DNA of 52,136 nucleotides. Source: Chloroflexota bacterium. Its GTDB lineage: Bacteria; Chloroflexota; Ktedonobacteria; Ktedonobacterales; Ktedonobacteraceae. The notes beneath the pieces are model-generated. The model worked only from the letters and a program-made list of their open reading frames with translations. It was not told where the DNA came from and made no database searches. The stretch is taken from contig CADDYT010000034.1 in assembly GCA_902810755.1 (NCBI GenBank), positions 1 to 52,136 on the forward strand, given 5' to 3'. Position numbers and translations under genes: made by a program. Shown here in pieces: positions 1 to 52,136 of this stretch (within the stretch, counting starts at the first letter, position 1; every line of letters starts with the position of its first letter).

Positions 1-1
1 C

Positions 2-1192
2 GAAAAGAAACTGGTGGTCGTTACAGTCAGGCCGAGTCATGGACCTGTCTATCAAGCTCATGGAGTCTATTGGGTGAGGCGGGGTACTCATACGGTTTCG
101 TTAAGTTTATCAGAATTGCTCGAAATGGCCAATGACCGGGGTCTGGTCGATTGGGAACACCAGCCTGCGCGGAATGCCACCATAGAAGACCTCGATCTAG
201 AAAAGGTCAAAGCATATTTAGCGCTTCGCTCAACCACTACGCGTCAAACCAGTCGCTTCAAGGACCTGGAGCGGGCGCTCATTGCGATGGAGTGCGCCGT
301 TGTGATCAATAGCGGCAAGGTGGTGCCCACCAATGCTGGTATCCTGTTTTTCGGTTCTGCCCCGCAAGAACATATTGTGCAAAGCGATGTGGCCTGTGTG
401 TTGTTCCGTGAAACGGTAGGGGCGAGTCGCTATGCCGACCGCAGAATTATTACGGGAACGCTTCAGGAACTGATAGATGGGGCGGAGCTATTTCTGAGCC
501 GCTATATTGCTGTGGGAGCAAGAGTCGAGGGTTTTAAGCGCATCGATATCCCAGAGTATTCGCTCGAGGTCTTGCGCGAGGCTGTCATCAATGCCGTGGT
601 GCATCGCGATTATAGTAAACGCGGCGAGAGCGTGCGGGTCTTTTTTTATCCTGATCGGGTAGAGGTACACAGCCCTGGCTTACTATTGCCAGGGATCACT
701 GTAGAACAAATGGAACGGGGAGAGGTGCAATCCAAGTTGCGCAATCCGACGCTGGCGAACTTGCTGATGGGGATTCCCGGCTACATGGAGCGGCTGGGAA
801 GTGGTATCAGGTTTATGCTGGACGAGACCAAGCGCATGGGGCTCCCTGCTCCGCAGTTTCGAGAGGTGAATGAATTCGTGGTCACCTTTCGCAAGGCTCC
901 TGCCCTGGAAGCTCCGCGAACGCCAGCACAGTACAGCGAAACTCTGTGGGCGGATGATCAGGTTGTTCAGCCTGACGACATCCTGGTAGAGAATCAGTCC
1001 GAACAACGCGAGCGTCGACTGACCAAAGCCGTGGAGTATGTGCAGAAACATGGCTCTATCACGAATAGCATCTACCGACAATTAACGGGAGTTTCAGATA
1101 GGACTGCTCATCGAGACCTGGAGACACTCATAGAGCACGGAAGGTTGAAAGGCACCGGCCAAAGAGCAGCGCGGCGCTATGTGTTAGCGTGA
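2..1192 (+). CDS. RecG-like/AlbA_2 ATP-binding transcriptional regulator (5' end outside window)
   Basis: The reading frame is open to the left edge, so the N-terminus lies outside the window; a GTG at 14 is not convincing as the true start. The visible part begins at the end of an AlbA_2 (Schlafen-like) domain (YWVRRGT near residue 20). It continues into a HATPase_c_4-type region with the family hallmark HRDYSKRGE, then VEVHSPG, LRNP and ERLGSGI (residues about 190-265). The last 60 residues form a winged-helix/DeoR-like HTH with TGVSDRTAHRDLETL. Such proteins are usually annotated as putative transcriptional regulators or RecG-like helicases, and their DNA targets are generally unknown. The gene reads toward the tRNA-Leu region and could belong to an element inserted next to that tRNA, but no integrase is visible. 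The family call is firm; the role is unknown. Confidence 0.8.
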   Translation, partial: EKKLVVVTVRPSHGPVYQAHGVYWVRRGTHTVSLSLSELLEMANDRGLVDWEHQPARNATIEDLDLEKVKAYLALRSTTTRQTSRFKDLERALIAMECAVVINSGKVVPTNAGILFFGSAPQEHIVQSDVACVLFRETVGASRYADRRIITGTLQELIDGAELFLSRYIAVGARVEGFKRIDIPEYSLEVLREAVINAVVHRDYSKRGESVRVFFYPDRVEVHSPGLLLPGITVEQMERGEVQSKLRNPTLANLLMGIPGYMERLGSGIRFMLDETKRMGLPAPQFREVNEFVVTFRKAPALEAPRTPAQYSETLWADDQVVQPDDILVENQSEQRERRLTKAVEYVQKHGSITNSIYRQLTGVSDRTAHRDLETLIEHGRLKGTGQRAARRYVLA

Positions 1193-1295
1193 TTGCCGGG
1201 AACGCGAGCATAATGAGTAAGGTACTGAACGGCTGAAGACTGGGCAGTGAATGGAGGAGAAATATTTTCCAAGACAGACCTGATTGGATAAAAAC

Positions 1296-1345
1296 GAACC
1301 CGCAACGAGGAGTTGCGGAATGCCTTCCTGGTTGCGGGTTTCTTT
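1296..1345 (+). terminator. Hairpin with two alternative pairings downstream of the RecG-like gene
   Basis: AACCCGCAAC (1297-1306) pairs perfectly with GTTGCGGGTT (1331-1340), followed by TCTTTG. The same left arm can instead pair with the nearer GTTGCGG (1312-1318) through a 5-base loop. It sits about 100 bases after the stop of the upstream gene, so it is a plausible transcription end; the T run is short. Confidence 0.5.
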
Positions 1346-1386
1346 GAATTTCCATTGCGATAAACAGGCCTGTATTCTGTATCTTT

Positions 1387-1424
1387 CCGGTTTACCTTGA
1401 CAGCAAAGTTGACAGCAAAACCGG
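1387..1424. repeat. Direct repeat pair framed by an inverted repeat near tRNA-Leu
   Basis: Two copies of TTGACAGCAAA (1397-1407 and 1409-1419) stand 12 bases apart. They are framed by CCGGTTT (1387-1393) and its reverse complement AAACCGG (1418-1424). The arrangement resembles a protein-binding or recombinase arm site. It lies about 90 bases from the 3' end of tRNA-Leu, a usual integration target. Function is unknown. Confidence 0.55.
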
Positions 1425-1516
1425 TAGACAACCCTGGATTTTGCTAGACATCGGTGGAATCTCAACTGGCCTGTGGAGCGCCTGGAAGAAGAGAGTAGAC
1501 AGTAGTGGATGAGCAA

Positions 1517-1599
1517 TGCCGGTGGAGGGATTCGAACCCTCAACCCCTCGCGGGGACTTGTTTTTGAGACAAGCGCGTATACCGTTCCGCCACGCCGGC
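1517..1599 (-). tRNA. tRNA-Leu (anticodon CAA)
   Basis: Read on the minus strand, the gene begins GCCGGCGTGGCGGAAC. It has an anticodon arm CTTGT-CTCAAAA-ACAAG giving anticodon CAA, a long variable arm (TCCCCGCGAGGGGT) typical of class II Leu tRNAs, and a T arm with GGTTCGAATCC. The acceptor stem has one C-A mismatch at pair 6-67. The 3' CCA is not encoded. Boundaries were taken from the acceptor stem and discriminator A. Confidence 0.93.
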
Positions 1600-1746
1600 C
1601 TGGGAGGGAAGCTGCTTCTACCTGCTTTGCTCCGGTCGAGATTGGACCAGAACAGGCGCGTTCCCGAGGTCAATCATATCATATTCCTGCAACCAGGTCA
1701 ATAGGTCAGTTGAGGAACGTGTTATTGCTCTCTGTGTCAGAAACCC

Positions 1747-1775
1747 TTGATAATCTCTCTATCCTCTGGTACACT
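1747..1775 (+). promoter_or_regulatory. Sigma-70-like promoter for the DUF255 gene
   Basis: TTGATA (1747-1752), 17-base spacer, TACACT (1770-1775). The likely transcription start near 1782 leaves a 5' leader of about 120 bases before the ATG at 1902. Confidence 0.5.
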
Positions 1776-1901
1776 AGATACAAGAACTCCACAAACCGTA
1801 GCAGGATGCTTTATCGTTTTCCGATGGTTATACATAGACGTATTTCTATCTTAGCGCGAGGCAAGGCATAGATAGCCTCGGCAGATCAAAGGAGAACCCC
1901 T

Positions 1902-3548
1902 ATGAGTGGCGATGTGGATGCCGGTCCTACACGATCAACATCCTCTATCCCTGTTCCCCTCACGTACCGCTTTTCTTCGCGTCCTCACCACGCCCACCTG
2001 ATTCGCTGGCGCGAATGGGGGCAGGCGGCCTTTCAGGAAGCGCAGGAGCAGAGAAAACCGGTTTTCCTCCTTATCTCCTCGCTCTGGTGCCAGTGGTGTC
2101 ATATCATGGATGAGACGACGCTTTCTGAACCGGCCATTGTCTCGATTCTCAACGCCGATTATATCCCCATTCGGATTGATAGTGATTTGCGCCCTGATAT
2201 TAACCAGCGTTACAATCAGAATGGCCTGCCCAGCGTCCTGCTGCTGACGCCGGGGGGAGAGATTCTCTGGGGCGGCGTCTATGTCCCTCCCAGGCAGATG
2301 CTCTATTATCTGGGCCACGTGCGCCGTTACTATAGTGAACATGCTCAGGAGATCGAGGAGCAGGTACGGGAATTGCAGGATCGCCGCTTCACGCGCAAGC
2401 TCTCGCAAACGCTGTCCCACACGGGCCTGCGTTCTCTGCTCACCGAGGAACGCAGCGAGCTTGCGCATCTGCCCGCAGAAGCCGTCAATGTCTTGCGCGA
2501 ACTCTATGACGCGGATTACGGCGGGTTCTGTATTCATCCGCACATGAAATTCCCCCACCCGGAGGCGCTGGAACTTCTGCTCATGCATGCCCGGCAGGCC
2601 CGAACCGGGCAGACAGCAGCTACTCAGGCAGAGATGCTGGAAATGGTCTCTTATTCGCTCGATCAAATGTGTGAAGGCGGCCTGTGGGATAAAGAGGATG
2701 GCGGCTTCTTTCGTTACTCAGCCGCCAGCGACTGGAGTATGCCGCACACAGAGAAGATGCTGGACGAGAACGCCGCTATGCTCCGCCTGTTGCTGCTGAC
2801 CGCCCGTGCCACCGGTTCGCGCAAATGGCATGACCTCTCTTATCGCCTTGTGCGCTATATCAACGCGACCCTCTGGCAGCCGCGTCCGGGCGTTTTCAGC
2901 GGCAGTCAGAGCGCCGACGAAGAATATTATGAACCGGGCGCCTACTCGCGGGCCACTCGCCAACCGCCCCCCGTTGATAGGACTGTGTATACCACCTCGA
3001 ATGCGCGCATAATCTCAGCTTACCTGCTGGGCGCGCAGGTGCAGCACGATTCCTCGATGGAGAAAATGGCTTTGCTGGCGCTGGACTGGCTATGCGAGCA
3101 TATGATGCATCGCGAGGGCAGTATCTATCACTATTTTCTCGATGGCTACGCCGGGCTGCCCGGTCAGCTTGCCGACCAGGTGTGGATGACTCAGGCTCTG
3201 CTGGATGCCTACGATCTGCGCGGACAAAAGGTGTATCTGGAAACGGCCATTGCCCTTATGCATTTTGCCTGTGAAGAATTGCTGGACGGCCAGAATGGTC
3301 TCTTCTATGATTACCCGGAGCAACCAGATGCCGAAGGGCGCCTTTGCCTGCGCGAGCAACCGTTAATCGAAAACGCGCTTGCGGCAGAATGCCTGCTGCG
3401 CATGGCGGCTTACAGCAAGCGACCTCACCTGCGCGATACCGGCCTGCTGGTTCTCTACGGCTGTCTCGAAAAATACCGGCGCGCTGGCATCCAGGGGGCA
3501 ACTTACTCCTGCGTGGTCGCCAGGGCCATTGAAAATGGCTGGCTTTAG
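1902..3548 (+). CDS. Thioredoxin-domain DUF255 (YyaL/SPATA20-like) protein
   Basis: The protein has 548 residues; the ATG follows AAAGGAG at a good distance. The N-terminal third is a thioredoxin fold with an active-site-like CQWC (Cys63, Cys66) in the family signature SLWCQWCHIMD. The C-terminal part is an alpha/alpha-barrel of the GlcNAc-epimerase/six-hairpin type, with MKFPHPEALELL, EGGLWDKEDGGFFRY and HTEKMLDENAA, all typical of DUF255 proteins. Most family members have about 680 residues; this one is shorter, mainly at the C-terminus. The family is widespread and conserved from bacteria to humans, but its biochemical role is not established. The gene is convergent with the methyltransferase at 3613-5571, with only about 65 bases between the stops. 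Family call firm, function open. Confidence 0.9.
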   Translation: MSGDVDAGPTRSTSSIPVPLTYRFSSRPHHAHLIRWREWGQAAFQEAQEQRKPVFLLISSLWCQWCHIMDETTLSEPAIVSILNADYIPIRIDSDLRPDINQRYNQNGLPSVLLLTPGGEILWGGVYVPPRQMLYYLGHVRRYYSEHAQEIEEQVRELQDRRFTRKLSQTLSHTGLRSLLTEERSELAHLPAEAVNVLRELYDADYGGFCIHPHMKFPHPEALELLLMHARQARTGQTAATQAEMLEMVSYSLDQMCEGGLWDKEDGGFFRYSAASDWSMPHTEKMLDENAAMLRLLLLTARATGSRKWHDLSYRLVRYINATLWQPRPGVFSGSQSADEEYYEPGAYSRATRQPPPVDRTVYTTSNARIISAYLLGAQVQHDSSMEKMALLALDWLCEHMMHREGSIYHYFLDGYAGLPGQLADQVWMTQALLDAYDLRGQKVYLETAIALMHFACEELLDGQNGLFYDYPEQPDAEGRLCLREQPLIENALAAECLLRMAAYSKRPHLRDTGLLVLYGCLEKYRRAGIQGATYSCVVARAIENGWL

Positions 3549-3612
3549 CCCGGGCCGCTTCAGCCCCCTGAGTGCAGCGAAGTATGACGAGCGGGCTGTT
3601 CATCCTGTTCGT

Positions 3613-5571
3613 TCAATCGCCGGGTGTTTGCCCGCTTTTCAGGAGTTCCGTGAGCTTGCCGACGATATCGTAGCGCCCGTAAGAAGGCATCAGGTAGACG
3701 CCCTGGACCATGCTGCGCGCGGCAGCCAGCAATTGCTGCGCCTGGCGCAGACCCTCCTCGTGGCCATGCTCCCCGGCGGCGCGCATCCGCGCTCGCACGC
3801 TCTCAGGAATGCTGATGCCCGGTACCTCATTATGCAGGTATTCGGCGTGGCGCGAGCTGTGCAGGGGGATGCAGCCAAGAATGAGCGGCACCGGCGGCTT
3901 TCCCACTCTGTCGAGGAAGCGTAGAAGTGGCGCCAGTTCGTAGATGGGCTGTGTCATGATGAAGTGCGCGCCCGCCTCAATCTTGCGCCGGTATTTTTCG
4001 ATTTCGTTTTTGCTCTCTTCTTCCGTCATATTCAGGTTGAGCGCGGCCCCGATATGGAAACTGGCTCGCGCGCCAATGGATGAGCCTGCTGCATCGTGGC
4101 CCTCATTCATGCCGCGCAGCATACCGATCAGCCCGACCGAATCCACGTCCCAGACGCCCGTCGTATTGGGATAGTCGCCAACCGGCACGGGATCGCCTGT
4201 CAGGGCCAGAATGTTGCGAATACCCAGCGCATGCGCGCCCATCAACTCCGATTGCAGGGCCATCAGGTTGCGATCTCGCGTCGTGAAGTGAATGATGGTC
4301 TCGACGCCCAGATGATCCTGAATCAGGCGCGCCATCGCGATGCAGCCCATACGCACCCGCGCCATCGGACTGTCTGCGATGTTGATGCAGTCTACGCCGA
4401 CTTGCTGCAAGAGCGCGGCCCCTTCCAGAATTTTCGTCGGGTTCAGCCCTTTCGGTGGGTCAAGCTCCACGCTGACCACAAACTCCCCGGCGGCCAGCTT
4501 CTCCTGCAATGGCGTCCTTGATCCCTGCGGCGGCAAAATGATTTCCTCTTCAATCAGGCTGGCGATAATGCTTCTGGCGTTGGAAGCTGTTGTGCCGTTG
4601 CCGCTGGCTTTCGATGATGGGGACTCTTCGCCGAGAGCAAAGCTTCTGTGCCTCTGTGTCCCATACTGCTCATCGAGGGCTTTACGCATAGCGGCGATAT
4701 GGCGCGGGGTGGTGCCGCAGCAGCCGCCGATGAGCCGAACACCGGCACGGGCGAAGCGCAGGGCGTAATCGGCGAAGTAATCGGGGGTCGCCATATAGAA
4801 AAAACGGTTATCGATGCGGGTAGGGAGACCGGCATTGGGCTGGGCGGAGAAAAGGGCTGGCATGGGACGCACTGTCTCCGTCTGTTGCTTGATCGCCTCG
4901 ATCATCTCTTGCATCACATCCAGCGTCGCTGCCGGTCCAACGCTGCAATTGGCGCCCATGACGTCGACATCCAACTCGTTGAGAACTGCCGCGACTCGCG
5001 CCGGTGATTGGCCGGAGAGCGTATGGCCGTCTTCGTAAAAGCTCATTTGCGCCACAATGGGCAGGACACTGCCAACTTCTTTGGCCGCCAGCAGAGCCTG
5101 TCGCAATTCGGCCAGACTCGAAAACGTCTCGAAGATCAGCAGGTCGGCCCCGCCCTCTATCAGCGCGACAATCTGCTCGCGAAAGATGGCGCGCAACTCG
5201 CTCAGACGCTGCTCGTCTGGCGCCCGCAGCGGACGACCGCTCGGCCCGATTGCGCCAGCCACGAAGACGGACAGCCCCGATTCCTCTCTGGCCTCGCGGG
5301 CCAGCTTCACTGCCCGCAGATTGATGGCGCGCACTTTATCCGCCAGATTATGCGCCTCCAGCCTGGCCCGGTTCGCGCCAAATGTGTTGGTCTCGATAAT
5401 CTGCGCACCCGCCAGAATATATTCGCGGTGGATGCTCTGAATGAGTTCCGGCTGCGTCAAATTCAACTCATCAAAGCATTGTTCATACGGAATGCCGCGT
5501 GTGTATAACAATGTTCCCATCGCCCCATCACACAGTAACGGGCGCTCTTGCATCTGTTCAAGTAAGACCAT
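3613..5571 (-). CDS. Bifunctional homocysteine S-methyltransferase / methylenetetrahydrofolate reductase
   Basis: The 652-residue protein fuses two one-carbon enzymes. The N-terminal half is a zinc-dependent homocysteine S-methyltransferase barrel with CDGAMGTLLY, IIETNTFGANR, and the zinc cysteines in GANCSVGP and IGGCCGTTPRHI. The C-terminal half (from about residue 350) is a MetF-type flavoprotein, recognisable by VSVELDPPKG, IADSPMARVRM, ILALTGDPVP and HFIMTQPIYE. It matches the YitJ-type fused proteins of Gram-positive bacteria and Chloroflexota. I chose the ATG at 5571 because GGGGAG precedes it by 7 bases; the longer frame to 5598 would need a TTG start without an SD. Likely role: methionine regeneration and methyl-THF supply in the cytoplasm. 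Confidence 0.93.
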   Translation of the reverse strand: MVLLEQMQERPLLCDGAMGTLLYTRGIPYEQCFDELNLTQPELIQSIHREYILAGAQIIETNTFGANRARLEAHNLADKVRAINLRAVKLAREAREESGLSVFVAGAIGPSGRPLRAPDEQRLSELRAIFREQIVALIEGGADLLIFETFSSLAELRQALLAAKEVGSVLPIVAQMSFYEDGHTLSGQSPARVAAVLNELDVDVMGANCSVGPAATLDVMQEMIEAIKQQTETVRPMPALFSAQPNAGLPTRIDNRFFYMATPDYFADYALRFARAGVRLIGGCCGTTPRHIAAMRKALDEQYGTQRHRSFALGEESPSSKASGNGTTASNARSIIASLIEEEIILPPQGSRTPLQEKLAAGEFVVSVELDPPKGLNPTKILEGAALLQQVGVDCINIADSPMARVRMGCIAMARLIQDHLGVETIIHFTTRDRNLMALQSELMGAHALGIRNILALTGDPVPVGDYPNTTGVWDVDSVGLIGMLRGMNEGHDAAGSSIGARASFHIGAALNLNMTEEESKNEIEKYRRKIEAGAHFIMTQPIYELAPLLRFLDRVGKPPVPLILGCIPLHSSRHAEYLHNEVPGISIPESVRARMRAAGEHGHEEGLRQAQQLLAAARSMVQGVYLMPSYGRYDIVGKLTELLKSGQTPGD

Positions 5572-5898
5572 AACGATACTCCCCACTGGATTGAGCAATA
5601 AAATCCGCCGCCCTTATTGTAGCGTGTTTTTCGGCAAAGTAAAGACGATCAAACGGTACTGGGGCGCAATGGGTAGCGGAATAAAAGAACTCTCTGCTAT
5701 ACTACGTATAGTATCCCTCCTGATAGGAGAGCGCGAACTCCTTTTGCCGCCGAAGGCAAATGCTCAAAGCAGAAAGGTAGCGTGCATGCAGCGAGACATA
5801 GGCACCCACAGCGATGCATTACGGGCTTTAAGCGAACAAACGAGGCGAAAACCTCCTGCCGGTGAGCCATGCAAGAGCTGATGGGGAGTGGCACACGT
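5572..5898. other. Divergent intergenic region between MTHFR fusion and kinase
   Basis: About 330 bases without a supported gene. It contains an inverted repeat (5699-5714) and must carry the promoters of both flanking genes. Short frames here lack SD sequences and protein-like composition. Confidence 0.5.
5699..5714. promoter_or_regulatory. Inverted repeat ATACTA-CGTA-TAGTAT, possible operator or -10 region
   Basis: ATACTA (5699-5704) and its reverse complement TAGTAT (5709-5714) are separated by 4 bases, about 185 bases upstream of the kinase start. Each arm contains or overlaps a TATACT/TATAGT-like -10 hexamer, one on each strand. It could be a bidirectional promoter core or a repressor site; no clear -35 was found. 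Confidence 0.35.
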
Positions 5899-6858
5899 AT
5901 GCAACAGCGTCTGATAGTCGCCGTCTGTGGCGATAGTGGATCAGGAAAGACAACCTTGACCGATGGTATGGTGCGTGTCTTCGGTCAAGACCGTATTACC
6001 CATATCTGCCTGGACGATTACCACACCCTTGATCGCGCCACGCGCCTGCGTACCGGCATCAGCGCGCTACACCCGGACGCGAACAATATTGCCCTCATGA
6101 CAGAGCATATTCGCCGTCTGGCGCGTGGCGAAAGCATCATCAAGCCCGTCTACGATCATGCGACCGGCACAATTGGCGGCCCGGTCGAATTACATCCCGC
6201 CGATATCATCATCGTCCACGGCCTGCATCCGCTTTTCACCGAGGAGTTGCGCAGCCTCTCGCATGTGCGCATCTACCTTGACCCGGAGACTGCCCTGTTG
6301 CAACAGTGGAAGATCATGCGTGATAGCACCTCTCGCGGCTACACCGTCCAGCAGGTGCGCCAGCAGATGGCGACGCGGCGCCACGATAGCAAGCTCTACA
6401 TCCAGCCACAGAAGCAATATGCCGACATCATCATTCGTTTCTCGCGCGGCAGCCTCTACTACCGCACGCGCGACCTCGCCCACCTGGATGTGCGCCTCAT
6501 CGAAGCCAAACACGCCCCCAAAATCGACCTGAGCGATGTACTGGAGGTGTCACGGCATGGCCATCGTCCGGCGCTGCGTCTCATCGAAGAGCAATATGCC
6601 GGTGAGATGCGCGACGTGCTGGAAATCGACGGCAATATCAGCCATCAGAAAGCCTGCGAACTCGAAGACTGCATCTGGTCCCACATGGAGGAAGCCAGCC
6701 ACCTGCGCCCCGAACGCCTGGCCCAGCTCGGCCTCTTCTACGTCGGCAACACCCTGCGCCAGAGCGACCCCCTGGCCCTTACCCAGCTCATCATCCTCTA
6801 CCACGTCGTCAGCAAACTTCGTGAAATGTCGCCCGAAGCCGTCTCAGAATATCAGTAA
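5899..6858 (+). CDS. Phosphoribulokinase/uridine kinase family protein
   Basis: This P-loop kinase has about 319 residues. Walker A is GDSGSGKTT at residues 11-19. It is followed by the family motifs CLDDYHTLDR, KPVYDHATG and VHGLHPLF, which bind the sugar phosphate or nucleoside. The second half (RRHDSKLYIQPQKQYADIIIRF) is typical of phosphoribulokinase-like proteins. No RuBisCO or other Calvin-cycle gene is nearby, so ribulose-5-phosphate is not an established substrate; uridine or another phosphate acceptor is equally possible. Start: GGGGAG lies 10 bases before the ATG at 5899; in-frame ATGs at 5869 and 5881 are alternatives with poorer SD sequences. A strong hairpin follows the stop. Confidence 0.85.
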   Translation: MQQRLIVAVCGDSGSGKTTLTDGMVRVFGQDRITHICLDDYHTLDRATRLRTGISALHPDANNIALMTEHIRRLARGESIIKPVYDHATGTIGGPVELHPADIIIVHGLHPLFTEELRSLSHVRIYLDPETALLQQWKIMRDSTSRGYTVQQVRQQMATRRHDSKLYIQPQKQYADIIIRFSRGSLYYRTRDLAHLDVRLIEAKHAPKIDLSDVLEVSRHGHRPALRLIEEQYAGEMRDVLEIDGNISHQKACELEDCIWSHMEEASHLRPERLAQLGLFYVGNTLRQSDPLALTQLIILYHVVSKLREMSPEAVSEYQ

Positions 6859-6926
6859 GGAAGCTTCGCCGATGCTCTCAGCTTCATCGAAGATGTTGCC
6901 TGATATTTCCCATCTTGCACAAACAG

Positions 6927-6957
6927 AGGTCGGCTTGCCTCACAGGCAAGCCGACCT
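6927..6957. terminator. Perfect 14-bp hairpin between convergent genes
   Basis: AGGTCGGCTTGCCT (6927-6940) pairs without mismatch with AGGCAAGCCGACCT (6944-6957) around a 3-base loop. It lies between the stops of the kinase and hsp20 genes, which converge, so it can serve both directions. Neither side has a long T run. Confidence 0.75.
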
Positions 6958-7000
6958 GATCTATAGACACGCACTACGAAAGTTTCAGCCTGCAAAACAA

Positions 7001-7441
7001 CTACTTCCCGGCGCTGACTTTCAGGGTGCGGGCTTTGACATGCTCAGCCTTTGGCAGGTTCAGGTAGAGGACGCCATTGGTCGTGGTGGCTTCGGCGCGA
7101 TCCGGGTTGATGGGGGCGGGCAGCGTGAAGGTCTGCTGGAACTGGCCGGAGGGGAAGCTCTGCCAGAGTGCGGTCGCGTTTTCAGGGACGGGCATCTTGA
7201 CTTCCCACTTCAGGGTAATCGTGTCCTGCTGCGTGGTGATATCCACATCTTCCGGCTTGACTCCGGGCATAGGCATCTGCAAAATGAAGCCTTCCGACGT
7301 CTCGTACAGGTTCGCGTTCACGGCGCGCCCATTCCAGCCGAACTGGCGGGGAGAGATAAAGCTGTCCTCAAACAGGCGATCCATCGCCTCACGCAGCGAA
7401 ACTACCTCGTTGAACGGGTTGTAACGTGTCAAATTTGCCAT
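7001..7441 (-). CDS. hsp20: Hsp20/alpha-crystallin small heat-shock protein
   Basis: The protein has 146 residues with a complete alpha-crystallin domain (about residues 40-140): LYETSEGFILQMPMPGVKPEDVDI at its start and the family signature GVLYLNLPK near the end. The N-terminus (NPFNEVVSLREAMDRLFEDSF) is the usual bacterial Hsp20 oligomerisation arm. The ATG is preceded by AAAGGAGA. It acts as an ATP-independent holdase in the cytoplasm. The upstream region carries a 7+7 palindrome (7620-7638), a possible control site; I see no CIRCE element. Confident call. Confidence 0.95.
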   Translation of the reverse strand: MANLTRYNPFNEVVSLREAMDRLFEDSFISPRQFGWNGRAVNANLYETSEGFILQMPMPGVKPEDVDITTQQDTITLKWEVKMPVPENATALWQSFPSGQFQQTFTLPAPINPDRAEATTTNGVLYLNLPKAEHVKARTLKVSAGK

Positions 7442-7619
7442 TGCGCTATCTCCTTTCCGTTTCTCTCTACTGATCTGTTTATGCTGTTTTGCTACTCTCT
7501 GCTGTTCTTACCGACCCCGTTCTGTCCATCCGAACGGGCCGGTTGTTTTCTCTGTTCATAAGATAACCCGAAGTGCGTTAGAACAACGTATGCGAAGTGT
7601 AAGAGTTCTGTTAGAAAGA

Positions 7620-7638
7620 TTGATAGTCTTGCTATCAA
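7620..7638. promoter_or_regulatory. Palindrome TTGATAG-N5-CTATCAA upstream of hsp20
   Basis: The 7-base arms are perfectly complementary and separated by TCTTG. It lies about 180 bases upstream of the hsp20 ATG and is not part of a terminator (no T run follows). It is a candidate binding site for a dimeric regulator; the regulator is unknown. Confidence 0.4.
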
Positions 7639-7709
7639 CTTTATGTGAGAAGCATAGAGAAAAATTGCGGCGTGCTGAAAAAGCGCATAGAACGCTGCTG
7701 GAAAAAGAA

Positions 7710-7742
7710 CAACGCCACCCCCATTGAGAGAGGGTGGCGTTG
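7710..7742 (-). terminator. Rho-independent terminator of the sedolisin gene
   Basis: CAACGCCACCC (7710-7720) pairs with GGGTGGCGTTG (7732-7742) with an 11-base loop. Read on the minus strand, the stem is followed by TTCTTTTTC. It lies 25 bases past the stop at 7767. Confidence 0.85.
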
Positions 7743-7766
7743 TTGCCAGTCAGCGGCAGATGTATG

Positions 7767-9128
7767 CTAATGGTGCCACAGACTGGAGGTCGTTGACGAC
7801 GATGAGAGGCCGAAGGTGGCACCAAGAATAAGGGAGCCGAGACCGGTCACGGCATCCCAGCCGGTGGTGGTGCTGTAGCCAGGAATGCCGGTGGGAACGA
7901 GGGCGTTGGTGCCAACGGTGACATCGTGGAAGAACTGGCTATAGCCATGCTTCGCAAATCCCTCGTAGAGTGTGGGATTGATGTTGCCCTGGCGGCCAAA
8001 GACCTGGTTGACCAGAGCCAGTTCACCGGCCATCTGCGGGGAACCGGCGCTTGTACCGCCGAACAGGTAGAAGCCGCTATTGCTGCCCAGGAAGCCCAGG
8101 TAGACCAGCACGCCGCCGTTGACGCTGGCATTGTATGCAATGTCAGGCACGCCACGCTGCGTCTTGTTGCGGTTGAAATTGACCTGGTAGTTGGGGCGAG
8201 AGTAAACGCTGCTGTAGCCGCCGCCGCTGGCGCCATCAACCACGTCGGTCTCGTTCCAGGCCTGCTCGCCATAATAGATGCCAGAGGAGGTGTTTGCATT
8301 GAGGTAGGTGCCGCCGACACCCGTGACCAGTGGATCGCTGGCCGGGGTGCTGACTGCCTGCATAAAGCTGCTACCATCGCAGGTAGGCTGTGCAGAGCCG
8401 TCATCGCCAGAGGAAGCAAACAGGGTGATGCCCTTATCAACAGCATTCTGGAAGGTCTGGTGCTGCGCGGCCATTAGCGTCGGGTCCATGCAGGCTTCTG
8501 CCTCGCCAAAGCTCATGGAGATCACAGATCCCAGATTATTCTTCACAGCATACTGGATGACGCTCTGGAGGTCTGCATCCTGATTGCTCTTTGCCAGCAC
8601 GAGATCAATGGTGGCATAGGGGGCAATGGCGTGCGCCCATTCTACATCGAGAGAAATTTCCTCGGCCCAGCCCACCTGGTTGGGATCGTTCGGGTTAAAC
8701 GGTGTCAGGCCGTCCGGTGCGATGATGTTCAAGGTCGAGAAATGCAGTCCAAAGGTCAAATTGAACTGCTTCAGGTCCTGCCGAATGGTTGGACTCTGGA
8801 AGGCGTCGATAATGACAATTGTCTGCCCTGCCCCGTTGGCCCCTGCCTTCAGGACGCTCTGAATGTCATAAGCGACGCGCATCTGATAGGGGCTGTAGCA
8901 GCGCAATAGCGCCCCCGGCTCCTGGCAGGTAAACAGATTGTGCTTGCCATCGAAGGTGGCCGGAGTCATGATCGGTTTCACGGTAATCGGGTGAGACTTA
9001 TACGGCGCTGTCGCATGAGCAGCGGCTCCCATGCCGTGGAAATAGAATGCGCCCGCGAGAATACCGAGCAGCAGGACAAATGCTACCCCGGCGCTCACAA
9101 AACGACTGGAAAGCTTGAGATTCTTCAC
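7767..9128 (-). CDS. Secreted S53 family serine-carboxyl peptidase (sedolisin/kumamolisin-like)
   Basis: The protein has 453 residues and an N-terminal signal peptide: a basic start, a hydrophobic core VAFVLLLGILAGAF, and a likely cleavage after AHA. The S53 catalytic residues are visible: Glu and Asp four apart in EEISLDVEW, the oxyanion Asp in SSGDDGSA, and the nucleophile Ser in GGTSAGSPQMAG. A C-terminal calcium loop (HDVTVGTN, GWDAVTGLGS) is present. It is exported and probably works in acidic surroundings, as sedolisins do. The usual long pro-kumamolisin domain (about 150-180 residues) is absent: only about 40 residues separate the signal peptide from the mature-like domain, so activation must differ or the prodomain is lost. 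A terminator follows. The divergent PucR-like gene may regulate it. Confidence 0.92.
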   Translation of the reverse strand: MKNLKLSSRFVSAGVAFVLLLGILAGAFYFHGMGAAAHATAPYKSHPITVKPIMTPATFDGKHNLFTCQEPGALLRCYSPYQMRVAYDIQSVLKAGANGAGQTIVIIDAFQSPTIRQDLKQFNLTFGLHFSTLNIIAPDGLTPFNPNDPNQVGWAEEISLDVEWAHAIAPYATIDLVLAKSNQDADLQSVIQYAVKNNLGSVISMSFGEAEACMDPTLMAAQHQTFQNAVDKGITLFASSGDDGSAQPTCDGSSFMQAVSTPASDPLVTGVGGTYLNANTSSGIYYGEQAWNETDVVDGASGGGYSSVYSRPNYQVNFNRNKTQRGVPDIAYNASVNGGVLVYLGFLGSNSGFYLFGGTSAGSPQMAGELALVNQVFGRQGNINPTLYEGFAKHGYSQFFHDVTVGTNALVPTGIPGYSTTTGWDAVTGLGSLILGATFGLSSSSTTSSLWHH

Positions 9129-9774
9129 AGAGAAGATTCCCCTTTCTGGTAATGATTTGCAACAATGTTATACAGATCCTGGTATCTTTCGCGCTGGCAA
9201 CGAAAGATATATCACTATCTGAATAGATCAATTCATCTGGCTAGCCGCACAAACTGGCACCAGCGCGTCTCAACGCGCTTTACTGTCATATTCCTCTCTC
9301 ATTATGCTCGATATGGCCCCATTTGTGAATGACAACCTGGTTGAGAATCAGTTGAATGTTGGTAAAGATTTGATGTTTATCTTAACCGGTTCAACCTGTT
9401 TTAGCGGATTTGTATCGCATCAGAAGGCTTGACGCTATTGTTGCCAGGGTGCGCAAGAACAACCACGAAAAACAACAACGGGTAACCGGTTTTTCTCCGG
9501 CTGTGGTACAATAGAACGAGAAGGCGCTCTGTTTGCTCCTCCTCCGGTCTCTCGCGGGAGAAGGTACGAGCTTTCTTATACCATGTCTTCTGACAAAAAT
9601 ATCAAGATATTCTACTAGCTATCTACATCAAATTTTACTGAAATGGTGGACAGCAGGCAGAAAATATGCTATAGTGACAGGAGTAAAGAGGCAACTGGCA
9701 TGAGATCGCCAGCGAGCGGAAGCATGGCCGGAGGACGCTTTCCATCTGGCATAGCGCATTCTAGTGAGAACGCT
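9129..9774. other. Divergent intergenic region, sedolisin / PucR regulator
   Basis: At least 510 bases separate the sedolisin ATG from the longest possible start of the regulator. The sequence is AT-richer than the neighbours. It contains repeated GGTTGA/TCAACC words (about 9337-9395), including CAACC-T-GGTTG, and two copies of TAACCGGTT. No protein or RNA gene is recognised; it presumably holds both promoters and perhaps PucR-type operator sites. Confidence 0.4.
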
Positions 9775-11223
9775 ATGAGTATGCAGGAATTGACACTCGA
9801 AGAGGCGTGTCAGGAATTGAGCGACACGCAGATGGCAATCGAGCGGGCGTCATTGGAGGAGACACAGGATAATCATGTTCTCCCTGCCGTCACGGCGCTC
9901 AATGTGAGCGATGCGCTGCGTCACCTCGTCAGGCTGCTTACGCAACCGCTGTCGCTGGATGAGATGCTCTCTTCGCTGGCAAATGCCATGAGGCAGACAG
10001 CGAATATCGATCTGTGTGCGATCCTGCTTATGGAGCAGGATCAGCTTGTGCTGCGTACCTGCGCGCCCGACCTGCGAAATCGGCGCGTGGTCATCACCCC
10101 GCTTAAAGTCGGGCCGGACCTCTGGGAACGCCTGCGCGACACCCGGATACCGGGTCAACTGCCCGTCGTTCTCACGCCCGGCGAATGTGCCTCGCTTAAC
10201 CCGTTGAAAAATGTCCAGTATGCAACCCTGCTGCCGTTGCCACTGATTGTCGGCAATGAGTATATTGGTCTCATGAACTGCTATTCCAGCAAAAGGCTTG
10301 ACTGGTCAGCTGATGAGCAGTTGCTGGCTGCTACCATTGCCAGCCAGGTGGCGCTGGCAATCAAACACTTCCAGCACGTCGAGGCAGACATCCTCGCACA
10401 AAAGAATATGGTCAGATCGCTTTTTGATGACCTGTTTTCAGGGAACGAGGGGTTGGAGGAATCTCTATACCGGCAGGCCTCATTTCTTGGCGGTGATCTG
10501 ACCCGGCCTCATGTCGTGGTCACAATGGAGATCTCATCGCTCGGCCCGGCGCATGGGACTGACAGGGGAGTGATAGAGACAGAGCGCGTAGCCTTCTACC
10601 GGCGGCTGATGAATCTGCTGGGTCAGCGTCTGCACGCAAAGTATCCCACTGCGCTGGTGGGTGAGCGGGAACGAACGTTGATCGCCTTGCTGCCCGTCGG
10701 TGAGGTCACTCCGTTGGATCGCATTACCGACTGGCTGGATGAACTGGTGCGCCAGGTGCGAGTGGAGCAGCAGGTCTCCCTCTCGGTGGGCGTGGGAAAT
10801 CCCTGCTACGGTCTGGACGAATATCGACGGGGATATGCCGAGGCGAGCGAAGCCCTGGAAATCGGGCTGTTCCTGCATCAGGAGGGTGGCGCTATGCAAT
10901 TTAATGCTCTGGGTGTCTACCGCTACATCTACAAATTCGCGCGCACCGATACCCTGCGCGACGAGTACCAGCAGCAGATTCTCTCCATTGCCGACTACGA
11001 TCAACGGAAAGGAACGCACTTGCTGGAAACGCTGGAGGTCTACCTGGAAAGTGGCGGCAATACCGCCAGAGCATACAATCAGTTACACATTCACCGCAAT
11101 ACCATGCTTCAGCGTATGGAGCGACTGCAAGCCCTCTGCACCATTGATCTGGAAGCGTTGGAACACCGGCTGCCGCTGCTGGTTGCCCTCAAAGTCTACA
11201 AGCTGCGCGCTCGCAACTCCTGA
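9643..11223 (+). CDS. GAF-domain PucR/CdaR-family transcriptional regulator
   Basis: Up to 526 residues. A GAF sensor domain (about residues 85-250, with LDEMLSSLANAMRQTANID, CAILLMEQDQLVLR and DEQLLAATIASQVALAI) is followed by a GGDEF-like CdaR middle domain (VSLSVGVGNPCYGLDEYRRGYAEASEAL). A C-terminal PucR helix-turn-helix comes last, with YLESGGNTARAYNQLHIHRNTM and QRMERLQALC. Such proteins activate catabolic or nutrient genes in response to a small ligand. The start is uncertain: GTG-region starts from 9643 give a low-complexity N-terminus, while ATG 9700 (after AAAGAGG) and ATG 9775 (MSMQELTLEEACQ) are better candidates. It diverges from the sedolisin gene, its most likely local target. 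Confidence 0.88.
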   Translation: MVDSRQKICYSDRSKEATGMRSPASGSMAGGRFPSGIAHSSENAMSMQELTLEEACQELSDTQMAIERASLEETQDNHVLPAVTALNVSDALRHLVRLLTQPLSLDEMLSSLANAMRQTANIDLCAILLMEQDQLVLRTCAPDLRNRRVVITPLKVGPDLWERLRDTRIPGQLPVVLTPGECASLNPLKNVQYATLLPLPLIVGNEYIGLMNCYSSKRLDWSADEQLLAATIASQVALAIKHFQHVEADILAQKNMVRSLFDDLFSGNEGLEESLYRQASFLGGDLTRPHVVVTMEISSLGPAHGTDRGVIETERVAFYRRLMNLLGQRLHAKYPTALVGERERTLIALLPVGEVTPLDRITDWLDELVRQVRVEQQVSLSVGVGNPCYGLDEYRRGYAEASEALEIGLFLHQEGGAMQFNALGVYRYIYKFARTDTLRDEYQQQILSIADYDQRKGTHLLETLEVYLESGGNTARAYNQLHIHRNTMLQRMERLQALCTIDLEALEHRLPLLVALKVYKLRARNS

Positions 11224-11253
11224 ATCAATCCTGCCTGGCCCCTGCCACACAGC

Positions 11254-11757
11254 CTATTCCCCGGCTTCGACATAGCGGCGGCCAACTGTCCTCTTTTTCA
11301 GCATGTAACCCGTTTCATGCACGGAGATAATATCAATGCCAAAATTATGCAGCTTGAGCCGGGCGCGCGAGAGAACATTGCGTACCGGGCGCATTTCTTG
11401 ATCCCAGACCCCTTCTTCTTGCGCCTCTTCCAGCAATTCGCGGCAGCGTGCCACCGCCGCCTCGGTAACTTTGCCGTGATTGTAGCTTGCCAGCAAGGTC
11501 TCGTAGGCGCAGTAGTAGGGATGCGATTCGAGAATGGGGAGCAGGACATAGACCTCGCTGGTCGTGAATTCTTGCTGGCAGAGCAACCGGGGCAGACCGT
11601 TCGCGCAAAATAGTTGTGAAAGGGTTCCCAGATCGGTGTTGAGCGCGAGCGTGTGTCCCTCCGGCAAAAGGCCATTCAGGGTAAAATGCAGGATGTCGTC
11701 ACTTTCTTCTGTGTAACTGACAGACGCTTTCGCTTTCCGTAAAGAAACTTTTTGCAT
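11254..11757 (-). CDS. Hypothetical protein with OmpR-like winged-helix C-terminus
   Basis: The protein has 167 residues; the ATG follows AAGGAG. The last 45 residues (MRPVRNVLSRARLKLHNFGIDIISVHETGYML) have the layout of the recognition helix and wing of an OmpR/PhoB trans_reg_C domain, with an arginine-rich LSRARLKL helix and a VHETGYML hairpin. The N-terminal 110 residues match no family I know; there is no phospho-acceptor receiver domain. It is probably a stand-alone DNA-binding protein. The leader holds two long palindromes and TGTCTTAT boxes, which suggest autoregulation together with the small gene at 12030-12338. Convergent with the PucR regulator (31 bases between stops). Coding status fairly sure; function inferred. 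Confidence 0.7.
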   Translation of the reverse strand: MQKVSLRKAKASVSYTEESDDILHFTLNGLLPEGHTLALNTDLGTLSQLFCANGLPRLLCQQEFTTSEVYVLLPILESHPYYCAYETLLASYNHGKVTEAAVARCRELLEEAQEEGVWDQEMRPVRNVLSRARLKLHNFGIDIISVHETGYMLKKRTVGRRYVEAGE

Positions 11758-11872
11758 AGATGGGACTCCTTGTCTCGCTTATCGGGAATCATCGCCCTCA
11801 GCATATCTCTCTGCCCGATTGCTTGCTGCCTCCCGGTCATCGACCGTACGTTCTGTAGAGAAATGCTTTCCA

Positions 11873-11902
11873 TGCACATAGGTTTTCCAGAACCTATGTG
11901 CA
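11873..11902. promoter_or_regulatory. 12-bp perfect palindrome upstream of the winged-helix gene
   Basis: TGCACATAGGTT (11873-11884) and AACCTATGTGCA (11891-11902) are perfectly complementary around TTCCAG. It lies 115-145 bases upstream of the ATG at 11757. No T run follows on either strand, so an operator or leader hairpin is more likely than a terminator. Confidence 0.5.
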
Positions 11903-11970
11903 AATACATAATACATGAGAAGCAGAGAAAAATCAATGCCTGAGCAGGCAAAAATCGGGCTGCAATTTAG

Positions 11971-11996
11971 CATAAGACATCTGTGTTTGTCTTATG
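11971..11996. promoter_or_regulatory. Palindrome CATAAGACA-N8-TGTCTTATG
   Basis: Nine-base arms are perfectly complementary (11971-11979 and 11988-11996). A further ATAAGAC copy lies at 12015-12021, and two direct GTCTTAT copies precede the next gene upstream (12361-12367 and 12374-12380). The recurrence of one heptamer around two co-oriented small genes suggests binding sites of a common regulator. Confidence 0.5.
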
Positions 11997-12029
11997 TTCA
12001 ATCGCTCTTCACGTATAAGACGTTTGCAT

Positions 12030-12338
12030 TTAGCGGTGGGCGTCTGTATCGGGCTGCAGGGCATTCGTATCTGGATGAAGCGCCAGCTGCGTTTGCTGGA
12101 GGAGTTTTTCTTCCAGCGAGCGGAGAAAATAGAGAACGGAAAGGGCGTCCTGAGCATAGAGAAAATAGCATTCGTCATCGTTGTAGATAACGATGCCCCC
12201 CATACGTCTGTCATGCGGCGAAGCGGTAGCTTCTCCTATCCAGTAATAACCGGTGGAGAGCGGAAACTGTGGCCCGGTGGCGGTAAGGCCGACCGGCAGG
12301 CGTGGAGGACGAACATTAACCGGCTTGATAGTTGCCAT
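12030..12338 (-). CDS. Small hypothetical protein
   Basis: The protein has 102 residues. The ATG at 12338 is preceded by a purine-rich AGAGAGGGGTAAAG stretch. Composition is protein-like: a compact N-terminal part with GYYWIGEA and GIVIYNDDECYFLYAQDALSVLYFLRSLEEKLLQQ, then a Gln/Asp/His-rich tail. No signal peptide or membrane segment. I do not recognise a family. It is co-oriented with the winged-helix gene 270 bases downstream and is flanked on both sides by TGTCTTAT boxes, so the two may be co-regulated. It could be spurious, but the SD, composition and context favour a real gene. Confidence 0.5.
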   Translation of the reverse strand: MATIKPVNVRPPRLPVGLTATGPQFPLSTGYYWIGEATASPHDRRMGGIVIYNDDECYFLYAQDALSVLYFLRSLEEKLLQQTQLALHPDTNALQPDTDAHR

Positions 12339-12359
12339 TTCTTTACCCCTCTCTTTTCC

Positions 12360-12381
12360 TGTCTTATACCGATGTCTTATG
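12360..12381. promoter_or_regulatory. Direct pair of TGTCTTAT boxes upstream of the small gene
   Basis: GTCTTAT occurs at 12361-12367 and 12374-12380, each preceded by T, 13 bases apart. That places them 22-43 bases upstream of the ATG at 12338 (minus strand). Same word as in the palindrome at 11971-11996. Confidence 0.4.
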
Positions 12382-12742
12382 CATGGCTCTCTGCTATCGC
12401 GTGTTGCCTTTTCCTCAAAAAGCAGGAACGGTCTATCCTTGCGTGTGCAATGCGCTTCGCATGCGTCGGTGCAGTTGGCCGACGCTCACAGCGAGAATGC
12501 CTGGTTTTCTTGCGTACATAGCTATACCTCACCTCTCTGGCAGACGAAACATGCGCGTTGACAGGAAGCTCTTTTCACTACCTGTGCAAGCACCACAAGA
12601 GATAAAACTACGATGTACAACACCATACCCACTTCCTTGCTGACAGTGTAGAGGACGAAACTTTTCTCAGGCTCCCACGCTTCTTCCAGGAGAATATGCT
12701 ATGCACGTTCAGCCAGGCCTCGCTCACAACTGGCTGATTTTT

Positions 12743-12750
12743 GCTATAAT
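12743..12750 (+). promoter_or_regulatory. Extended -10 promoter element of the cupredoxin gene
   Basis: TGCTATAAT has a consensus TATAAT (12745-12750) with an upstream TG. No good -35 is seen, as is usual for extended -10 promoters. It lies about 92 bases before the ATG at 12843. Confidence 0.45.
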
Positions 12751-12842
12751 ACGATTGGCAACTGTAAGTACCGTGCGCCGGGAAAGCAGGGCCGTAATTC
12801 AGGGAGACACAGCGACACTCCGAGAGATTGAAAGGAACTTCC

Positions 12843-13223
12843 ATGTATAAAAAGGTGTTTTGTGCATTGGCTGTATTTGGTTTGATTACTGTTCTGTTTT
12901 GCGCCTGCGCCATCCGGGATACCGGCAGCGCGTCGTGTCCATGCGTCCATATGGGCGGCGCGGACTTTATTCAGCACTCGATTACTATTCAGAAGGGGCA
13001 ATCGATTCTGCTGATCGACGATGCGGCCTCACCGCATACCATTGTCAATGGGAGCTGGGTGAACGGCGTACAGAAGCCGAGCAAAGAGTCGGGCGCGCCA
13101 ACAGTCAATGTACAGTTTGTGGGCAACGACCAGGCGCCAATCGGACCGTTTAATAATGCAGGTACCTTCCATGTCTACTGTACCATTCACCTGGGCATGA
13201 ATCTCACCATCACGGTACAGTGA
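12843..13223 (+). CDS. Cupredoxin-like (plastocyanin/azurin fold) lipoprotein
   Basis: The protein has 126 residues; the ATG at 12843 follows AAAGGA, while the longer frame would need a TTG. The N-terminus is a lipoprotein signal: KK, a hydrophobic stretch VFCALAVFGLITVLF, then a lipobox-like FCAC with Cys22 as probable lipidated residue. The rest is a small blue copper fold with a complete type 1 ligand set: His in ASPHTIVNG, then Cys, His and Met in YCTIHLGMNLTI. It is predicted to be an extracytoplasmic membrane-anchored electron carrier. Its partner is not visible here. It is followed by a strong terminator, so it is transcribed alone. Confidence 0.85.
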   Translation: MYKKVFCALAVFGLITVLFCACAIRDTGSASCPCVHMGGADFIQHSITIQKGQSILLIDDAASPHTIVNGSWVNGVQKPSKESGAPTVNVQFVGNDQAPIGPFNNAGTFHVYCTIHLGMNLTITVQ

Positions 13224-13250
13224 GCAGGGCCATTCGCAGAAACACGTAGC

Positions 13251-13287
13251 ACAAAACGGGTCAGTCTTTGTGACTGGCCCGTTTTGT
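13251..13287 (+). terminator. Terminator of the cupredoxin gene
   Basis: A 16-bp stem (13251-13266 with 13272-13287, one T-G wobble) has a 5-base loop and a right arm ending in GTTTTGTTA. It lies 28 bases past the stop. Confidence 0.85.
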
Positions 13288-13399
13288 TACCGGCGATTAG
13301 TACTTTTCTGGCAGGTAGCAGGCAAAGCCGGCAACTTCTGGCTCGCAACTCGTTATACTGTTGCAGAAAGAGTTTGAAAGCATAAAGGTGAGCCTGTCT

Positions 13400-14080
13400 A
13401 TGCAACCATTAAACGGATTGAAAGGAAGAGCTTCTCTCTCTCTTTATTTGAAATGTGGGGCTATTCTTCTCCTGTTTGCTCTGAGCGTGCTGATCGTGGC
13501 ATGCAGCAGCAGCGCGCCCACCGATACCAGCCTGGGCGATCCGACCGTCACCGTTACAATAAACCTGAATCAGAGTAATTCGTCGCCCACGCCGCCGCTA
13601 CCGCCATACACTTGCGGAGCGTGGGTCACCAATACCACTCCCGCCTACAATACCACGTCGGTAGTGGAGGTTTATGCCAAATTTATTCATAACGATGCGA
13701 ATGATAATCCGGTCGGTGTCGGTGGGGCCAGCGCCACCGCCACTGTGTTGTGGCCCGATGGCTCTACCAGCACCGTCACCGCAACGACCACATCCGATGG
13801 ACTGGCCGTTTTCCCGGTTGCCATTTCCAGCAAAGCTGACGCGATCAACAAGGTGGTGCTGGTCACAGTCACCTTCACCAGTCCTGATGGTCATAGTTGC
13901 ACCGTGAATCAGAACCAGGCGGCCTATTTCACGCTGGTGATCGTCTCGCCAACAGCGACAAAAGGCCCGACGCCCACAACGACTGCCACAGGAACGCCCG
14001 GTGGGACCGCGACGCCGACGGGAACGGTGCGACCAACGGGAACGCCAGGGCCGAAACGGACACCCACTGCCGGTAATTGA
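13400..14080 (+). CDS. Secreted lipoprotein with Ig-like domain and Thr/Pro-rich tail
   Basis: About 226 residues from the ATG at 13400, which follows AAAGGTGAG; the frame extends upstream only with a TTG. A hydrophobic segment (CGAILLLFALSVLIVAC) ends in a lipobox IVAC, followed by Ser-rich sequence. The middle looks like a bacterial Ig-like beta-sandwich (VVEVYAKFIHNDANDNPVG, TVLWPDGSTSTVTATTTSDG), here probably an invasin/Big-type fold. The last 45 residues are a low-complexity Thr/Pro/Gly tail with repeated GTP/PTGT motifs, typical of a cell-wall-spanning linker. Function unknown. TATACT at 13354-13359 may be its -10. The next gene begins 160 bases later in the same direction. Confidence 0.75.
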   Translation: MQPLNGLKGRASLSLYLKCGAILLLFALSVLIVACSSSAPTDTSLGDPTVTVTINLNQSNSSPTPPLPPYTCGAWVTNTTPAYNTTSVVEVYAKFIHNDANDNPVGVGGASATATVLWPDGSTSTVTATTTSDGLAVFPVAISSKADAINKVVLVTVTFTSPDGHSCTVNQNQAAYFTLVIVSPTATKGPTPTTTATGTPGGTATPTGTVRPTGTPGPKRTPTAGN

Positions 14081-14238
14081 TCGGTTCGATAGTTCACCGC
14101 CAGATTGTGAAGCAGCCCATTGACAGCAGAGTCTTTCTCGGCCATGATTGGCATAAGGAGAACGATTTCTCGTTCTCAATGTATTCGCAGGTACACATGG
14201 TGATGCGCCTGCGAGATTGCTCGCGAAAGGAGCCTCTC

Positions 14239-15267
14239 ATGGCAGGAAATCATCGCTGGATTATTGGACTTACCACGAGTAGCGGACTGTTGGGCCTGGC
14301 GGTGAGCAGCGGGCTGGCTATTCTGGCGCACCATTTTGTTGACGAACTCTCTCATCCCCATGCAGAGATAGATGAAGGGCAATTTGCGCTGGATTTACCA
14401 CACTACGCTGCGGAACCGCCTCTGGCTGTCCAGCGTTCCCTGACATTTCAGGCCAGCGATGGTACTTGCCTGCGCGGCGAGTTCTGGGCGCAGCCTGCGC
14501 CGGCCCCCACCGTTATTCTCTGTCATGGCTATCGCATCTCGCGCTCAACGCTGCGGCCTGCTGCGGCTCTGGAATACGAGTATGGTTACAACATCCTGCT
14601 CTTCGATTTTCGCGGGCATGGGGAAAGCGAAAGCGTGATTACGAGCGGCGGCGTGGCCGAAGTGCGCGATCTGGAAGCGGCTATCACCACCGCCACGCGC
14701 CAGCCGGAGACGTTGCCGGGGAAAATCATCATTCAAGGGTTTTCGATGGGCGCTTCGATTGCCCTGCTCACGCCGCCCCACCCGGACGTGGCCGCCATCA
14801 TTGCCGATAGCCCCTACGCGCGGCTCGATGATATCCTGCGTCGCTTTGTCCGCTATCGCCTCACCCACGAGAGCAGGGGCTGGAGGCCCACGCTGCGCCA
14901 GTTGCGCCATCTTTTCCCCGCGCTCGCCTGGGCCGTTGTCGTTGCCAGCTCGCTCGACTTCCGTATTCGCTTCGGCCATTCTCTCTTCGCCCGGCCAGAC
15001 CTGAACATCAAACGACGGAACGAGAAGCAGAGAAACCTGCGCCAGATTCCCATCCTGCTGATTCATGGTGAGGATGATGAGACTATCCCCATCCAGCATG
15101 CCTATACGCTTGCCAGAGCGGCTCAGGCCAGCGGCACGCCGCTGGAAACCTACTTTGTGCCGCAGGCAGGTCACTGTGAAGCATATAGCCGTAACCCGCA
15201 GCACTACGTCTCCCTGCTGCGCTCCTTCGCTGCGCGCCACCTGAAGCTCGCTTCGCCAGACGCCTGA
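14239..15267 (+). CDS. Alpha/beta hydrolase with N-terminal membrane segment
   Basis: The protein has 342 residues from the ATG at 14239, which has AAAGGAG six bases upstream; the longer frame from 14077 overlaps the previous gene and has no SD. Residues about 8-35 form a membrane anchor (GLTTSSGLLGLAVSSGLAIL). The hydrolase fold follows: HGYRISR near the oxyanion hole, DFRGHGES, the nucleophile Ser in GFSMGAS, the acid Asp in HGEDDETIP and the His in QAGHCEA. It resembles the Ktedonobacter/Bacillus YqkD-type serine aminopeptidase S33/DUF1749-like group. Likely membrane-bound, substrate unknown (esterase or peptidase). Confidence 0.85.
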   Translation: MAGNHRWIIGLTTSSGLLGLAVSSGLAILAHHFVDELSHPHAEIDEGQFALDLPHYAAEPPLAVQRSLTFQASDGTCLRGEFWAQPAPAPTVILCHGYRISRSTLRPAAALEYEYGYNILLFDFRGHGESESVITSGGVAEVRDLEAAITTATRQPETLPGKIIIQGFSMGASIALLTPPHPDVAAIIADSPYARLDDILRRFVRYRLTHESRGWRPTLRQLRHLFPALAWAVVVASSLDFRIRFGHSLFARPDLNIKRRNEKQRNLRQIPILLIHGEDDETIPIQHAYTLARAAQASGTPLETYFVPQAGHCEAYSRNPQHYVSLLRSFAARHLKLASPDA

Positions 15268-15366
15268 GCATGGACGCCTGATGGGACAAGGAGAGGGATA
15301 CAGACGCACATTCCCGCTTTTTTCTGATTGTGAGTGGTTTGAGAGCCGAATTGCGGCAAAAAGGAC

Positions 15367-15395
15367 TTGAAAAGTTACTCACTTCTATGTATGAT
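15367..15395 (+). promoter_or_regulatory. Sigma-70-like promoter of the coiled-coil gene
   Basis: TTGAAA (15367-15372), 17-base spacer, TATGAT (15390-15395). It gives a leader of about 90 bases before the ATG at 15494. Confidence 0.5.
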
Positions 15396-15493
15396 TGGTA
15401 ATGGGAGAGCTACCATATGCCGTGTCGTAGATGCAAGTTTGTGGGCAGAGTGCGTTTTGGAGTCCAGACAGGCACAGATAGAAGGAGCGAGCT

Positions 15494-16573
15494 ATGCAGC
15501 CACCAGATGACACACGACAGACGCCAGACGTTTTGGAAGAAGTTGCGGATATACTTGAACCAGATACCGGTGTGCTTGAACGAGATACCGGCGTCATCGA
15601 AGGTATAACCCGCCCGCATGACTCTTATCAAGAGGCTCGTGCGCGGCGGCAACACATCTTACAGCAGAAACAGTCCCTGCCCGCTAGCTCGCTCCCTGGC
15701 TCCGGCAGCAGTCGAAATCTCTGGCGGCAACTCGCGCTTCTGCGTGATGAAAACCAGCAGTTGCGGCGCGAGGTGGAAACACTACGCGCTCAGGTCAATG
15801 CTTCCACACCTCCCATAGCAGATATCAGCGGTGATGCAGCTATCTCCTCTGAGATCGAGACCATTCACCGGGGCTATCAACAGGAGATTCAGCAGTATCA
15901 GAGCCATCTTGCCGACTTGATGGAGGAGCGCAACAGGCTGCAAAAAGAGTACCATGCTCTGGAAAGCCGCTATCATGACCTCTATTACAATTTCCTGGCG
16001 TCCCTCGAGGAGGAGGCCCACAGGATGGTTACAGAAGCGGCTCGCACCATCACCCTGTCCCCGACCGGCGGCGAAACTCACCCCTTGTTTCAGGATGTCG
16101 TGCAGGCGCTGGCAACGCACGCGCAGCAACTGGAAAACGAACACGTTGCCCATACGCTCTACCTCATGCGCGAGGCGCAGCGCAAAGCGGCTCAGTTGGA
16201 GGAGGAACTGCAACGCGAACGCCAGCAACTGCTGGAGGAGCGACAGAACCTGATTGCCCAGCAACAGAGTATCCGCCAGCAGGCCCGGCAGCGTTACCAG
16301 GCAATTCAGACGCGCCTGCAGGCGCGCTGGCTACTGCGGCTGATAACAGTCGTGGGGGTGCTACTGGTGTTTCTGCTCGTGGTGCAGTTGCTTGGCCTCT
16401 CCCTGTTCCAGGTGCCAGTGAGTCCTCCATTGCTCATGGCGGTAATTGCCCCTGTCTTCCTCTGCCCCATTGTCGCCTCTCTCTGGGTCTACCTGCGCCA
16501 GCGCATCCGTTTCCTCTATCACGGCGCGCCACACAGGAAAAAAACCAGGAAACTTTCCGAGTTCCATGCCTGA
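15494..16573 (+). CDS. Coiled-coil protein with two C-terminal membrane segments
   Basis: The protein has 359 residues; the ATG follows AAGGAG. The first 40 residues are acidic and contain a short repeat (DTGVLE-R-DTGVIE). Residues about 70-270 are almost entirely heptad-patterned coiled coil, rich in Gln, Glu and Arg (LLRDENQQLRREVETLRAQ, QLEEELQRERQQLLEERQ). Two hydrophobic helices near residues 283-310 and 318-340 end the protein, followed by a basic tail. There is no signal peptide, so it is likely anchored by its C-terminus with the coiled coil in the cytoplasm. No enzymatic motif seen. Possible structural or scaffolding role; no family recognised. Confidence 0.7.
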   Translation: MQPPDDTRQTPDVLEEVADILEPDTGVLERDTGVIEGITRPHDSYQEARARRQHILQQKQSLPASSLPGSGSSRNLWRQLALLRDENQQLRREVETLRAQVNASTPPIADISGDAAISSEIETIHRGYQQEIQQYQSHLADLMEERNRLQKEYHALESRYHDLYYNFLASLEEEAHRMVTEAARTITLSPTGGETHPLFQDVVQALATHAQQLENEHVAHTLYLMREAQRKAAQLEEELQRERQQLLEERQNLIAQQQSIRQQARQRYQAIQTRLQARWLLRLITVVGVLLVFLLVVQLLGLSLFQVPVSPPLLMAVIAPVFLCPIVASLWVYLRQRIRFLYHGAPHRKKTRKLSEFHA

Positions 16574-16610
16574 AGCGTATGCTGTTTCCGGGAAGCGTTT
16601 GACAGAAAAA

Positions 16611-16643
16611 TGTCCCAGGCCAGCCGAATACTGGTCTGGGACA
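16611..16643 (-). terminator. 13-bp hairpin with minus-strand T run
   Basis: TGTCCCAGGCCAG (16611-16623) pairs with CTGGTCTGGGACA (16631-16643, one wobble). On the minus strand it is followed by TTTTTCTG, so it terminates leftward transcription of the MATE remnant. It may also stop the coiled-coil gene. It resembles the hairpin at 51821-51857. Confidence 0.7.
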
Positions 16644-16720
16644 TTGAGGTGAATCCCCCATGCCAGATTACGGGCTGTAAGCCAGAGACTCCATGACGGC
16701 CATCTTCTGCTGGTACCTCC

Positions 16721-17249
16721 TCAACAGACGACATTGGCGCTCACCGGGACAATCCACATCGCTGTCGAGTAGCCAGCATGGCTATCTGCTCTAACAATCG
16801 CCGAGGAGCCGGTGCTGGTGAGCGCGCCGAGGAAGATGATGCGACCATAGGCGATGGCATAGGGTGCAATGCTGTCTGTCGCCCGATCGGTTGGATAAAA
16901 AGGACACCTGCCACCGTAATCACCAGCGCCACACTCCAGAAGATCAGGAAGGTACTGGCAACCGTTCTGGAAGCCTTCTGCGGCTTCGCCTCACTCAGCG
17001 CCCTGGAAACCACTGATGCGCCCCGGCGCCCACCGTCGTGGCAACGCCGCCGAGGGCGAGCAAGATGGGCGAGATGATCGAGGTCCCGGCGGGGGCCAGC
17101 GCGTTGATGCCAACCGAAAGGAAGAAGGTATCCGTGACGCTGTAGATCGCATAGACCGGCAGCGAAAGCGTGGTCTGGGAAGACATTTCCAGCAGGAGCT
17201 TACCAGGGTTCTCCGTCCCCAGGCGTTGGACCTTTGAAGGAGCATTCAT
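16721..17249 (-). pseudogene. Decayed MATE-family efflux transporter (frameshifts, truncated)
   Basis: The remnant is spread over three reading frames that together spell the start of a MATE transporter. Frame 1 (17249 to about 17030) gives NPGKLLLEMS, YAIYSVTDTFFLSVGINALAP and LALGGVATTVGAGA. Frame 2 (about 17013 to 16870) continues with VSRALSEAKPQKASRTVAST and FLIFWSVALVITVAGVLF. Frame 3 (about 16870 to 16721) gives ATDSIAPYAIAYGRIIFLG, TGSSAIVRADSHAGYSTAMW and stops at TGA. Intact MATE proteins have about 450 residues and 12 helices; only the first four or so helices remain. At least two frameshifts are needed, so this is an inactivated gene unless the assembly is wrong. A terminator is preserved downstream. 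Confidence 0.8.
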
Positions 17250-17270
17250 GGGAACTCAGTTCTCCTTGAG

Positions 17271-17465
17271 TCAGTTGAGGGTTGGCACCAGCAACTGCTT
17301 TGCCAGGTTGCTGACATCGTCAGAATCATAGTTGCGGTAATAGCATTCCGTTTTCATCACCAGGGCCAGGTACAGGGTGTAGCGGCCAAGGCTAATCCCA
17401 GAAGCCTTCTCGACCATCCGTGCAATCTGCTCGCGCCTCTTTCGGTTTTTGGTTGTACTTTCCAC
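17271..17465 (-). CDS. Small hypothetical protein upstream of the MATE remnant
   Basis: 64 residues with a GTG start preceded by GAGGAAG. The N-terminus is very basic (KNRKRREQIARMVEKASG), then YTLYLALVMKTECYYRNYD. No family recognised. It ends 21 bases before the MATE remnant starts and reads the same way, so it may be the leftover of a regulator or a small gene once co-transcribed with the transporter. Weak coding evidence. Confidence 0.3.
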   Translation of the reverse strand: MESTTKNRKRREQIARMVEKASGISLGRYTLYLALVMKTECYYRNYDSDDVSNLAKQLLVPTLN

Positions 17466-17939
17466 GTTCTTCCTCTCTTTCTCACTGCTGATAATCAGGC
17501 CGTATGACTTATCAGTGGTCAGTGGCGGAGCTTTTGATGGGAGAAGACTGCGCCGTGCCTGTTCAGCCTTCTTCTGAAGTAGTATACCTTAGAGGAAGGC
17601 TGATCCGGTACCTGTGTGCTGAGAGTGATCATCTTCATAGATTGCTTCGTGTTATCAGGATGCCGGTTTTACAGACTCTGGGTGTCCGCATTGCGGTCTG
17701 CGTCCTTCAGCGGACAGCCGGAGGCACTGTTCCTCCAGCGTGGTTCACCTTCATGGAAGTGAGTGGGCGAGGGCAGGGTCGCCCTACAACTCCATCCTTA
17801 TCAACCTCGCTTTAGTTCCTGTCCCTCCAGCTTCCCCTCAAAGGATGGAGAGCCGCTAGCGTGAAAAGGTTGACATCTATGCTAAGATGATTGTATCATA
17901 AAGAGTAGTAAAGTATAAATTTCAACAGGTGGATTACTC
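17466..17939. other. Intergenic region before the MEDS regulator
   Basis: About 470 bases. Apart from a good promoter at 17870-17899 nothing is recognised. A 103-codon frame (17504-17815) lacks an SD and has no recognisable protein character. Confidence 0.5.
17870..17899 (+). promoter_or_regulatory. Sigma-70 promoter of the HTH+MEDS gene
   Basis: Consensus TTGACA (17870-17875), 18-base spacer, TATCAT (17894-17899), 40 bases before the ATG. The slightly long spacer would fit control by a MerR-like activator, which is what the gene itself may encode. Confidence 0.7.
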
Positions 17940-18728
17940 ATGCCCGAAAAACAGAGATTTCTTACCATCGGTGAAGCTGCGGCCTTCCTTCATGTCAGTG
18001 AGATTTCGTTGCGCCGCTGGACGAACAGCGGCAAGTTGCGCTGCTTCCGCGTTGGGGGGCGCAACGAACGCCGTTTCCTGATCGAGGATTTGCTCGCCTT
18101 TATGCCTGCTACAGAAGCTCAGACAACAGAGTCCCAGCCAGATGAAAAAAACGCGCCCGCTGCGTTGAATGATACAGATTATACTGAACGCCATATCAGT
18201 CTCTTCTTCCGCGACGCTGAGGAGCAGTGGCAATTACTGCGTCCGTATATCATTGACCATCTGAATGCAGGCGCGCCGGTCATCTACCTCCAGCATAGCA
18301 CGCCCTCGGAACAGTTGATGCAGCGACTGCATGCCGAAGGATTGCCGCTGGACAAACTGATCGCGCGCGGCTTGCTGCGCGTCCTGCCGCCATCGCAGAC
18401 CTACCTGCTGCCCGGCCATTTCAACGGGCAACGCATGCTCGACTTTATTGAGACTGCTATTCTGGCCTCCCTGGAAGCAGGCCACCAACGGGTACTGATG
18501 ACCGGCGAAATGACCTGGTCGCTGCAGGGGACGCCCGGAGCCGAGGAGATGGCGAAATACGAGGAACAGCTCAATCCGCTGGTTGATAAATACCCGGCGG
18601 TGACCATCATCTGCCAGTACGATCTCAAGCGTTTCAGTGGCGACATCATACTCGACGCCTTGCTCACACACCCCTCGATCCTGGTGGCGCATGGGGAGCG
18701 GCTGGCCCCCGGCTTCTATGGCCTGTAA
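17940..18728 (+). CDS. HTH_17 (excisionase/MerR-like) + MEDS-domain regulator
   Basis: The protein has 262 residues. The N-terminal 55 residues are a MerR/excisionase-type helix-turn-helix (LTIGEAAAFLHVSEISLRRW, then SGKLRCFRVGGRNERRF). After a 25-residue linker comes a MEDS domain (methanogen/methylotroph DcmR sensory domain), with HISLFFRDAEEQ, LNAGAPVIYLQHSTPSEQL, VLMTGEMTW and CQYDLKRFSGDIILDALLTHP. MEDS domains are thought to sense hydrocarbon derivatives in DcmR-like regulators. It is convergent with the E2 gene (13 bases apart) and lies within 4 kb of the CoM-dependent cluster, so a role in sensing a small organic substrate is possible but unproven. Confidence 0.85.
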   Translation: MPEKQRFLTIGEAAAFLHVSEISLRRWTNSGKLRCFRVGGRNERRFLIEDLLAFMPATEAQTTESQPDEKNAPAALNDTDYTERHISLFFRDAEEQWQLLRPYIIDHLNAGAPVIYLQHSTPSEQLMQRLHAEGLPLDKLIARGLLRVLPPSQTYLLPGHFNGQRMLDFIETAILASLEAGHQRVLMTGEMTWSLQGTPGAEEMAKYEEQLNPLVDKYPAVTIICQYDLKRFSGDIILDALLTHPSILVAHGERLAPGFYGL

Positions 18729-18741
18729 TGCCTTACAGCGG

Positions 18742-20109
18742 TCACAATAACAGGTAGGGATTTTCCAGAAACAGCTTGAACTGGTGCAGGAAGCGACTGC
18801 CACTGGCGCCGTCGAGGACGCGATGATCGGCAGAGAGCGAGACCTTCATGATCGGGCGTATTTCCAGGCGTGCGTTTTCGCCTTCTTCGATTACCACGCC
18901 CCGGCGCGTCACTTTGCCGACGGCGAGAATCGCGCTTTGCCCCGGCACGATAATGGCATGGAAAGTATCGATCCCATACATACCCAGATTGGAAATGGTA
19001 AAACTTGCCCCCGTGACCTCCTCTGGCTTCAGTGTGCCTTGCCGTGCCGCCAGCGTCAGCCGTCGCAGTTCGCTGGCAATCGCGGGCAGCGAGAGTTGAT
19101 GGGCATTGCGAATCACAGGCGTGACCAGCGCGCGTTCCGTGTCGGTGGCGATGCCGATATGCACCGCTTTGCGCTGCCGGATGCCATCTTTCCCCTGCAA
19201 AATCCCCGGTTCAAATACGGAATTCACCTCTGGATGCAGCGCGAGAGCAGCGGCGGCGGCGCGCACAATTAGCGCGGTCAGTGATGGTGGTTGTTCTCCC
19301 TGTGCCTGCAAGTGCTGGCCGATACTCCTGTGGCAGCGTTGTGCCTCCGTCATATCAATTTCCAGATCGAGATAGATATGCGGCGTCGTGCTGCTGCTCT
19401 GCTGCATGCGCTGCGCTATCAACTGCCTGGCCGGCGTCAGCGCAATGATGGTTTCTGCCTCTGCTTCTGTCGCAGGCAGTGACGGAGCAACTGCCTCTGC
19501 TTCTTCCACAGGTGACTCCGCATGAGCAGGCTGCTGAAGATAGGCTTCAACGTCGGCGCGTGTCAGCTTTTCACCGGGCCTGCGTTCGGCCAGCACGGCA
19601 AGGTCAACGCCGTGTTCCCTGGCGATTTTTTGCGCCAGCGGTGTCGCCTGTAAGCCGGGAGTTAGCGTGCGTTCGCCCTCTTTCCTCGCGCCTGCTTGCT
19701 GTTGGACAAAAGCGAGAATATCATCGCGGGTCAGTGGAAGCCTGACTCCACTGCTGGCAACAACTTGCAGGTCGATATGGCGCAGCGCGGCCTCGCGTTT
19801 GGCCGCAGGGGTGCTGGCAATACGTTCTGAGAGCGGAATGCGGGCGGTCTCTGTACTGGTCCGCGTCGCGGCTTCGTCGCTCAGCAGTGCGAGAGGTGCG
19901 CCAATCGGTAAAACGTCGCCATCCTGCGCCAGTACTTTCAGCAGGAAACCGTCCATCGGAGCCTCTACCTCGATGTTTACTTTATCGGTCATTACCTCTA
20001 GCAGCGGCTCGCCCTTTGTAATGCGCTCGCCTGGCCGGTAGAGCCAGCGCAGCACCGTTCCCTCTGTCATGGTTGCGCCCAGTTTAGGCATCGTCAGCGA
20101 TTTCTCCAT
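18742..20109 (-). CDS. 2-oxo acid/acetoin dehydrogenase E2 (dihydrolipoyl acyltransferase)
   Basis: The protein has 455 residues. The lipoyl domain occupies residues 1-80, with the lipoylation Lys43 in EVMTDKVNIEV. Two consecutive peripheral-subunit-binding domains follow, one around residues 100-140 (STPAAKREAALRHIDL, LTRDDILAF) and one around 155-195 (ATPLAQKIAREHGVDL, LTRADVEAYL); most E2s have one. The C-terminal catalytic domain holds the active-site His and Asp in SADHRVLDGASGSRFL. It transfers the acyl group from E1 to CoA. Third gene of an E1alpha-E1beta-E2 operon, 40 bases after E1beta; no E3 gene is present, so lipoamide dehydrogenase must come from elsewhere. Substrate (pyruvate, acetoin or branched) is not determinable from E2 alone. 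Confidence 0.93.
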   Translation of the reverse strand: MEKSLTMPKLGATMTEGTVLRWLYRPGERITKGEPLLEVMTDKVNIEVEAPMDGFLLKVLAQDGDVLPIGAPLALLSDEAATRTSTETARIPLSERIASTPAAKREAALRHIDLQVVASSGVRLPLTRDDILAFVQQQAGARKEGERTLTPGLQATPLAQKIAREHGVDLAVLAERRPGEKLTRADVEAYLQQPAHAESPVEEAEAVAPSLPATEAEAETIIALTPARQLIAQRMQQSSSTTPHIYLDLEIDMTEAQRCHRSIGQHLQAQGEQPPSLTALIVRAAAAALALHPEVNSVFEPGILQGKDGIRQRKAVHIGIATDTERALVTPVIRNAHQLSLPAIASELRRLTLAARQGTLKPEEVTGASFTISNLGMYGIDTFHAIIVPGQSAILAVGKVTRRGVVIEEGENARLEIRPIMKVSLSADHRVLDGASGSRFLHQFKLFLENPYLLL

Positions 20110-20149
20110 TGGCTTTGCTGCTCCTACGTGTTCCTATGCGCTCTCGCTC

Positions 20150-21196
20150 TTATGCAGGTTTCTGTTGTAACAGCAGATGCGCTGCCTGGAAAATATCTTC
20201 TTCTTGCGGTACGGCGCGTTTTTCGAGTTCAACCTGATAGGGGATAGGTATTTCCGCGCCTCCCAGGCGTATGATAGGCGCATCCAGATAATAGAACGCT
20301 TCGCTGGCAGCGATACGAGCGGCAATTTCGCCGCCGAAGCCGCCGGTCAGCACAGCTTCGTGGACAATCAGCACGCGCCCGGTTTTGCGCGCCGAGGCTA
20401 CCAGCGTCTCCTCGTCCAGCGGGCGCAGGGTACGCGGGTCGATCACCTCGGCCTCGATGCCCTCTTTTGCCAGGCGTTCAGCAGCGGCCAGGGCGCGCTG
20501 CACCATGATCGAAAGTGCGATGATGGTCAGGTGCTTGCCTTCCCGCGCCACAGCAGCTTTCCCCAGCGGCGTTTCACAGGCGGCGACAGGCACCATGCCC
20601 GGCACTCTATACAGGGCTTTGTGTTCGAGGAAGATGACAGGATTCGGCTCATGAATGGCCGCCCGCAGCAATCCATAGGCGTCGGCAGGCGTTGAGGGCA
20701 GCGCCACTTTGAGGCCGGGAACGTGGGCGAACCAGGCTTCCAGCGACTGTGAATGCTGCGCCGCCAGGCCAGCCCCTGAGCCGAGCGGGGCGCGAAAGAC
20801 CACCGGCACCTGCGCCTTGCCGCCAAACATGAAACGCAGCTTGGCCCCCTGATTGACAATCTGGTCCATCGCCAGCGTCATGAAATCGCTGAACTGAAAT
20901 TCCGCGACGGGTCGCATGCCGCTCAACGCCGCGCCGATGGCGCAACCGGCAATTGCCTGCTCCGAAATCGGCGTATCGCGCACTCGCTCCTCTCCAAACT
21001 CTTCCAGCAGGCCTTTTGTGACGCCAAACGCTCCGCCATAAATGCCGATATCTTCCCCCATCAGGAAGACGCGAGGGTCGCTCAACATCTCTTCTCGTAA
21101 CGCCCGGCGAATAGCCTCGCCGTAGGTCATCTGCTGTGTGGCCTCGCTGGCCCCTGCAGTAGTGGTGCCGCGAGTTTGTGGTTGAGAAATCGTCAT
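20150..21196 (-). CDS. 2-oxo acid/acetoin dehydrogenase E1 beta subunit
   Basis: The protein has 348 residues and matches the transketolase central and C-terminal domain pattern of E1beta/AcoB. It has [76 protein letters not shown] and a C-terminal [15 protein letters not shown]. The family usually has about 325-345 residues. It starts inside the E1alpha stop (ATGA overlap at 21193-21196) with a GGAAGGAG SD inside the upstream gene, so the two are translationally coupled, as expected for an alpha2beta2 enzyme. It binds the pyrophosphate side of TPP together with E1alpha. Confidence 0.94.
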
Positions 21197-22167
21197 GCGT
21201 ACACTCCTTCCAGCAGGGTTTCAGGGGCGGGATCGGGACTGCTCAGGGCGAATTGATAGGCTTCCTCTACGGCAGCATAAGCTGCGGCTTCTTCCTGTTT
21301 CGCCCCGGCCTGATCCAGTTTGCCCTCAGAGATGAGCAGGTTGGCGAAATACTGAATGGGGTCGCGTTTTTGCCACTCGCGAATCTCGCCGCGGCTGCGA
21401 TAGAGGTTCTGGTCGCTTTTGGCATGCCCCTTATAGCGATAGGTGAGACCCTCGATCAGGCTGGGACCCTGACCGGTGCGGGCGCGCTGTACCGCTGCGG
21501 AGACGGCGGCATAGATGGCCAGCACGTTGTTGCCGTCCACGCGCTCCCCCGGTATGCCATAGGCGGCGGCGCGTTGGGCGACGGTTTCGTTGCGCATGGC
21601 GCGCCGCGTGGACATGGACATGCCGTACTGGTTATTTTCACAGAGGAAGACAACGGGCAAGTCCCAGATCGCCGCCAGATTGATCGACTCGTGGAAGGCC
21701 CCCTCGTTGGCCGCACCGTCGCCAAAGATGCAGAGGCAGATGTTCTCACGACGCTGCATCTTCATGCTCAGACCTACTCCGGTCGCGATGGGCATACCCC
21801 CGGCCACAATGCCGTTGGCCCCCAGGTTGCCCATCTCGACATCAGCAATGTGCATCGAGCCGCCGCGCCCGCGACAATAGCCCGTTTCTTTGCCCAGCAG
21901 TTCGGCCATCATCAGCCTGATGTCCGCGCCTCTGGCGATGCAATGTCCATGCCCGCGATGCGTGCTGGTAATGAAATCACCACTTTTCAAGGCGCTGATC
22001 GCTCCTACGGCGGTTCCTTCCTGCCCGATTGAGAGATGCGTCGTGCCGTGCATTTCGCCGCGCATAAATAGCTCATCAACTTTCTCCTCGAAGGCGCGGA
22101 TGAGATACATGGTACGCAGCATCGAAAGCGACTGAGCAAGAGGCAACTCTGGCGGTTGCTCAAACAT
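21193..22167 (-). CDS. 2-oxo acid/acetoin dehydrogenase E1 alpha subunit
   Basis: The protein has 324 residues and is TPP-dependent. The thiamine diphosphate/Mg motif is [20 protein letters not shown], closing with [26 protein letters not shown] is the version typical of acetoin dehydrogenase AcoA and close relatives, so I favour acetoin-type over pyruvate dehydrogenase, without proof. The ATG follows AGGAG. A consensus promoter (22232-22260) lies 65 bases upstream. First gene of the E1alpha-E1beta-E2 operon, divergent from the CoM cluster; it could supply acetyl-CoA or handle a C4 product of that pathway. Confidence 0.93.
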
Positions 22168-22231
22168 CTTCCGTCTCCTGATATGAGATCAACAAAGATA
22201 AGATAAAATACGAAAAATGTCTCTGTGAGTA

Positions 22232-22260
22232 ACTGTACCATGCAAAAAGAAGGCTGTCAA
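22232..22260 (-). promoter_or_regulatory. Promoter of the E1alpha-E1beta-E2 operon
   Basis: On the minus strand TTGACA (22255-22260), 17-base spacer, TACAGT (22232-22237). Consensus -35 with ideal spacing, about 65 bases upstream of the E1alpha ATG. Confidence 0.75.
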
Positions 22261-22293
22261 GATAACAAAGAAACAAATTTAGCGAAAAATATA

Positions 22294-22321
22294 TTGACAT
22301 CTTGCTAAAAATCCTTATACT
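22294..22321 (+). promoter_or_regulatory. Promoter of the CoM-dependent gene cluster
   Basis: TTGACA (22294-22299), 16-base spacer, TATACT (22316-22321). The predicted start near 22328 leaves a leader of about 250 bases before the first ATG at 22580. Confidence 0.75.
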
Positions 22322-22579
22322 AAAGACTAATAAAGATAAACGTAGATAATAATAGGCGTCACTGTCGGAGAGACTTTTTGGAGAAAGGAGGTTTGTTCTT
22401 CGATTGAAGATAGTAGTTCTGCTCTTTTGAGTAGAAGAAATGCTTCGCGCCGTCTTGCCGAAGACGGGACGGCAGATACGGCGAACGATGCAGACCGCGC
22501 CAACTTTCGTAGCTTCCTGCCAGCTGGCAGTATTTTCCAATGACGGATTGATACAGTAGGAGCAAACGAGGAGGTCAAA
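22322..22579 (+). promoter_or_regulatory. Long structured 5' leader before the first EaCoMT-like gene
   Basis: The leader contains mutually exclusive hairpins: CCGTCTT (22450-22456) can pair with AAGACGG (22461-22467), or the overlapping GCCGTC (22449-22454) with GACGGC (22468-22473). A perfect 14-bp palindrome CTGCCAGCTGGCAG (22517-22530) follows, with TATTTT after it. AGAAAGGAGG at about 22380 looks like an SD but opens no convincing gene. No known riboswitch consensus (SAM, cobalamin, T-box) was recognised. The layout allows attenuation or another cis-regulatory RNA. Confidence 0.4.
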
Positions 22580-23629
22580 ATGAAGATCAGAGGTGAAGAG
22601 GTTCGCCTTCCATGTTCGATGATTGGCGGCTATCCACGTCCGCACTGGCTGCAAGGGCGGGTATTTGGCTCCCTGCACGAGCCACTCTATCGTAGTATGG
22701 ATCTGCGCGTGGCTTATGAAGACGCCGTGCGACTGGCTGCTCAGGATCAGGAGTGGGCGGGTCTCGACATCCTGGCTGACGCACAACAATATTTCCCCTG
22801 GGAGGTTCCGGCATTCCAGCTGGAGCCGATTTTCCACTTCAATACCGAGATGGTCGAGGGCTTCCGCCCCTGGGGGCCTCCTAACTCTATCAAAAAGTAC
22901 GAAAAGTTCTACATGGCCGAGTGCGTTGAGAAGATTCGCTGGGTGCGGCCCATCTTCGAGGGTGTGCTGGTGGCTATGCAGGGCGCGACGAAAAAACCCT
23001 TCAAGATCGGCTGTTTCGGCCCCGGTCAGAACAGCGTGATCGTCTCTGATCGCTACTACAACGATAATGTCGCCCTGGCCATGGATCTGGCTGCCGCCCT
23101 CAACGAAGAATTTCGCTACCTCAAGGAGCGGGGGCTGGAGGCCATACAGATCATCGATGTACTCCCCACCTACACGCAGGATACCTGGCAGATTGACGCC
23201 GTGAACCGCATGCTGGAGGGTCTCGACGATCTCATCTCCATCTGGCACATCTGCTATGGCAGCGTGGACGGCCAGACCGACGTCTGGGAAGACAAAGCGG
23301 AGGAGATGATGGGGATGTTTGAAGGGGCCAACGTGACCGCCATCCACTTTGAGTCGGCGCATCGGGATTTCCGTGAGATGAATGCCTACCGCCGCTTCCC
23401 GCCTGACAAAGTGCTGGGTCTGGGCTTTATTGATGTGAAGGATCCCAATGTTGAGAGGCCGGAGCAGGTCGCGGCCCGTATTCGCAAAGTGCTGGATGCC
23501 GGTATCGTGCCGCCCGAACGCCTGCTGGTCATGCCCGACTGCGGCCTCGGCTACATGAGCCGCAGCGTCGCCGCCGGGAAGCTCAAGGCGATGGGTGAGG
23601 GCGTGCGCATAGTGCGGGAAGAGCTGTAA
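22580..23629 (+). CDS. MetE-like zinc methyltransferase-fold protein, epoxyalkane:CoM transferase homologue (paralogue 1)
   Basis: The protein has 349 residues; the ATG follows GAGGAGG. It has the C-terminal-domain fold of cobalamin-independent methionine synthase: SMIGGYPRP at the start (compare IGSFPQT in MetE), and a complete zinc-site pattern of His223 and Cys225 (WHICYG), Glu258 (HFESAH) and Cys321 (MPDCGLG). Stand-alone MetE-C proteins include epoxyalkane:coenzyme M transferase (XecA/EtnE), which opens epoxides with the CoM thiolate bound to zinc. Context decides: the next genes are a paralogue, two HPCDH-type SDRs, 2-KPCC and CoM biosynthesis. Differences from paralogue 2 in the middle region (residues 65-110) suggest a different substrate. 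A stand-alone methionine synthase is the alternative, less likely here. Confidence 0.75.
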   Translation: MKIRGEEVRLPCSMIGGYPRPHWLQGRVFGSLHEPLYRSMDLRVAYEDAVRLAAQDQEWAGLDILADAQQYFPWEVPAFQLEPIFHFNTEMVEGFRPWGPPNSIKKYEKFYMAECVEKIRWVRPIFEGVLVAMQGATKKPFKIGCFGPGQNSVIVSDRYYNDNVALAMDLAAALNEEFRYLKERGLEAIQIIDVLPTYTQDTWQIDAVNRMLEGLDDLISIWHICYGSVDGQTDVWEDKAEEMMGMFEGANVTAIHFESAHRDFREMNAYRRFPPDKVLGLGFIDVKDPNVERPEQVAARIRKVLDAGIVPPERLLVMPDCGLGYMSRSVAAGKLKAMGEGVRIVREEL

Positions 23630-23744
23630 GCGCAGCCTGTGCCTGAAAGAACGCGCTTTCTTGCACGCTTCTACATTACACAGAAAGGAGGATGTGTTTC
23701 AGGTAGCATCGGCTTATCCCTGGTTCGTTGTTGTGTGGATACTC

Positions 23745-23766
23745 GACAGACGTCGCTGTCTTTTTT
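23745..23766 (+). terminator. Weak hairpin + T6 between the two EaCoMT-like genes
   Basis: GACAG (23745-23749) pairs with CTGTC (23756-23760), directly followed by six T (23761-23766). The stem is only 5 bp, so it could act as a partial terminator that lowers expression of downstream genes, or have no effect. The SD of the next gene follows 10 bases later. Confidence 0.3.
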
Positions 23767-23787
23767 CCTTTGTTTCAGGAGGAATCT

Positions 23788-24918
23788 ATGAAGATTCGAG
23801 GCCAGGAAGTGACCCTGCCAACCAGTATGGTTGGCAATTATCCCAATCCCCGCTGGTGGGACGCCCACTTCGCCCGGCACTTTACCGGCGATCAATTGCC
23901 GCCAGACGCTTTTGATCGCGAGGCATTGGAAGATGTGATTGTCGCTCTTGCCCACGATCAAGAAATGGCGGGGCTCGACATTATTTCCGATGCCCGTGTG
24001 CAGGCCGATGATTATGCTGAACAGGCTGTCTACTACTACTACAAGCGCATGGGCTACGATCTGAAAGGCGGCTATCTCGGCTTCCCCATCTATAGCCGAC
24101 TCCATGCCGGGACGGTGACGCAGGAGATCAAGCGGCGCGGGCAGATGATGGTCGAGCAGACCAGGGCGCTCAAGCGGGCAACGAAGAAGCCAGTTAAAGT
24201 GCAGTATACCGGCATCCAGGTGCTGGCGCAGGCTACCAACGACCTCTATTACAAATCGAGCCGCGATCGTGCTATGGATATCGCCAGAGCCATCAATGAA
24301 GATATCCTGGCCGTGGACGCGCTGGGCGCGGATTTCATCCAGCTTGACGAGTTCACGTGGCCCTATGGGTTTGAGGACTGGGCGATTGAGGCGTTTAACC
24401 GGGCAGTAGAGGGCGTCAAGAACGCGAAGGTTGTCGTCCATGTCTGTTGGGGCAACTGGGGCGGCACCCCTGCTTACATGCCGGATGAGACGGCGCAGCC
24501 CGGCGAAATCTTTGACCTCACGGTCCGCAAGGGTCCGACGCCGGGCGATAGCACCTACGTCATTCCCAGAGCCTATGATGCCAGGATCGATGTGCTGAAC
24601 CTGGAGACCGGCGGGCGCAGACGCGATCTGAGCGGCCTCGGTACCATCCTCCAGCAGCATCCTCTGCCCAAACACGTGCAGTTCTGGGCAGGCGTGATAG
24701 ATGTGAAGAGTACCATCACCGAAACTGCCGAAGAAGTGGCGAACCGCATCCGGCAAGTCTTGCAGTACGTTCCCGCCGATCAACTTGGCCTCACGACCGA
24801 CTGCGGCTTGATCCTGCTCCAACGCTACATCGCCATTGACAAGCTTCATGCCCTGGTCGCCGGTACAGAGATCGTGCGCAAGGAACTGGCCCGCGAGCCT
24901 GCTGCTGCTCCTGCATAG
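23788..24918 (+). CDS. xecA: Epoxyalkane:coenzyme M transferase homologue (paralogue 2)
   Basis: The protein has 376 residues from the ATG at 23788 (AGGAGG seven bases upstream); the longer frame to 23728 has no SD. MetE-C fold: SMVGNYPNPRWW at the start, zinc ligands His218 and Cys220 (HVCWGNWGG), Glu273 (NLETGG) and Cys339 (TTDCGLI). As I recall, the X. autotrophicus enzyme has 377 residues and zinc ligands His218, Cys220 and Cys341, an almost exact coincidence of length and spacing. Predicted reaction: epoxide + CoM to 2-hydroxyalkyl-CoM. It shares MKIRG(E/Q)EV, ATKKP and other blocks with paralogue 1, so the pair arose by duplication. This is the best candidate for the true EaCoMT. Confidence 0.8.
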   Translation: MKIRGQEVTLPTSMVGNYPNPRWWDAHFARHFTGDQLPPDAFDREALEDVIVALAHDQEMAGLDIISDARVQADDYAEQAVYYYYKRMGYDLKGGYLGFPIYSRLHAGTVTQEIKRRGQMMVEQTRALKRATKKPVKVQYTGIQVLAQATNDLYYKSSRDRAMDIARAINEDILAVDALGADFIQLDEFTWPYGFEDWAIEAFNRAVEGVKNAKVVVHVCWGNWGGTPAYMPDETAQPGEIFDLTVRKGPTPGDSTYVIPRAYDARIDVLNLETGGRRRDLSGLGTILQQHPLPKHVQFWAGVIDVKSTITETAEEVANRIRQVLQYVPADQLGLTTDCGLILLQRYIAIDKLHALVAGTEIVRKELAREPAAAPA

Positions 24919-25027
24919 TTCTCGTACACAGGGAACCGCAGCATGTTCATGCCAGAGTAAGCGGAGGGGAACTGGTAGAAATCCTGTCTCTACGGTTTCT
25001 ACCGGCCCCTTCAGTTGGAGGGATACT

Positions 25028-25225
25028 ATGCCCTTTATGTTCCTCAAATGTCCCGAATGCGGCCACGAGTTTCAGGGTTTCGTGCTGGAGGGAACACGCC
25101 CACCACAGGAGTGGGTCTGCTCTCAATGCGGCAGCAGGAAGGCCGAGGTGGCACCTGAGAAAAAGCCGGTGCCGCACCCCTGGGAAAGCGGTCATGGTCA
25201 TGGATTATGTCCCTGTTGCGAGTAA
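25028..25225 (+). CDS. Small zinc-ribbon protein with His/Cys-rich tail
   Basis: 65 residues; the ATG at 25028 follows GGAGGG. Two CxxC pairs (Cys8/Cys11 and Cys30/Cys33) form an FmdB-like zinc ribbon; the C-terminus is HPWESGHGHGLCPCCE, with three His and three Cys. It sits between the zinc-dependent EaCoMT homologue and the first SDR, 9 bases before the latter, so it is part of the operon. The metal-rich tail suggests zinc binding or delivery, or a small subunit or redox role; none is shown. Too short to have drawn attention in ordinary annotation. Confidence 0.75.
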   Translation: MPFMFLKCPECGHEFQGFVLEGTRPPQEWVCSQCGSRKAEVAPEKKPVPHPWESGHGHGLCPCCE

Positions 25226-25234
25226 GGATCGATC

Positions 25235-25993
25235 ATGCGGCTAAAAGACAAGGTGGCAATTATTACCGGAGGCGGCTCCGGCTTTGGCGAGGTGACGGCG
25301 CGCCTCTTTGCGCGTGAGGGCGCGGCGATCATGATCGCCGATATCAATGGCGAGGCCGCGCAGACTGTTGCAGACTCCATTGCCGCTGAAGGCGGGCAGG
25401 CCGCCTGGGCGCGCACCGATGTGACCTCTTCGCCAAGCGTTGAGGCAATGGTGCAGGCGGCGCTGAACCAGTTCGGGCGTGTGGATATCCTCTTTAACAA
25501 CGCGGGCATCGAAGGCTTCGGCACCGTCGTCGACACGGACGAAAACGCCTGGGAGCGTATCTTTGCCGTCCACGTGCGCGGCACCTATCTCTGCTCGAAG
25601 TACACGCTGCCTGCGATGATCGAGGGCGGGCGCGGCGGCTCGGTGGTGAATGTCTCTTCGGTGGCCGGGCTGGTTGGCATCCGCAACATGACCGCTTACA
25701 GTGCGGCCAAAGGGGCCATTCTCAGCATGACCCGCTCTATGGCCGTCGATTTCGCTCAATACGGCGTGCGCGTGAACTGTGTCGCCCCCGGCACCACGAT
25801 GACGCCGATGGGCCAGCGCCTGGTCGAGGGTGATACGCCGGAGCAGCTAGCCCTTCGGATGAGTCGGTATCCGCTCAACCGCTTTGGACGCCCGGAGGAG
25901 ATCGCCAACGCCGTCCTCTTCCTTGCTTCGGATGAAAGCTCATACGCGACGGGTTCCTGCCTTGTCGTCGATGGCGGATTAACGGCTGTCTAG
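25235..25993 (+). CDS. SDR oxidoreductase, (S)-hydroxyalkyl-CoM dehydrogenase-like
   Basis: 252 residues, classical short-chain dehydrogenase: nucleotide motif TGGGSGFG (11-18), NNAG (88-91), catalytic Ser142, Tyr155 and Lys159 (YSAAK). Asp36 after strand 2 (IMIADINGE) indicates NAD rather than NADP. In the Xanthobacter pathway two SDRs oxidise the (R)- and (S)-2-hydroxypropyl-CoM enantiomers; as I recall the S-enzyme holds the sulfonate with Arg211 and Lys214. Here Arg208 and Arg211 (RMSR) form a basic pair with the same spacing in the same region, while the R-type Arg at Tyr-3 is absent (Met152). So S-type specificity is favoured. Many generic SDRs look similar, so context carries much of the weight. 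Confidence 0.7.
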   Translation: MRLKDKVAIITGGGSGFGEVTARLFAREGAAIMIADINGEAAQTVADSIAAEGGQAAWARTDVTSSPSVEAMVQAALNQFGRVDILFNNAGIEGFGTVVDTDENAWERIFAVHVRGTYLCSKYTLPAMIEGGRGGSVVNVSSVAGLVGIRNMTAYSAAKGAILSMTRSMAVDFAQYGVRVNCVAPGTTMTPMGQRLVEGDTPEQLALRMSRYPLNRFGRPEEIANAVLFLASDESSYATGSCLVVDGGLTAV

Positions 25994-26024
25994 GCTGTTT
26001 CTCTCTAAGATAGGGATAGCAGTT

Positions 26025-27443
26025 ATGGAACATTACGGATTATGGATCAACGGCGAAGTCTGGGAGAGCGACCGGCAGCTCGTCGTGACCGAGAAGGCAA
26101 GCGGCGCGCCCTGGGCGACTATCAGTCAGGCCGGGCCGAAAGAGGTGGACGCGGCTGTCAGCGCCGCTGTACAGGCATTTGCGGGCAGGCCGCTGACAGT
26201 CACGCAGCGGTATCATATTTTGATGCGTGCCGCCTCACTCATCCGCGCGCGTCAGCAAGAACTGGCGTTGACGATGGCCTGCGAAGCCGGAAAACCGCTA
26301 CGTGACGCAATGGCCGAAGTCGAGCGGGCAGCAGACACCTTTATCTGGTCGGCGGAAGAGGCAAAGCGTATTCACGGTGAGATGGTGCCGCTCGAGGCCA
26401 CTGTCGGCTCAGAGAACCGGCTGGCCTTCACGCTGCGCGTTCCCGTCGGCGTCGTCTGCGCCATCACGCCCTTCAACTTCCCGATCAATATGGTAGCGCA
26501 CAAGGTTGCGCCTGCGCTGGCGGCTGGCAATGCTGTCGTGCTGAAACCCGCCTCGTATACCCCCATCGTGGCCGCGAAACTATGCGCTATTCTGACTGAG
26601 GCCGGTCTGCCGCCGGGCTGGCTGAATATGGTGGTCGGTCCCGGCGATAGCGTGGGCAATGCCTTGCTCGCCGATTCTCGTATAGGCTTCTACACCTTCA
26701 CCGGCTCGGTTCCTGTCGGCGAGATGCTCAAACGCTCGATCGGCCTGCGCCGTTGCACGCTGGAACTTGGTTCCAACTCGGCGGTGATTGTCCATGATGA
26801 TGCCGACATTGCCACTGCCGCCACGCAGTGCGCCTTAAAGGGCTTCTCTTATGCCGGACAGGTCTGCCTCTCAGTACAGCGTATCCTCGTCCATCAGGCT
26901 GTCGCTGAAGCATTCACGGCTAAACTGGTGAGCGTGGCCCGGAGCCTGCGCGTGGGCGACCCGAAGGAGCAGGATACCGATATCGGCCCGATGATCAGTG
27001 AAGGCGAGGCCAGCCGGGCGCAGTCCTGGATACAGGAAGCCATTGCTCAGGGCGCGTCACTGCTTAGCGGTGGTCGGCGCGACGGCGCGTTCCTGACGCC
27101 GACCGTGCTGGGCAATGTAGAGCCGCATATGCGCGTCGTCTGCCAGGAGACCTTCGCCCCCATTGTGGCGGTGCAGACTTATGAGACGCTCGACGAGGCT
27201 CTGAGCCGCGCCAATGACTCCGAATACGGTTTGCAGGCGGGCATCTTCACTCGCTCGCTCGCCGTTGCCATGATGGCGGCGCGCCGCTTGCAGGTTGGCG
27301 GCGTCATGATTAACGACACCTCGTTCTACCGTGCCGGTCAGATGCCTTATGGCGGCGTCAAGCGCAGCGGCATGGGCCGCGAGGGGCCGCGCTACGCCAT
27401 CGAAGAAATGACGGAGTTACGCCTGGTTGTACTGAACCCGTAG
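26025..27443 (+). CDS. NAD(P)-dependent aldehyde dehydrogenase
   Basis: 472 residues, complete ALDH fold. The cofactor-binding segment is ITPFNFPIN and KPASYTPI, with a Rossmann turn FTGSVPVG; the general base is Glu in LELGSNSAV and the nucleophile Cys in [10 protein letters not shown]; the C-terminal motif is ETFAPIVAV. Length is normal. ELGSNSA in place of the common ELGGKSP is seen in a group of semialdehyde/lactaldehyde-type enzymes. It lies between two SDRs in the CoM operon, so it may oxidise an aldehyde formed from the epoxide or glycol, a step not part of the classic propylene pathway. Substrate unknown. Confidence 0.9.
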
Positions 27444-27466
27444 CAGTGAAAGAAGGTTTCTCGACG

Positions 27467-28225
27467 ATGCGTCTTGCGAACAAAACCGGGTTGGTGACGG
27501 GGGCAGGCTCCGGCATCGGGCGCGCCATCGCCCGCCGCTTCGCCGCCGAAGGAGTCTCGCTTGTCATCAGCGATATCTCTGAGGCTGGTCTGCGGGAGAC
27601 CGCCGCGTTGATTGGCGGCATGGATGGGCAGACGGTCTCCGTCGTGGGTGACGTAGCAGAACGGGCTGATGCGGAGCGCATGGTGCAGGCGGCAGTGAAT
27701 GCCTGGGGGCGACTGGATATCGTGGTGAACAACGCCGGTATTGCCGGTTCGCGCCAGGCCACGCTTGCCCACCTGACGCCGGATGAAGAATGGGATCGCG
27801 TCATCGCCGTCAATGTGACGGGCGTCTTTCGTGTCGCCAGCGCCGCCATTCGCCAGATGCTGGCGCAGGAGCGCGGTGTCATCATCAATATCGCATCCGT
27901 CGCCGGGTTTGTGCCATTTCCGGCCCGCGCCGCTTATGATGCCTCCAAAGGGGCCGTCATTGCCTTCACGCGGGCGCTGGCGCTGGACTATGCTCCCCAT
28001 CATATTCGCGCCAATGCCATCTGCCCCGGCATGGTGGAGACCGAGATGACGCGCTGGCGTTTAGAGATTCCAGATCTGCGCCAGCAGGTGCTGGACATGA
28101 TCCCCTGGAATCGTGTGGGCAAGCCTGAGGACATCGCGGCGGCTGCGGTCTACCTCGCCTCGGACGAAGCCGAGTATATGACCGGCCACATGCTGGTCAT
28201 CGATGGCGGCTGGATGGTCAAGTAG
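27467..28225 (+). CDS. SDR oxidoreductase, (R)-hydroxyalkyl-CoM dehydrogenase-like
   Basis: 252 residues from the ATG at 27467; a GTG at 27446 would add 7 residues. Classical [11 protein letters not shown] (11-18), Asp36, NNAG, Ser144, Tyr157, Lys161 (YDASK). As I recall, the Xanthobacter R-enzyme binds the CoM sulfonate with Arg152 and Arg196, i.e. at positions -3 and +41 from its catalytic Tyr155. Here Arg154 is at Tyr-3 (ARAAY) and Arg198 is at Tyr+41 (TRWRLE): an exact match of both spacings. The S-type pair is absent. This is good, though memory-based, evidence for a CoM-conjugate dehydrogenase of R type. Predicted product: 2-oxoalkyl-CoM, the substrate of the 2-KPCC homologue at 30096. 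Confidence 0.75.
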
Positions 28226-28272
28226 CCTGATGAGAACTCCCGTAGGGGTCTGTATATAAAAGGAATACAAGT

Positions 28273-29220
28273 ATGCCAGTTTTTACTTCAGAACAGAAAC
28301 AGGTTTCGCTGGCTGAGGCGGCAGCTATCGTGCAGGATGGCATGACGGTCGCCGTTGGCGGCGGGCTGTCATGGCGCGAGCCAATGGCGTTGCTGCGCGA
28401 ACTGATCCGGCGGGGGCGGCGCGATTTGCATGTGATAGGCACCGCGCACGGCGTTGACGTGGATCTGCTGTGCGGCGCGGGCGCAGTCAGTATCATCGAA
28501 GAGTCCTATGTCGGCTTTGAGCAGGATTTCGGCATGGCCCCGAACTACCGGCGGGTTTGCCAGGAAGGGCAGGCAAAAGTCCACGATACCTGTTGCCATA
28601 CGCTGCTGCAACAGTTGCGGGCGGCGGAGTATGGCGTGCCGTTTTTGCCGGTGCGCAGCGTGCAGGGAACCGATTTTTTGCAACTGCACCCGGAATACAA
28701 GACAATGACCTGTCCCTTCACCGGCCTGCCGCTTGTCCTGGTGCCTGCCCTCGCCCCTGATGTCGCCATTATTCACGCGCAGTATGGCGATGCGCACGGC
28801 AATCTGAAGATTCTCCCCCCGCTGGTGGCGGATATGCTCTTTATTCGCGCCGCAAAGCATGTCATCGCCACCGTTGAGCAACTGATATCAACAGAAGAAC
28901 TGCAGGCGATGGAGCCGAACGTGCCGTATTTCTGGGTTGAGACCGTCACCGAAGTTCCTTACGGCGCGCATCCCACCTCGTGCTATCCTTTCTATGCCTA
29001 CGATCGCCAGCACCTCGCGCACTACTACCATGCCGCCAGCGCCGGGCGCGAAGCGTTTGCCCGCGAATATCTTGACCCCTATGTTTATGGGCCGACCAGC
29101 CATGAAGAGTATCTCCAGCGTATCGGCGGGGCGGTCAGGCAGCGGGAACTGGAAAGCTGGAAGGAGAGCGCAGATGCCTGGCGGGCGCTGTTTGCCGCGC
29201 CGGAAGGAGCCATTGCATGA
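28273..29220 (+). CDS. CoA-transferase subunit A (family I, GctA-like)
   Basis: 315 residues; the ATG follows AAAGGAAT. The family I CoA-transferase alpha pattern is clear: LAEAAAIVQDGMTVAVGGG, SIIEESYVGFEQDFGMAPNYRR, LPVRSVQGTDF, VPALAPDVAIIHAQYGDAHGNL and ADMLFIRAAKHVIATVE. It is closest in style to glutaconate CoA-transferase/IpdA-type subunits rather than ScoA. It overlaps the beta subunit by ATGA. In the context of the pathway it could activate the beta-keto acid released by the 2-KPCC homologue (acetoacetate in the propylene pathway) with a CoA donor. Another acid is possible. Confidence 0.85.
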   Translation: MPVFTSEQKQVSLAEAAAIVQDGMTVAVGGGLSWREPMALLRELIRRGRRDLHVIGTAHGVDVDLLCGAGAVSIIEESYVGFEQDFGMAPNYRRVCQEGQAKVHDTCCHTLLQQLRAAEYGVPFLPVRSVQGTDFLQLHPEYKTMTCPFTGLPLVLVPALAPDVAIIHAQYGDAHGNLKILPPLVADMLFIRAAKHVIATVEQLISTEELQAMEPNVPYFWVETVTEVPYGAHPTSCYPFYAYDRQHLAHYYHAASAGREAFAREYLDPYVYGPTSHEEYLQRIGGAVRQRELESWKESADAWRALFAAPEGAIA

Positions 29221-30083
29221 ACGAGCAGGACATTGCTTATGCCACGCTACCGGAAGTCATGATCGTTCAGGTGGCGCGCACCATTCGCGACGGCGAACTG
29301 GTTTTTCACGGCTACGGTTCCCCCGTTCCCGCCCTTGCCATGCTCCTGGCGAAACGCACCCACGCGCCGCACATGGTGCATATCGAGGGCGCGACCTACG
29401 GCGTCAACCCGGAGCCGCCGTTTCTGCCGCCAACCTCCAACGACTGGTCGCTCTCACAGGGCAGCGTCCTGGCGATTGGCATTACCGACCTCTTCGATAT
29501 CGCCGCACGCGGTGATATGGGGCGCATGTTCCTCTCCGGCGTGCAGGTGGATCGCTACGGCAATTTGAACGTCACCGCTATTGGCAGCCCGGCTGCGCCG
29601 CGCGTCAAGCTGCCCGGCAGCGGCGGCGGTTGTAACCTCTCCGGCGATGTCCAGCATGTCACGATCTGGACGACCGGGCATCGCGCTTCGCTCAACAAAG
29701 CCGGCAAACGCCAGTATCGTTTTGTGAAGCAGATCGATTTTATCTCGTCCATCGGCCATGTGACCAGAGATGGCAGGCCGCGCAGCGCGCTCGGCCTGCG
29801 CGGCTGCGGCCCGGAGTGGGTCGTGACCGAACTGGGCGTCTTCGATTTCGACCCGCAGACGCACGTGTTACGCCTGCGCAGCCTCTATCCAGATACGACC
29901 GTGCAGGACGTGCTGGACAACACGGAATTTGAGCCGGTCATTGCCCCGGACGTGGGTGTCGCCCCCTTGCCCACGCCCACAGAGGTGGCGCTGATCCGCC
30001 GCTTTGACCCGTTGAACACGCACCAGCGTGAATTTAAGTCAGTCGATGTGTCCCGGCGTTTCCCTCTCCCGGACAATCGCTAG
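29217..30083 (+). CDS. CoA-transferase subunit B (family I, GctB-like)
   Basis: 288 residues, translationally coupled to subunit A (ATGA at 29217-29220). Family features: IRDGELVFHGYGSPVPALAMLLAKRTHAP, a candidate catalytic Glu in MVHIEGATYG, DLFDIAARGDMGRMFLSGVQVDRYGNLN, PGSGGGCNLSGD and FDPQTHVLRLRSLYPDTTVQDVLDNT. The Glu position should be checked by alignment, because some relatives (IpdB type) lack the catalytic residue and are hydrolases instead. Followed after 12 bases by the 2-KPCC homologue, so cotranscribed. Confidence 0.85.
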   Translation: MNEQDIAYATLPEVMIVQVARTIRDGELVFHGYGSPVPALAMLLAKRTHAPHMVHIEGATYGVNPEPPFLPPTSNDWSLSQGSVLAIGITDLFDIAARGDMGRMFLSGVQVDRYGNLNVTAIGSPAAPRVKLPGSGGGCNLSGDVQHVTIWTTGHRASLNKAGKRQYRFVKQIDFISSIGHVTRDGRPRSALGLRGCGPEWVVTELGVFDFDPQTHVLRLRSLYPDTTVQDVLDNTEFEPVIAPDVGVAPLPTPTEVALIRRFDPLNTHQREFKSVDVSRRFPLPDNR

Positions 30084-30095
30084 CAGGAGGTAGCA

Positions 30096-31664
30096 GTGGA
30101 TATCACTTTGACCCCAACGACGAACAAGCAGTGGACCGGTCTGGTTGAAGAGTACATGCAGAAGAGCGAGCCGATCATCAATGTGCATCGCGACGACTCG
30201 CGCAAATTTGATGCCATCTTTATTGGCGGCGGCGCGGGCGGTCGCTTTGGCTCGGGCTATCTGCGCGCAATGGGCGGGCGGCAGCTCATCATTGATCGCT
30301 GGCCCTTCCTGGGCGGTAGTTGCCCGCATCAGGCATGCGTGCCGCACCATCTCTTCTCCGAAGCGGCCCGCGAACTTGACCTCATGCGCTGGTTCTCCGG
30401 TAAGCTCTGGTTCCCTGATGCCAGCCATCTGCGAGCCTCGATTCTGCAAGTGGTTGAACTCTTCAAGGCCGGACGCGGCACTGCTCATGCTTTCATGAAC
30501 TGGCAGTCTAAAGAGCAACTTGACCTCGAATATATCCTCAACGCCTCCGCGACGGTCATTGACGACCACACGGTAGAGGTGGCGGGCGAGCGTTTCCAGG
30601 CCGATAACCTGGTGCTGGGCATCGGGGCCGCGCCGCTGCCGCCGGCTATTCCCGGCATCGACCTGCATGGCGTGTATGACTACTCTTCCTTTATCGAAGA
30701 GCTGGATTTCGAGCCACAACGCTGCGTTATGATCGGCGGCTCGAAGACGGGCATAGAGTACGGCTCGTTCTTCCAGGCCGCGGGCTGCCCGACCACCATT
30801 GTGGCGCGCAAACCGCTCATGCGCACGTCCAGCCTCCACCACGTCGATGAAGACCTGCGCAACTATGTTGTCGATGGGATGCGCAAGCGCGGCATGCAAA
30901 TCATTGAGGGCCACGAGCCGGTGGAGATCAGAGGGAATAGCAACGGGCATGTACAGGCGGTCGTCATTCGCGATATGCAGAGCGGCGAGGAGCAGACGCT
31001 GCCCTGCGATTTCGTCTTCCTGGCAACAGGCGAGCGACCGCGCTCCGATCATTTCCAGCAGGTGCTGGGCGTCGCTGTTGGTGAAAAGGGCGAAATTCTG
31101 GTCGATAAACATATGCGCACCAGCGTTCCGCATGTCTATGCTATTGGTGACCTGATCGGCCCGCCAATGGAGATGTTCAAGGCGCGCAAAAGCGGTGTGA
31201 CCGCCGCCCGCAACATCATGGGCGAGGATGTCGAGCTAGATTGGACAAATTATCCCGACTTCCTGCATTCCACCTATGAAATCAGCTGGGTTGGCCTCTC
31301 AGAAGAGGAGGCCAGGCAGAGCTACGACAATGTGGTCATCATTCAGATGCCGCCCAAAGGCGTCCCGCCGGGCGACATTCCCCTGCCCTGTGCCGAGGGA
31401 ACCATGCTCTACGCCTTCATGTTTCCAGAACTTTCCGGCTTCCTCAAGGCTGTTGTCGATGGGGATAGCCGCAAAGTCCTCGGTTTCCACCACGTTGGCT
31501 ACGGGGCGAAGGACGCTTTCCAGTACCTCGATTACCTGCTGCGCCGCCCGCAGGGCGTCACCATCGATGAGATGGGCAGCATGAACGAGTTATTCCTCAA
31601 CCCTGAACATTTCATCCAGCTCTGTCGCCTGCGGGCCGGTTCGCCCAACCTGCGCGATTTGTAG
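30096..31664 (+). CDS. xecC: 2-oxopropyl-CoM reductase/carboxylase homologue (2-KPCC)
   Basis: 522 residues (the Xanthobacter enzyme, as I recall, has 523); GTG start after GGAGG. FAD/NADPH disulfide oxidoreductase with IGGGAGGRFGSGY, redox cysteines Cys76 and Cys81 (GGSCPHQACVPHH), a second nucleotide motif IGGSKTGIEYG and YAIGDLIGPPMEMFKARKSG. Features separating 2-KPCC from glutathione or lipoamide reductases are present: the usual His-Glu pair is replaced by Phe500 and His505 (FLNPEH; Phe501/His506 in the known enzyme), and the sulfonate-binding Arg50 and Arg364 correspond to Arg56 and Arg365. Long stretches match word for word what I remember of the family (LWFPD, MNWQSKEQL, HVGYGAKDAFQYL). 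Predicted reaction: 2-oxoalkyl-CoM + CO2 + NADPH to beta-keto acid + CoM. Confidence 0.93.
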   Translation: MDITLTPTTNKQWTGLVEEYMQKSEPIINVHRDDSRKFDAIFIGGGAGGRFGSGYLRAMGGRQLIIDRWPFLGGSCPHQACVPHHLFSEAARELDLMRWFSGKLWFPDASHLRASILQVVELFKAGRGTAHAFMNWQSKEQLDLEYILNASATVIDDHTVEVAGERFQADNLVLGIGAAPLPPAIPGIDLHGVYDYSSFIEELDFEPQRCVMIGGSKTGIEYGSFFQAAGCPTTIVARKPLMRTSSLHHVDEDLRNYVVDGMRKRGMQIIEGHEPVEIRGNSNGHVQAVVIRDMQSGEEQTLPCDFVFLATGERPRSDHFQQVLGVAVGEKGEILVDKHMRTSVPHVYAIGDLIGPPMEMFKARKSGVTAARNIMGEDVELDWTNYPDFLHSTYEISWVGLSEEEARQSYDNVVIIQMPPKGVPPGDIPLPCAEGTMLYAFMFPELSGFLKAVVDGDSRKVLGFHHVGYGAKDAFQYLDYLLRRPQGVTIDEMGSMNELFLNPEHFIQLCRLRAGSPNLRDL

Positions 31665-31692
31665 AGGTATGATTTAAGGAGGTGAAAGGTCG

Positions 31693-32601
31693 ATGCTTGA
31701 ACTTTCGCGAACACAGACATGGGGGTCTGTACAGAATCTCGTTCCCCTGCCATACCGGCGTGTTAGCGTGCAACGCTACGACGGGCCGATGACGGTCGAA
31801 GCCATTTCTCGCCTGCTGCTGAGCCGGGAAGCCTATCGGCGCACAGATTTTATCGTGCTGCGCGGGGCAGGCGAGGAGACCGCCGTTGTGGCGATTACGC
31901 GAGCGGAAAACGAACCGCTGTTTTCACAGATTACCTCGGTTGAGGTGCTGGCATTGCCCGAAACCTGCTTTTTTGCGCACCGACCAGAGGTTGATACGGC
32001 CAATCGCTCGGCGCTGGCGGAGGTGGCGCACGAACTGGGCATCGGGGCGGCTGGCACGCTTGTGGTGCAGGGCCTCTACGACCACGTCAACTTTATTCAC
32101 CATCCTCGCCCGCTGCTCATCCGCGTGGTAGAGGTTGCTCCTCCTGAGCCGCCAAAGCTGTATGGTCTGGCGCGCCAGGTATTGAGCTATGCCGATCTGC
32201 CGCCGATCCGACTGGAACTGGAACGCATCGAGGTGCGCGATCTCGCCGACAGCGTGCGCCCGACCTCTTACCTGGTTCCCTGCCGCTCCGGCGGCCTGGA
32301 TGATCTGCCCGCGCCTGTGCATTTTCTGGATGAACACCCGCAACGCCAGCACTGGACGATGATCGGCTGCGAGCGCAGCCTGCAATTTCACCGCCACTTT
32401 TATGGCGATGAGCCGCCGCGTGTCGAGATGTGTCCGCGCCTGATCGCCGGGAAACGCTCAGAACCGACGCTGCTGAAATGCTGCCTGCTGGAAACGCATA
32501 TCGAAGAGGATGGCGCGATCATGGTTGTTCCCTGGGGAGCGGATCTCGCAATGGTTGAGGCCGCGCTGCGCAAACTTGCCGGGGAGGTCGCATATGTCTG
32601 A
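31693..32601 (+). CDS. Unknown cysteine-rich protein between 2-KPCC and CoM synthesis genes
   Basis: 302 residues; very strong SD (AAGGAGGTGAAAGG). I do not recognise a family. The first 110 residues are an alpha/beta region; the second half is rich in conserved-looking short motifs: YDHVNFIHHPRP, LVPCRSGGLDD, MIGCERSLQFH, EMCPRLIAG, LLKCCLLETHIEE and VVPWGADL. Five Cys and several His in the last 110 residues suggest a metal or Fe-S site or thiol chemistry. The stop overlaps the ComA-type gene by 8 bases, so it is tightly linked to CoM synthesis. The bacterial CoM pathway has five steps while the recognised genes here account for four, so this is a natural candidate for the missing thiolation/reduction partner (XcbA-like). 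Inference only. Confidence 0.75.
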   Translation: MLELSRTQTWGSVQNLVPLPYRRVSVQRYDGPMTVEAISRLLLSREAYRRTDFIVLRGAGEETAVVAITRAENEPLFSQITSVEVLALPETCFFAHRPEVDTANRSALAEVAHELGIGAAGTLVVQGLYDHVNFIHHPRPLLIRVVEVAPPEPPKLYGLARQVLSYADLPPIRLELERIEVRDLADSVRPTSYLVPCRSGGLDDLPAPVHFLDEHPQRQHWTMIGCERSLQFHRHFYGDEPPRVEMCPRLIAGKRSEPTLLKCCLLETHIEEDGAIMVVPWGADLAMVEAALRKLAGEVAYV

Positions 32602-33505
32602 GCGAGCATGGACACAGGTAATCGGTCGCGTGCTGGTGGGGCGCGAACAGCCGCCGCGCAAGAGCGGGTTGACGATGGTCATTGATAAAGGTCACGGTCT
32701 GGCCATGACTGCCGATCTGCTTGAGATGTCTGGCGACCTGATCGATCACTGGAAATGCACCTTTGGCACCTCGGCCTTCGTTCCGGCGGATGTGCTGCGC
32801 CGCAAACTGCTCCATTTGACGGCTCGCGGCATCCTTACCTATCCCGGTGGGACGCTGCTGGAAGTCGCGATTGTCTATGGCAACTGCCGCACCTTTATGC
32901 AGCACGCCCACATGCTGGGTTTTAGTGCAGTAGAGATCTCGGACGGCACCATTCCCCTGCCTCTGCATCGCCGCCGCAACCTGATTCGCTGCGCCATCGA
33001 TCATGGTCTGACGCCAATTACCGAGGTTGGCAAAAAGGACCCGCAGCACCAGCCGGGCGCGCTCGAACTGGCCGAGCAGGCACTGCAGGACCTTGAATGG
33101 GGCGCGCAGTGGGTCACGGTCGAAGCTCGCGAGTCCGGCAAAGGCATCGGCATCTATGACGATCACGGGATGGTGAAGACGGAAGCAGTCGCCGAAATCA
33201 GCGAGCGCATGGGGCCGCTGGTGAATCGCCTGATCTGGGAGGCCCCGCTCAAGAACCAGCAAACCTACCTGATTCAACAATTCGGCATGAATGTCAATCT
33301 TGGCAATATTCCCACCGGCGAAGTGCTGGCCCTTGAAGCCCTGCGCGCTGGTCTGCGCTTCGAAACGTTCTCTCGTGTCGCGGAGGAATTGGAGCGCACA
33401 GGTCAATGGAACCCCGATGCCGTCGAAGAGGTTTCATCTCCTGAATCGCTTCCCGGCAACCCCGGTCTTTTGCACAGTAGCGAACAGGGGGCGGGACAAT
33501 GGTAA
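32594..33505 (+). CDS. comA: Phosphosulfolactate synthase (ComA/XcbB type)
   Basis: 303 residues from the ATG at 32594 (GGGGAGG six bases upstream). It is a (beta/alpha)8 enzyme with the ComA pattern throughout: MVIDKGHGL, KCTFGTSAFVP, YPGGTLLEVAI, GFSAVEISDGTIPLP, ITEVGKKDP, VTVEARESGKGIGIYDDHG, IWEAPLKNQQTYLIQQFG, and NVNLGNIPTGEVLALEALR followed by AGLRFET. It adds sulfite to phosphoenolpyruvate to form phosphosulfolactate, the first step of CoM synthesis in methanogens and in Xanthobacter. In Bacillus a ComA homologue (YitD) serves spore components, but the neighbours here argue for CoM. It has a C-terminal extension of about 35 residues of no known role. Confidence 0.93.
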   Translation: MSERAWTQVIGRVLVGREQPPRKSGLTMVIDKGHGLAMTADLLEMSGDLIDHWKCTFGTSAFVPADVLRRKLLHLTARGILTYPGGTLLEVAIVYGNCRTFMQHAHMLGFSAVEISDGTIPLPLHRRRNLIRCAIDHGLTPITEVGKKDPQHQPGALELAEQALQDLEWGAQWVTVEARESGKGIGIYDDHGMVKTEAVAEISERMGPLVNRLIWEAPLKNQQTYLIQQFGMNVNLGNIPTGEVLALEALRAGLRFETFSRVAEELERTGQWNPDAVEEVSSPESLPGNPGLLHSSEQGAGQW

Positions 33506-35046
33506 TACTGGGCGGAGGCTCGCCATTGTCTGATGGAGGCAAGGGGACGAACTCCCCGATGCCGGGCGTGGGCAGTCGGCTGGCAAGCGGCCCGGCGGCG
33601 GAACTGGTGCAGACAGCTTTCGCGCGCGAACTCGCGGATCAACTGCCGCTCTTCAGAGGCATGAGCCTGGCAGACATTGCCCATACTCTCGTCCTCATAG
33701 AAACAGGCGTGATCCCGTCTGTTGCGGGCGCGTCACTGCTGGAAGCGTTGCTGGCCCTGCACGAGCAGCCCGCCGATTTTGTGCCTGTGCCTGAAAAGGG
33801 CGATCTCTACACCAACCGCGAAGCCTGGTTAGCGACCCACACCTCCGCCGTTGGCTGGCTGGGGGCCGGACGGGCGCGGCGCGAATCAACGACAACCGGT
33901 TTTCGCATCATTCTGCGCTCCCACCTGCTCGCCTTTGCCAACGCGCTGATTAAGACTGGCCTCGCGCTGCTCACGCGAGCCGCCGAATATCAGAATGCGC
34001 TGATGGCCGACTACACCTATTTGCAGCCCGCGCAGCCCACCACCTTCGCCCACTACCTGCTCACCTTTGTCTATCCTCTCCTGCGCGACCTGCAGCGCAT
34101 CCAGGAATTGTATGCGCGCGCCAACCTCAGTCCTGCCGGTTGCGGCAGCGTCAACGGCTCGCGCATCCCGCAGAATCGTCAGCGCCAGGCGGAATTGCTG
34201 GGCTTCGACGGCCTTATCCCGCATGCTCGCGATGCCATGTGGCAGCCAGATGAGGTGATCGAGATGCTCTCCGTCGCCGTCATAGCCCTGGTCAATCTGG
34301 ATCGTCTCGCCGAAGACCTGCAAATCTTTGCCACCGCCGAATTTAACCTGATCGAACTGGCAGACGGCCATTCCCGCGCCAGCGTGATTATGCCGCAGAA
34401 GAAAAATCCCTATGCGCTGAACTATGTGCGCGGCGCGACAAACGAACTCACCGGCATGCTACAATCTGTTGCTACATCCGAGCGCACCCCCTCCGGGCAG
34501 GTGGATAACCGCGTCTTCGCCTATGGCAATGTACCGCGTGCGCTTGAGACTGCCACCGGCGTGGCGATGCTCATGGCCGCTGTCCTGTCCGGCATGCGCT
34601 TCAACGCTGATCTGGCGCAATCGCGGCTGCTCAATGGCTTTGCCGCCGCTACCGATCTGGCTGAGACCATCACGCTCGAAACCGGCCTCGACTTCCGCAG
34701 CGCGCACCGCATCGTCGGATGGCTGGTGCGCGAGGCCGTGCAGGCTAAGCGCAGTATGTGCGACCTCACGCTGACAGACCTGAATGCCGCCGCGCAGGCC
34801 ATGCTGGGCCATTCCCTGACGCTTTCAGAGCAGGCATTTATCGGGGCGCTGAATCCGGCAACGGCGATTGCAGCACGGCGGGATGTTGGCTGCGCCGCTC
34901 CTGAGCCGCTGAACGCCATGCTTACTGAGTGCCGCGCCGCAATAGAGCAGTATGTCGACTGGTGCCAGCAGGCGAGGCAGCGCGTTGTTGCGGCTGAAGA
35001 GCGCCTGTTGCGCCTGGCGGAAAAGCTGTGTGGAGGTGAAGCATGA
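33499..35046 (+). CDS. Aspartase/fumarase-superfamily lyase, XcbC-like (CoM synthesis)
   Basis: 515 residues; argininosuccinate-lyase-like member of the aspartase/fumarase superfamily. The third conserved region, which carries the catalytic Ser, reads ASVIMPQKKNPYALNYVRG; other blocks are YTYLQPAQPTTFAHYLL, SPAGCGSVNGSRIP and the N-terminal DLYTNREAWL. The long N-terminus (about 60 residues) is not typical. Overlaps ComA by 7 bases and the next gene by ATGA. In the bacterial CoM route described for Xanthobacter, two enzymes of this superfamily carry out phosphate elimination from phosphosulfolactate and a later decarboxylation; the order (ComA, lyase, lyase, PLP enzyme) is the same here. It is not a normal arginine-biosynthetic enzyme in this setting. 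Confidence 0.82.
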   Translation: MVILGGGSPLSDGGKGTNSPMPGVGSRLASGPAAELVQTAFARELADQLPLFRGMSLADIAHTLVLIETGVIPSVAGASLLEALLALHEQPADFVPVPEKGDLYTNREAWLATHTSAVGWLGAGRARRESTTTGFRIILRSHLLAFANALIKTGLALLTRAAEYQNALMADYTYLQPAQPTTFAHYLLTFVYPLLRDLQRIQELYARANLSPAGCGSVNGSRIPQNRQRQAELLGFDGLIPHARDAMWQPDEVIEMLSVAVIALVNLDRLAEDLQIFATAEFNLIELADGHSRASVIMPQKKNPYALNYVRGATNELTGMLQSVATSERTPSGQVDNRVFAYGNVPRALETATGVAMLMAAVLSGMRFNADLAQSRLLNGFAAATDLAETITLETGLDFRSAHRIVGWLVREAVQAKRSMCDLTLTDLNAAAQAMLGHSLTLSEQAFIGALNPATAIAARRDVGCAAPEPLNAMLTECRAAIEQYVDWCQQARQRVVAAEERLLRLAEKLCGGEA

Positions 35047-36416
35047 CTTCCCATCCTGTCGATTCGCTGATCTATCAGAATTCGTGGGGGACGCCCGAAC
35101 TGCGCCTGCTCTTCGATGATGTGGGTCGCATGCGGTCGTGGCTGGAAATTCTGGCGACGCTGGCTGAAACGCAGGCGGACTCTGGCCTGATCCCCCCTGA
35201 TGCTGCCCACGATGTCGCGGCCACCTGCCGTACCGTCGAACTCGATGCCGCCTTTTTCGAGGAGGTGAGAGCGGGTTTTGAGGCTACCAACCACTCCACG
35301 CTGGGCTTGATTCGCGCGCTGCAACGGCGTTGCCCGGCGGCGAGCGGGGAATGGCTGTACTACGGCGCAACGGTGCAGGATATTACCGATACCTGGATGG
35401 CGCTGACGTTGCAAAAAGTGCAGGAAGTCGTCGAACGCGAACTGGCCGCCATTGAACACAATCTCTTACAACTGGCCGCGCAGCATCGCGATACCGTGAT
35501 GGCCGGACGCACGCATGGACAGATCGGCTTGCCCATCACCTTTGGCTTCAAAGTTGCTATCTGGGCAACAGAAGTGCGCCGACACCGCCAGCGACTGGCA
35601 GAGCTTGCTCCGCGCCTGGCGGTCGGGCAACTCGCCGGGGGGGTCGGCAGCCTTTCTTCACTGGGGCCGCGCGCGCTGGAATTGCAGGCAGCCTTTCTCT
35701 CCCGGCTTGGCCTCAATGCGCCCTCAATCTCCTGGACAGCTTCGCGCGATACGCTGGCGGAGTGGTTTAGCCTGCTCACCTTGATTGCCTCCACCGGCGA
35801 TAAAATTGGACACGAGGTCTATAACCTGCAGCGGACGGAGATAGGAGAGATCAGCGAGGGGTTTGTGACGGGGAATGTTGGTAGTATCACTATGCCGCAC
35901 AAACGCAACCCGGAGATTGCCGAACACCTGGGGACGCTGGCGCGCGTCATTCGCCACAATACGGCCCTCATCTTTGAGAGCCTCGTCCACGACCATGAGC
36001 GCGATGGCCGCTCATGGAAGACGGAATGGGCCGTGCTGGCGGAGACATGCCTGGCGGCGGGAAAGTTGCTGGCCCTGCTGCGCGTCATGATCGGCAATCT
36101 GGAAGTTCACGCCGACCGTATGCGCGCCAATCTGGAGGCAACCGGCGGCTCTGTGCTTTCCGAAGCAGTCATGCTTGCGCTGGCAACCCGCACCGGCAAA
36201 CAGAGCGCGCACACTCTCATCTACGAAACCGCGCTGGCCGCGCAACGCGAGGGCCGCAGCTTCAAAGAGGCCGTGCTGGACAATGCGCAGATACGCGCTC
36301 ATCTTTCCTCTGAAGAACTTGTGGCGCTCTTCGACTATCAACGGCATACAGGGCAGTGCGCGGCGATGGTTGATCGGGTTCTAGCGGAACTGGGAGAAGA
36401 CAATGCATCGGCATGA
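35043..36416 (+). CDS. Aspartase/fumarase-superfamily enzyme, XcbD-like (CoM synthesis)
   Basis: 457 residues, adenylosuccinate-lyase/carboxymuconate-cycloisomerase-like: FEATNHSTLGLIRAL, YYGATVQDITDTW, MAGRTHGQIGLPITFGFKVA, and the signature GNVGSITMPHKRNPEIAEHL. The C-terminal helical cap is of the ADSL_C type. Coupled by ATGA to the preceding lyase; 14-base overlap with the PLP gene. By gene order it corresponds to XcbD1, the second superfamily member of the Xanthobacter CoM operon, for which a decarboxylation step has been described. The purine-pathway reaction is unlikely, because the gene is buried in a CoM operon. Confidence 0.82.
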   Translation: MTSHPVDSLIYQNSWGTPELRLLFDDVGRMRSWLEILATLAETQADSGLIPPDAAHDVAATCRTVELDAAFFEEVRAGFEATNHSTLGLIRALQRRCPAASGEWLYYGATVQDITDTWMALTLQKVQEVVERELAAIEHNLLQLAAQHRDTVMAGRTHGQIGLPITFGFKVAIWATEVRRHRQRLAELAPRLAVGQLAGGVGSLSSLGPRALELQAAFLSRLGLNAPSISWTASRDTLAEWFSLLTLIASTGDKIGHEVYNLQRTEIGEISEGFVTGNVGSITMPHKRNPEIAEHLGTLARVIRHNTALIFESLVHDHERDGRSWKTEWAVLAETCLAAGKLLALLRVMIGNLEVHADRMRANLEATGGSVLSEAVMLALATRTGKQSAHTLIYETALAAQREGRSFKEAVLDNAQIRAHLSSEELVALFDYQRHTGQCAAMVDRVLAELGEDNASA

Positions 36417-37419
36417 AAGCAATGAACTGCGCCGGGAAGATATTCCACGCGTGCCGCTCGGTTTCTGGCCGACGCCGCTGAAAGAGGCTCCGCGCCTGGC
36501 AGCAGCAATCGGTGGGCCGAAGCTATGGATCAAGCGCGACGACCTGACCGGCTTTGGCGCGGGCGGCAACAAAGTACGCGGCCTGGAATTCCTGCTCGCC
36601 GATGCCCTCGCTCAACAGGCCGATACGCTGATCACCGGGGCTGGAGTACAGTCAAATTCGGTACGAGCGACAGCGTCGGCAGCAGCCTATGCTGGCATGG
36701 CAATGGTTGCCGTCTATTCAGGCACAGCGCCTGCCAGTGTTGAGGGCAATTATCGCCTGACGCGACTGCTGGGGGCGCAGGTACGCTTTACTGGCGATCC
36801 AGACCGCTCCTCGGTTGATGCGTACATCGAAACGGTAGCGGCGGAATTGCGCGGCAAGGGGCGGCGTCCCTATGTGATTCCACGCGGAGGCGCAACGGTT
36901 CTCGGTGCGCTCGGCTATGTACGAGCTGTCCGCGAACTGGCTGAGCAATGCGTTGTTCAGGGCATCGCTCCCGACGCGGTCGTGCTGGCAACCGGTTCGT
37001 GTGGCACGCAGGCCGGTTTGCTGGCAGGTGTCCGCGCGCTCGGCTTATCCTGGCGTATCGAGGGCTTCACGGTAAGCAGGTCCGTTGAGGAGGTGCAGGA
37101 GCGAGTCTATCATCTTGCGCAGGCAACGCTGGAAAAACTGGGCCTGCCCCGGATGATTGCCCGGCAAGAGGTGATTGTGCATGATGGGTTCATTGGCCCC
37201 GGCTACGGCATTCCAACGGCGGAGGGCGCGGCTGCCATTCGTCTGGCGGCGCACTGTGAGGGTATCTTCCTCGACCCCACATACACGGGCAAAGCCCTGG
37301 CCGGGTTGATTGCTTATGCCCGTAACGAGCGTTACCGCCCTGACGAGACGCTGATATTTCTGCACACAGGCGGTGAACCTGCATTGTTTGTGGGAGAAGG
37401 GAGCTGGCTCTATGAGTAG
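36403..37419 (+). CDS. PLP-dependent D-cysteine desulfhydrase/ACC deaminase-like enzyme, XcbE-like
   Basis: 338 residues. Fold type II PLP enzyme with the D-cysteine desulfhydrase/ACC-deaminase pattern: RVPLGFWPTPLKEAPRLA, KRDDLTGFGAGGNKVRGLEF (Lys of GGNK binds PLP), TGAGVQSNSVRATASAA and ATGSCGTQAGLLAG for phosphate binding. It closes with LDPTYTGKALAGLI and IFLHTGGEPALF. Length is normal. It overlaps the preceding and following genes by 8-14 bases. In the Xanthobacter operon the homologous PLP enzyme (XcbE1) performs the thiolation step, so here it probably introduces the thiol of CoM. A generic D-cysteine desulfhydrase is the alternative. Confidence 0.85.
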   Translation: MHRHESNELRREDIPRVPLGFWPTPLKEAPRLAAAIGGPKLWIKRDDLTGFGAGGNKVRGLEFLLADALAQQADTLITGAGVQSNSVRATASAAAYAGMAMVAVYSGTAPASVEGNYRLTRLLGAQVRFTGDPDRSSVDAYIETVAAELRGKGRRPYVIPRGGATVLGALGYVRAVRELAEQCVVQGIAPDAVVLATGSCGTQAGLLAGVRALGLSWRIEGFTVSRSVEEVQERVYHLAQATLEKLGLPRMIARQEVIVHDGFIGPGYGIPTAEGAAAIRLAAHCEGIFLDPTYTGKALAGLIAYARNERYRPDETLIFLHTGGEPALFVGEGSWLYE

Positions 37420-39559
37420 CTGGGGTGAAGCGGCATTTTATCCGCGCAGCATCGGGCTGATCGGGGCTTCGGCGCAGACCGGCAAACTGGGCTCTATCCT
37501 GATGAAAAACCTGCTGGACGGCTATCCCGGCACGCTCTACCCGATCAATCCACGCGAAGAGCAGATCATGGGCCTGCGTGCCTATCCGCGCATCCAGGAT
37601 ATGCCTGACGCCGTAGACCTTGCCGTGATTGCCCTGCCGCCGGAAGCCTGCGTCGCGGCTATGCGCGATTGCGCTGAGGCAGGCGCGAAAGTGGCCCTGG
37701 TGTTGAGCGGTGGCTTCGCCGAGGTGGGAGCGGAGGGCGCGGCCCGGCAACAGGCCATGCTTGAGATTGCTCGCGCGGGAGGCGTGCGCCTGATCGGGCC
37801 AAATTGCTTTGGCTTATATAACTGCAATCTGGGCCTCAATGCCTCGATGGGGTTTGGCCTGCCTCCAGGAGGCGGCAACATCTCGCTGGTAACGCAAAGC
37901 GGCGCGTACGGCATGGCCATTTTCGGCCTGGCAAGGCAACGCCACTTACGCTTCGCCAAAATTCTCTCGCACGGCAACAAGGCCGACCTGACCGACCATG
38001 AGATACTCGACTATTTCGCCGACGATGATGAGACCGCTGTCCTCTGCTTATTCCTCGAATCGGTCAGCAACGGGCGCGCCTTCTTCGAGGCTCTGGCCCG
38101 CACGGCGCGGCGCAAACCGGTTGTCGTCGCCAAAACCGGCAGATCGAGCGCCGGGCGACGCGCTGCCGCCTCCCATACTGCCGCGCTGACAGGAGACGCG
38201 ACGGCATTTATCACAGCGGTGCGCCAGGCCGGGGCCATTCTGGCCGAGAGCGGGTTGGAGATGGTCGATATCGCCGAGGCATTGAGTCGCCAGCCGCTGC
38301 CGCCCGGTAGTCGCGTTGGCATCATCACCAACTCCGGCGGCACGGGAGTCGAACTTACCGACCTCTGCGAACGCTTCGGCCTGAGCGTTCCCGAACTGCC
38401 AGCCTCTGTGCAGGCCCGGATTGCCCCCTTGCTGCCCTCCTATGCCAGCCCGCGCAATCCGGTCGATGTCACGCCGCTCTGGTCGCGCTTCCCGGCTATG
38501 TATGGCGGGAGCATTGAGGCGTTATACGAATCCGGCGACATCGATATTATCGTCCCGATCCTTTTGCAGCGTTCTGCGCTGATGAAGGAGAATATCGAGG
38601 CGGTACGTGAGACGGTGCGGCGTTGCCAGCATGAACGAGGCATTGCGAAGCCGACCTACATCTGCTGGGTGGTCGGCAGCGAAGGGGAGCAGACACAGGC
38701 CATGTTGCAGGAGGCCGGTCTGCCCGTCTACGAATGGCCCGAACGCACGGCGCGCGCTGCCGCCGCCGTCGCCGCCTATGCCGAAGCTCGCCGCGCACGC
38801 CTCTCGTCACAAACAATGCCACCGTCGCCGCCACCGGGAGCATATGAAACGGCAGCGTCCATCCTTTCTAGCGCCGTCGCTCAGGGTCGCACAACCCTGC
38901 TGGAAAACGAAGTCAAATCGCTGCTGGCAGCCTACGGGGCCGACATCCCACGCGAAACGCTCTGTACCAACGCAGACGAAGCTCTGGCGGCAGCGCAGGC
39001 ATTGGGCAAACTCTGCGTTCTGAAAATCGTTTCGCCCGATATCACTCACAAATCGGATGTTGGCGGTGTGCGCGTGGGCGTTGCGACAGGAGAGGTCGAA
39101 GCGGTATTTGAGGAGATACTGCTAGCCGTGCGTGCGAAACAACCGTCGGCGCGTATTCTGGGCATCAGCGTGCAGGAACTCGTGCGCGGCCAGGAAGTCA
39201 TTATCGGTGGACTGCGCGACGCAGAATTCGGGCCACTGCTGCTCTTCGGTCTGGGCGGTATTTTCGTCGAAGTCTTACACGATATCTCCTACCGACTGGC
39301 ACCTGCCAGCAAGGATGAATTGCAGGCGATGATACGCGAGGTGCGGGGCTATCCGCTTTTAGTGGGTGCGCGCGGCCAGCCTGCCGCCGACCTGCAGTCC
39401 CTCCTAAAGACCTTGCAGGCAGTGGCCTGGCTGCTGGCGGCTTTTCCCTGTATCAGCGAACTTGATCTCAATCCTGTTATTGTCGGGCCAGAAGGGGCCG
39501 TCGTCGCCGATGGGCGAGCGGTGGTATCTCTTGATGAGGAAAGAAAAGAAGGGAAATGA
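37412..39559 (+). CDS. ADP-forming acyl-CoA synthetase (fused alpha-beta)
   Basis: 715 residues from the ATG at 37412. Domains in order: CoA-binding Rossmann domain (YPRSIGLIGASAQTGKLGSILMKNL, INPREEQIMGLRAY), succinyl-CoA-ligase-like domains with the phospho-His in GRRAAASHTAALTGD, and a C-terminal ATP-grasp domain (LLENEVKSLLAAYGADIPRE, VLKIVSPDITHKSDVGGVRVGV, LFGLGGIFVEVLHDISYRLAP, ELDLNPVIV). It interconverts acyl-CoA + ADP + Pi with acid + ATP. Overlaps the PLP gene by 8 bases. In this operon it may activate the carboxylic acid product or recover ATP from an acyl-CoA. Confidence 0.9.
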   Translation: MSSWGEAAFYPRSIGLIGASAQTGKLGSILMKNLLDGYPGTLYPINPREEQIMGLRAYPRIQDMPDAVDLAVIALPPEACVAAMRDCAEAGAKVALVLSGGFAEVGAEGAARQQAMLEIARAGGVRLIGPNCFGLYNCNLGLNASMGFGLPPGGGNISLVTQSGAYGMAIFGLARQRHLRFAKILSHGNKADLTDHEILDYFADDDETAVLCLFLESVSNGRAFFEALARTARRKPVVVAKTGRSSAGRRAAASHTAALTGDATAFITAVRQAGAILAESGLEMVDIAEALSRQPLPPGSRVGIITNSGGTGVELTDLCERFGLSVPELPASVQARIAPLLPSYASPRNPVDVTPLWSRFPAMYGGSIEALYESGDIDIIVPILLQRSALMKENIEAVRETVRRCQHERGIAKPTYICWVVGSEGEQTQAMLQEAGLPVYEWPERTARAAAAVAAYAEARRARLSSQTMPPSPPPGAYETAASILSSAVAQGRTTLLENEVKSLLAAYGADIPRETLCTNADEALAAAQALGKLCVLKIVSPDITHKSDVGGVRVGVATGEVEAVFEEILLAVRAKQPSARILGISVQELVRGQEVIIGGLRDAEFGPLLLFGLGGIFVEVLHDISYRLAPASKDELQAMIREVRGYPLLVGARGQPAADLQSLLKTLQAVAWLLAAFPCISELDLNPVIVGPEGAVVADGRAVVSLDEERKEGK

Positions 39560-39560
39560 T

Positions 39561-40022
39561 ATGGCAAATGCTTTGACCGTCCGGGCAGTCTTGCAGCAGG
39601 GCATGTGCTTTGATGCTGAGACCGGCTCCGGCCATCATCTCCTGCTGGATGCCGCTCCACATAATGGCGGAGCGGATAAAGGGCCGCGCCCGATGGAAAT
39701 GCTGCTGGTGGCCCTGGCAACCTGTGCCGGCATGGATATTCTTTCTATTCTCAGGAAGAAACGCCAGCAGATCAGCGCCTACGAAGTATTGGTGCGTGGC
39801 GAGCGTAGAGAGGAACACCCCAGAATGTTTGTGGACATTACCGTTGAACACGTCTTTAGCGGCCACGCCATTCAAGCCCAGGCGGTAGAGCGTGCCATCG
39901 CACTGACCGAAGAGAAATATTGCGCCGCCAGCGCCATACTCGGTAAAACGGCGAAATTGATTCATACGTTTCGCGTACTGGAAGAGCCGGAGAAAGTTGT
40001 ATTTTTGCACCCATCCCCGTGA
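39561..40022 (+). CDS. OsmC/Ohr family protein
   Basis: 153 residues from the ATG following GAAGGGAAATG; the longer frame overlaps the synthetase and lacks an SD. OsmC-like fold: GADKGPRPMEMLLVALATCAGMDILSILRKKRQ with the conserved Cys of ATCAGMD, and VERAIALTEEKYCAASAIL with the second Cys (EKYCAAS). The two-Cys pair is typical of thiol peroxidases reducing organic hydroperoxides. Last gene of the plus-strand run, 1 base after the synthetase stop. It may protect against peroxides formed by an upstream oxygenase or act in thiol chemistry; unproven. Confidence 0.88.
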   Translation: MANALTVRAVLQQGMCFDAETGSGHHLLLDAAPHNGGADKGPRPMEMLLVALATCAGMDILSILRKKRQQISAYEVLVRGERREEHPRMFVDITVEHVFSGHAIQAQAVERAIALTEEKYCAASAILGKTAKLIHTFRVLEEPEKVVFLHPSP

Positions 40023-40096
40023 ATCTCTCCACTTATCGCCTGGCGCGCATACTCGTTCGCCATTGATGCCAGTTGTCTCAGCACGACCGGCAAGAG

Positions 40097-40300
40097 TCAG
40101 CTATCTGTCTGCGCCGCCTCGGCCAGCGGCAGCATATACGCGGGTGTGGCACTGATGCCCGCTTGCGTAAATTTGGTCTGATAGAAGGAAGAAGCCGAGC
40201 AGACATACTCCAGTTGGGTACGTAATGCCTCGTTCTCTACCTGCCGCAATGCTGCTGGTCGCATGTTTTCTATAGCTTCATTCCAGTAGACTGGCTCCAT
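40097..40300 (-). pseudogene. N-terminal fragment of a PaaK-type phenylacetate-CoA ligase
   Basis: 67 residues with a good ATG (AAGGGG upstream) reading MEPVYWNEAIENMRPAALRQ and TQLEYVCSASSFYQTKFTQAGI, then a stop. It aligns directly with the start of the intact PaaK-like protein at 41754-43094 (YYNARIETMPLKQIQEMQER, LAYNYQHSAFYRQKF). The rest of the ligase (about 370 residues) is missing. Either a deletion remnant of a second ligase gene or, less likely, a small expressed protein. Confidence 0.7.
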
Positions 40301-40404
40301 CTTTTCAACCCCTTCTGGCACCATCTGCTTTTCTGAGAGGCAAGCCAGTGGTTATCGGCCCGGCTCGCTACAAAATAGACGACAGGCGCGCAAGCCAGTG
40401 ATCA

Positions 40405-40527
40405 TCAGTCGTCTGCCGACTGAGCTTCTTCCCTGCTCGCCCTGAGCGAGGGAACGAACACCCGCGCCAGCAGGAGATACAACAACCCGGCAACAATGAA
40501 GGCGGTAAAGGCGCTTTCAACCAGGCC
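40405..40527 (-). pseudogene. C-terminal fragment of a membrane transporter
   Basis: Reading on the minus strand immediately after the thiolase stop, the frame gives LVESAFTAFIVAGLLYLLLA followed by RVFVPSLRASREEAQSADD and a double stop. One hydrophobic helix with a positively charged and then acidic tail is typical of the end of an NCS1-type permease or similar transporter (compare LVVAGLLYYLLAR). No start or other helices remain. With the PaaK fragment it marks a deletion scar between the two gene blocks. Confidence 0.45.
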
Positions 40528-41739
40528 TTAATGCACGTCCACGCGCAGGACGATAGCGGCACCTGTATCGCCGGCGGCACAGCCAGTGAAGAGGCCATAG
40601 CCGCCTCCAAGCAAAGTGAGTTCTTCAATTAACTCGATCATCTGGCGCATACCGGTTGGTCCCTGAGGATGGCCGAAGATGAGCGAGCTGCCATAGTTGT
40701 TGAAGCCTTCAACGGGAATGCCCAGTTCACGTGCCAGGTAGATGTCGTTGACGGCGAAGGGATTATGTGTCTTGATCGCTTTCATTTCAGTCAGGTTCAC
40801 ACCCACCGCGTTGAGCGCGTTGCGAGCAGCCGGAACCGTGGCCTGGGCCATAAAGCCCTTCTTTGCCCGGGCCTGACCGAATCCCAGTACCTGTATCTCG
40901 ATGGCCCGGTCACGGCTAAGTTCCCTGGCGCGCTCTCGCGAGGTCACAATCATGCCGCAGCTTCCATCGGCAGGATGCGTCTGTGTGCCGAAGCTGACCG
41001 TGCCGCCAGGCGTTACCGGGCGCAGCCTCGCCAGCCCTTCGGCAGTGGTGGGATAGACGCCTTCATCGTCTGTCACCGTTGCCAGCACTTTCCGCCCGGA
41101 AAGATCTTGCACCTCCAGTGGAGTGAGCATGTAACGGCGATGAAAGGCAGCGTTCTCCTTGAGGGCATCCTGATACTGCTGGTAGCGTAGCAGGGTGAGG
41201 GCGTTTTGCTCTTCCCATGAGATGCCTGATTCCGCCGCGACGTTTTCGGCGGTCTCGATCATCGCGTTCTGAGCGTAGGGATCGCAGTTGAAGTTGTCCC
41301 ACACCCACTCCTCGCTCTCCCCCTTGCCACCGGGAGCCAGGGGGTTGGGGTAATAGATATGAGGTCCGTTGCTGGTCCTGTCGCAGGTGATCGCCAGAAT
41401 ACAGCGATCGACGTCCGTCTCCACCTCGAAGGCGGCACTTGCCAGCACGCGAGCCGAGGTCGCGCACGCCTGATTGATGGTCGGGCCGCTGATTCCCGCA
41501 GCGCCGATCAGCCCCGCCAACCAGGGTGCGCCATAGAAGCTATGCTCGGCAATGACTGTCATGCCGAGGAATAGCGCGTCAAAGCACTCAAGTGCTATGT
41601 CGTGTTCGCGCAAGGCACGTCTGGTCACATCCGCCGCGAAGCGGATCGGGTGCAGGTGCGCAAAATTGCCCTGCCAGCGCACAAACGGCGTTGACCAGTA
41701 GCCACCATAGGGAATGTAGACCGAGTCAAATTGCGCCAT
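40528..41739 (-). CDS. Thiolase-family protein (acetyl-CoA acetyltransferase / SCP-x type)
   Basis: 403 residues; the ATG follows GGGGAGG. Thiolase fold with the nucleophilic Cys in NQACATSARVLASA, a second substrate-binding block NPFAVNDIYLARELGI, the His in GSSLIFGHPQGPTGMRQ, and the second catalytic Cys region GCAAGDTGAA. HPxGPTG and CAAG deviate slightly from classical GHPLGATG and CGGG, as in SCP-2-type thiolases. It probably cleaves a beta-ketoacyl-CoA with CoA. Last gene of the ketone carboxylase block, 14 bases after the PaaK-like ligase, which would supply its substrate. Confidence 0.88.
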   Translation of the reverse strand: MAQFDSVYIPYGGYWSTPFVRWQGNFAHLHPIRFAADVTRRALREHDIALECFDALFLGMTVIAEHSFYGAPWLAGLIGAAGISGPTINQACATSARVLASAAFEVETDVDRCILAITCDRTSNGPHIYYPNPLAPGGKGESEEWVWDNFNCDPYAQNAMIETAENVAAESGISWEEQNALTLLRYQQYQDALKENAAFHRRYMLTPLEVQDLSGRKVLATVTDDEGVYPTTAEGLARLRPVTPGGTVSFGTQTHPADGSCGMIVTSRERARELSRDRAIEIQVLGFGQARAKKGFMAQATVPAARNALNAVGVNLTEMKAIKTHNPFAVNDIYLARELGIPVEGFNNYGSSLIFGHPQGPTGMRQMIELIEELTLLGGGYGLFTGCAAGDTGAAIVLRVDVH

Positions 41740-41753
41740 CTCTTTCCTCCCCT

Positions 41754-43094
41754 TTATCGCACTTGCTCATACGCCTTACGAATAAGCTGCGCCTTCATCT
41801 CGAAGCGTGGCAGCGTTCCCGGCGGCACCAGTTCGACGTGTGCCGTAAAAATAAGTTTGTCGCGCATCACCTCTTCGATTTCGCGCTTCAGTCCCGCCAG
41901 GTCTTCCACATCTGAGCCATATTCTACCTTCAGATGCAGGGGTGGGTCAACGCGGGGGCCGGGCTGCGTCAGCACGATCTGCACCTCGCCTGTTGTACGC
42001 GGACGCATCGCCATCAGCACGTCCTTGATGGCAGAAGGCCAGACATTGACCCCACGCAGGATCAGCAGGTCATCAGTGCGCCCGACGCAGCGGATGCGCA
42101 CGCCGGTGCGGCCACAGACGCAGGGGTCCGTCCAGACCACCACCCGATCGCGCGTGCGGAAGCGCACCAGCGGGACGCACTCGCGGTCGATGTGGGTGAA
42201 GACCATTTCCCCCTGCACTTGCGGGCGGTCAAGCGGCAGAGACTCTCCCGTTTCCGGGTCGATGATTTCGAGGATGGCGAAGTCGGGAGCCAGGAAATGC
42301 ATGCCGTTGCGCTCGTCGCAGTCGGCGGCATAGACAGGGATCACGTCGGCGTTGCCGATGCCCTCGGTCACGAAGGCTCCCCAATCCTCCTCGATGCGCT
42401 GCCGCACGGCTGGTACGCCACCTCCCGGTTCCGCGCCCAGCTGGATGCGCCGGATGCCCAGCGTACTCGGCTCGACATGAAATTTGTTGCGCACGTATTC
42501 CGCCAGGTAGATGGCATAGGAGGGAGTACAGGTCAGTTGAGTTGCCCCCAGGTTCTGGATCGAGGTAATCAGGCGGTCGGAGGCACCGGTCCCAACCGGG
42601 ACGAAGGTGGCTCCAATCTCCTCGATGGAGTTGTGCAGGGGCAGGCCGCCCACGAAAAAGCTCATGCCGAATCCCATGACGACGATTGAGTCGGGGCGCA
42701 CTCCCTCCGACCAGTAGACGCGGGCCACGGACTCGATCCAGGTGTCGCGGTCGTGTCTGGTAATGCCGACATAGCTGGGGCGTCCTGTCGTGCCGGACGA
42801 GGAGTGGATGCGAATCACCCGCGACATCGGTACGGCAGCGTGGCGTCCCAGGGGAGGATGCTCAAGCTGGCTATCACGCAGTTCCTCTTTTGTCGTGAAA
42901 GGGAGCCTTGCCAGATCCTCAAGCGTGCGGATATCCTCGGGATGCACACCCACCTCGTCAAATTTCTGCCGGTAAAAGGCGGAGTGCTGATAGTTGTATG
43001 CCAGCTGCTTGCGCAGCTTCCGCTCCTGCATTTCCTGGATCTGCTTGAGCGGCATGGTTTCGATGCGGGCGTTGTAGTAGCGCGGATAGGTCAT
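41754..43094 (-). CDS. paaK: Phenylacetate-CoA ligase (PaaK) family AMP-forming CoA ligase
   Basis: 446 residues from the ATG at 43094 (GAGGAG upstream). PaaK family: N-terminal ETMPLKQIQEMQERKLRKQL, AMP-binding P-loop IHSSSGTTGRPSYVGIT, LPLHNSIEEIGATFVP, GAEPGGGVPAVRQRIEE, and a C-terminal adenylation lid with RTRDRVVVWTDPCVCGRTGVR, GRTDDLLILRGVNVWPSAI. Length is normal. In acetophenone degradation a CoA ligase (benzoylacetate-CoA ligase) follows the carboxylase; the same order here suggests that this ligase activates the beta-keto acid made by the ketone carboxylase, before thiolysis. Phenylacetate itself is not implied. Confidence 0.9.
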   Translation of the reverse strand: MTYPRYYNARIETMPLKQIQEMQERKLRKQLAYNYQHSAFYRQKFDEVGVHPEDIRTLEDLARLPFTTKEELRDSQLEHPPLGRHAAVPMSRVIRIHSSSGTTGRPSYVGITRHDRDTWIESVARVYWSEGVRPDSIVVMGFGMSFFVGGLPLHNSIEEIGATFVPVGTGASDRLITSIQNLGATQLTCTPSYAIYLAEYVRNKFHVEPSTLGIRRIQLGAEPGGGVPAVRQRIEEDWGAFVTEGIGNADVIPVYAADCDERNGMHFLAPDFAILEIIDPETGESLPLDRPQVQGEMVFTHIDRECVPLVRFRTRDRVVVWTDPCVCGRTGVRIRCVGRTDDLLILRGVNVWPSAIKDVLMAMRPRTTGEVQIVLTQPGPRVDPPLHLKVEYGSDVEDLAGLKREIEEVMRDKLIFTAHVELVPPGTLPRFEMKAQLIRKAYEQVR

Positions 43095-43125
43095 ACATTT
43101 CTCCTCTTTCACGACATGTGATGGA

Positions 43126-44064
43126 TCAGCTCTGGCAAAGGGACCGCAGAGCCGCTACGCGCCGTTCCAGTTTCTGGATCTCCAGTTGATAGGGTATCTC
43201 GCCATCGGTTGTCACCAGCACACACTCTTTCGCCTGTGTCCAGCGAGATACATCCGGTATGGCTTCTGCCAGAACGGGCAGGGCGAGCGCAAACGGTCTT
43301 CCAGGAAGAGGTGCTTGCTCGTCCGATGCCGCTTTCAGACAGAGCAGCGGCGCATTCGCCTGGTCTTCAAACTGCACAGACTGCGGAAGAGAGAGGACGG
43401 GCAGCGCGCCATGGAAGCGCACTGTCTTCCAGAGTGCGACCGTTGCCGCCTCCCAGTCGGGGAAAAACTCCACGGGAATATCACATTCATCGAAGTACAG
43501 CAGGTCGGCTCCCGCCAGACAGAACGCCTGCGCGATGGACAGCGTGATCTCGACCAGGGTCTCAAAGCTATCGAGTGCGCCGTCCTCTCCTTCGGCAAGC
43601 CCAGGCAAAACATCCAGCCCGAAGAGTTGCTGCGCAACATGCAGGGGGCCAGGCAAGCCGACCACCAGCGCGGGTCCGTTGCGCAGTGTTCCCTGCACGC
43701 GGTGGACCACTTCCAGCGCAACCGGCAGTCTGCCGCCCTGCTTTATGTCACCCGGCGTCTGCTGGAGCATTGCCAGGGCAGCCTCCCTGGTCGGCGTCTG
43801 CAATACGGGAGAATTGGTGTTCCAGTGCAGCCGACAACCCAGCGCCTCCGCGATGAGGAAGAGATCGAAATAGCAGGTGATGCCATCAGGACGCAGGCGC
43901 TGGTAGAGCGCCACCAGTCCCTTGGTGATCCTGGTCGGATTTGTCACAAAATCGGGTAAGGGAACACCTTCCAGTTTGGCAGCCAGCGCAAAGATCAACG
44001 GCATGAAGAGCCGCCTGCCTGGAGGTTTCCCCTCTATCAATGCTTTCACTACTGGTATCGGCAT
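43126..44064 (-). CDS. Uroporphyrinogen-decarboxylase-fold protein in the ketone carboxylase block
   Basis: 312 residues from the ATG at 44064 (MPIPVVKALIEGKPPGRR); the longer frame overlaps the upstream gene and has poor composition. UROD/MtaA superfamily features: RLFMPLIFALAAKLEGVPLPDF, YQRLRPDGITCYFDLFLIAEALGC, PALVVGLPGPL and AGADLLYFDE. The His-x-Cys and Cys zinc ligands of the MtaA/MtbA methylcobalamin:CoM methyltransferases are not visible (DECDIPVEF and LPVLSLPQSV occupy the regions), and the decarboxylase Arg/Asp pattern is not clear either, so it may not be a methyltransferase or UROD. It stands where apcE (a 34-kDa fifth subunit) stands in the acetophenone carboxylase operon, and its predicted mass is about 34 kDa. 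Whether they are homologous I cannot tell. Confidence 0.65.
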   Translation of the reverse strand: MPIPVVKALIEGKPPGRRLFMPLIFALAAKLEGVPLPDFVTNPTRITKGLVALYQRLRPDGITCYFDLFLIAEALGCRLHWNTNSPVLQTPTREAALAMLQQTPGDIKQGGRLPVALEVVHRVQGTLRNGPALVVGLPGPLHVAQQLFGLDVLPGLAEGEDGALDSFETLVEITLSIAQAFCLAGADLLYFDECDIPVEFFPDWEAATVALWKTVRFHGALPVLSLPQSVQFEDQANAPLLCLKAASDEQAPLPGRPFALALPVLAEAIPDVSRWTQAKECVLVTTDGEIPYQLEIQKLERRVAALRSLCQS

Positions 44065-44192
44065 CGTAAGCGATCCATGGTCAAATACGGGAAGTCGTGG
44101 TGGAGATGAGTTACTCCATCGCGAGCCAGAACGCAACGATGACTGGCGTTCATAACACTCATTTCCATTATAGCTTCCCCTTATGCATAAAT

Positions 44193-46256
44193 CTATGGTC
44201 TGAATACCGGGGTGAGTACTTTCCCCTCCGGCCATGAGCCGAACCAGGCAAGCGCCTCCTCCGGGGGTCTCAGCTGCGACCACTGCGACTGGAAGTCGTC
44301 CCAGCTCTGGCCGCGTGCCAGTCGTGCTTCGCGCTCGGCATCCCGCAGCGCCTCTGTCTCCGCCACGTTGACACGCATGGTGTCCGGGTCGTAGGCCACC
44401 TTGTAGATGTTGCGTGCGCTCCAGTCGGAGACGATCTCCGCTTCGACATCCTGCACGACCTGCTGCGGATCGGCATCGAGCGGGTCTCCATAGCCGGCCC
44501 CTCCACTGGCAAAGCCAAAGGTGATGACATCACCCTCGTTGTAGGGCCGGACGGAGCGAATGAATGGTTCATCGCCCCATTCTCCATGGATGGCCTCCCT
44601 ATCGATGAGCGCGGAAAAATCCAGTTTGAGGCCGGAATCCCCGCTACTCATACGCTGGATAAGATCAGCTCCGCGAATACTGATTCCCGGCACAGTCGGG
44701 GGTGCATAGCCACCGAAGAGCGGCTGCGGTGTTTGCACTTTACTGTTATCGGCAATCGTCGTAAAGAAAATGGTGGGTGTCTGATGCGCTACCCACACCT
44801 GGACGGTGCCGCTGCCGCCCCGGTGCGCGCCATGGCCGCAGGAGTCCTGCCAGTGCTGTGAAATGGGCACCAGCATAGGGAATTCATTCTCCATCAGCTC
44901 GACGTCAGGAGAGCGTCCGAAAGGACACCAGGCAAAGTGAGAAGCGTCCATGCCCGGGCCGGTTGCACGGCCTCCCTGGCCCTCCGTGTTGAGCGAGTAG
45001 GCCAGCATGTCGGCGAATGGCAACCCCCACTGGCTGAGGCCCGCGATCACCATGGCGTTGCCTCCGTTGGCCGAGGAAGCCACGGCCTGCCGCCATTCCT
45101 GTGTTCCAAAGATCATCTTGGAGAACGTGACGGCGGCTGTACTCATAATGCCGGTGCAGATCATCACGGCGCAGGACGTTGCTGCCCGCGCATCCGGGTT
45201 GAGAACGCAGCCCGGCGGAAAGTACGAATCGATAGGCGCAAAGGTGGCGCTGCTGATCGGCAGATCGTGGAAGATATACGAATAGAGGAAATTCGCCAGG
45301 TGTCCCACGGCTGCCTGGGCATGCGCGTTATAGGAAGAGGGATTTTCGGGCGAGGTACCCGTGAAGTCCAGCAGGAGGTGGTCACCTTGCTTATGAACCG
45401 TCAGGGAGGCAGAACGGATCAGACTGAAGCCCATACCCCCGATGGTATCGGCAAAGGCTACAGCGCGAAACTTGCCGTCGGGCCAGGAGGCGATGCGTTT
45501 GCGTGCCCCCTCCTCGGCGACCATCAGCATCTTGCGTAGCAAGCCGATCACAAATTCGGGGCCTTCCTTCTCGGCCAGTTCGACCACGCGGGCGCGCGCA
45601 CGGTCGGCTGCGGTGCTGCGAGCCTTCAGGTCGGTCACCACCATCTGTGGGGCGCGTATACCGTAGGCATTGAACAGCTCAAGCCAGTCTTCGCGCAGCT
45701 GGCCATTTTCACCGACCTTCATCGGCGGCAGGTTCATGCCTTCACTAAAGCGCGCCGGGGCTGTAACAGGCATGCCTCCCGGCTCCACAGCGCCCGTCTC
45801 CGTCGTGTGGTTGGCGGCACTGCACCAGGCAATCAACTTGCCTTTGTAGAAAACCGGAATAAGCGCGACGACATCCGGGTTATGGATTCCGCCATACAAC
45901 GCATCGTTGGCCACCCAGATATCGCCCTCTTTGATGCCGGGATTCTGGCTGTAGTAGGTGAGGATGTACTTGATGATAATGGGCTGGATGATCGCGTGCA
46001 GGTAGGTTCCCGCCGCGCCATTGACCAGGTCGCCCTGGGCTGTGAAGATCGCTACCATCACATCACCGGCGATCCCCATAGAACTGCGACAGGAACGCTG
46101 GAAGACCTCCAGTGCTTCGTCCAGGATATCGTTGGTGCGCTGGAAGCCGATCTCGTAGTCACCCGGCGAGAGTCTGGCGACCGCGTCCAGTTCCTCCTGC
46201 GCTGGTGGGACGACCTTGATCCACTTCAGCTTCTCTTCTGCGGTGGGAAGCGGCAT
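44193..46256 (-). CDS. Ketone carboxylase alpha-type subunit (HyuB/acetone carboxylase AcxB/ApcD-like)
   Basis: 687 residues from the ATG at 46256, which has GGAGGAG upstream; the longer frame overlaps HyuA2. Hydantoinase B/oxoprolinase domain throughout: DEALEVFQRSCRSSMG, FTAQGDLVNGAAGTYLHA, GDIWVANDALYGGIHNPDV, ANHTTETGAVEPGGMP, SYNAHAQAAVGHLANFL, HGAHRGGSGTVQVW. His125, Asp128 and His150 have the spacing (H-x2-D-x21-H) of the manganese site that I recall in Xanthobacter acetone carboxylase (His150, Asp153, His175). Predicted to bind ketone and bicarbonate for ATP-driven carboxylation to a beta-keto acid. Hydantoinase or 5-oxoprolinase activity is less likely given the gamma-type subunit gene next door. 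Confidence 0.88.
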   Translation of the reverse strand: MPLPTAEEKLKWIKVVPPAQEELDAVARLSPGDYEIGFQRTNDILDEALEVFQRSCRSSMGIAGDVMVAIFTAQGDLVNGAAGTYLHAIIQPIIIKYILTYYSQNPGIKEGDIWVANDALYGGIHNPDVVALIPVFYKGKLIAWCSAANHTTETGAVEPGGMPVTAPARFSEGMNLPPMKVGENGQLREDWLELFNAYGIRAPQMVVTDLKARSTAADRARARVVELAEKEGPEFVIGLLRKMLMVAEEGARKRIASWPDGKFRAVAFADTIGGMGFSLIRSASLTVHKQGDHLLLDFTGTSPENPSSYNAHAQAAVGHLANFLYSYIFHDLPISSATFAPIDSYFPPGCVLNPDARAATSCAVMICTGIMSTAAVTFSKMIFGTQEWRQAVASSANGGNAMVIAGLSQWGLPFADMLAYSLNTEGQGGRATGPGMDASHFAWCPFGRSPDVELMENEFPMLVPISQHWQDSCGHGAHRGGSGTVQVWVAHQTPTIFFTTIADNSKVQTPQPLFGGYAPPTVPGISIRGADLIQRMSSGDSGLKLDFSALIDREAIHGEWGDEPFIRSVRPYNEGDVITFGFASGGAGYGDPLDADPQQVVQDVEAEIVSDWSARNIYKVAYDPDTMRVNVAETEALRDAEREARLARGQSWDDFQSQWSQLRPPEEALAWFGSWPEGKVLTPVFRP

Positions 46257-46275
46257 TGTCTTCTCCTCCTTCTCA

Positions 46276-48474
46276 CTAGGCCCCGGCTGCGGGTGCAGTC
46301 GTGGATACGGCAGCACCGAGGGCCTGACGGGCAGGTTCGCCAACTTCACTCATAATGCCCAGACCGTAGGCATCGACTTGATACCTCATCTGCGGCGGGA
46401 TGACAGCCGTCGTGTATTCGGACTCCAGGATGGCCGGGCCGATGACCTCATTACCCGGCAGCAAGCGGTTCTGATCGTACACCGGCGTCTCCACCCATGC
46501 CTTCTGCTCTGGCCAGTAGGCGGAGCGACTGCCCTTGCGAGCCGCTTCCGGGTCCGGCCCTTGAAGCTCCCGGGCGACCAGTTCCACTTTGTGGCTCGGC
46601 ACAATCGCCTTGAGGATAAAGGTTTCGATGTAGACGCCGCCGGGCAGGTTGATGATCAGCGGACTGAATGCCTCGCTGAATTCCTGCTCAAAGCGTTTGT
46701 AGAAGGCCCACACATCATCCTCATCCTTGAGAAAGAGTCCGGGTGTGGCTGTACGCTTCGGCTGAATCAGGCCGCCGTAGAGCATATCCAGTTCCAGCGT
46801 ATAGACGGCATCGTGGGGGTTGAGGCCCTCGGCTAACAACTCCTGCTCCGCCTGCTCTTTGAGTTCGCGCACGACGTTGTTGAATGCCTCGCGGTCAATG
46901 ACGGCTTTGCCCGTAAACGGCTCGATCATCGTCATGCGGTGCGAAGACTCATACACATGTACGATATCCATGATGGAGGAACCCAGGGCGCAGAACACCG
47001 GCGAGTAGGGGAAGATCACGGTTTGCGGAATGTCCCCATGATAGCCTGCCGCATGTGTTGGGCCACCACCGCCGAAGGCGAACAGCACAAACTCTTCGGG
47101 CCGGTATCCGCGTAGCACCACTTCTTTGCGGATGGCCGAGGCCATGTTTTCATCGACAATACGGCGAATGATCGAGGCCACCTCGATGACATCCATACCC
47201 AGCGGCTTCGCCAGTTTGCGCAGCGCCCGCTCGGCAGCGGCTTTGTTCAGCTTCATGCGCCCACCGAAGTAATAGTCGGGGTTCAGATAGCCGAGTACGA
47301 GGTCCGCATCGGTGACCGTAGGCTCGGTTCCCCCCTGGTTGTAGCAGGCCGGGCCGGGGTAGGAACCGGCGCTCTGCGGGCCAACCTCGATGCGATTGCC
47401 CAGGTCGCGGTTGATACGGGCGATGGAGCCGCCGCCCGCGCCGATGGAGAGCGATTGGATCATGGCGATGCCAACCATCCAGCGATCAATGATGGGGCTG
47501 AACTCGTAGTTGCGCACATCGGCGGAAACGACCAGACCGATGTCAAAGCTGGTGCCGCCCACGTCGCTGGCGACGACGTTGGTATAGCCAAGCTGCCGGG
47601 CAATGTCCCTGGCACCGATCAAACCGGCGACCGGGCCGCCGTTATAGGTGCGGCTGGCGGAGGCCTTGTAAATCTCGGCCACGCCGCCGGAGTTCTGCAC
47701 CATCATGAAGGAGCCGCTATAGCCGTACTCGCGCAGCTTGTCCCACATGGCAGAGAGTTCGATCTGCAAGGAGCGATGCAGGTAGGCGTCCAGGATGGCG
47801 GTCATGGTGCGCTGGTACTCCCCCAGTTTGCCCAGCACGTCGCTCGAAAGCACAACGGGCAGGTATCCGATATGGTACTCCTTGTATTCCTCGCGGATGA
47901 TTTCTTTGAGTCGCCGCTCGTGTGCCGGATTGAGAAATGCCCACAATAGCGAGATGACAAAGCCGCGTGCGCCCCGGTCTACCATGCGGTGAATCTTCTC
48001 GCGGGCATCGTCCTCGTCCAGCGGGCGCAATATCTGCCCGCGGCTATCGACCCGCTCTTTGATCCCGGCAATCATGCGGCGTGGGATAAGGGGAACGGGC
48101 TTCTGCTGGGCTGCCAGGTTGCGGCGCTCGTGTAGCCGCGTGCCATCCACCCACTGCGCGCCGCGCCCGATCAGGATGGCGTCCTCGTGTCCTTCCGTTG
48201 TCAGTAAGGCCAGGTGCGGACCCTTTCGTTCGATCAGGCGGTTCATGGCGATGGTCGTCGAATAGCGTACCATGCCGATACGCTTTAGAACCTGATCGAG
48301 TGTAAGTCCCAGCCCCTGGGCGGCGACCTCGATGACGTTGAGGAAGCAGACTGAGAGGTCGTAGGGAGTGGTCGGAACTTTAGCCTGCACGGTCTGCCCA
48401 TCCAGGTTCATGACCAGGTCGGTAAAGGTGCCACCCACGTCGATATCGATGGAGTTCAACTGGCTGGCGCTCAT
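46276..48474 (-). CDS. Ketone carboxylase beta-type subunit (HyuA/AcxA/ApcC-like)
   Basis: 732 residues, actin/ASKHA-fold ATPase of the hydantoinase A family. N-terminal phosphate loop DIDVGGTFTDLVM; RYSTTIAMNRLIERKGPHLALL; SLLWAFLNPAHERRLKEI; second half ASDVGGTSFDIGLVVSA, GAGGGSIARIN, YPGPACYNQGGTEPTVTDADLVLGYLNP, LFAFGGGGPTHAAGY. It binds ATP and phosphorylates bicarbonate or the enolised ketone. It starts inside the end of the small zinc subunit (overlap 48471-48474, SD GGAGG within that gene), so stoichiometric coupling is likely. Second HyuA-like gene of the operon; two different HyuA subunits point to the acetophenone-carboxylase rather than the three-subunit acetone-carboxylase architecture. 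Confidence 0.9.
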   Translation of the reverse strand: MSASQLNSIDIDVGGTFTDLVMNLDGQTVQAKVPTTPYDLSVCFLNVIEVAAQGLGLTLDQVLKRIGMVRYSTTIAMNRLIERKGPHLALLTTEGHEDAILIGRGAQWVDGTRLHERRNLAAQQKPVPLIPRRMIAGIKERVDSRGQILRPLDEDDAREKIHRMVDRGARGFVISLLWAFLNPAHERRLKEIIREEYKEYHIGYLPVVLSSDVLGKLGEYQRTMTAILDAYLHRSLQIELSAMWDKLREYGYSGSFMMVQNSGGVAEIYKASASRTYNGGPVAGLIGARDIARQLGYTNVVASDVGGTSFDIGLVVSADVRNYEFSPIIDRWMVGIAMIQSLSIGAGGGSIARINRDLGNRIEVGPQSAGSYPGPACYNQGGTEPTVTDADLVLGYLNPDYYFGGRMKLNKAAAERALRKLAKPLGMDVIEVASIIRRIVDENMASAIRKEVVLRGYRPEEFVLFAFGGGGPTHAAGYHGDIPQTVIFPYSPVFCALGSSIMDIVHVYESSHRMTMIEPFTGKAVIDREAFNNVVRELKEQAEQELLAEGLNPHDAVYTLELDMLYGGLIQPKRTATPGLFLKDEDDVWAFYKRFEQEFSEAFSPLIINLPGGVYIETFILKAIVPSHKVELVARELQGPDPEAARKGSRSAYWPEQKAWVETPVYDQNRLLPGNEVIGPAILESEYTTAVIPPQMRYQVDAYGLGIMSEVGEPARQALGAAVSTTAPAAGA

Positions 48475-48851
48475 GCTTCCACCTCCGAGAGAACTAAGCG
48501 AGAATCGCGGATCACATACTCGCCTTTTGCCAGGCGCGCCTTGAGACTATCGAGGTCAAGCTCGATATCATGGGTGATGGGATGGCCAGGGGGCAGGTAT
48601 TCAGTCTCGACCTGCGTGCCACAGGAGGGGCAGTAGAACTCGACGATGCGAATCCAATCAGGATCGGGGGAGAACGTATAGGTTCCCTCCAGCAGTGGTG
48701 GGTGAATTTCGCGCGGGTCGCGGTTATACAGCAAGCAGCCCTTCTTGTAGTTCTCGCGTGCCGAGATAAGCGCATGCCCGCAGCGGTGGCAATACCACAT
48801 TTCTTCCTCGACATCCAGGTCGAGGTACTCAGTCATACGGATACGATCCAT
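48471..48851 (-). CDS. Ketone carboxylase small zinc subunit (AcxC/ApcB-like)
   Basis: 126 residues; the SD AAAGGAGG overlaps the stop of the upstream gene. Acetone carboxylase gamma family: MTEYLDLDVEEEMWYCHRCGH, a third Cys at 39, NRDPREIHPPLLEGTYTFSPDP and FYCPSCGTQVETEYLPPGHPITHDIELD. Cys21/Cys24 and Cys74/Cys77 form a zinc ribbon. Shorter than acetone carboxylase gamma (about 168 residues as I recall) and close to the 15-kDa ApcB. This subunit distinguishes ketone carboxylases from plain hydantoinases, so it anchors the functional call for the whole operon. Confidence 0.9.
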   Translation of the reverse strand: MDRIRMTEYLDLDVEEEMWYCHRCGHALISARENYKKGCLLYNRDPREIHPPLLEGTYTFSPDPDWIRIVEFYCPSCGTQVETEYLPPGHPITHDIELDLDSLKARLAKGEYVIRDSRLVLSEVEA

Positions 48852-48854
48852 GTG

Positions 48855-50819
48855 CTACCTCCTTTGTAAATGGCCATTGCCGTACTCATCGACACGCAGC
48901 AACCACCCGGGCAATACCGGGTAGGTCGTCCAGGCGCTTTCGAGAATTGCCCCTCCAGAGACTTCTTGACCCGGGCGCAGCGCCTCCCAGGTATAGAGGG
49001 TCGTCGGCTCAGAAATGCGCCCCCAGATCGCCTCGCGGTGTCCCTTGACCGCTTCGGCTGGTGAATGCCCATTGGGTGCGCGCCGAACGACTTCATAATG
49101 CGGCATGGAAGCGGTGGCACGCAGCCGTAGCAGCTCAAGGGTTCCCTGGCGCGTTTGCAGGAATTGCGGATCCATGGAAGCGGTAGAAGAGAGTTCCTCG
49201 ACCACCGAGGAAAGCTTCCCGTCGTCCCCGGTCACTTCGGCTTCGAGCGAGAGCCGCACACGGTCGGGCGTAAATCCCTCGCCCTTCATGTCGTGCAGGG
49301 CTTCCTTGCGCATGCGTTCGATCACCTCCCGTGCGAGGCGCTGTCCTTCCTGGCTAGCAAGCGAAACGTTGAGGCCATGCTCGTAGACGTGGACGATATC
49401 CGAGATGGACGAGCCGAACGCGCTGAAGACCGCCCCCAGATCGAAGATGTAGGCCTGAGATATGCCGACGCGCTCCGCTACGCCGCAGGCGAAGGCCGGG
49501 CCATTGCCGCCAAAGGTGAAAAGGGTACTTTCCTCCGGTCGCCATCCAATCCGATCCAGGACCTGCCGCATAGCATCGGCCACCATCTGGAAAGCAGCAC
49601 TGGCGATATCGAGCGCGGCCTGCTCGACGCTCTTACCAGAGGGCTTCGCAATGTGTTGTTCGATGACTTCGCGCGCACGTTCTGTGTTGAGCTTGCGCGA
49701 TCCGCCCAGGAAATAATCGGCAGGGAGCCATTGCAGGGTGAGCAAGGCATCGGTCAGGGTTGGCTCGGTCCCACCCAGGTCATAGCAGGCTGGGCCGGGA
49801 TAGGCACCCATGCTCTCGGGGCCAAGCCTCAGTTGATGGCTGGTCGGGTTAACCTTCACAACACTGCCGCCGCCCAGGGCAATGGATTGCATGAGTACAG
49901 TCGGCGCGTTGACAGGGATGCCGAGGATATCGGCCTCACTGGTCATGGCAACGCGCCCCTCCTCGATAATGCCCACCTTCGAGGTTGTGCCTCCGACATC
50001 AAGCGTGACGACGTGCGACAACTGGTAGAGGCGGGCGAAATAGGCGGCGGCGAACAATCCCATCGTTGGACCGGACTCGAGCGTATCGAGAGCCTTTGTC
50101 TTGGAGACGCGGGCAACTCCCCCGCTAGCATGGCCGATCAGCAGAGGGTGTTCGTAGCCCGCCTCGCGCAGATCGTCTTCCGCCTTGTACAGTGCGTTGG
50201 CGAGCGGCCCATGAACGTAGGCATTAATCAGGCTCCGGTTGGTGCGCGTCACACTATCAGGATAGTGGCTCAAATCGCTTCCAAGCAGGACGGGAACGGT
50301 GCCGAGAAAATGATCGGGGTACTGTGTCTCGATAATGCGCTTGGCGCTCTGCTCTTCGGAGGCGTCTTGAAACGAGCCGTCCAGGCTGATGCAGATGCGC
50401 CGCACGCCGTTTTCCAGCAGTGTCTTTACGGCAAGCAGTACGGTTCTAGGTTCAATCGGACGCGAGAGTCCAATGACGTTGGCAGGGGCAATCAATGTCC
50501 CCAGAACGGGATTCGAATTATCGCCGACGTACAGATCGTGTTCGTGTCCCTCGCTGACCAGCAAACCCAGTTTGGGGCCGGTTCGCTGCGCCAGCGCATT
50601 TGAGGTGATCGTGGTTGACCAGCGGATCAGGTCAACCTGGTTGAGAAACGCAGAGAGATCGTCAAAGCCAAAGCGGCGAGCGCCTTCTGCCAGGCAGTCG
50701 CGAAAACAGACGGTCAGGTCATGCGGGGTGGTATCGACCTTCACGGGGATGGCGGTTTTCCCATCGCTGAACAGGCCATCCGTCAGGGTACCACCGACAT
50801 CGATGTCAACGGTGTACAT
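48855..50819 (-). CDS. Ketone carboxylase HyuA-like subunit (ApcA-like)
   Basis: 654 residues from the ATG at 50819 (GGGAGG nine bases upstream); ATG 50840 has no SD. Hydantoinase A fold: DIDVGGTLTDGLFSDG, RWSTTITSNALAQRTGPKLGLL, ISLDGSFQDASEE, LDVGGTTSKVGIIEEG, IALGGGSVVKVNP, YPGPACYDLGGTEPTLTDALLTLQWLP, TFGGNGPAFACGV. Paralogous to the HyuA subunit at 46276-48474 but shorter by about 80 residues. First gene of the minus-strand operon, 4 bases before the zinc subunit. In acetophenone carboxylase the first gene (ApcA, 70 kDa) is likewise a HyuA protein; predicted mass here is about 72 kDa. Two ATPase subunits fit the two-ATP stoichiometry reported for that enzyme. Confidence 0.9.
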   Translation of the reverse strand: MYTVDIDVGGTLTDGLFSDGKTAIPVKVDTTPHDLTVCFRDCLAEGARRFGFDDLSAFLNQVDLIRWSTTITSNALAQRTGPKLGLLVSEGHEHDLYVGDNSNPVLGTLIAPANVIGLSRPIEPRTVLLAVKTLLENGVRRICISLDGSFQDASEEQSAKRIIETQYPDHFLGTVPVLLGSDLSHYPDSVTRTNRSLINAYVHGPLANALYKAEDDLREAGYEHPLLIGHASGGVARVSKTKALDTLESGPTMGLFAAAYFARLYQLSHVVTLDVGGTTSKVGIIEEGRVAMTSEADILGIPVNAPTVLMQSIALGGGSVVKVNPTSHQLRLGPESMGAYPGPACYDLGGTEPTLTDALLTLQWLPADYFLGGSRKLNTERAREVIEQHIAKPSGKSVEQAALDIASAAFQMVADAMRQVLDRIGWRPEESTLFTFGGNGPAFACGVAERVGISQAYIFDLGAVFSAFGSSISDIVHVYEHGLNVSLASQEGQRLAREVIERMRKEALHDMKGEGFTPDRVRLSLEAEVTGDDGKLSSVVEELSSTASMDPQFLQTRQGTLELLRLRATASMPHYEVVRRAPNGHSPAEAVKGHREAIWGRISEPTTLYTWEALRPGQEVSGGAILESAWTTYPVLPGWLLRVDEYGNGHLQRR

Positions 50820-50930
50820 GTGTCTCTGCCTCCCGGCCATAGGCCAGCTACGTAGAGAGAAAGCGCATTACTCTCAGGGTGCTACAGAGGATGAATCTCA
50901 GGGATATGCTAAGATTAAAATGTAAAAGGC

Positions 50931-50958
50931 TAGACACCTCCTTCTGTTGTGGTACAAT
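50931..50958 (+). promoter_or_regulatory. Promoter of the FadR-type regulator
   Basis: TAGACA (50931-50936), 16-base spacer, TACAAT (50953-50958). It precedes the regulator's ATG by about 80 bases. Confidence 0.55.
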
Positions 50959-50970
50959 AGAAATAACAGG

Positions 50971-50986
50971 TGATGTCCTATCATCA
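50971..50986. promoter_or_regulatory. Candidate GntR/FadR operator palindrome
   Basis: TGATG (50971-50975) and CATCA (50982-50986) are complementary around TCCTAT. An outer pair GGTAC (50951-50955) / GTACC (near 50994-50998) frames it. The site lies just downstream of the -10, where a repressor would block transcription, and between the regulator and the ketone carboxylase operon it probably controls. Confidence 0.5.
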
Positions 50987-51039
50987 GACAATAGTACCGA
51001 GAAAAGGTGCCTTTGTCAAGGGCTTCTGGAAGGAACTTT

Positions 51040-51759
51040 ATGACGGGTCAAAAAAAGGAACCACTGTTTGAGCCGATTGAGCCACCGAAACGGAACTTCG
51101 AGATCGTCGAGGCAAGTATTCGGCGAGAGATCTACAACGGCACGCTTGCCCCCGGTCAGAAATTGCCCAATGAGCTTGAGCTGGCGCGGCAGTTCAACGT
51201 AGGCAGGTCGGCAGTTCGCGAGGCCTTGAAGGTGCTGGAACTGGCTGGCCTGCTCGTCGTGCGACGAGGCTACAATGGCGGCACATTTGTTGCGCCACCC
51301 GATTTTGAGGAAGCCAGTGAGGTCATTACCTTGACTTTCCAACCCGGGAATATGGCCCTCAACCAGCTACTCGAAGCCTGCCAGACCATAGAGCCGCGAG
51401 CGGCAGAACTGGCTGCTTCGCGTGCAAGCGAACTGGAGGTCAGTGACCTGGAGGAACTCGTGCAGCGTATCGAGCAGTGTGTGCATCTTCCGGCCCGCTT
51501 CATCACCGCCATTATCGATTTTCATCTGGCGGTCACGGAGATGGCCCATAATTCGGTCTTTACGCTCGCCTTGCAGGCCATGCGCAATAACCTCATCCAG
51601 GAACTCAATCGACTCGTCGGTGATCAGAGCCTGCGCACAACCATGATCCTTGAACTGAAGGACATCTGGAAGGCCATCTCCGATCATGACTCCTTACGGG
51701 CCGGGCAGTTCATGCGCTTACACCTGGGCCATCTTGATCAACAGTTGTCGCAGGAGTGA
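51040..51759 (+). CDS. FadR-subfamily GntR transcriptional regulator
   Basis: 239 residues from the ATG at 51040 (AAGGAA upstream); the longer frame to 51007 lacks an SD. The N-terminal GntR winged helix is complete: IVEASIRREIYNGTLAPGQKLPNELELARQFNVGRSAVREALKVLELAGLLVVRRGYNGGTFV. The C-terminal FCD domain (about 100-235) has EACQTIEPRAAELAA, DFHLAVTEMAHNSVF and a terminal RLHLGHL helix, which usually bind a metal and a carboxylic acid ligand. Divergent from the ketone carboxylase operon, which it probably represses in the absence of a pathway acid (for example a beta-keto acid). A palindromic operator candidate lies in between. Confidence 0.92.
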   Translation: MTGQKKEPLFEPIEPPKRNFEIVEASIRREIYNGTLAPGQKLPNELELARQFNVGRSAVREALKVLELAGLLVVRRGYNGGTFVAPPDFEEASEVITLTFQPGNMALNQLLEACQTIEPRAAELAASRASELEVSDLEELVQRIEQCVHLPARFITAIIDFHLAVTEMAHNSVFTLALQAMRNNLIQELNRLVGDQSLRTTMILELKDIWKAISDHDSLRAGQFMRLHLGHLDQQLSQE

Positions 51760-51820
51760 GCTGTGAGTGAAAGCCGGTCGCTACACAGTTGCTACATTTT
51801 GCGGGAAGTGCTTAGAAACG

Positions 51821-51857
51821 AAACGTCCCAGACCGCTTCTCCACTGGCCTGGGGCGT
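51821..51857 (-). terminator. Terminator hairpin of tRNA-Glu
   Basis: AACGTCCCAGACC (51822-51834) pairs with GGCCTGGGGCGTT (about 51846-51858; one mismatch, one wobble). Read on the minus strand it follows the tRNA 3' end by about 15 bases and is followed by TCGTTTCT. It can also end the regulator's transcript. Its stem resembles that at 16611-16643. Confidence 0.6.
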
Positions 51858-51871
51858 TCCTGCTTGCTGAT

Positions 51872-51948
51872 TGGTAGCGCATACGGGAGTCGAACCCGTG
51901 ATCTCCGCCTTGAGAGGGCGGCGTCCTGGACCACTAGACGAATGCGCC
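51872..51948 (-). tRNA. tRNA-Glu (anticodon CTC)
   Basis: On the minus strand GGCGCAT opens the acceptor stem and ATGCGCT closes it (first pair G-U), followed by discriminator A and an encoded CCA (51872-51874). The anticodon arm CGCC-CTCTCAA-GGCG gives CTC; the T arm reads GGGTTCGACTCCC. D arm and loop are normal. Confidence 0.93.
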
Positions 51949-52136
51949 ATGCTCCTGTCTACGCGCTCTATGATACCCTGTCGCTGAACTTTTGTCAAGA
52001 GGTTTTTAACTGGTGATTACCCAAAACTGAAAGAAGAAAAAGGGAAAGGATGAGAGCAGGCAAAAGAGAGAGTGGCGGCGGTCGTAAAGACAAAGCTGAT
52101 GCCAGCTAAAAGCAGATAGAGGCCATCGCGGTCGGT

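Follow-up and report, generated by a model that had tools for sequence, protein, structure and literature searches.

The window, a stretch of DNA of 52,136 nt, contains an unbroken run of 15 co-directional genes on the plus strand (22580-39559). The first two intergenic gaps in this run measure 158 and 109 bp, and the other twelve range from -14 to 47 bp, a spacing that is compatible with one predicted transcription unit and that fits such a unit spanning the whole of 22580-39559. A first-pass annotation of this DNA had likewise proposed a single transcription unit, and the genes which it named are all found, uninterrupted, at their positions in the ORF coordinates; however, it ended the unit at 31664, and it lacked the XcbA-E genes, the acyl-CoA synthetase, the MEDS regulator and the E1/E2 genes that profile matches identify. 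The regulator gene (17940-18728, plus strand), which lies upstream of the run, encodes a HTH and a MEDS domain (PF14417, 136.7 bits; PF12728), and its product is 37% identical to Xaut_4864, whose gene adjoins XecA in Xanthobacter Py2, and 78% and 82% identical to counterparts in two Ktedonobacterales MAGs; it likely responds to the substrate as a sensor. Beyond the run, an OsmC-like gene (39462-40022, plus strand; PF02566; 73% in locus L102) is the final gene of the block held in common with the contig L005 of a Ktedonobacterales MAG. Because the listed ORF overlaps the preceding gene, translation of the OsmC-like protein probably begins downstream of 39462.

The gene at 30096-31664 (plus strand) codes for a homologue of the 2-ketopropyl-CoM oxidoreductase/carboxylase (2-KPCC). 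Among PDB entries it scored 618 bits to 1mo9 (2-oxopropyl-CoM reductase) versus at most 118 bits to reductases of other kinds, which sets it apart by score from mercuric, lipoamide and glutathione reductases. The protein is 55-67% identical to its equivalents in four known-cluster plasmid records (55% in Py2, 61-67% in Nocardioides JS614 and Mycolicibacterium chubuense NBB4) and less than 30% identical to the listed MerA and other reductase records. In a phylogenetic tree, 79 carboxylase-type rows, including the window protein, were split with 100/100 support from two other-reductase rows, which sit on long branches and are distant and of unnamed function. Across 23 aligned proteins, one of them the window protein, R56, C82, H84, C87, H137, M140, R365, H506 and Q509 (residues numbered as in Py2) are invariant, and F501 is present in 22, the window protein again among them. 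In 2-KPCC, C82 and C87 are the redox cysteines, R56 and R365 the sulfonate arginines, and H84, F501 and H506 further active-site residues. Scores, tree and active-site residues thus place this homologue in the CoM-pathway group, as had been claimed earlier. As a member of the disulfide oxidoreductase superfamily it might alternatively be a non-carboxylating disulfide or thioether reductase that only recycles CoM, but the retention of F501, H506, H84 and both sulfonate arginines, together with the scores and the split in the tree, makes this highly improbable. The agreement of the active-site residues with Py2 also bears on the size of the substrate. Adjacent genes on the minus strand encode ApcA-E-like, i.e. 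acetophenone-carboxylase-like, proteins (43126-50840), a CoA ligase and a thiolase; if the substrate were a larger epoxide, for instance one derived from styrene, isoprene or butadiene, the acetophenone-carboxylase-like proteins might handle related keto acids. However, apart from a PaaK-like gene in L018, none of them has a match of at least 80 bits in 84 loci, and none has a match in the L005 contig, and we consider such a substrate improbable.

Opening of the epoxide would be the task of CoMT2 (23788-24918, plus strand; 376 aa; PF01717), an epoxyalkane:CoM transferase of the XecA type, in which a CoM thiolate held on zinc would attack the ring. It is 74% identical to the 2-hydroxypropyl-CoM lyase (XecA) of Py2 versus 46% to the EtnE-type protein of NBB4, and the zinc-ligand positions H, C, E, C are kept in the alignment. 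In a tree of MetE-like proteins, with a single long-branched MetE row as the outgroup, CoMT2 falls within the XecA clade of 48 rows (support 98/94), which includes Py2 and NBB4 rows, and it groups with XecA and not with E. coli MetE. The initial count of two epoxyalkane:CoM transferase homologues therefore holds for CoMT2 and not for the product of 22580-23629 (CoMT1), which shows only about 30% identity and forms a clade of its own. CoMT2 is followed by a gene for a small zinc-ribbon-like protein (25028-25225, plus strand; 65 aa) that is 50% identical over 54 aa to Xaut_4866 and matches PF09723 weakly (25.3 bits, below the cut-off of 34.4). A homologue of it follows XecA in Py2 also, and it is matched in 24 of the 26 Pseudomonadota loci.

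Two short-chain dehydrogenase genes flank one for an aldehyde dehydrogenase. SDR1 (25235-25993, plus strand) resembles the S-hydroxypropyl-CoM dehydrogenase (S-HPCDH), scoring 219.7 bits to 4gh5/4itu, level with the 220.1 bits to a different oxidoreductase, 4dqx, and is 46% identical to the second of the SDRs that follow the carboxylase in Py2. SDR2 (27467-28225, plus strand) scored 218.6 bits to the R-type enzyme (R-HPCDH) 2cfc, with a runner-up at 180.2 bits. At the positions that presumably form the sulfonate site, namely R211/K214 in S-HPCDH and R152/R196 in R-HPCDH, SDR1 keeps R211 and has R in place of K214, and SDR2 keeps both arginines; the latter thus belongs to the CoM-pathway group, in line with its earlier description as the R-type enzyme. 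The aldehyde dehydrogenase (26025-27443, plus strand; PF00171, 517 bits; NF040648, 490 bits, below the cut-off of 650) is by similarity of the non-acylating type, and differs in type from the aldehyde dehydrogenases of the JS614 and NBB4 clusters. The same type occurs in the L012 run with EaCoMT, synthetase, CoA-transferase and SDR1, and in none of the 26 Pseudomonadota loci, including the methanotroph ethylene-type clusters; hence, a C2 route is possible without it.

The remaining genes of the run, all on the plus strand, supply acyl-CoA formation and the cofactor. The CoA-transferase subunits A (28273-29220; PF01144) and B (29217-30083; PF01144) are respectively 51-57% and 46-48% identical to products of the JS614 and NBB4 cluster genes, and the NDP-forming acyl-CoA synthetase (37412-39559) is 38-48% identical to theirs and 82% identical in L005; its scores to NF045494 (492 bits), NF045493 (468 bits) and TIGR02717 (431 bits) each lie below the cut-off. 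Between them, XcbA-E are contiguous and all above curated cut-offs: an XcbA-family protein (31693-32601; NF052538, 458.5 bits, cut-off 150; PF24830), the XcbB/ComA phosphosulfolactate synthase (32594-33505; recognized through the ComA model TIGR03849, 303.1 bits, cut-off 280; related to the solved structure 1qwg), XcbC (33499-35046; NF052535, 671.7 bits, cut-off 575), XcbD (35043-36416; NF052536, 686.7 bits, cut-off 600) and XcbE (36403-37419; NF052537, 464.6 bits, cut-off 450).

Epoxide carboxylation with CoM has previously been studied in bacterial groups other than Chloroflexota. The Py2 plasmid pXAUT01 shares with the window, in one stretch, a MEDS-type regulator, XecA, the zinc-ribbon-like gene, the carboxylase, R- and S-type SDRs and XcbA-E. 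Unlike the window, it has a SDIMO monooxygenase nearby, and it lacks matches to the CoA-transferase, the synthetase, the window's type of aldehyde dehydrogenase and E1/E2, its sole match to CoMT1 being XecA itself. The etn clusters of JS614 and NBB4 share the carboxylase, the two-subunit CoA-transferase, the NDP-forming synthetase, SDRs, Xcb genes and MEDS proteins, but are broken into several divergent transcription units, possess an EtnE just 46-50% identical to CoMT2, and have a FAD oxidoreductase gene adjoining that of the SDR, for which there is no counterpart among the scanned window ORFs and no match in the L005 block. The closest architecture is seen in Pseudomonadota MAGs of Rhodocyclaceae (L036), Rhodoferax (L039), Hyphomicrobiales (L049) and Betaproteobacteria (L060), where a single run combines EaCoMT, the zinc ribbon (not detected in L039), the carboxylase (51-55% identical), one or more SDRs, CoA-transferase A/B, XcbA-E and the synthetase. 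In these the carboxylase precedes the SDRs, whereas in the window it follows the CoA-transferase, and both CoMT1 and the window-type aldehyde dehydrogenase are missing. Thus, the GctAB-type CoA-transferase, initially regarded as a novel addition, is not new, and neither is the synthetase: both are frequent members of actinobacterial and proteobacterial clusters, with the CoA-transferase present in those of JS614, NBB4, methanotrophs and betaproteobacteria, and clusters with it are already described in PMC11507031 and PMC8727900.

These comparisons bear on the range of epoxides used. The pathway might be confined to C3, i.e. the propylene-oxide route as in Py2 ending at acetoacetate, with the aldehyde dehydrogenase serving otherwise. 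Such a route would account for the presence of both R- and S-type SDRs, which a chiral epoxide requires and ethylene oxide does not; by best match, 17 methanotroph loci have SDR1 alone (15) or SDR2 alone (two, L033 and L035) and never both, and CoMT2 is closer to XecA than to EtnE. However, both MAGs retain the aldehyde dehydrogenase gene, which is located between the SDR1 and SDR2 genes, and PMC6440738 describes the CoA-transferase and synthetase as ethylene-branch genes that are absent near propylene genes and play no part in propylene metabolism. A restriction to C3 hence appears possible, though rather unlikely.

The scanned window ORFs include no epoxide-forming monooxygenase, and searches of the two Ktedonobacterales MAGs gave no SDIMO or CuMMO match; these MAGs may be incomplete, and the PF02332 search found nothing in any control either. 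The initial description of the pathway as complete is thus too strong, because no epoxide-making enzyme was found in the scanned window ORFs or the two MAGs. The operon might instead clear epoxides arising from co-oxidation or the environment without growth on alkenes, as argued for the methanotroph Methylohalobius crimeensis. According to PMC11507031, the epoxyethane cluster of this organism, from another phylum, similarly combines etnE, a SDR (only one is named), a glutaconate-type CoA-transferase, an acyl-CoA synthetase, CoM biosynthesis genes (with a sulfoacetaldehyde dehydrogenase lacking sequence similarity standing in for XcbA) and a MEDS regulator, again without an alkene monooxygenase. 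Against detoxification, the acyl-CoA-forming genes imply that carbon enters central metabolism, although M. crimeensis also has them, and a contig with the monooxygenase may be missing from the MAGs; we regard it as a serious alternative that falls somewhat short of an even chance.

The first-pass assignment to a Ktedonobacteria-like genome is borne out, as the contig can be assigned to Ktedonobacterales: the protein at 3613-5598, the one flank gene outside the block compared with whole genomes, is 77% identical to a clean17 MAG protein, and the cluster genes show 72-89% identity in L005, where the order of the regulator gene and of 14 out of 15 operon genes is the same, the entire block being present except for a four-gene insert. 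In the second MAG, this insert and the block's first half are found on two contigs, one with the regulator, E2, E1 beta, E1 alpha, CoMT1, CoMT2 and the zinc ribbon, and the other (L068) with SDR1 through the start of the carboxylase. The insert comprises, on the minus strand, genes for an E2-like dihydrolipoamide acyltransferase (18742-20109; TIGR01349, 312.7 bits, below the cut-off of 445; 69% in L122, with no match in the L005 block) and the E1 beta (20150-21196; NF006667, 400.9 bits, cut-off 321; 86% in L122) and E1 alpha (21193-22167; TIGR03182, 369.2 bits, below the cut-off of 393.85) of a 2-oxoacid dehydrogenase-like complex, the nearest solved relative of E1 alpha being the PDH E1 alpha 1ni4. 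On the plus strand, it includes the gene for CoMT1 (22580-23629; 349 aa; PF01717, 58.6 bits), a MetE-like zinc protein about 30% identical to XecA and EtnE and outside both in the tree, which keeps the zinc-ligand positions and shares with EaCoMT three basic residues absent from E. coli MetE. An E1 beta homologue adjoins CoMT1 in L012, L023, L025, L028, L029 and L064, and the pairing of CoMT1 with E1/E2 recurs at carboxylase loci in Actinomycetota. CoMT1 with E1/E2 is a separate add-on to the epoxide operon. A doubtful but conceivable extension is a CoM pathway with two entries, in which a C2/C3 carboxylation operon, including a malonate-semialdehyde aldehyde dehydrogenase, is joined by an undescribed CoM-dependent branch: CoMT1 would be a new MetE-like CoM-thioether enzyme, and the thiamine-dependent E1/E2 would split a 2-oxoalkyl intermediate, with no carboxylation step, so as to yield an acyl-CoA. 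What is new here is the lineage, the type of aldehyde dehydrogenase within the run and this insert; among the literature matches listed, there is no report of CoM synthesis with epoxide carboxylation in Chloroflexota.

Thus, judging from homology, residues, gene order and conservation, the run very probably makes CoM and uses it to carboxylate short-chain epoxides, C3 and likely also C2. XcbA-E would convert phosphoenolpyruvate and sulfite to CoM, and after ring opening SDR1 and SDR2 would oxidize the S- and R-2-hydroxyalkyl-CoM to 2-oxoalkyl-CoM. Reductive cleavage of the thioether with addition of CO2 by the carboxylase would turn propylene oxide into acetoacetate and, following the published ethene proposal, ethylene oxide into malonate semialdehyde. 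Oxidation of this semialdehyde to malonate would fall to the aldehyde dehydrogenase, and the CoA-transferase or synthetase would form acetoacetyl-CoA or malonyl-CoA. The route from malonate semialdehyde through malonate to malonyl-CoA is given in the introduction of PMC8727900, whose C2 proposal also requires a reductive decarboxylase (CoA-disulfide-reductase-like) after malonyl-CoA; no second CoA-disulfide-reductase-like gene is present among the scanned window ORFs. The predicted outcome is that small toxic epoxides and CO2 become ordinary acids.

Chloroflexota would thereby count among the groups that both synthesize CoM and carboxylate epoxides. Given that most of the proposed ethene and vinyl chloride steps, along with a dedicated aldehyde dehydrogenase, would lie in one operon, the unsettled downstream steps could be tested with one set of proteins. 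The pairing of CoMT1 with E1/E2, in turn, hints that two phyla share an enzyme family that is probably linked to CoM and has yet to be explored.

The operon is a co-directional run of 15 genes on the forward strand (22580-39559), encoding in order CoMT1, CoMT2, a zinc-ribbon-like protein, SDR1, an aldehyde dehydrogenase, SDR2, CoA-transferase A and B, a 2-KPCC homologue (the carboxylase), XcbA, XcbB, XcbC, XcbD, XcbE and an NDP-forming acyl-CoA synthetase. The first two joins measure 158 and 109 bp, and the remaining twelve range from -14 to 47 bp. A MEDS regulator (17940-18728) lies 5' of the operon, the upstream E2, E1 beta and E1 alpha genes (18742-22167) occupy the opposite strand, and an OsmC-like gene (about 39.5-40.0 kb) follows the run. 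The regulator and 14 of the 15 operon genes recur, with gene order preserved and at 72-89% identity, on contig L005 of the MAG Ktedonobacterales clean17; CoMT1 was not found there in a gene-by-gene match against the window operon. In the second MAG, clean319, one contig bears the regulator, E2, E1 beta, E1 alpha, CoMT1, CoMT2 and zinc ribbon genes, and a further contig (L068) runs from SDR1 into the first part of the carboxylase; no Xcb genes were seen. Of the 22 window genes outside the operon, five (those for the regulator, E2, E1 beta, E1 alpha and OsmC) have matches in the MAG stretches, where the contig flanks are short, so the region 17.9-40.0 kb behaves as a block. A flank protein (3613-5598) shows 77% identity to a protein of clean17. 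The zinc-ribbon-like protein, a cysteine-rich polypeptide of 65 aa (25028-25225), is encoded directly behind the EaCoMT gene; a homologue is present in 24 of the 26 Pseudomonadota loci, mostly adjoining EaCoMT.

The carboxylase (30096-31664) scored 618 bits against the solved enzyme of Xanthobacter autotrophicus Py2, while no solved reductase of a different kind exceeded 118 bits. This agrees with its naming in the first-pass annotation as a 2-oxopropyl-CoM reductase/carboxylase homologue, as does an 81-row tree in which 79 carboxylase-type rows including the window split with 100/100 support from two other reductases, which are distant, long-branched outgroup rows not known to be MerA or LPD. 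Within the tree the window protein and the Ktedonobacterales row L005 form a pair (support 100/70). Mapping of residues through an alignment of 23 proteins revealed that R50, C76, H78, C81, H131, M134, R364, H505 and Q508 are kept in all 23 and F500 in 22; their Py2 equivalents are R56, C82, H84, C87, H137, M140, R365, H506, Q509 and F501. Divergent relatives (39-47%) occur in MAGs titled Peptococcaceae, Syntrophaceae and Deltaproteobacteria (L066, L071, L073), with no Xcb or EaCoMT matches within the stretches examined.

The two EaCoMT homologues counted in the first-pass annotation part company here. CoMT2 (23788-24918) deserves the name, with 74% identity to the Py2 2-hydroxypropyl-CoM lyase, 46% to the NBB4 EtnE-type protein and a position inside the XecA clade, whereas CoMT1 (22580-23629) is about 30% identical to both and falls in a separate clade of 16 rows (support 100/99). 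A protein search recovered 374 relatives of CoMT1 at E<=1e-20, the best 120 of which are mostly 54-60% identical; more divergent ones (34-40%) are found at loci L008, L011 and L045. All 15 CoMT1 rows and all 46 CoMT2 rows keep the four positions that bind zinc in E. coli MetE, and two MetE homocysteine-site positions (433 and 484) differ in both proteins. At K287, R328 and K334, CoMT1 shares its residue with all 46 CoMT2 rows and not with the single MetE row; judged against this one outgroup, the three are candidate CoM-binding residues.

Among the dehydrogenases, SDR2 (27467-28225) found its best match in R-HPCDH (2cfc), 38 bits above the next, and has an arginine at both the R152 and R196 positions. 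SDR1 (25235-25993) scored 219.7 bits against S-HPCDH (4gh5) and 220.1 bits against another oxidoreductase; it retains R211 and has arginine in place of K214. The numbering of the solved S-HPCDH chain is offset by 14 from the R211/K214 numbers, which is consistent with a tag. The aldehyde dehydrogenase (26025-27443) was considered as an etn-cluster type and rejected as such, the best local match being 29% over 215 residues (E 2e-5). Its own type is matched (at least 80 bits) in three of the 84 carboxylase loci, two from Ktedonobacterales and L012, where it stands in one run with EaCoMT, synthetase, CoA-transferase and SDR1. Given its similarity to lactaldehyde and succinate-semialdehyde dehydrogenases, malonate semialdehyde would suit it as a substrate. 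This compound is an intermediate named in a published proposal (PMC8727900), in which a reductive decarboxylase then converts malonyl-CoA into acetyl-CoA; no clear gene for such an enzyme was seen here. The CoA-transferase (28273-30083), earlier thought to contribute to a new architecture, turned out to be common among the carboxylase loci, and together with the synthetase and Xcb genes it is also present in the JS614, NBB4 and Pseudomonadota clusters, as well as in methanotroph and mycobacterial clusters described in PMC11507031 and PMC8727900.

XcbA, XcbB/ComA, XcbC, XcbD and XcbE each exceed their curated NCBIfam cut-offs. In the Py2 plasmid record (L001, 21296-22140) matches to the XcbA coding region fall in two frames, and the annotation does not give it as a single gene. 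Across 400 sampled Chloroflexota genomes the XcbC model matched seven (E<=1e-80), and its cut-off was exceeded in one, G001, the genome of L005. G181 and G232, at 489 and 439 bits, do have Xcb neighbours, and four further matches near 300 bits, without such neighbours, are likely to be ArgH-like. XcbA-E runs exist in two other Chloroflexota genomes (L097 of G181, L099 of G232); neither fetched stretch had a carboxylase or EaCoMT-type match, and a search of both genomes recovered no carboxylase of the 2-KPCC family (best 87 and 100 bits); CoM is possibly made there for another use. Taken alone, XcbC failed to mark CoM synthesis in the actinobacterial class of G403, where matches at E<=1e-100, near 400 bits, occur in 42 of 249 genomes. 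These could be ArgH paralogues or parts of a scattered pathway; because no further Xcb gene lies within about 1.5 kb in any of the 14 loci examined besides that of G403 (L131-L144, of the 42 in all), they are likely ArgH-like.

Seven of the 84 carboxylase loci (L012, L019, L023, L025, L028, L029, L064) contain a CoMT1 homologue with 50% identity or more; having been collected by way of the carboxylase, the loci give no independent evidence of a link to it. E1 alpha and E1 beta adjoin CoMT1 in six of the seven; the stretch of L019 examined shows no E1 genes. L069 has E1 genes and no CoMT1, as do L022, L030 and L031, where the contig breaks off at that point. In the class of G405, sampled with 296 genomes, CoMT1-type proteins (36-37%) occur in two and XcbC-type proteins in ten, including G405, the sample centre; both of the two are within the ten (hypergeometric 0.001, kinship ignored). 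Among the 249 genomes of the G403 class, CoMT1-type proteins occur in G403, the sample centre, with XcbC and XcbD, and in G875, which speaks against a strict link since it has no XcbC match. In the 400 Chloroflexota genomes clean319 is the single one with a CoMT1-type protein. The E1 genes did not emerge as a dedicated subfamily: with cluster homologues E1 alpha reaches tblastn scores of 190-260 bits, and with human PDH E1 alpha a phmmer score of 221 bits. The proposed mechanism, in which CoMT1 would work with E1/E2, is speculation.

As to the source of the epoxide, no monooxygenase was found among the scanned window ORFs. The two MAGs, which are possibly incomplete, were searched for the SDIMO and CuMMO families. 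A PF02332 search was positive in no control. A query with the SDIMO alpha protein of Py2 was positive in one of five records, Py2 itself, and had no match in either MAG; the CuMMO search, positive in a methanotroph control genome, likewise had none. Next to the CoM-type genes, on the reverse strand (40528-50840), lies another ketone-carboxylase gene set of different build, comprising a thiolase, a PaaK-like CoA ligase and acetophenone-carboxylase-like ApcE, D, C, B and A, with ApcD at 991 and ApcC at 1084 bits and the whole Apc-like set below curated cut-offs. These genes were considered as pathway members and set aside, as they are not conserved with the CoM pathway in the compared loci and MAG stretches. 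Among the matches listed, the open (non-subscription) literature has no report of CoM epoxide carboxylation in Chloroflexota; among open papers on Ktedonobacter and coenzyme M one has a passage on methyl-CoM reductase, and PMC11507031 places Chloroflexota among the BLAST top hits of the cluster genes that it describes.

The ancestry of the operon appears mosaic when loci are grouped by record title and tree place into 26 Pseudomonadota, 36 actinomycete-type and 9 Acidimicrobiia-type, with 13 of the 84 left out, including L009 (titled Pseudomonadota, carboxylase 67%). Median identities to the window genes, taken over loci with a match, are higher for Pseudomonadota than for actinomycete-type loci in CoMT2 (72 vs 48), XcbA (62 vs 45), XcbB (55 vs 38), XcbC (49 vs 38) and CoA-transferase A (60 vs 54), and SDR1 (46 vs 46) and SDR2 (41 vs 46) carry little information. 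For the carboxylase the order is reversed (52 vs 63). This reversal and the shifted position of the gene, with trees covering two gene families, suggest that the carboxylase gene has been replaced.
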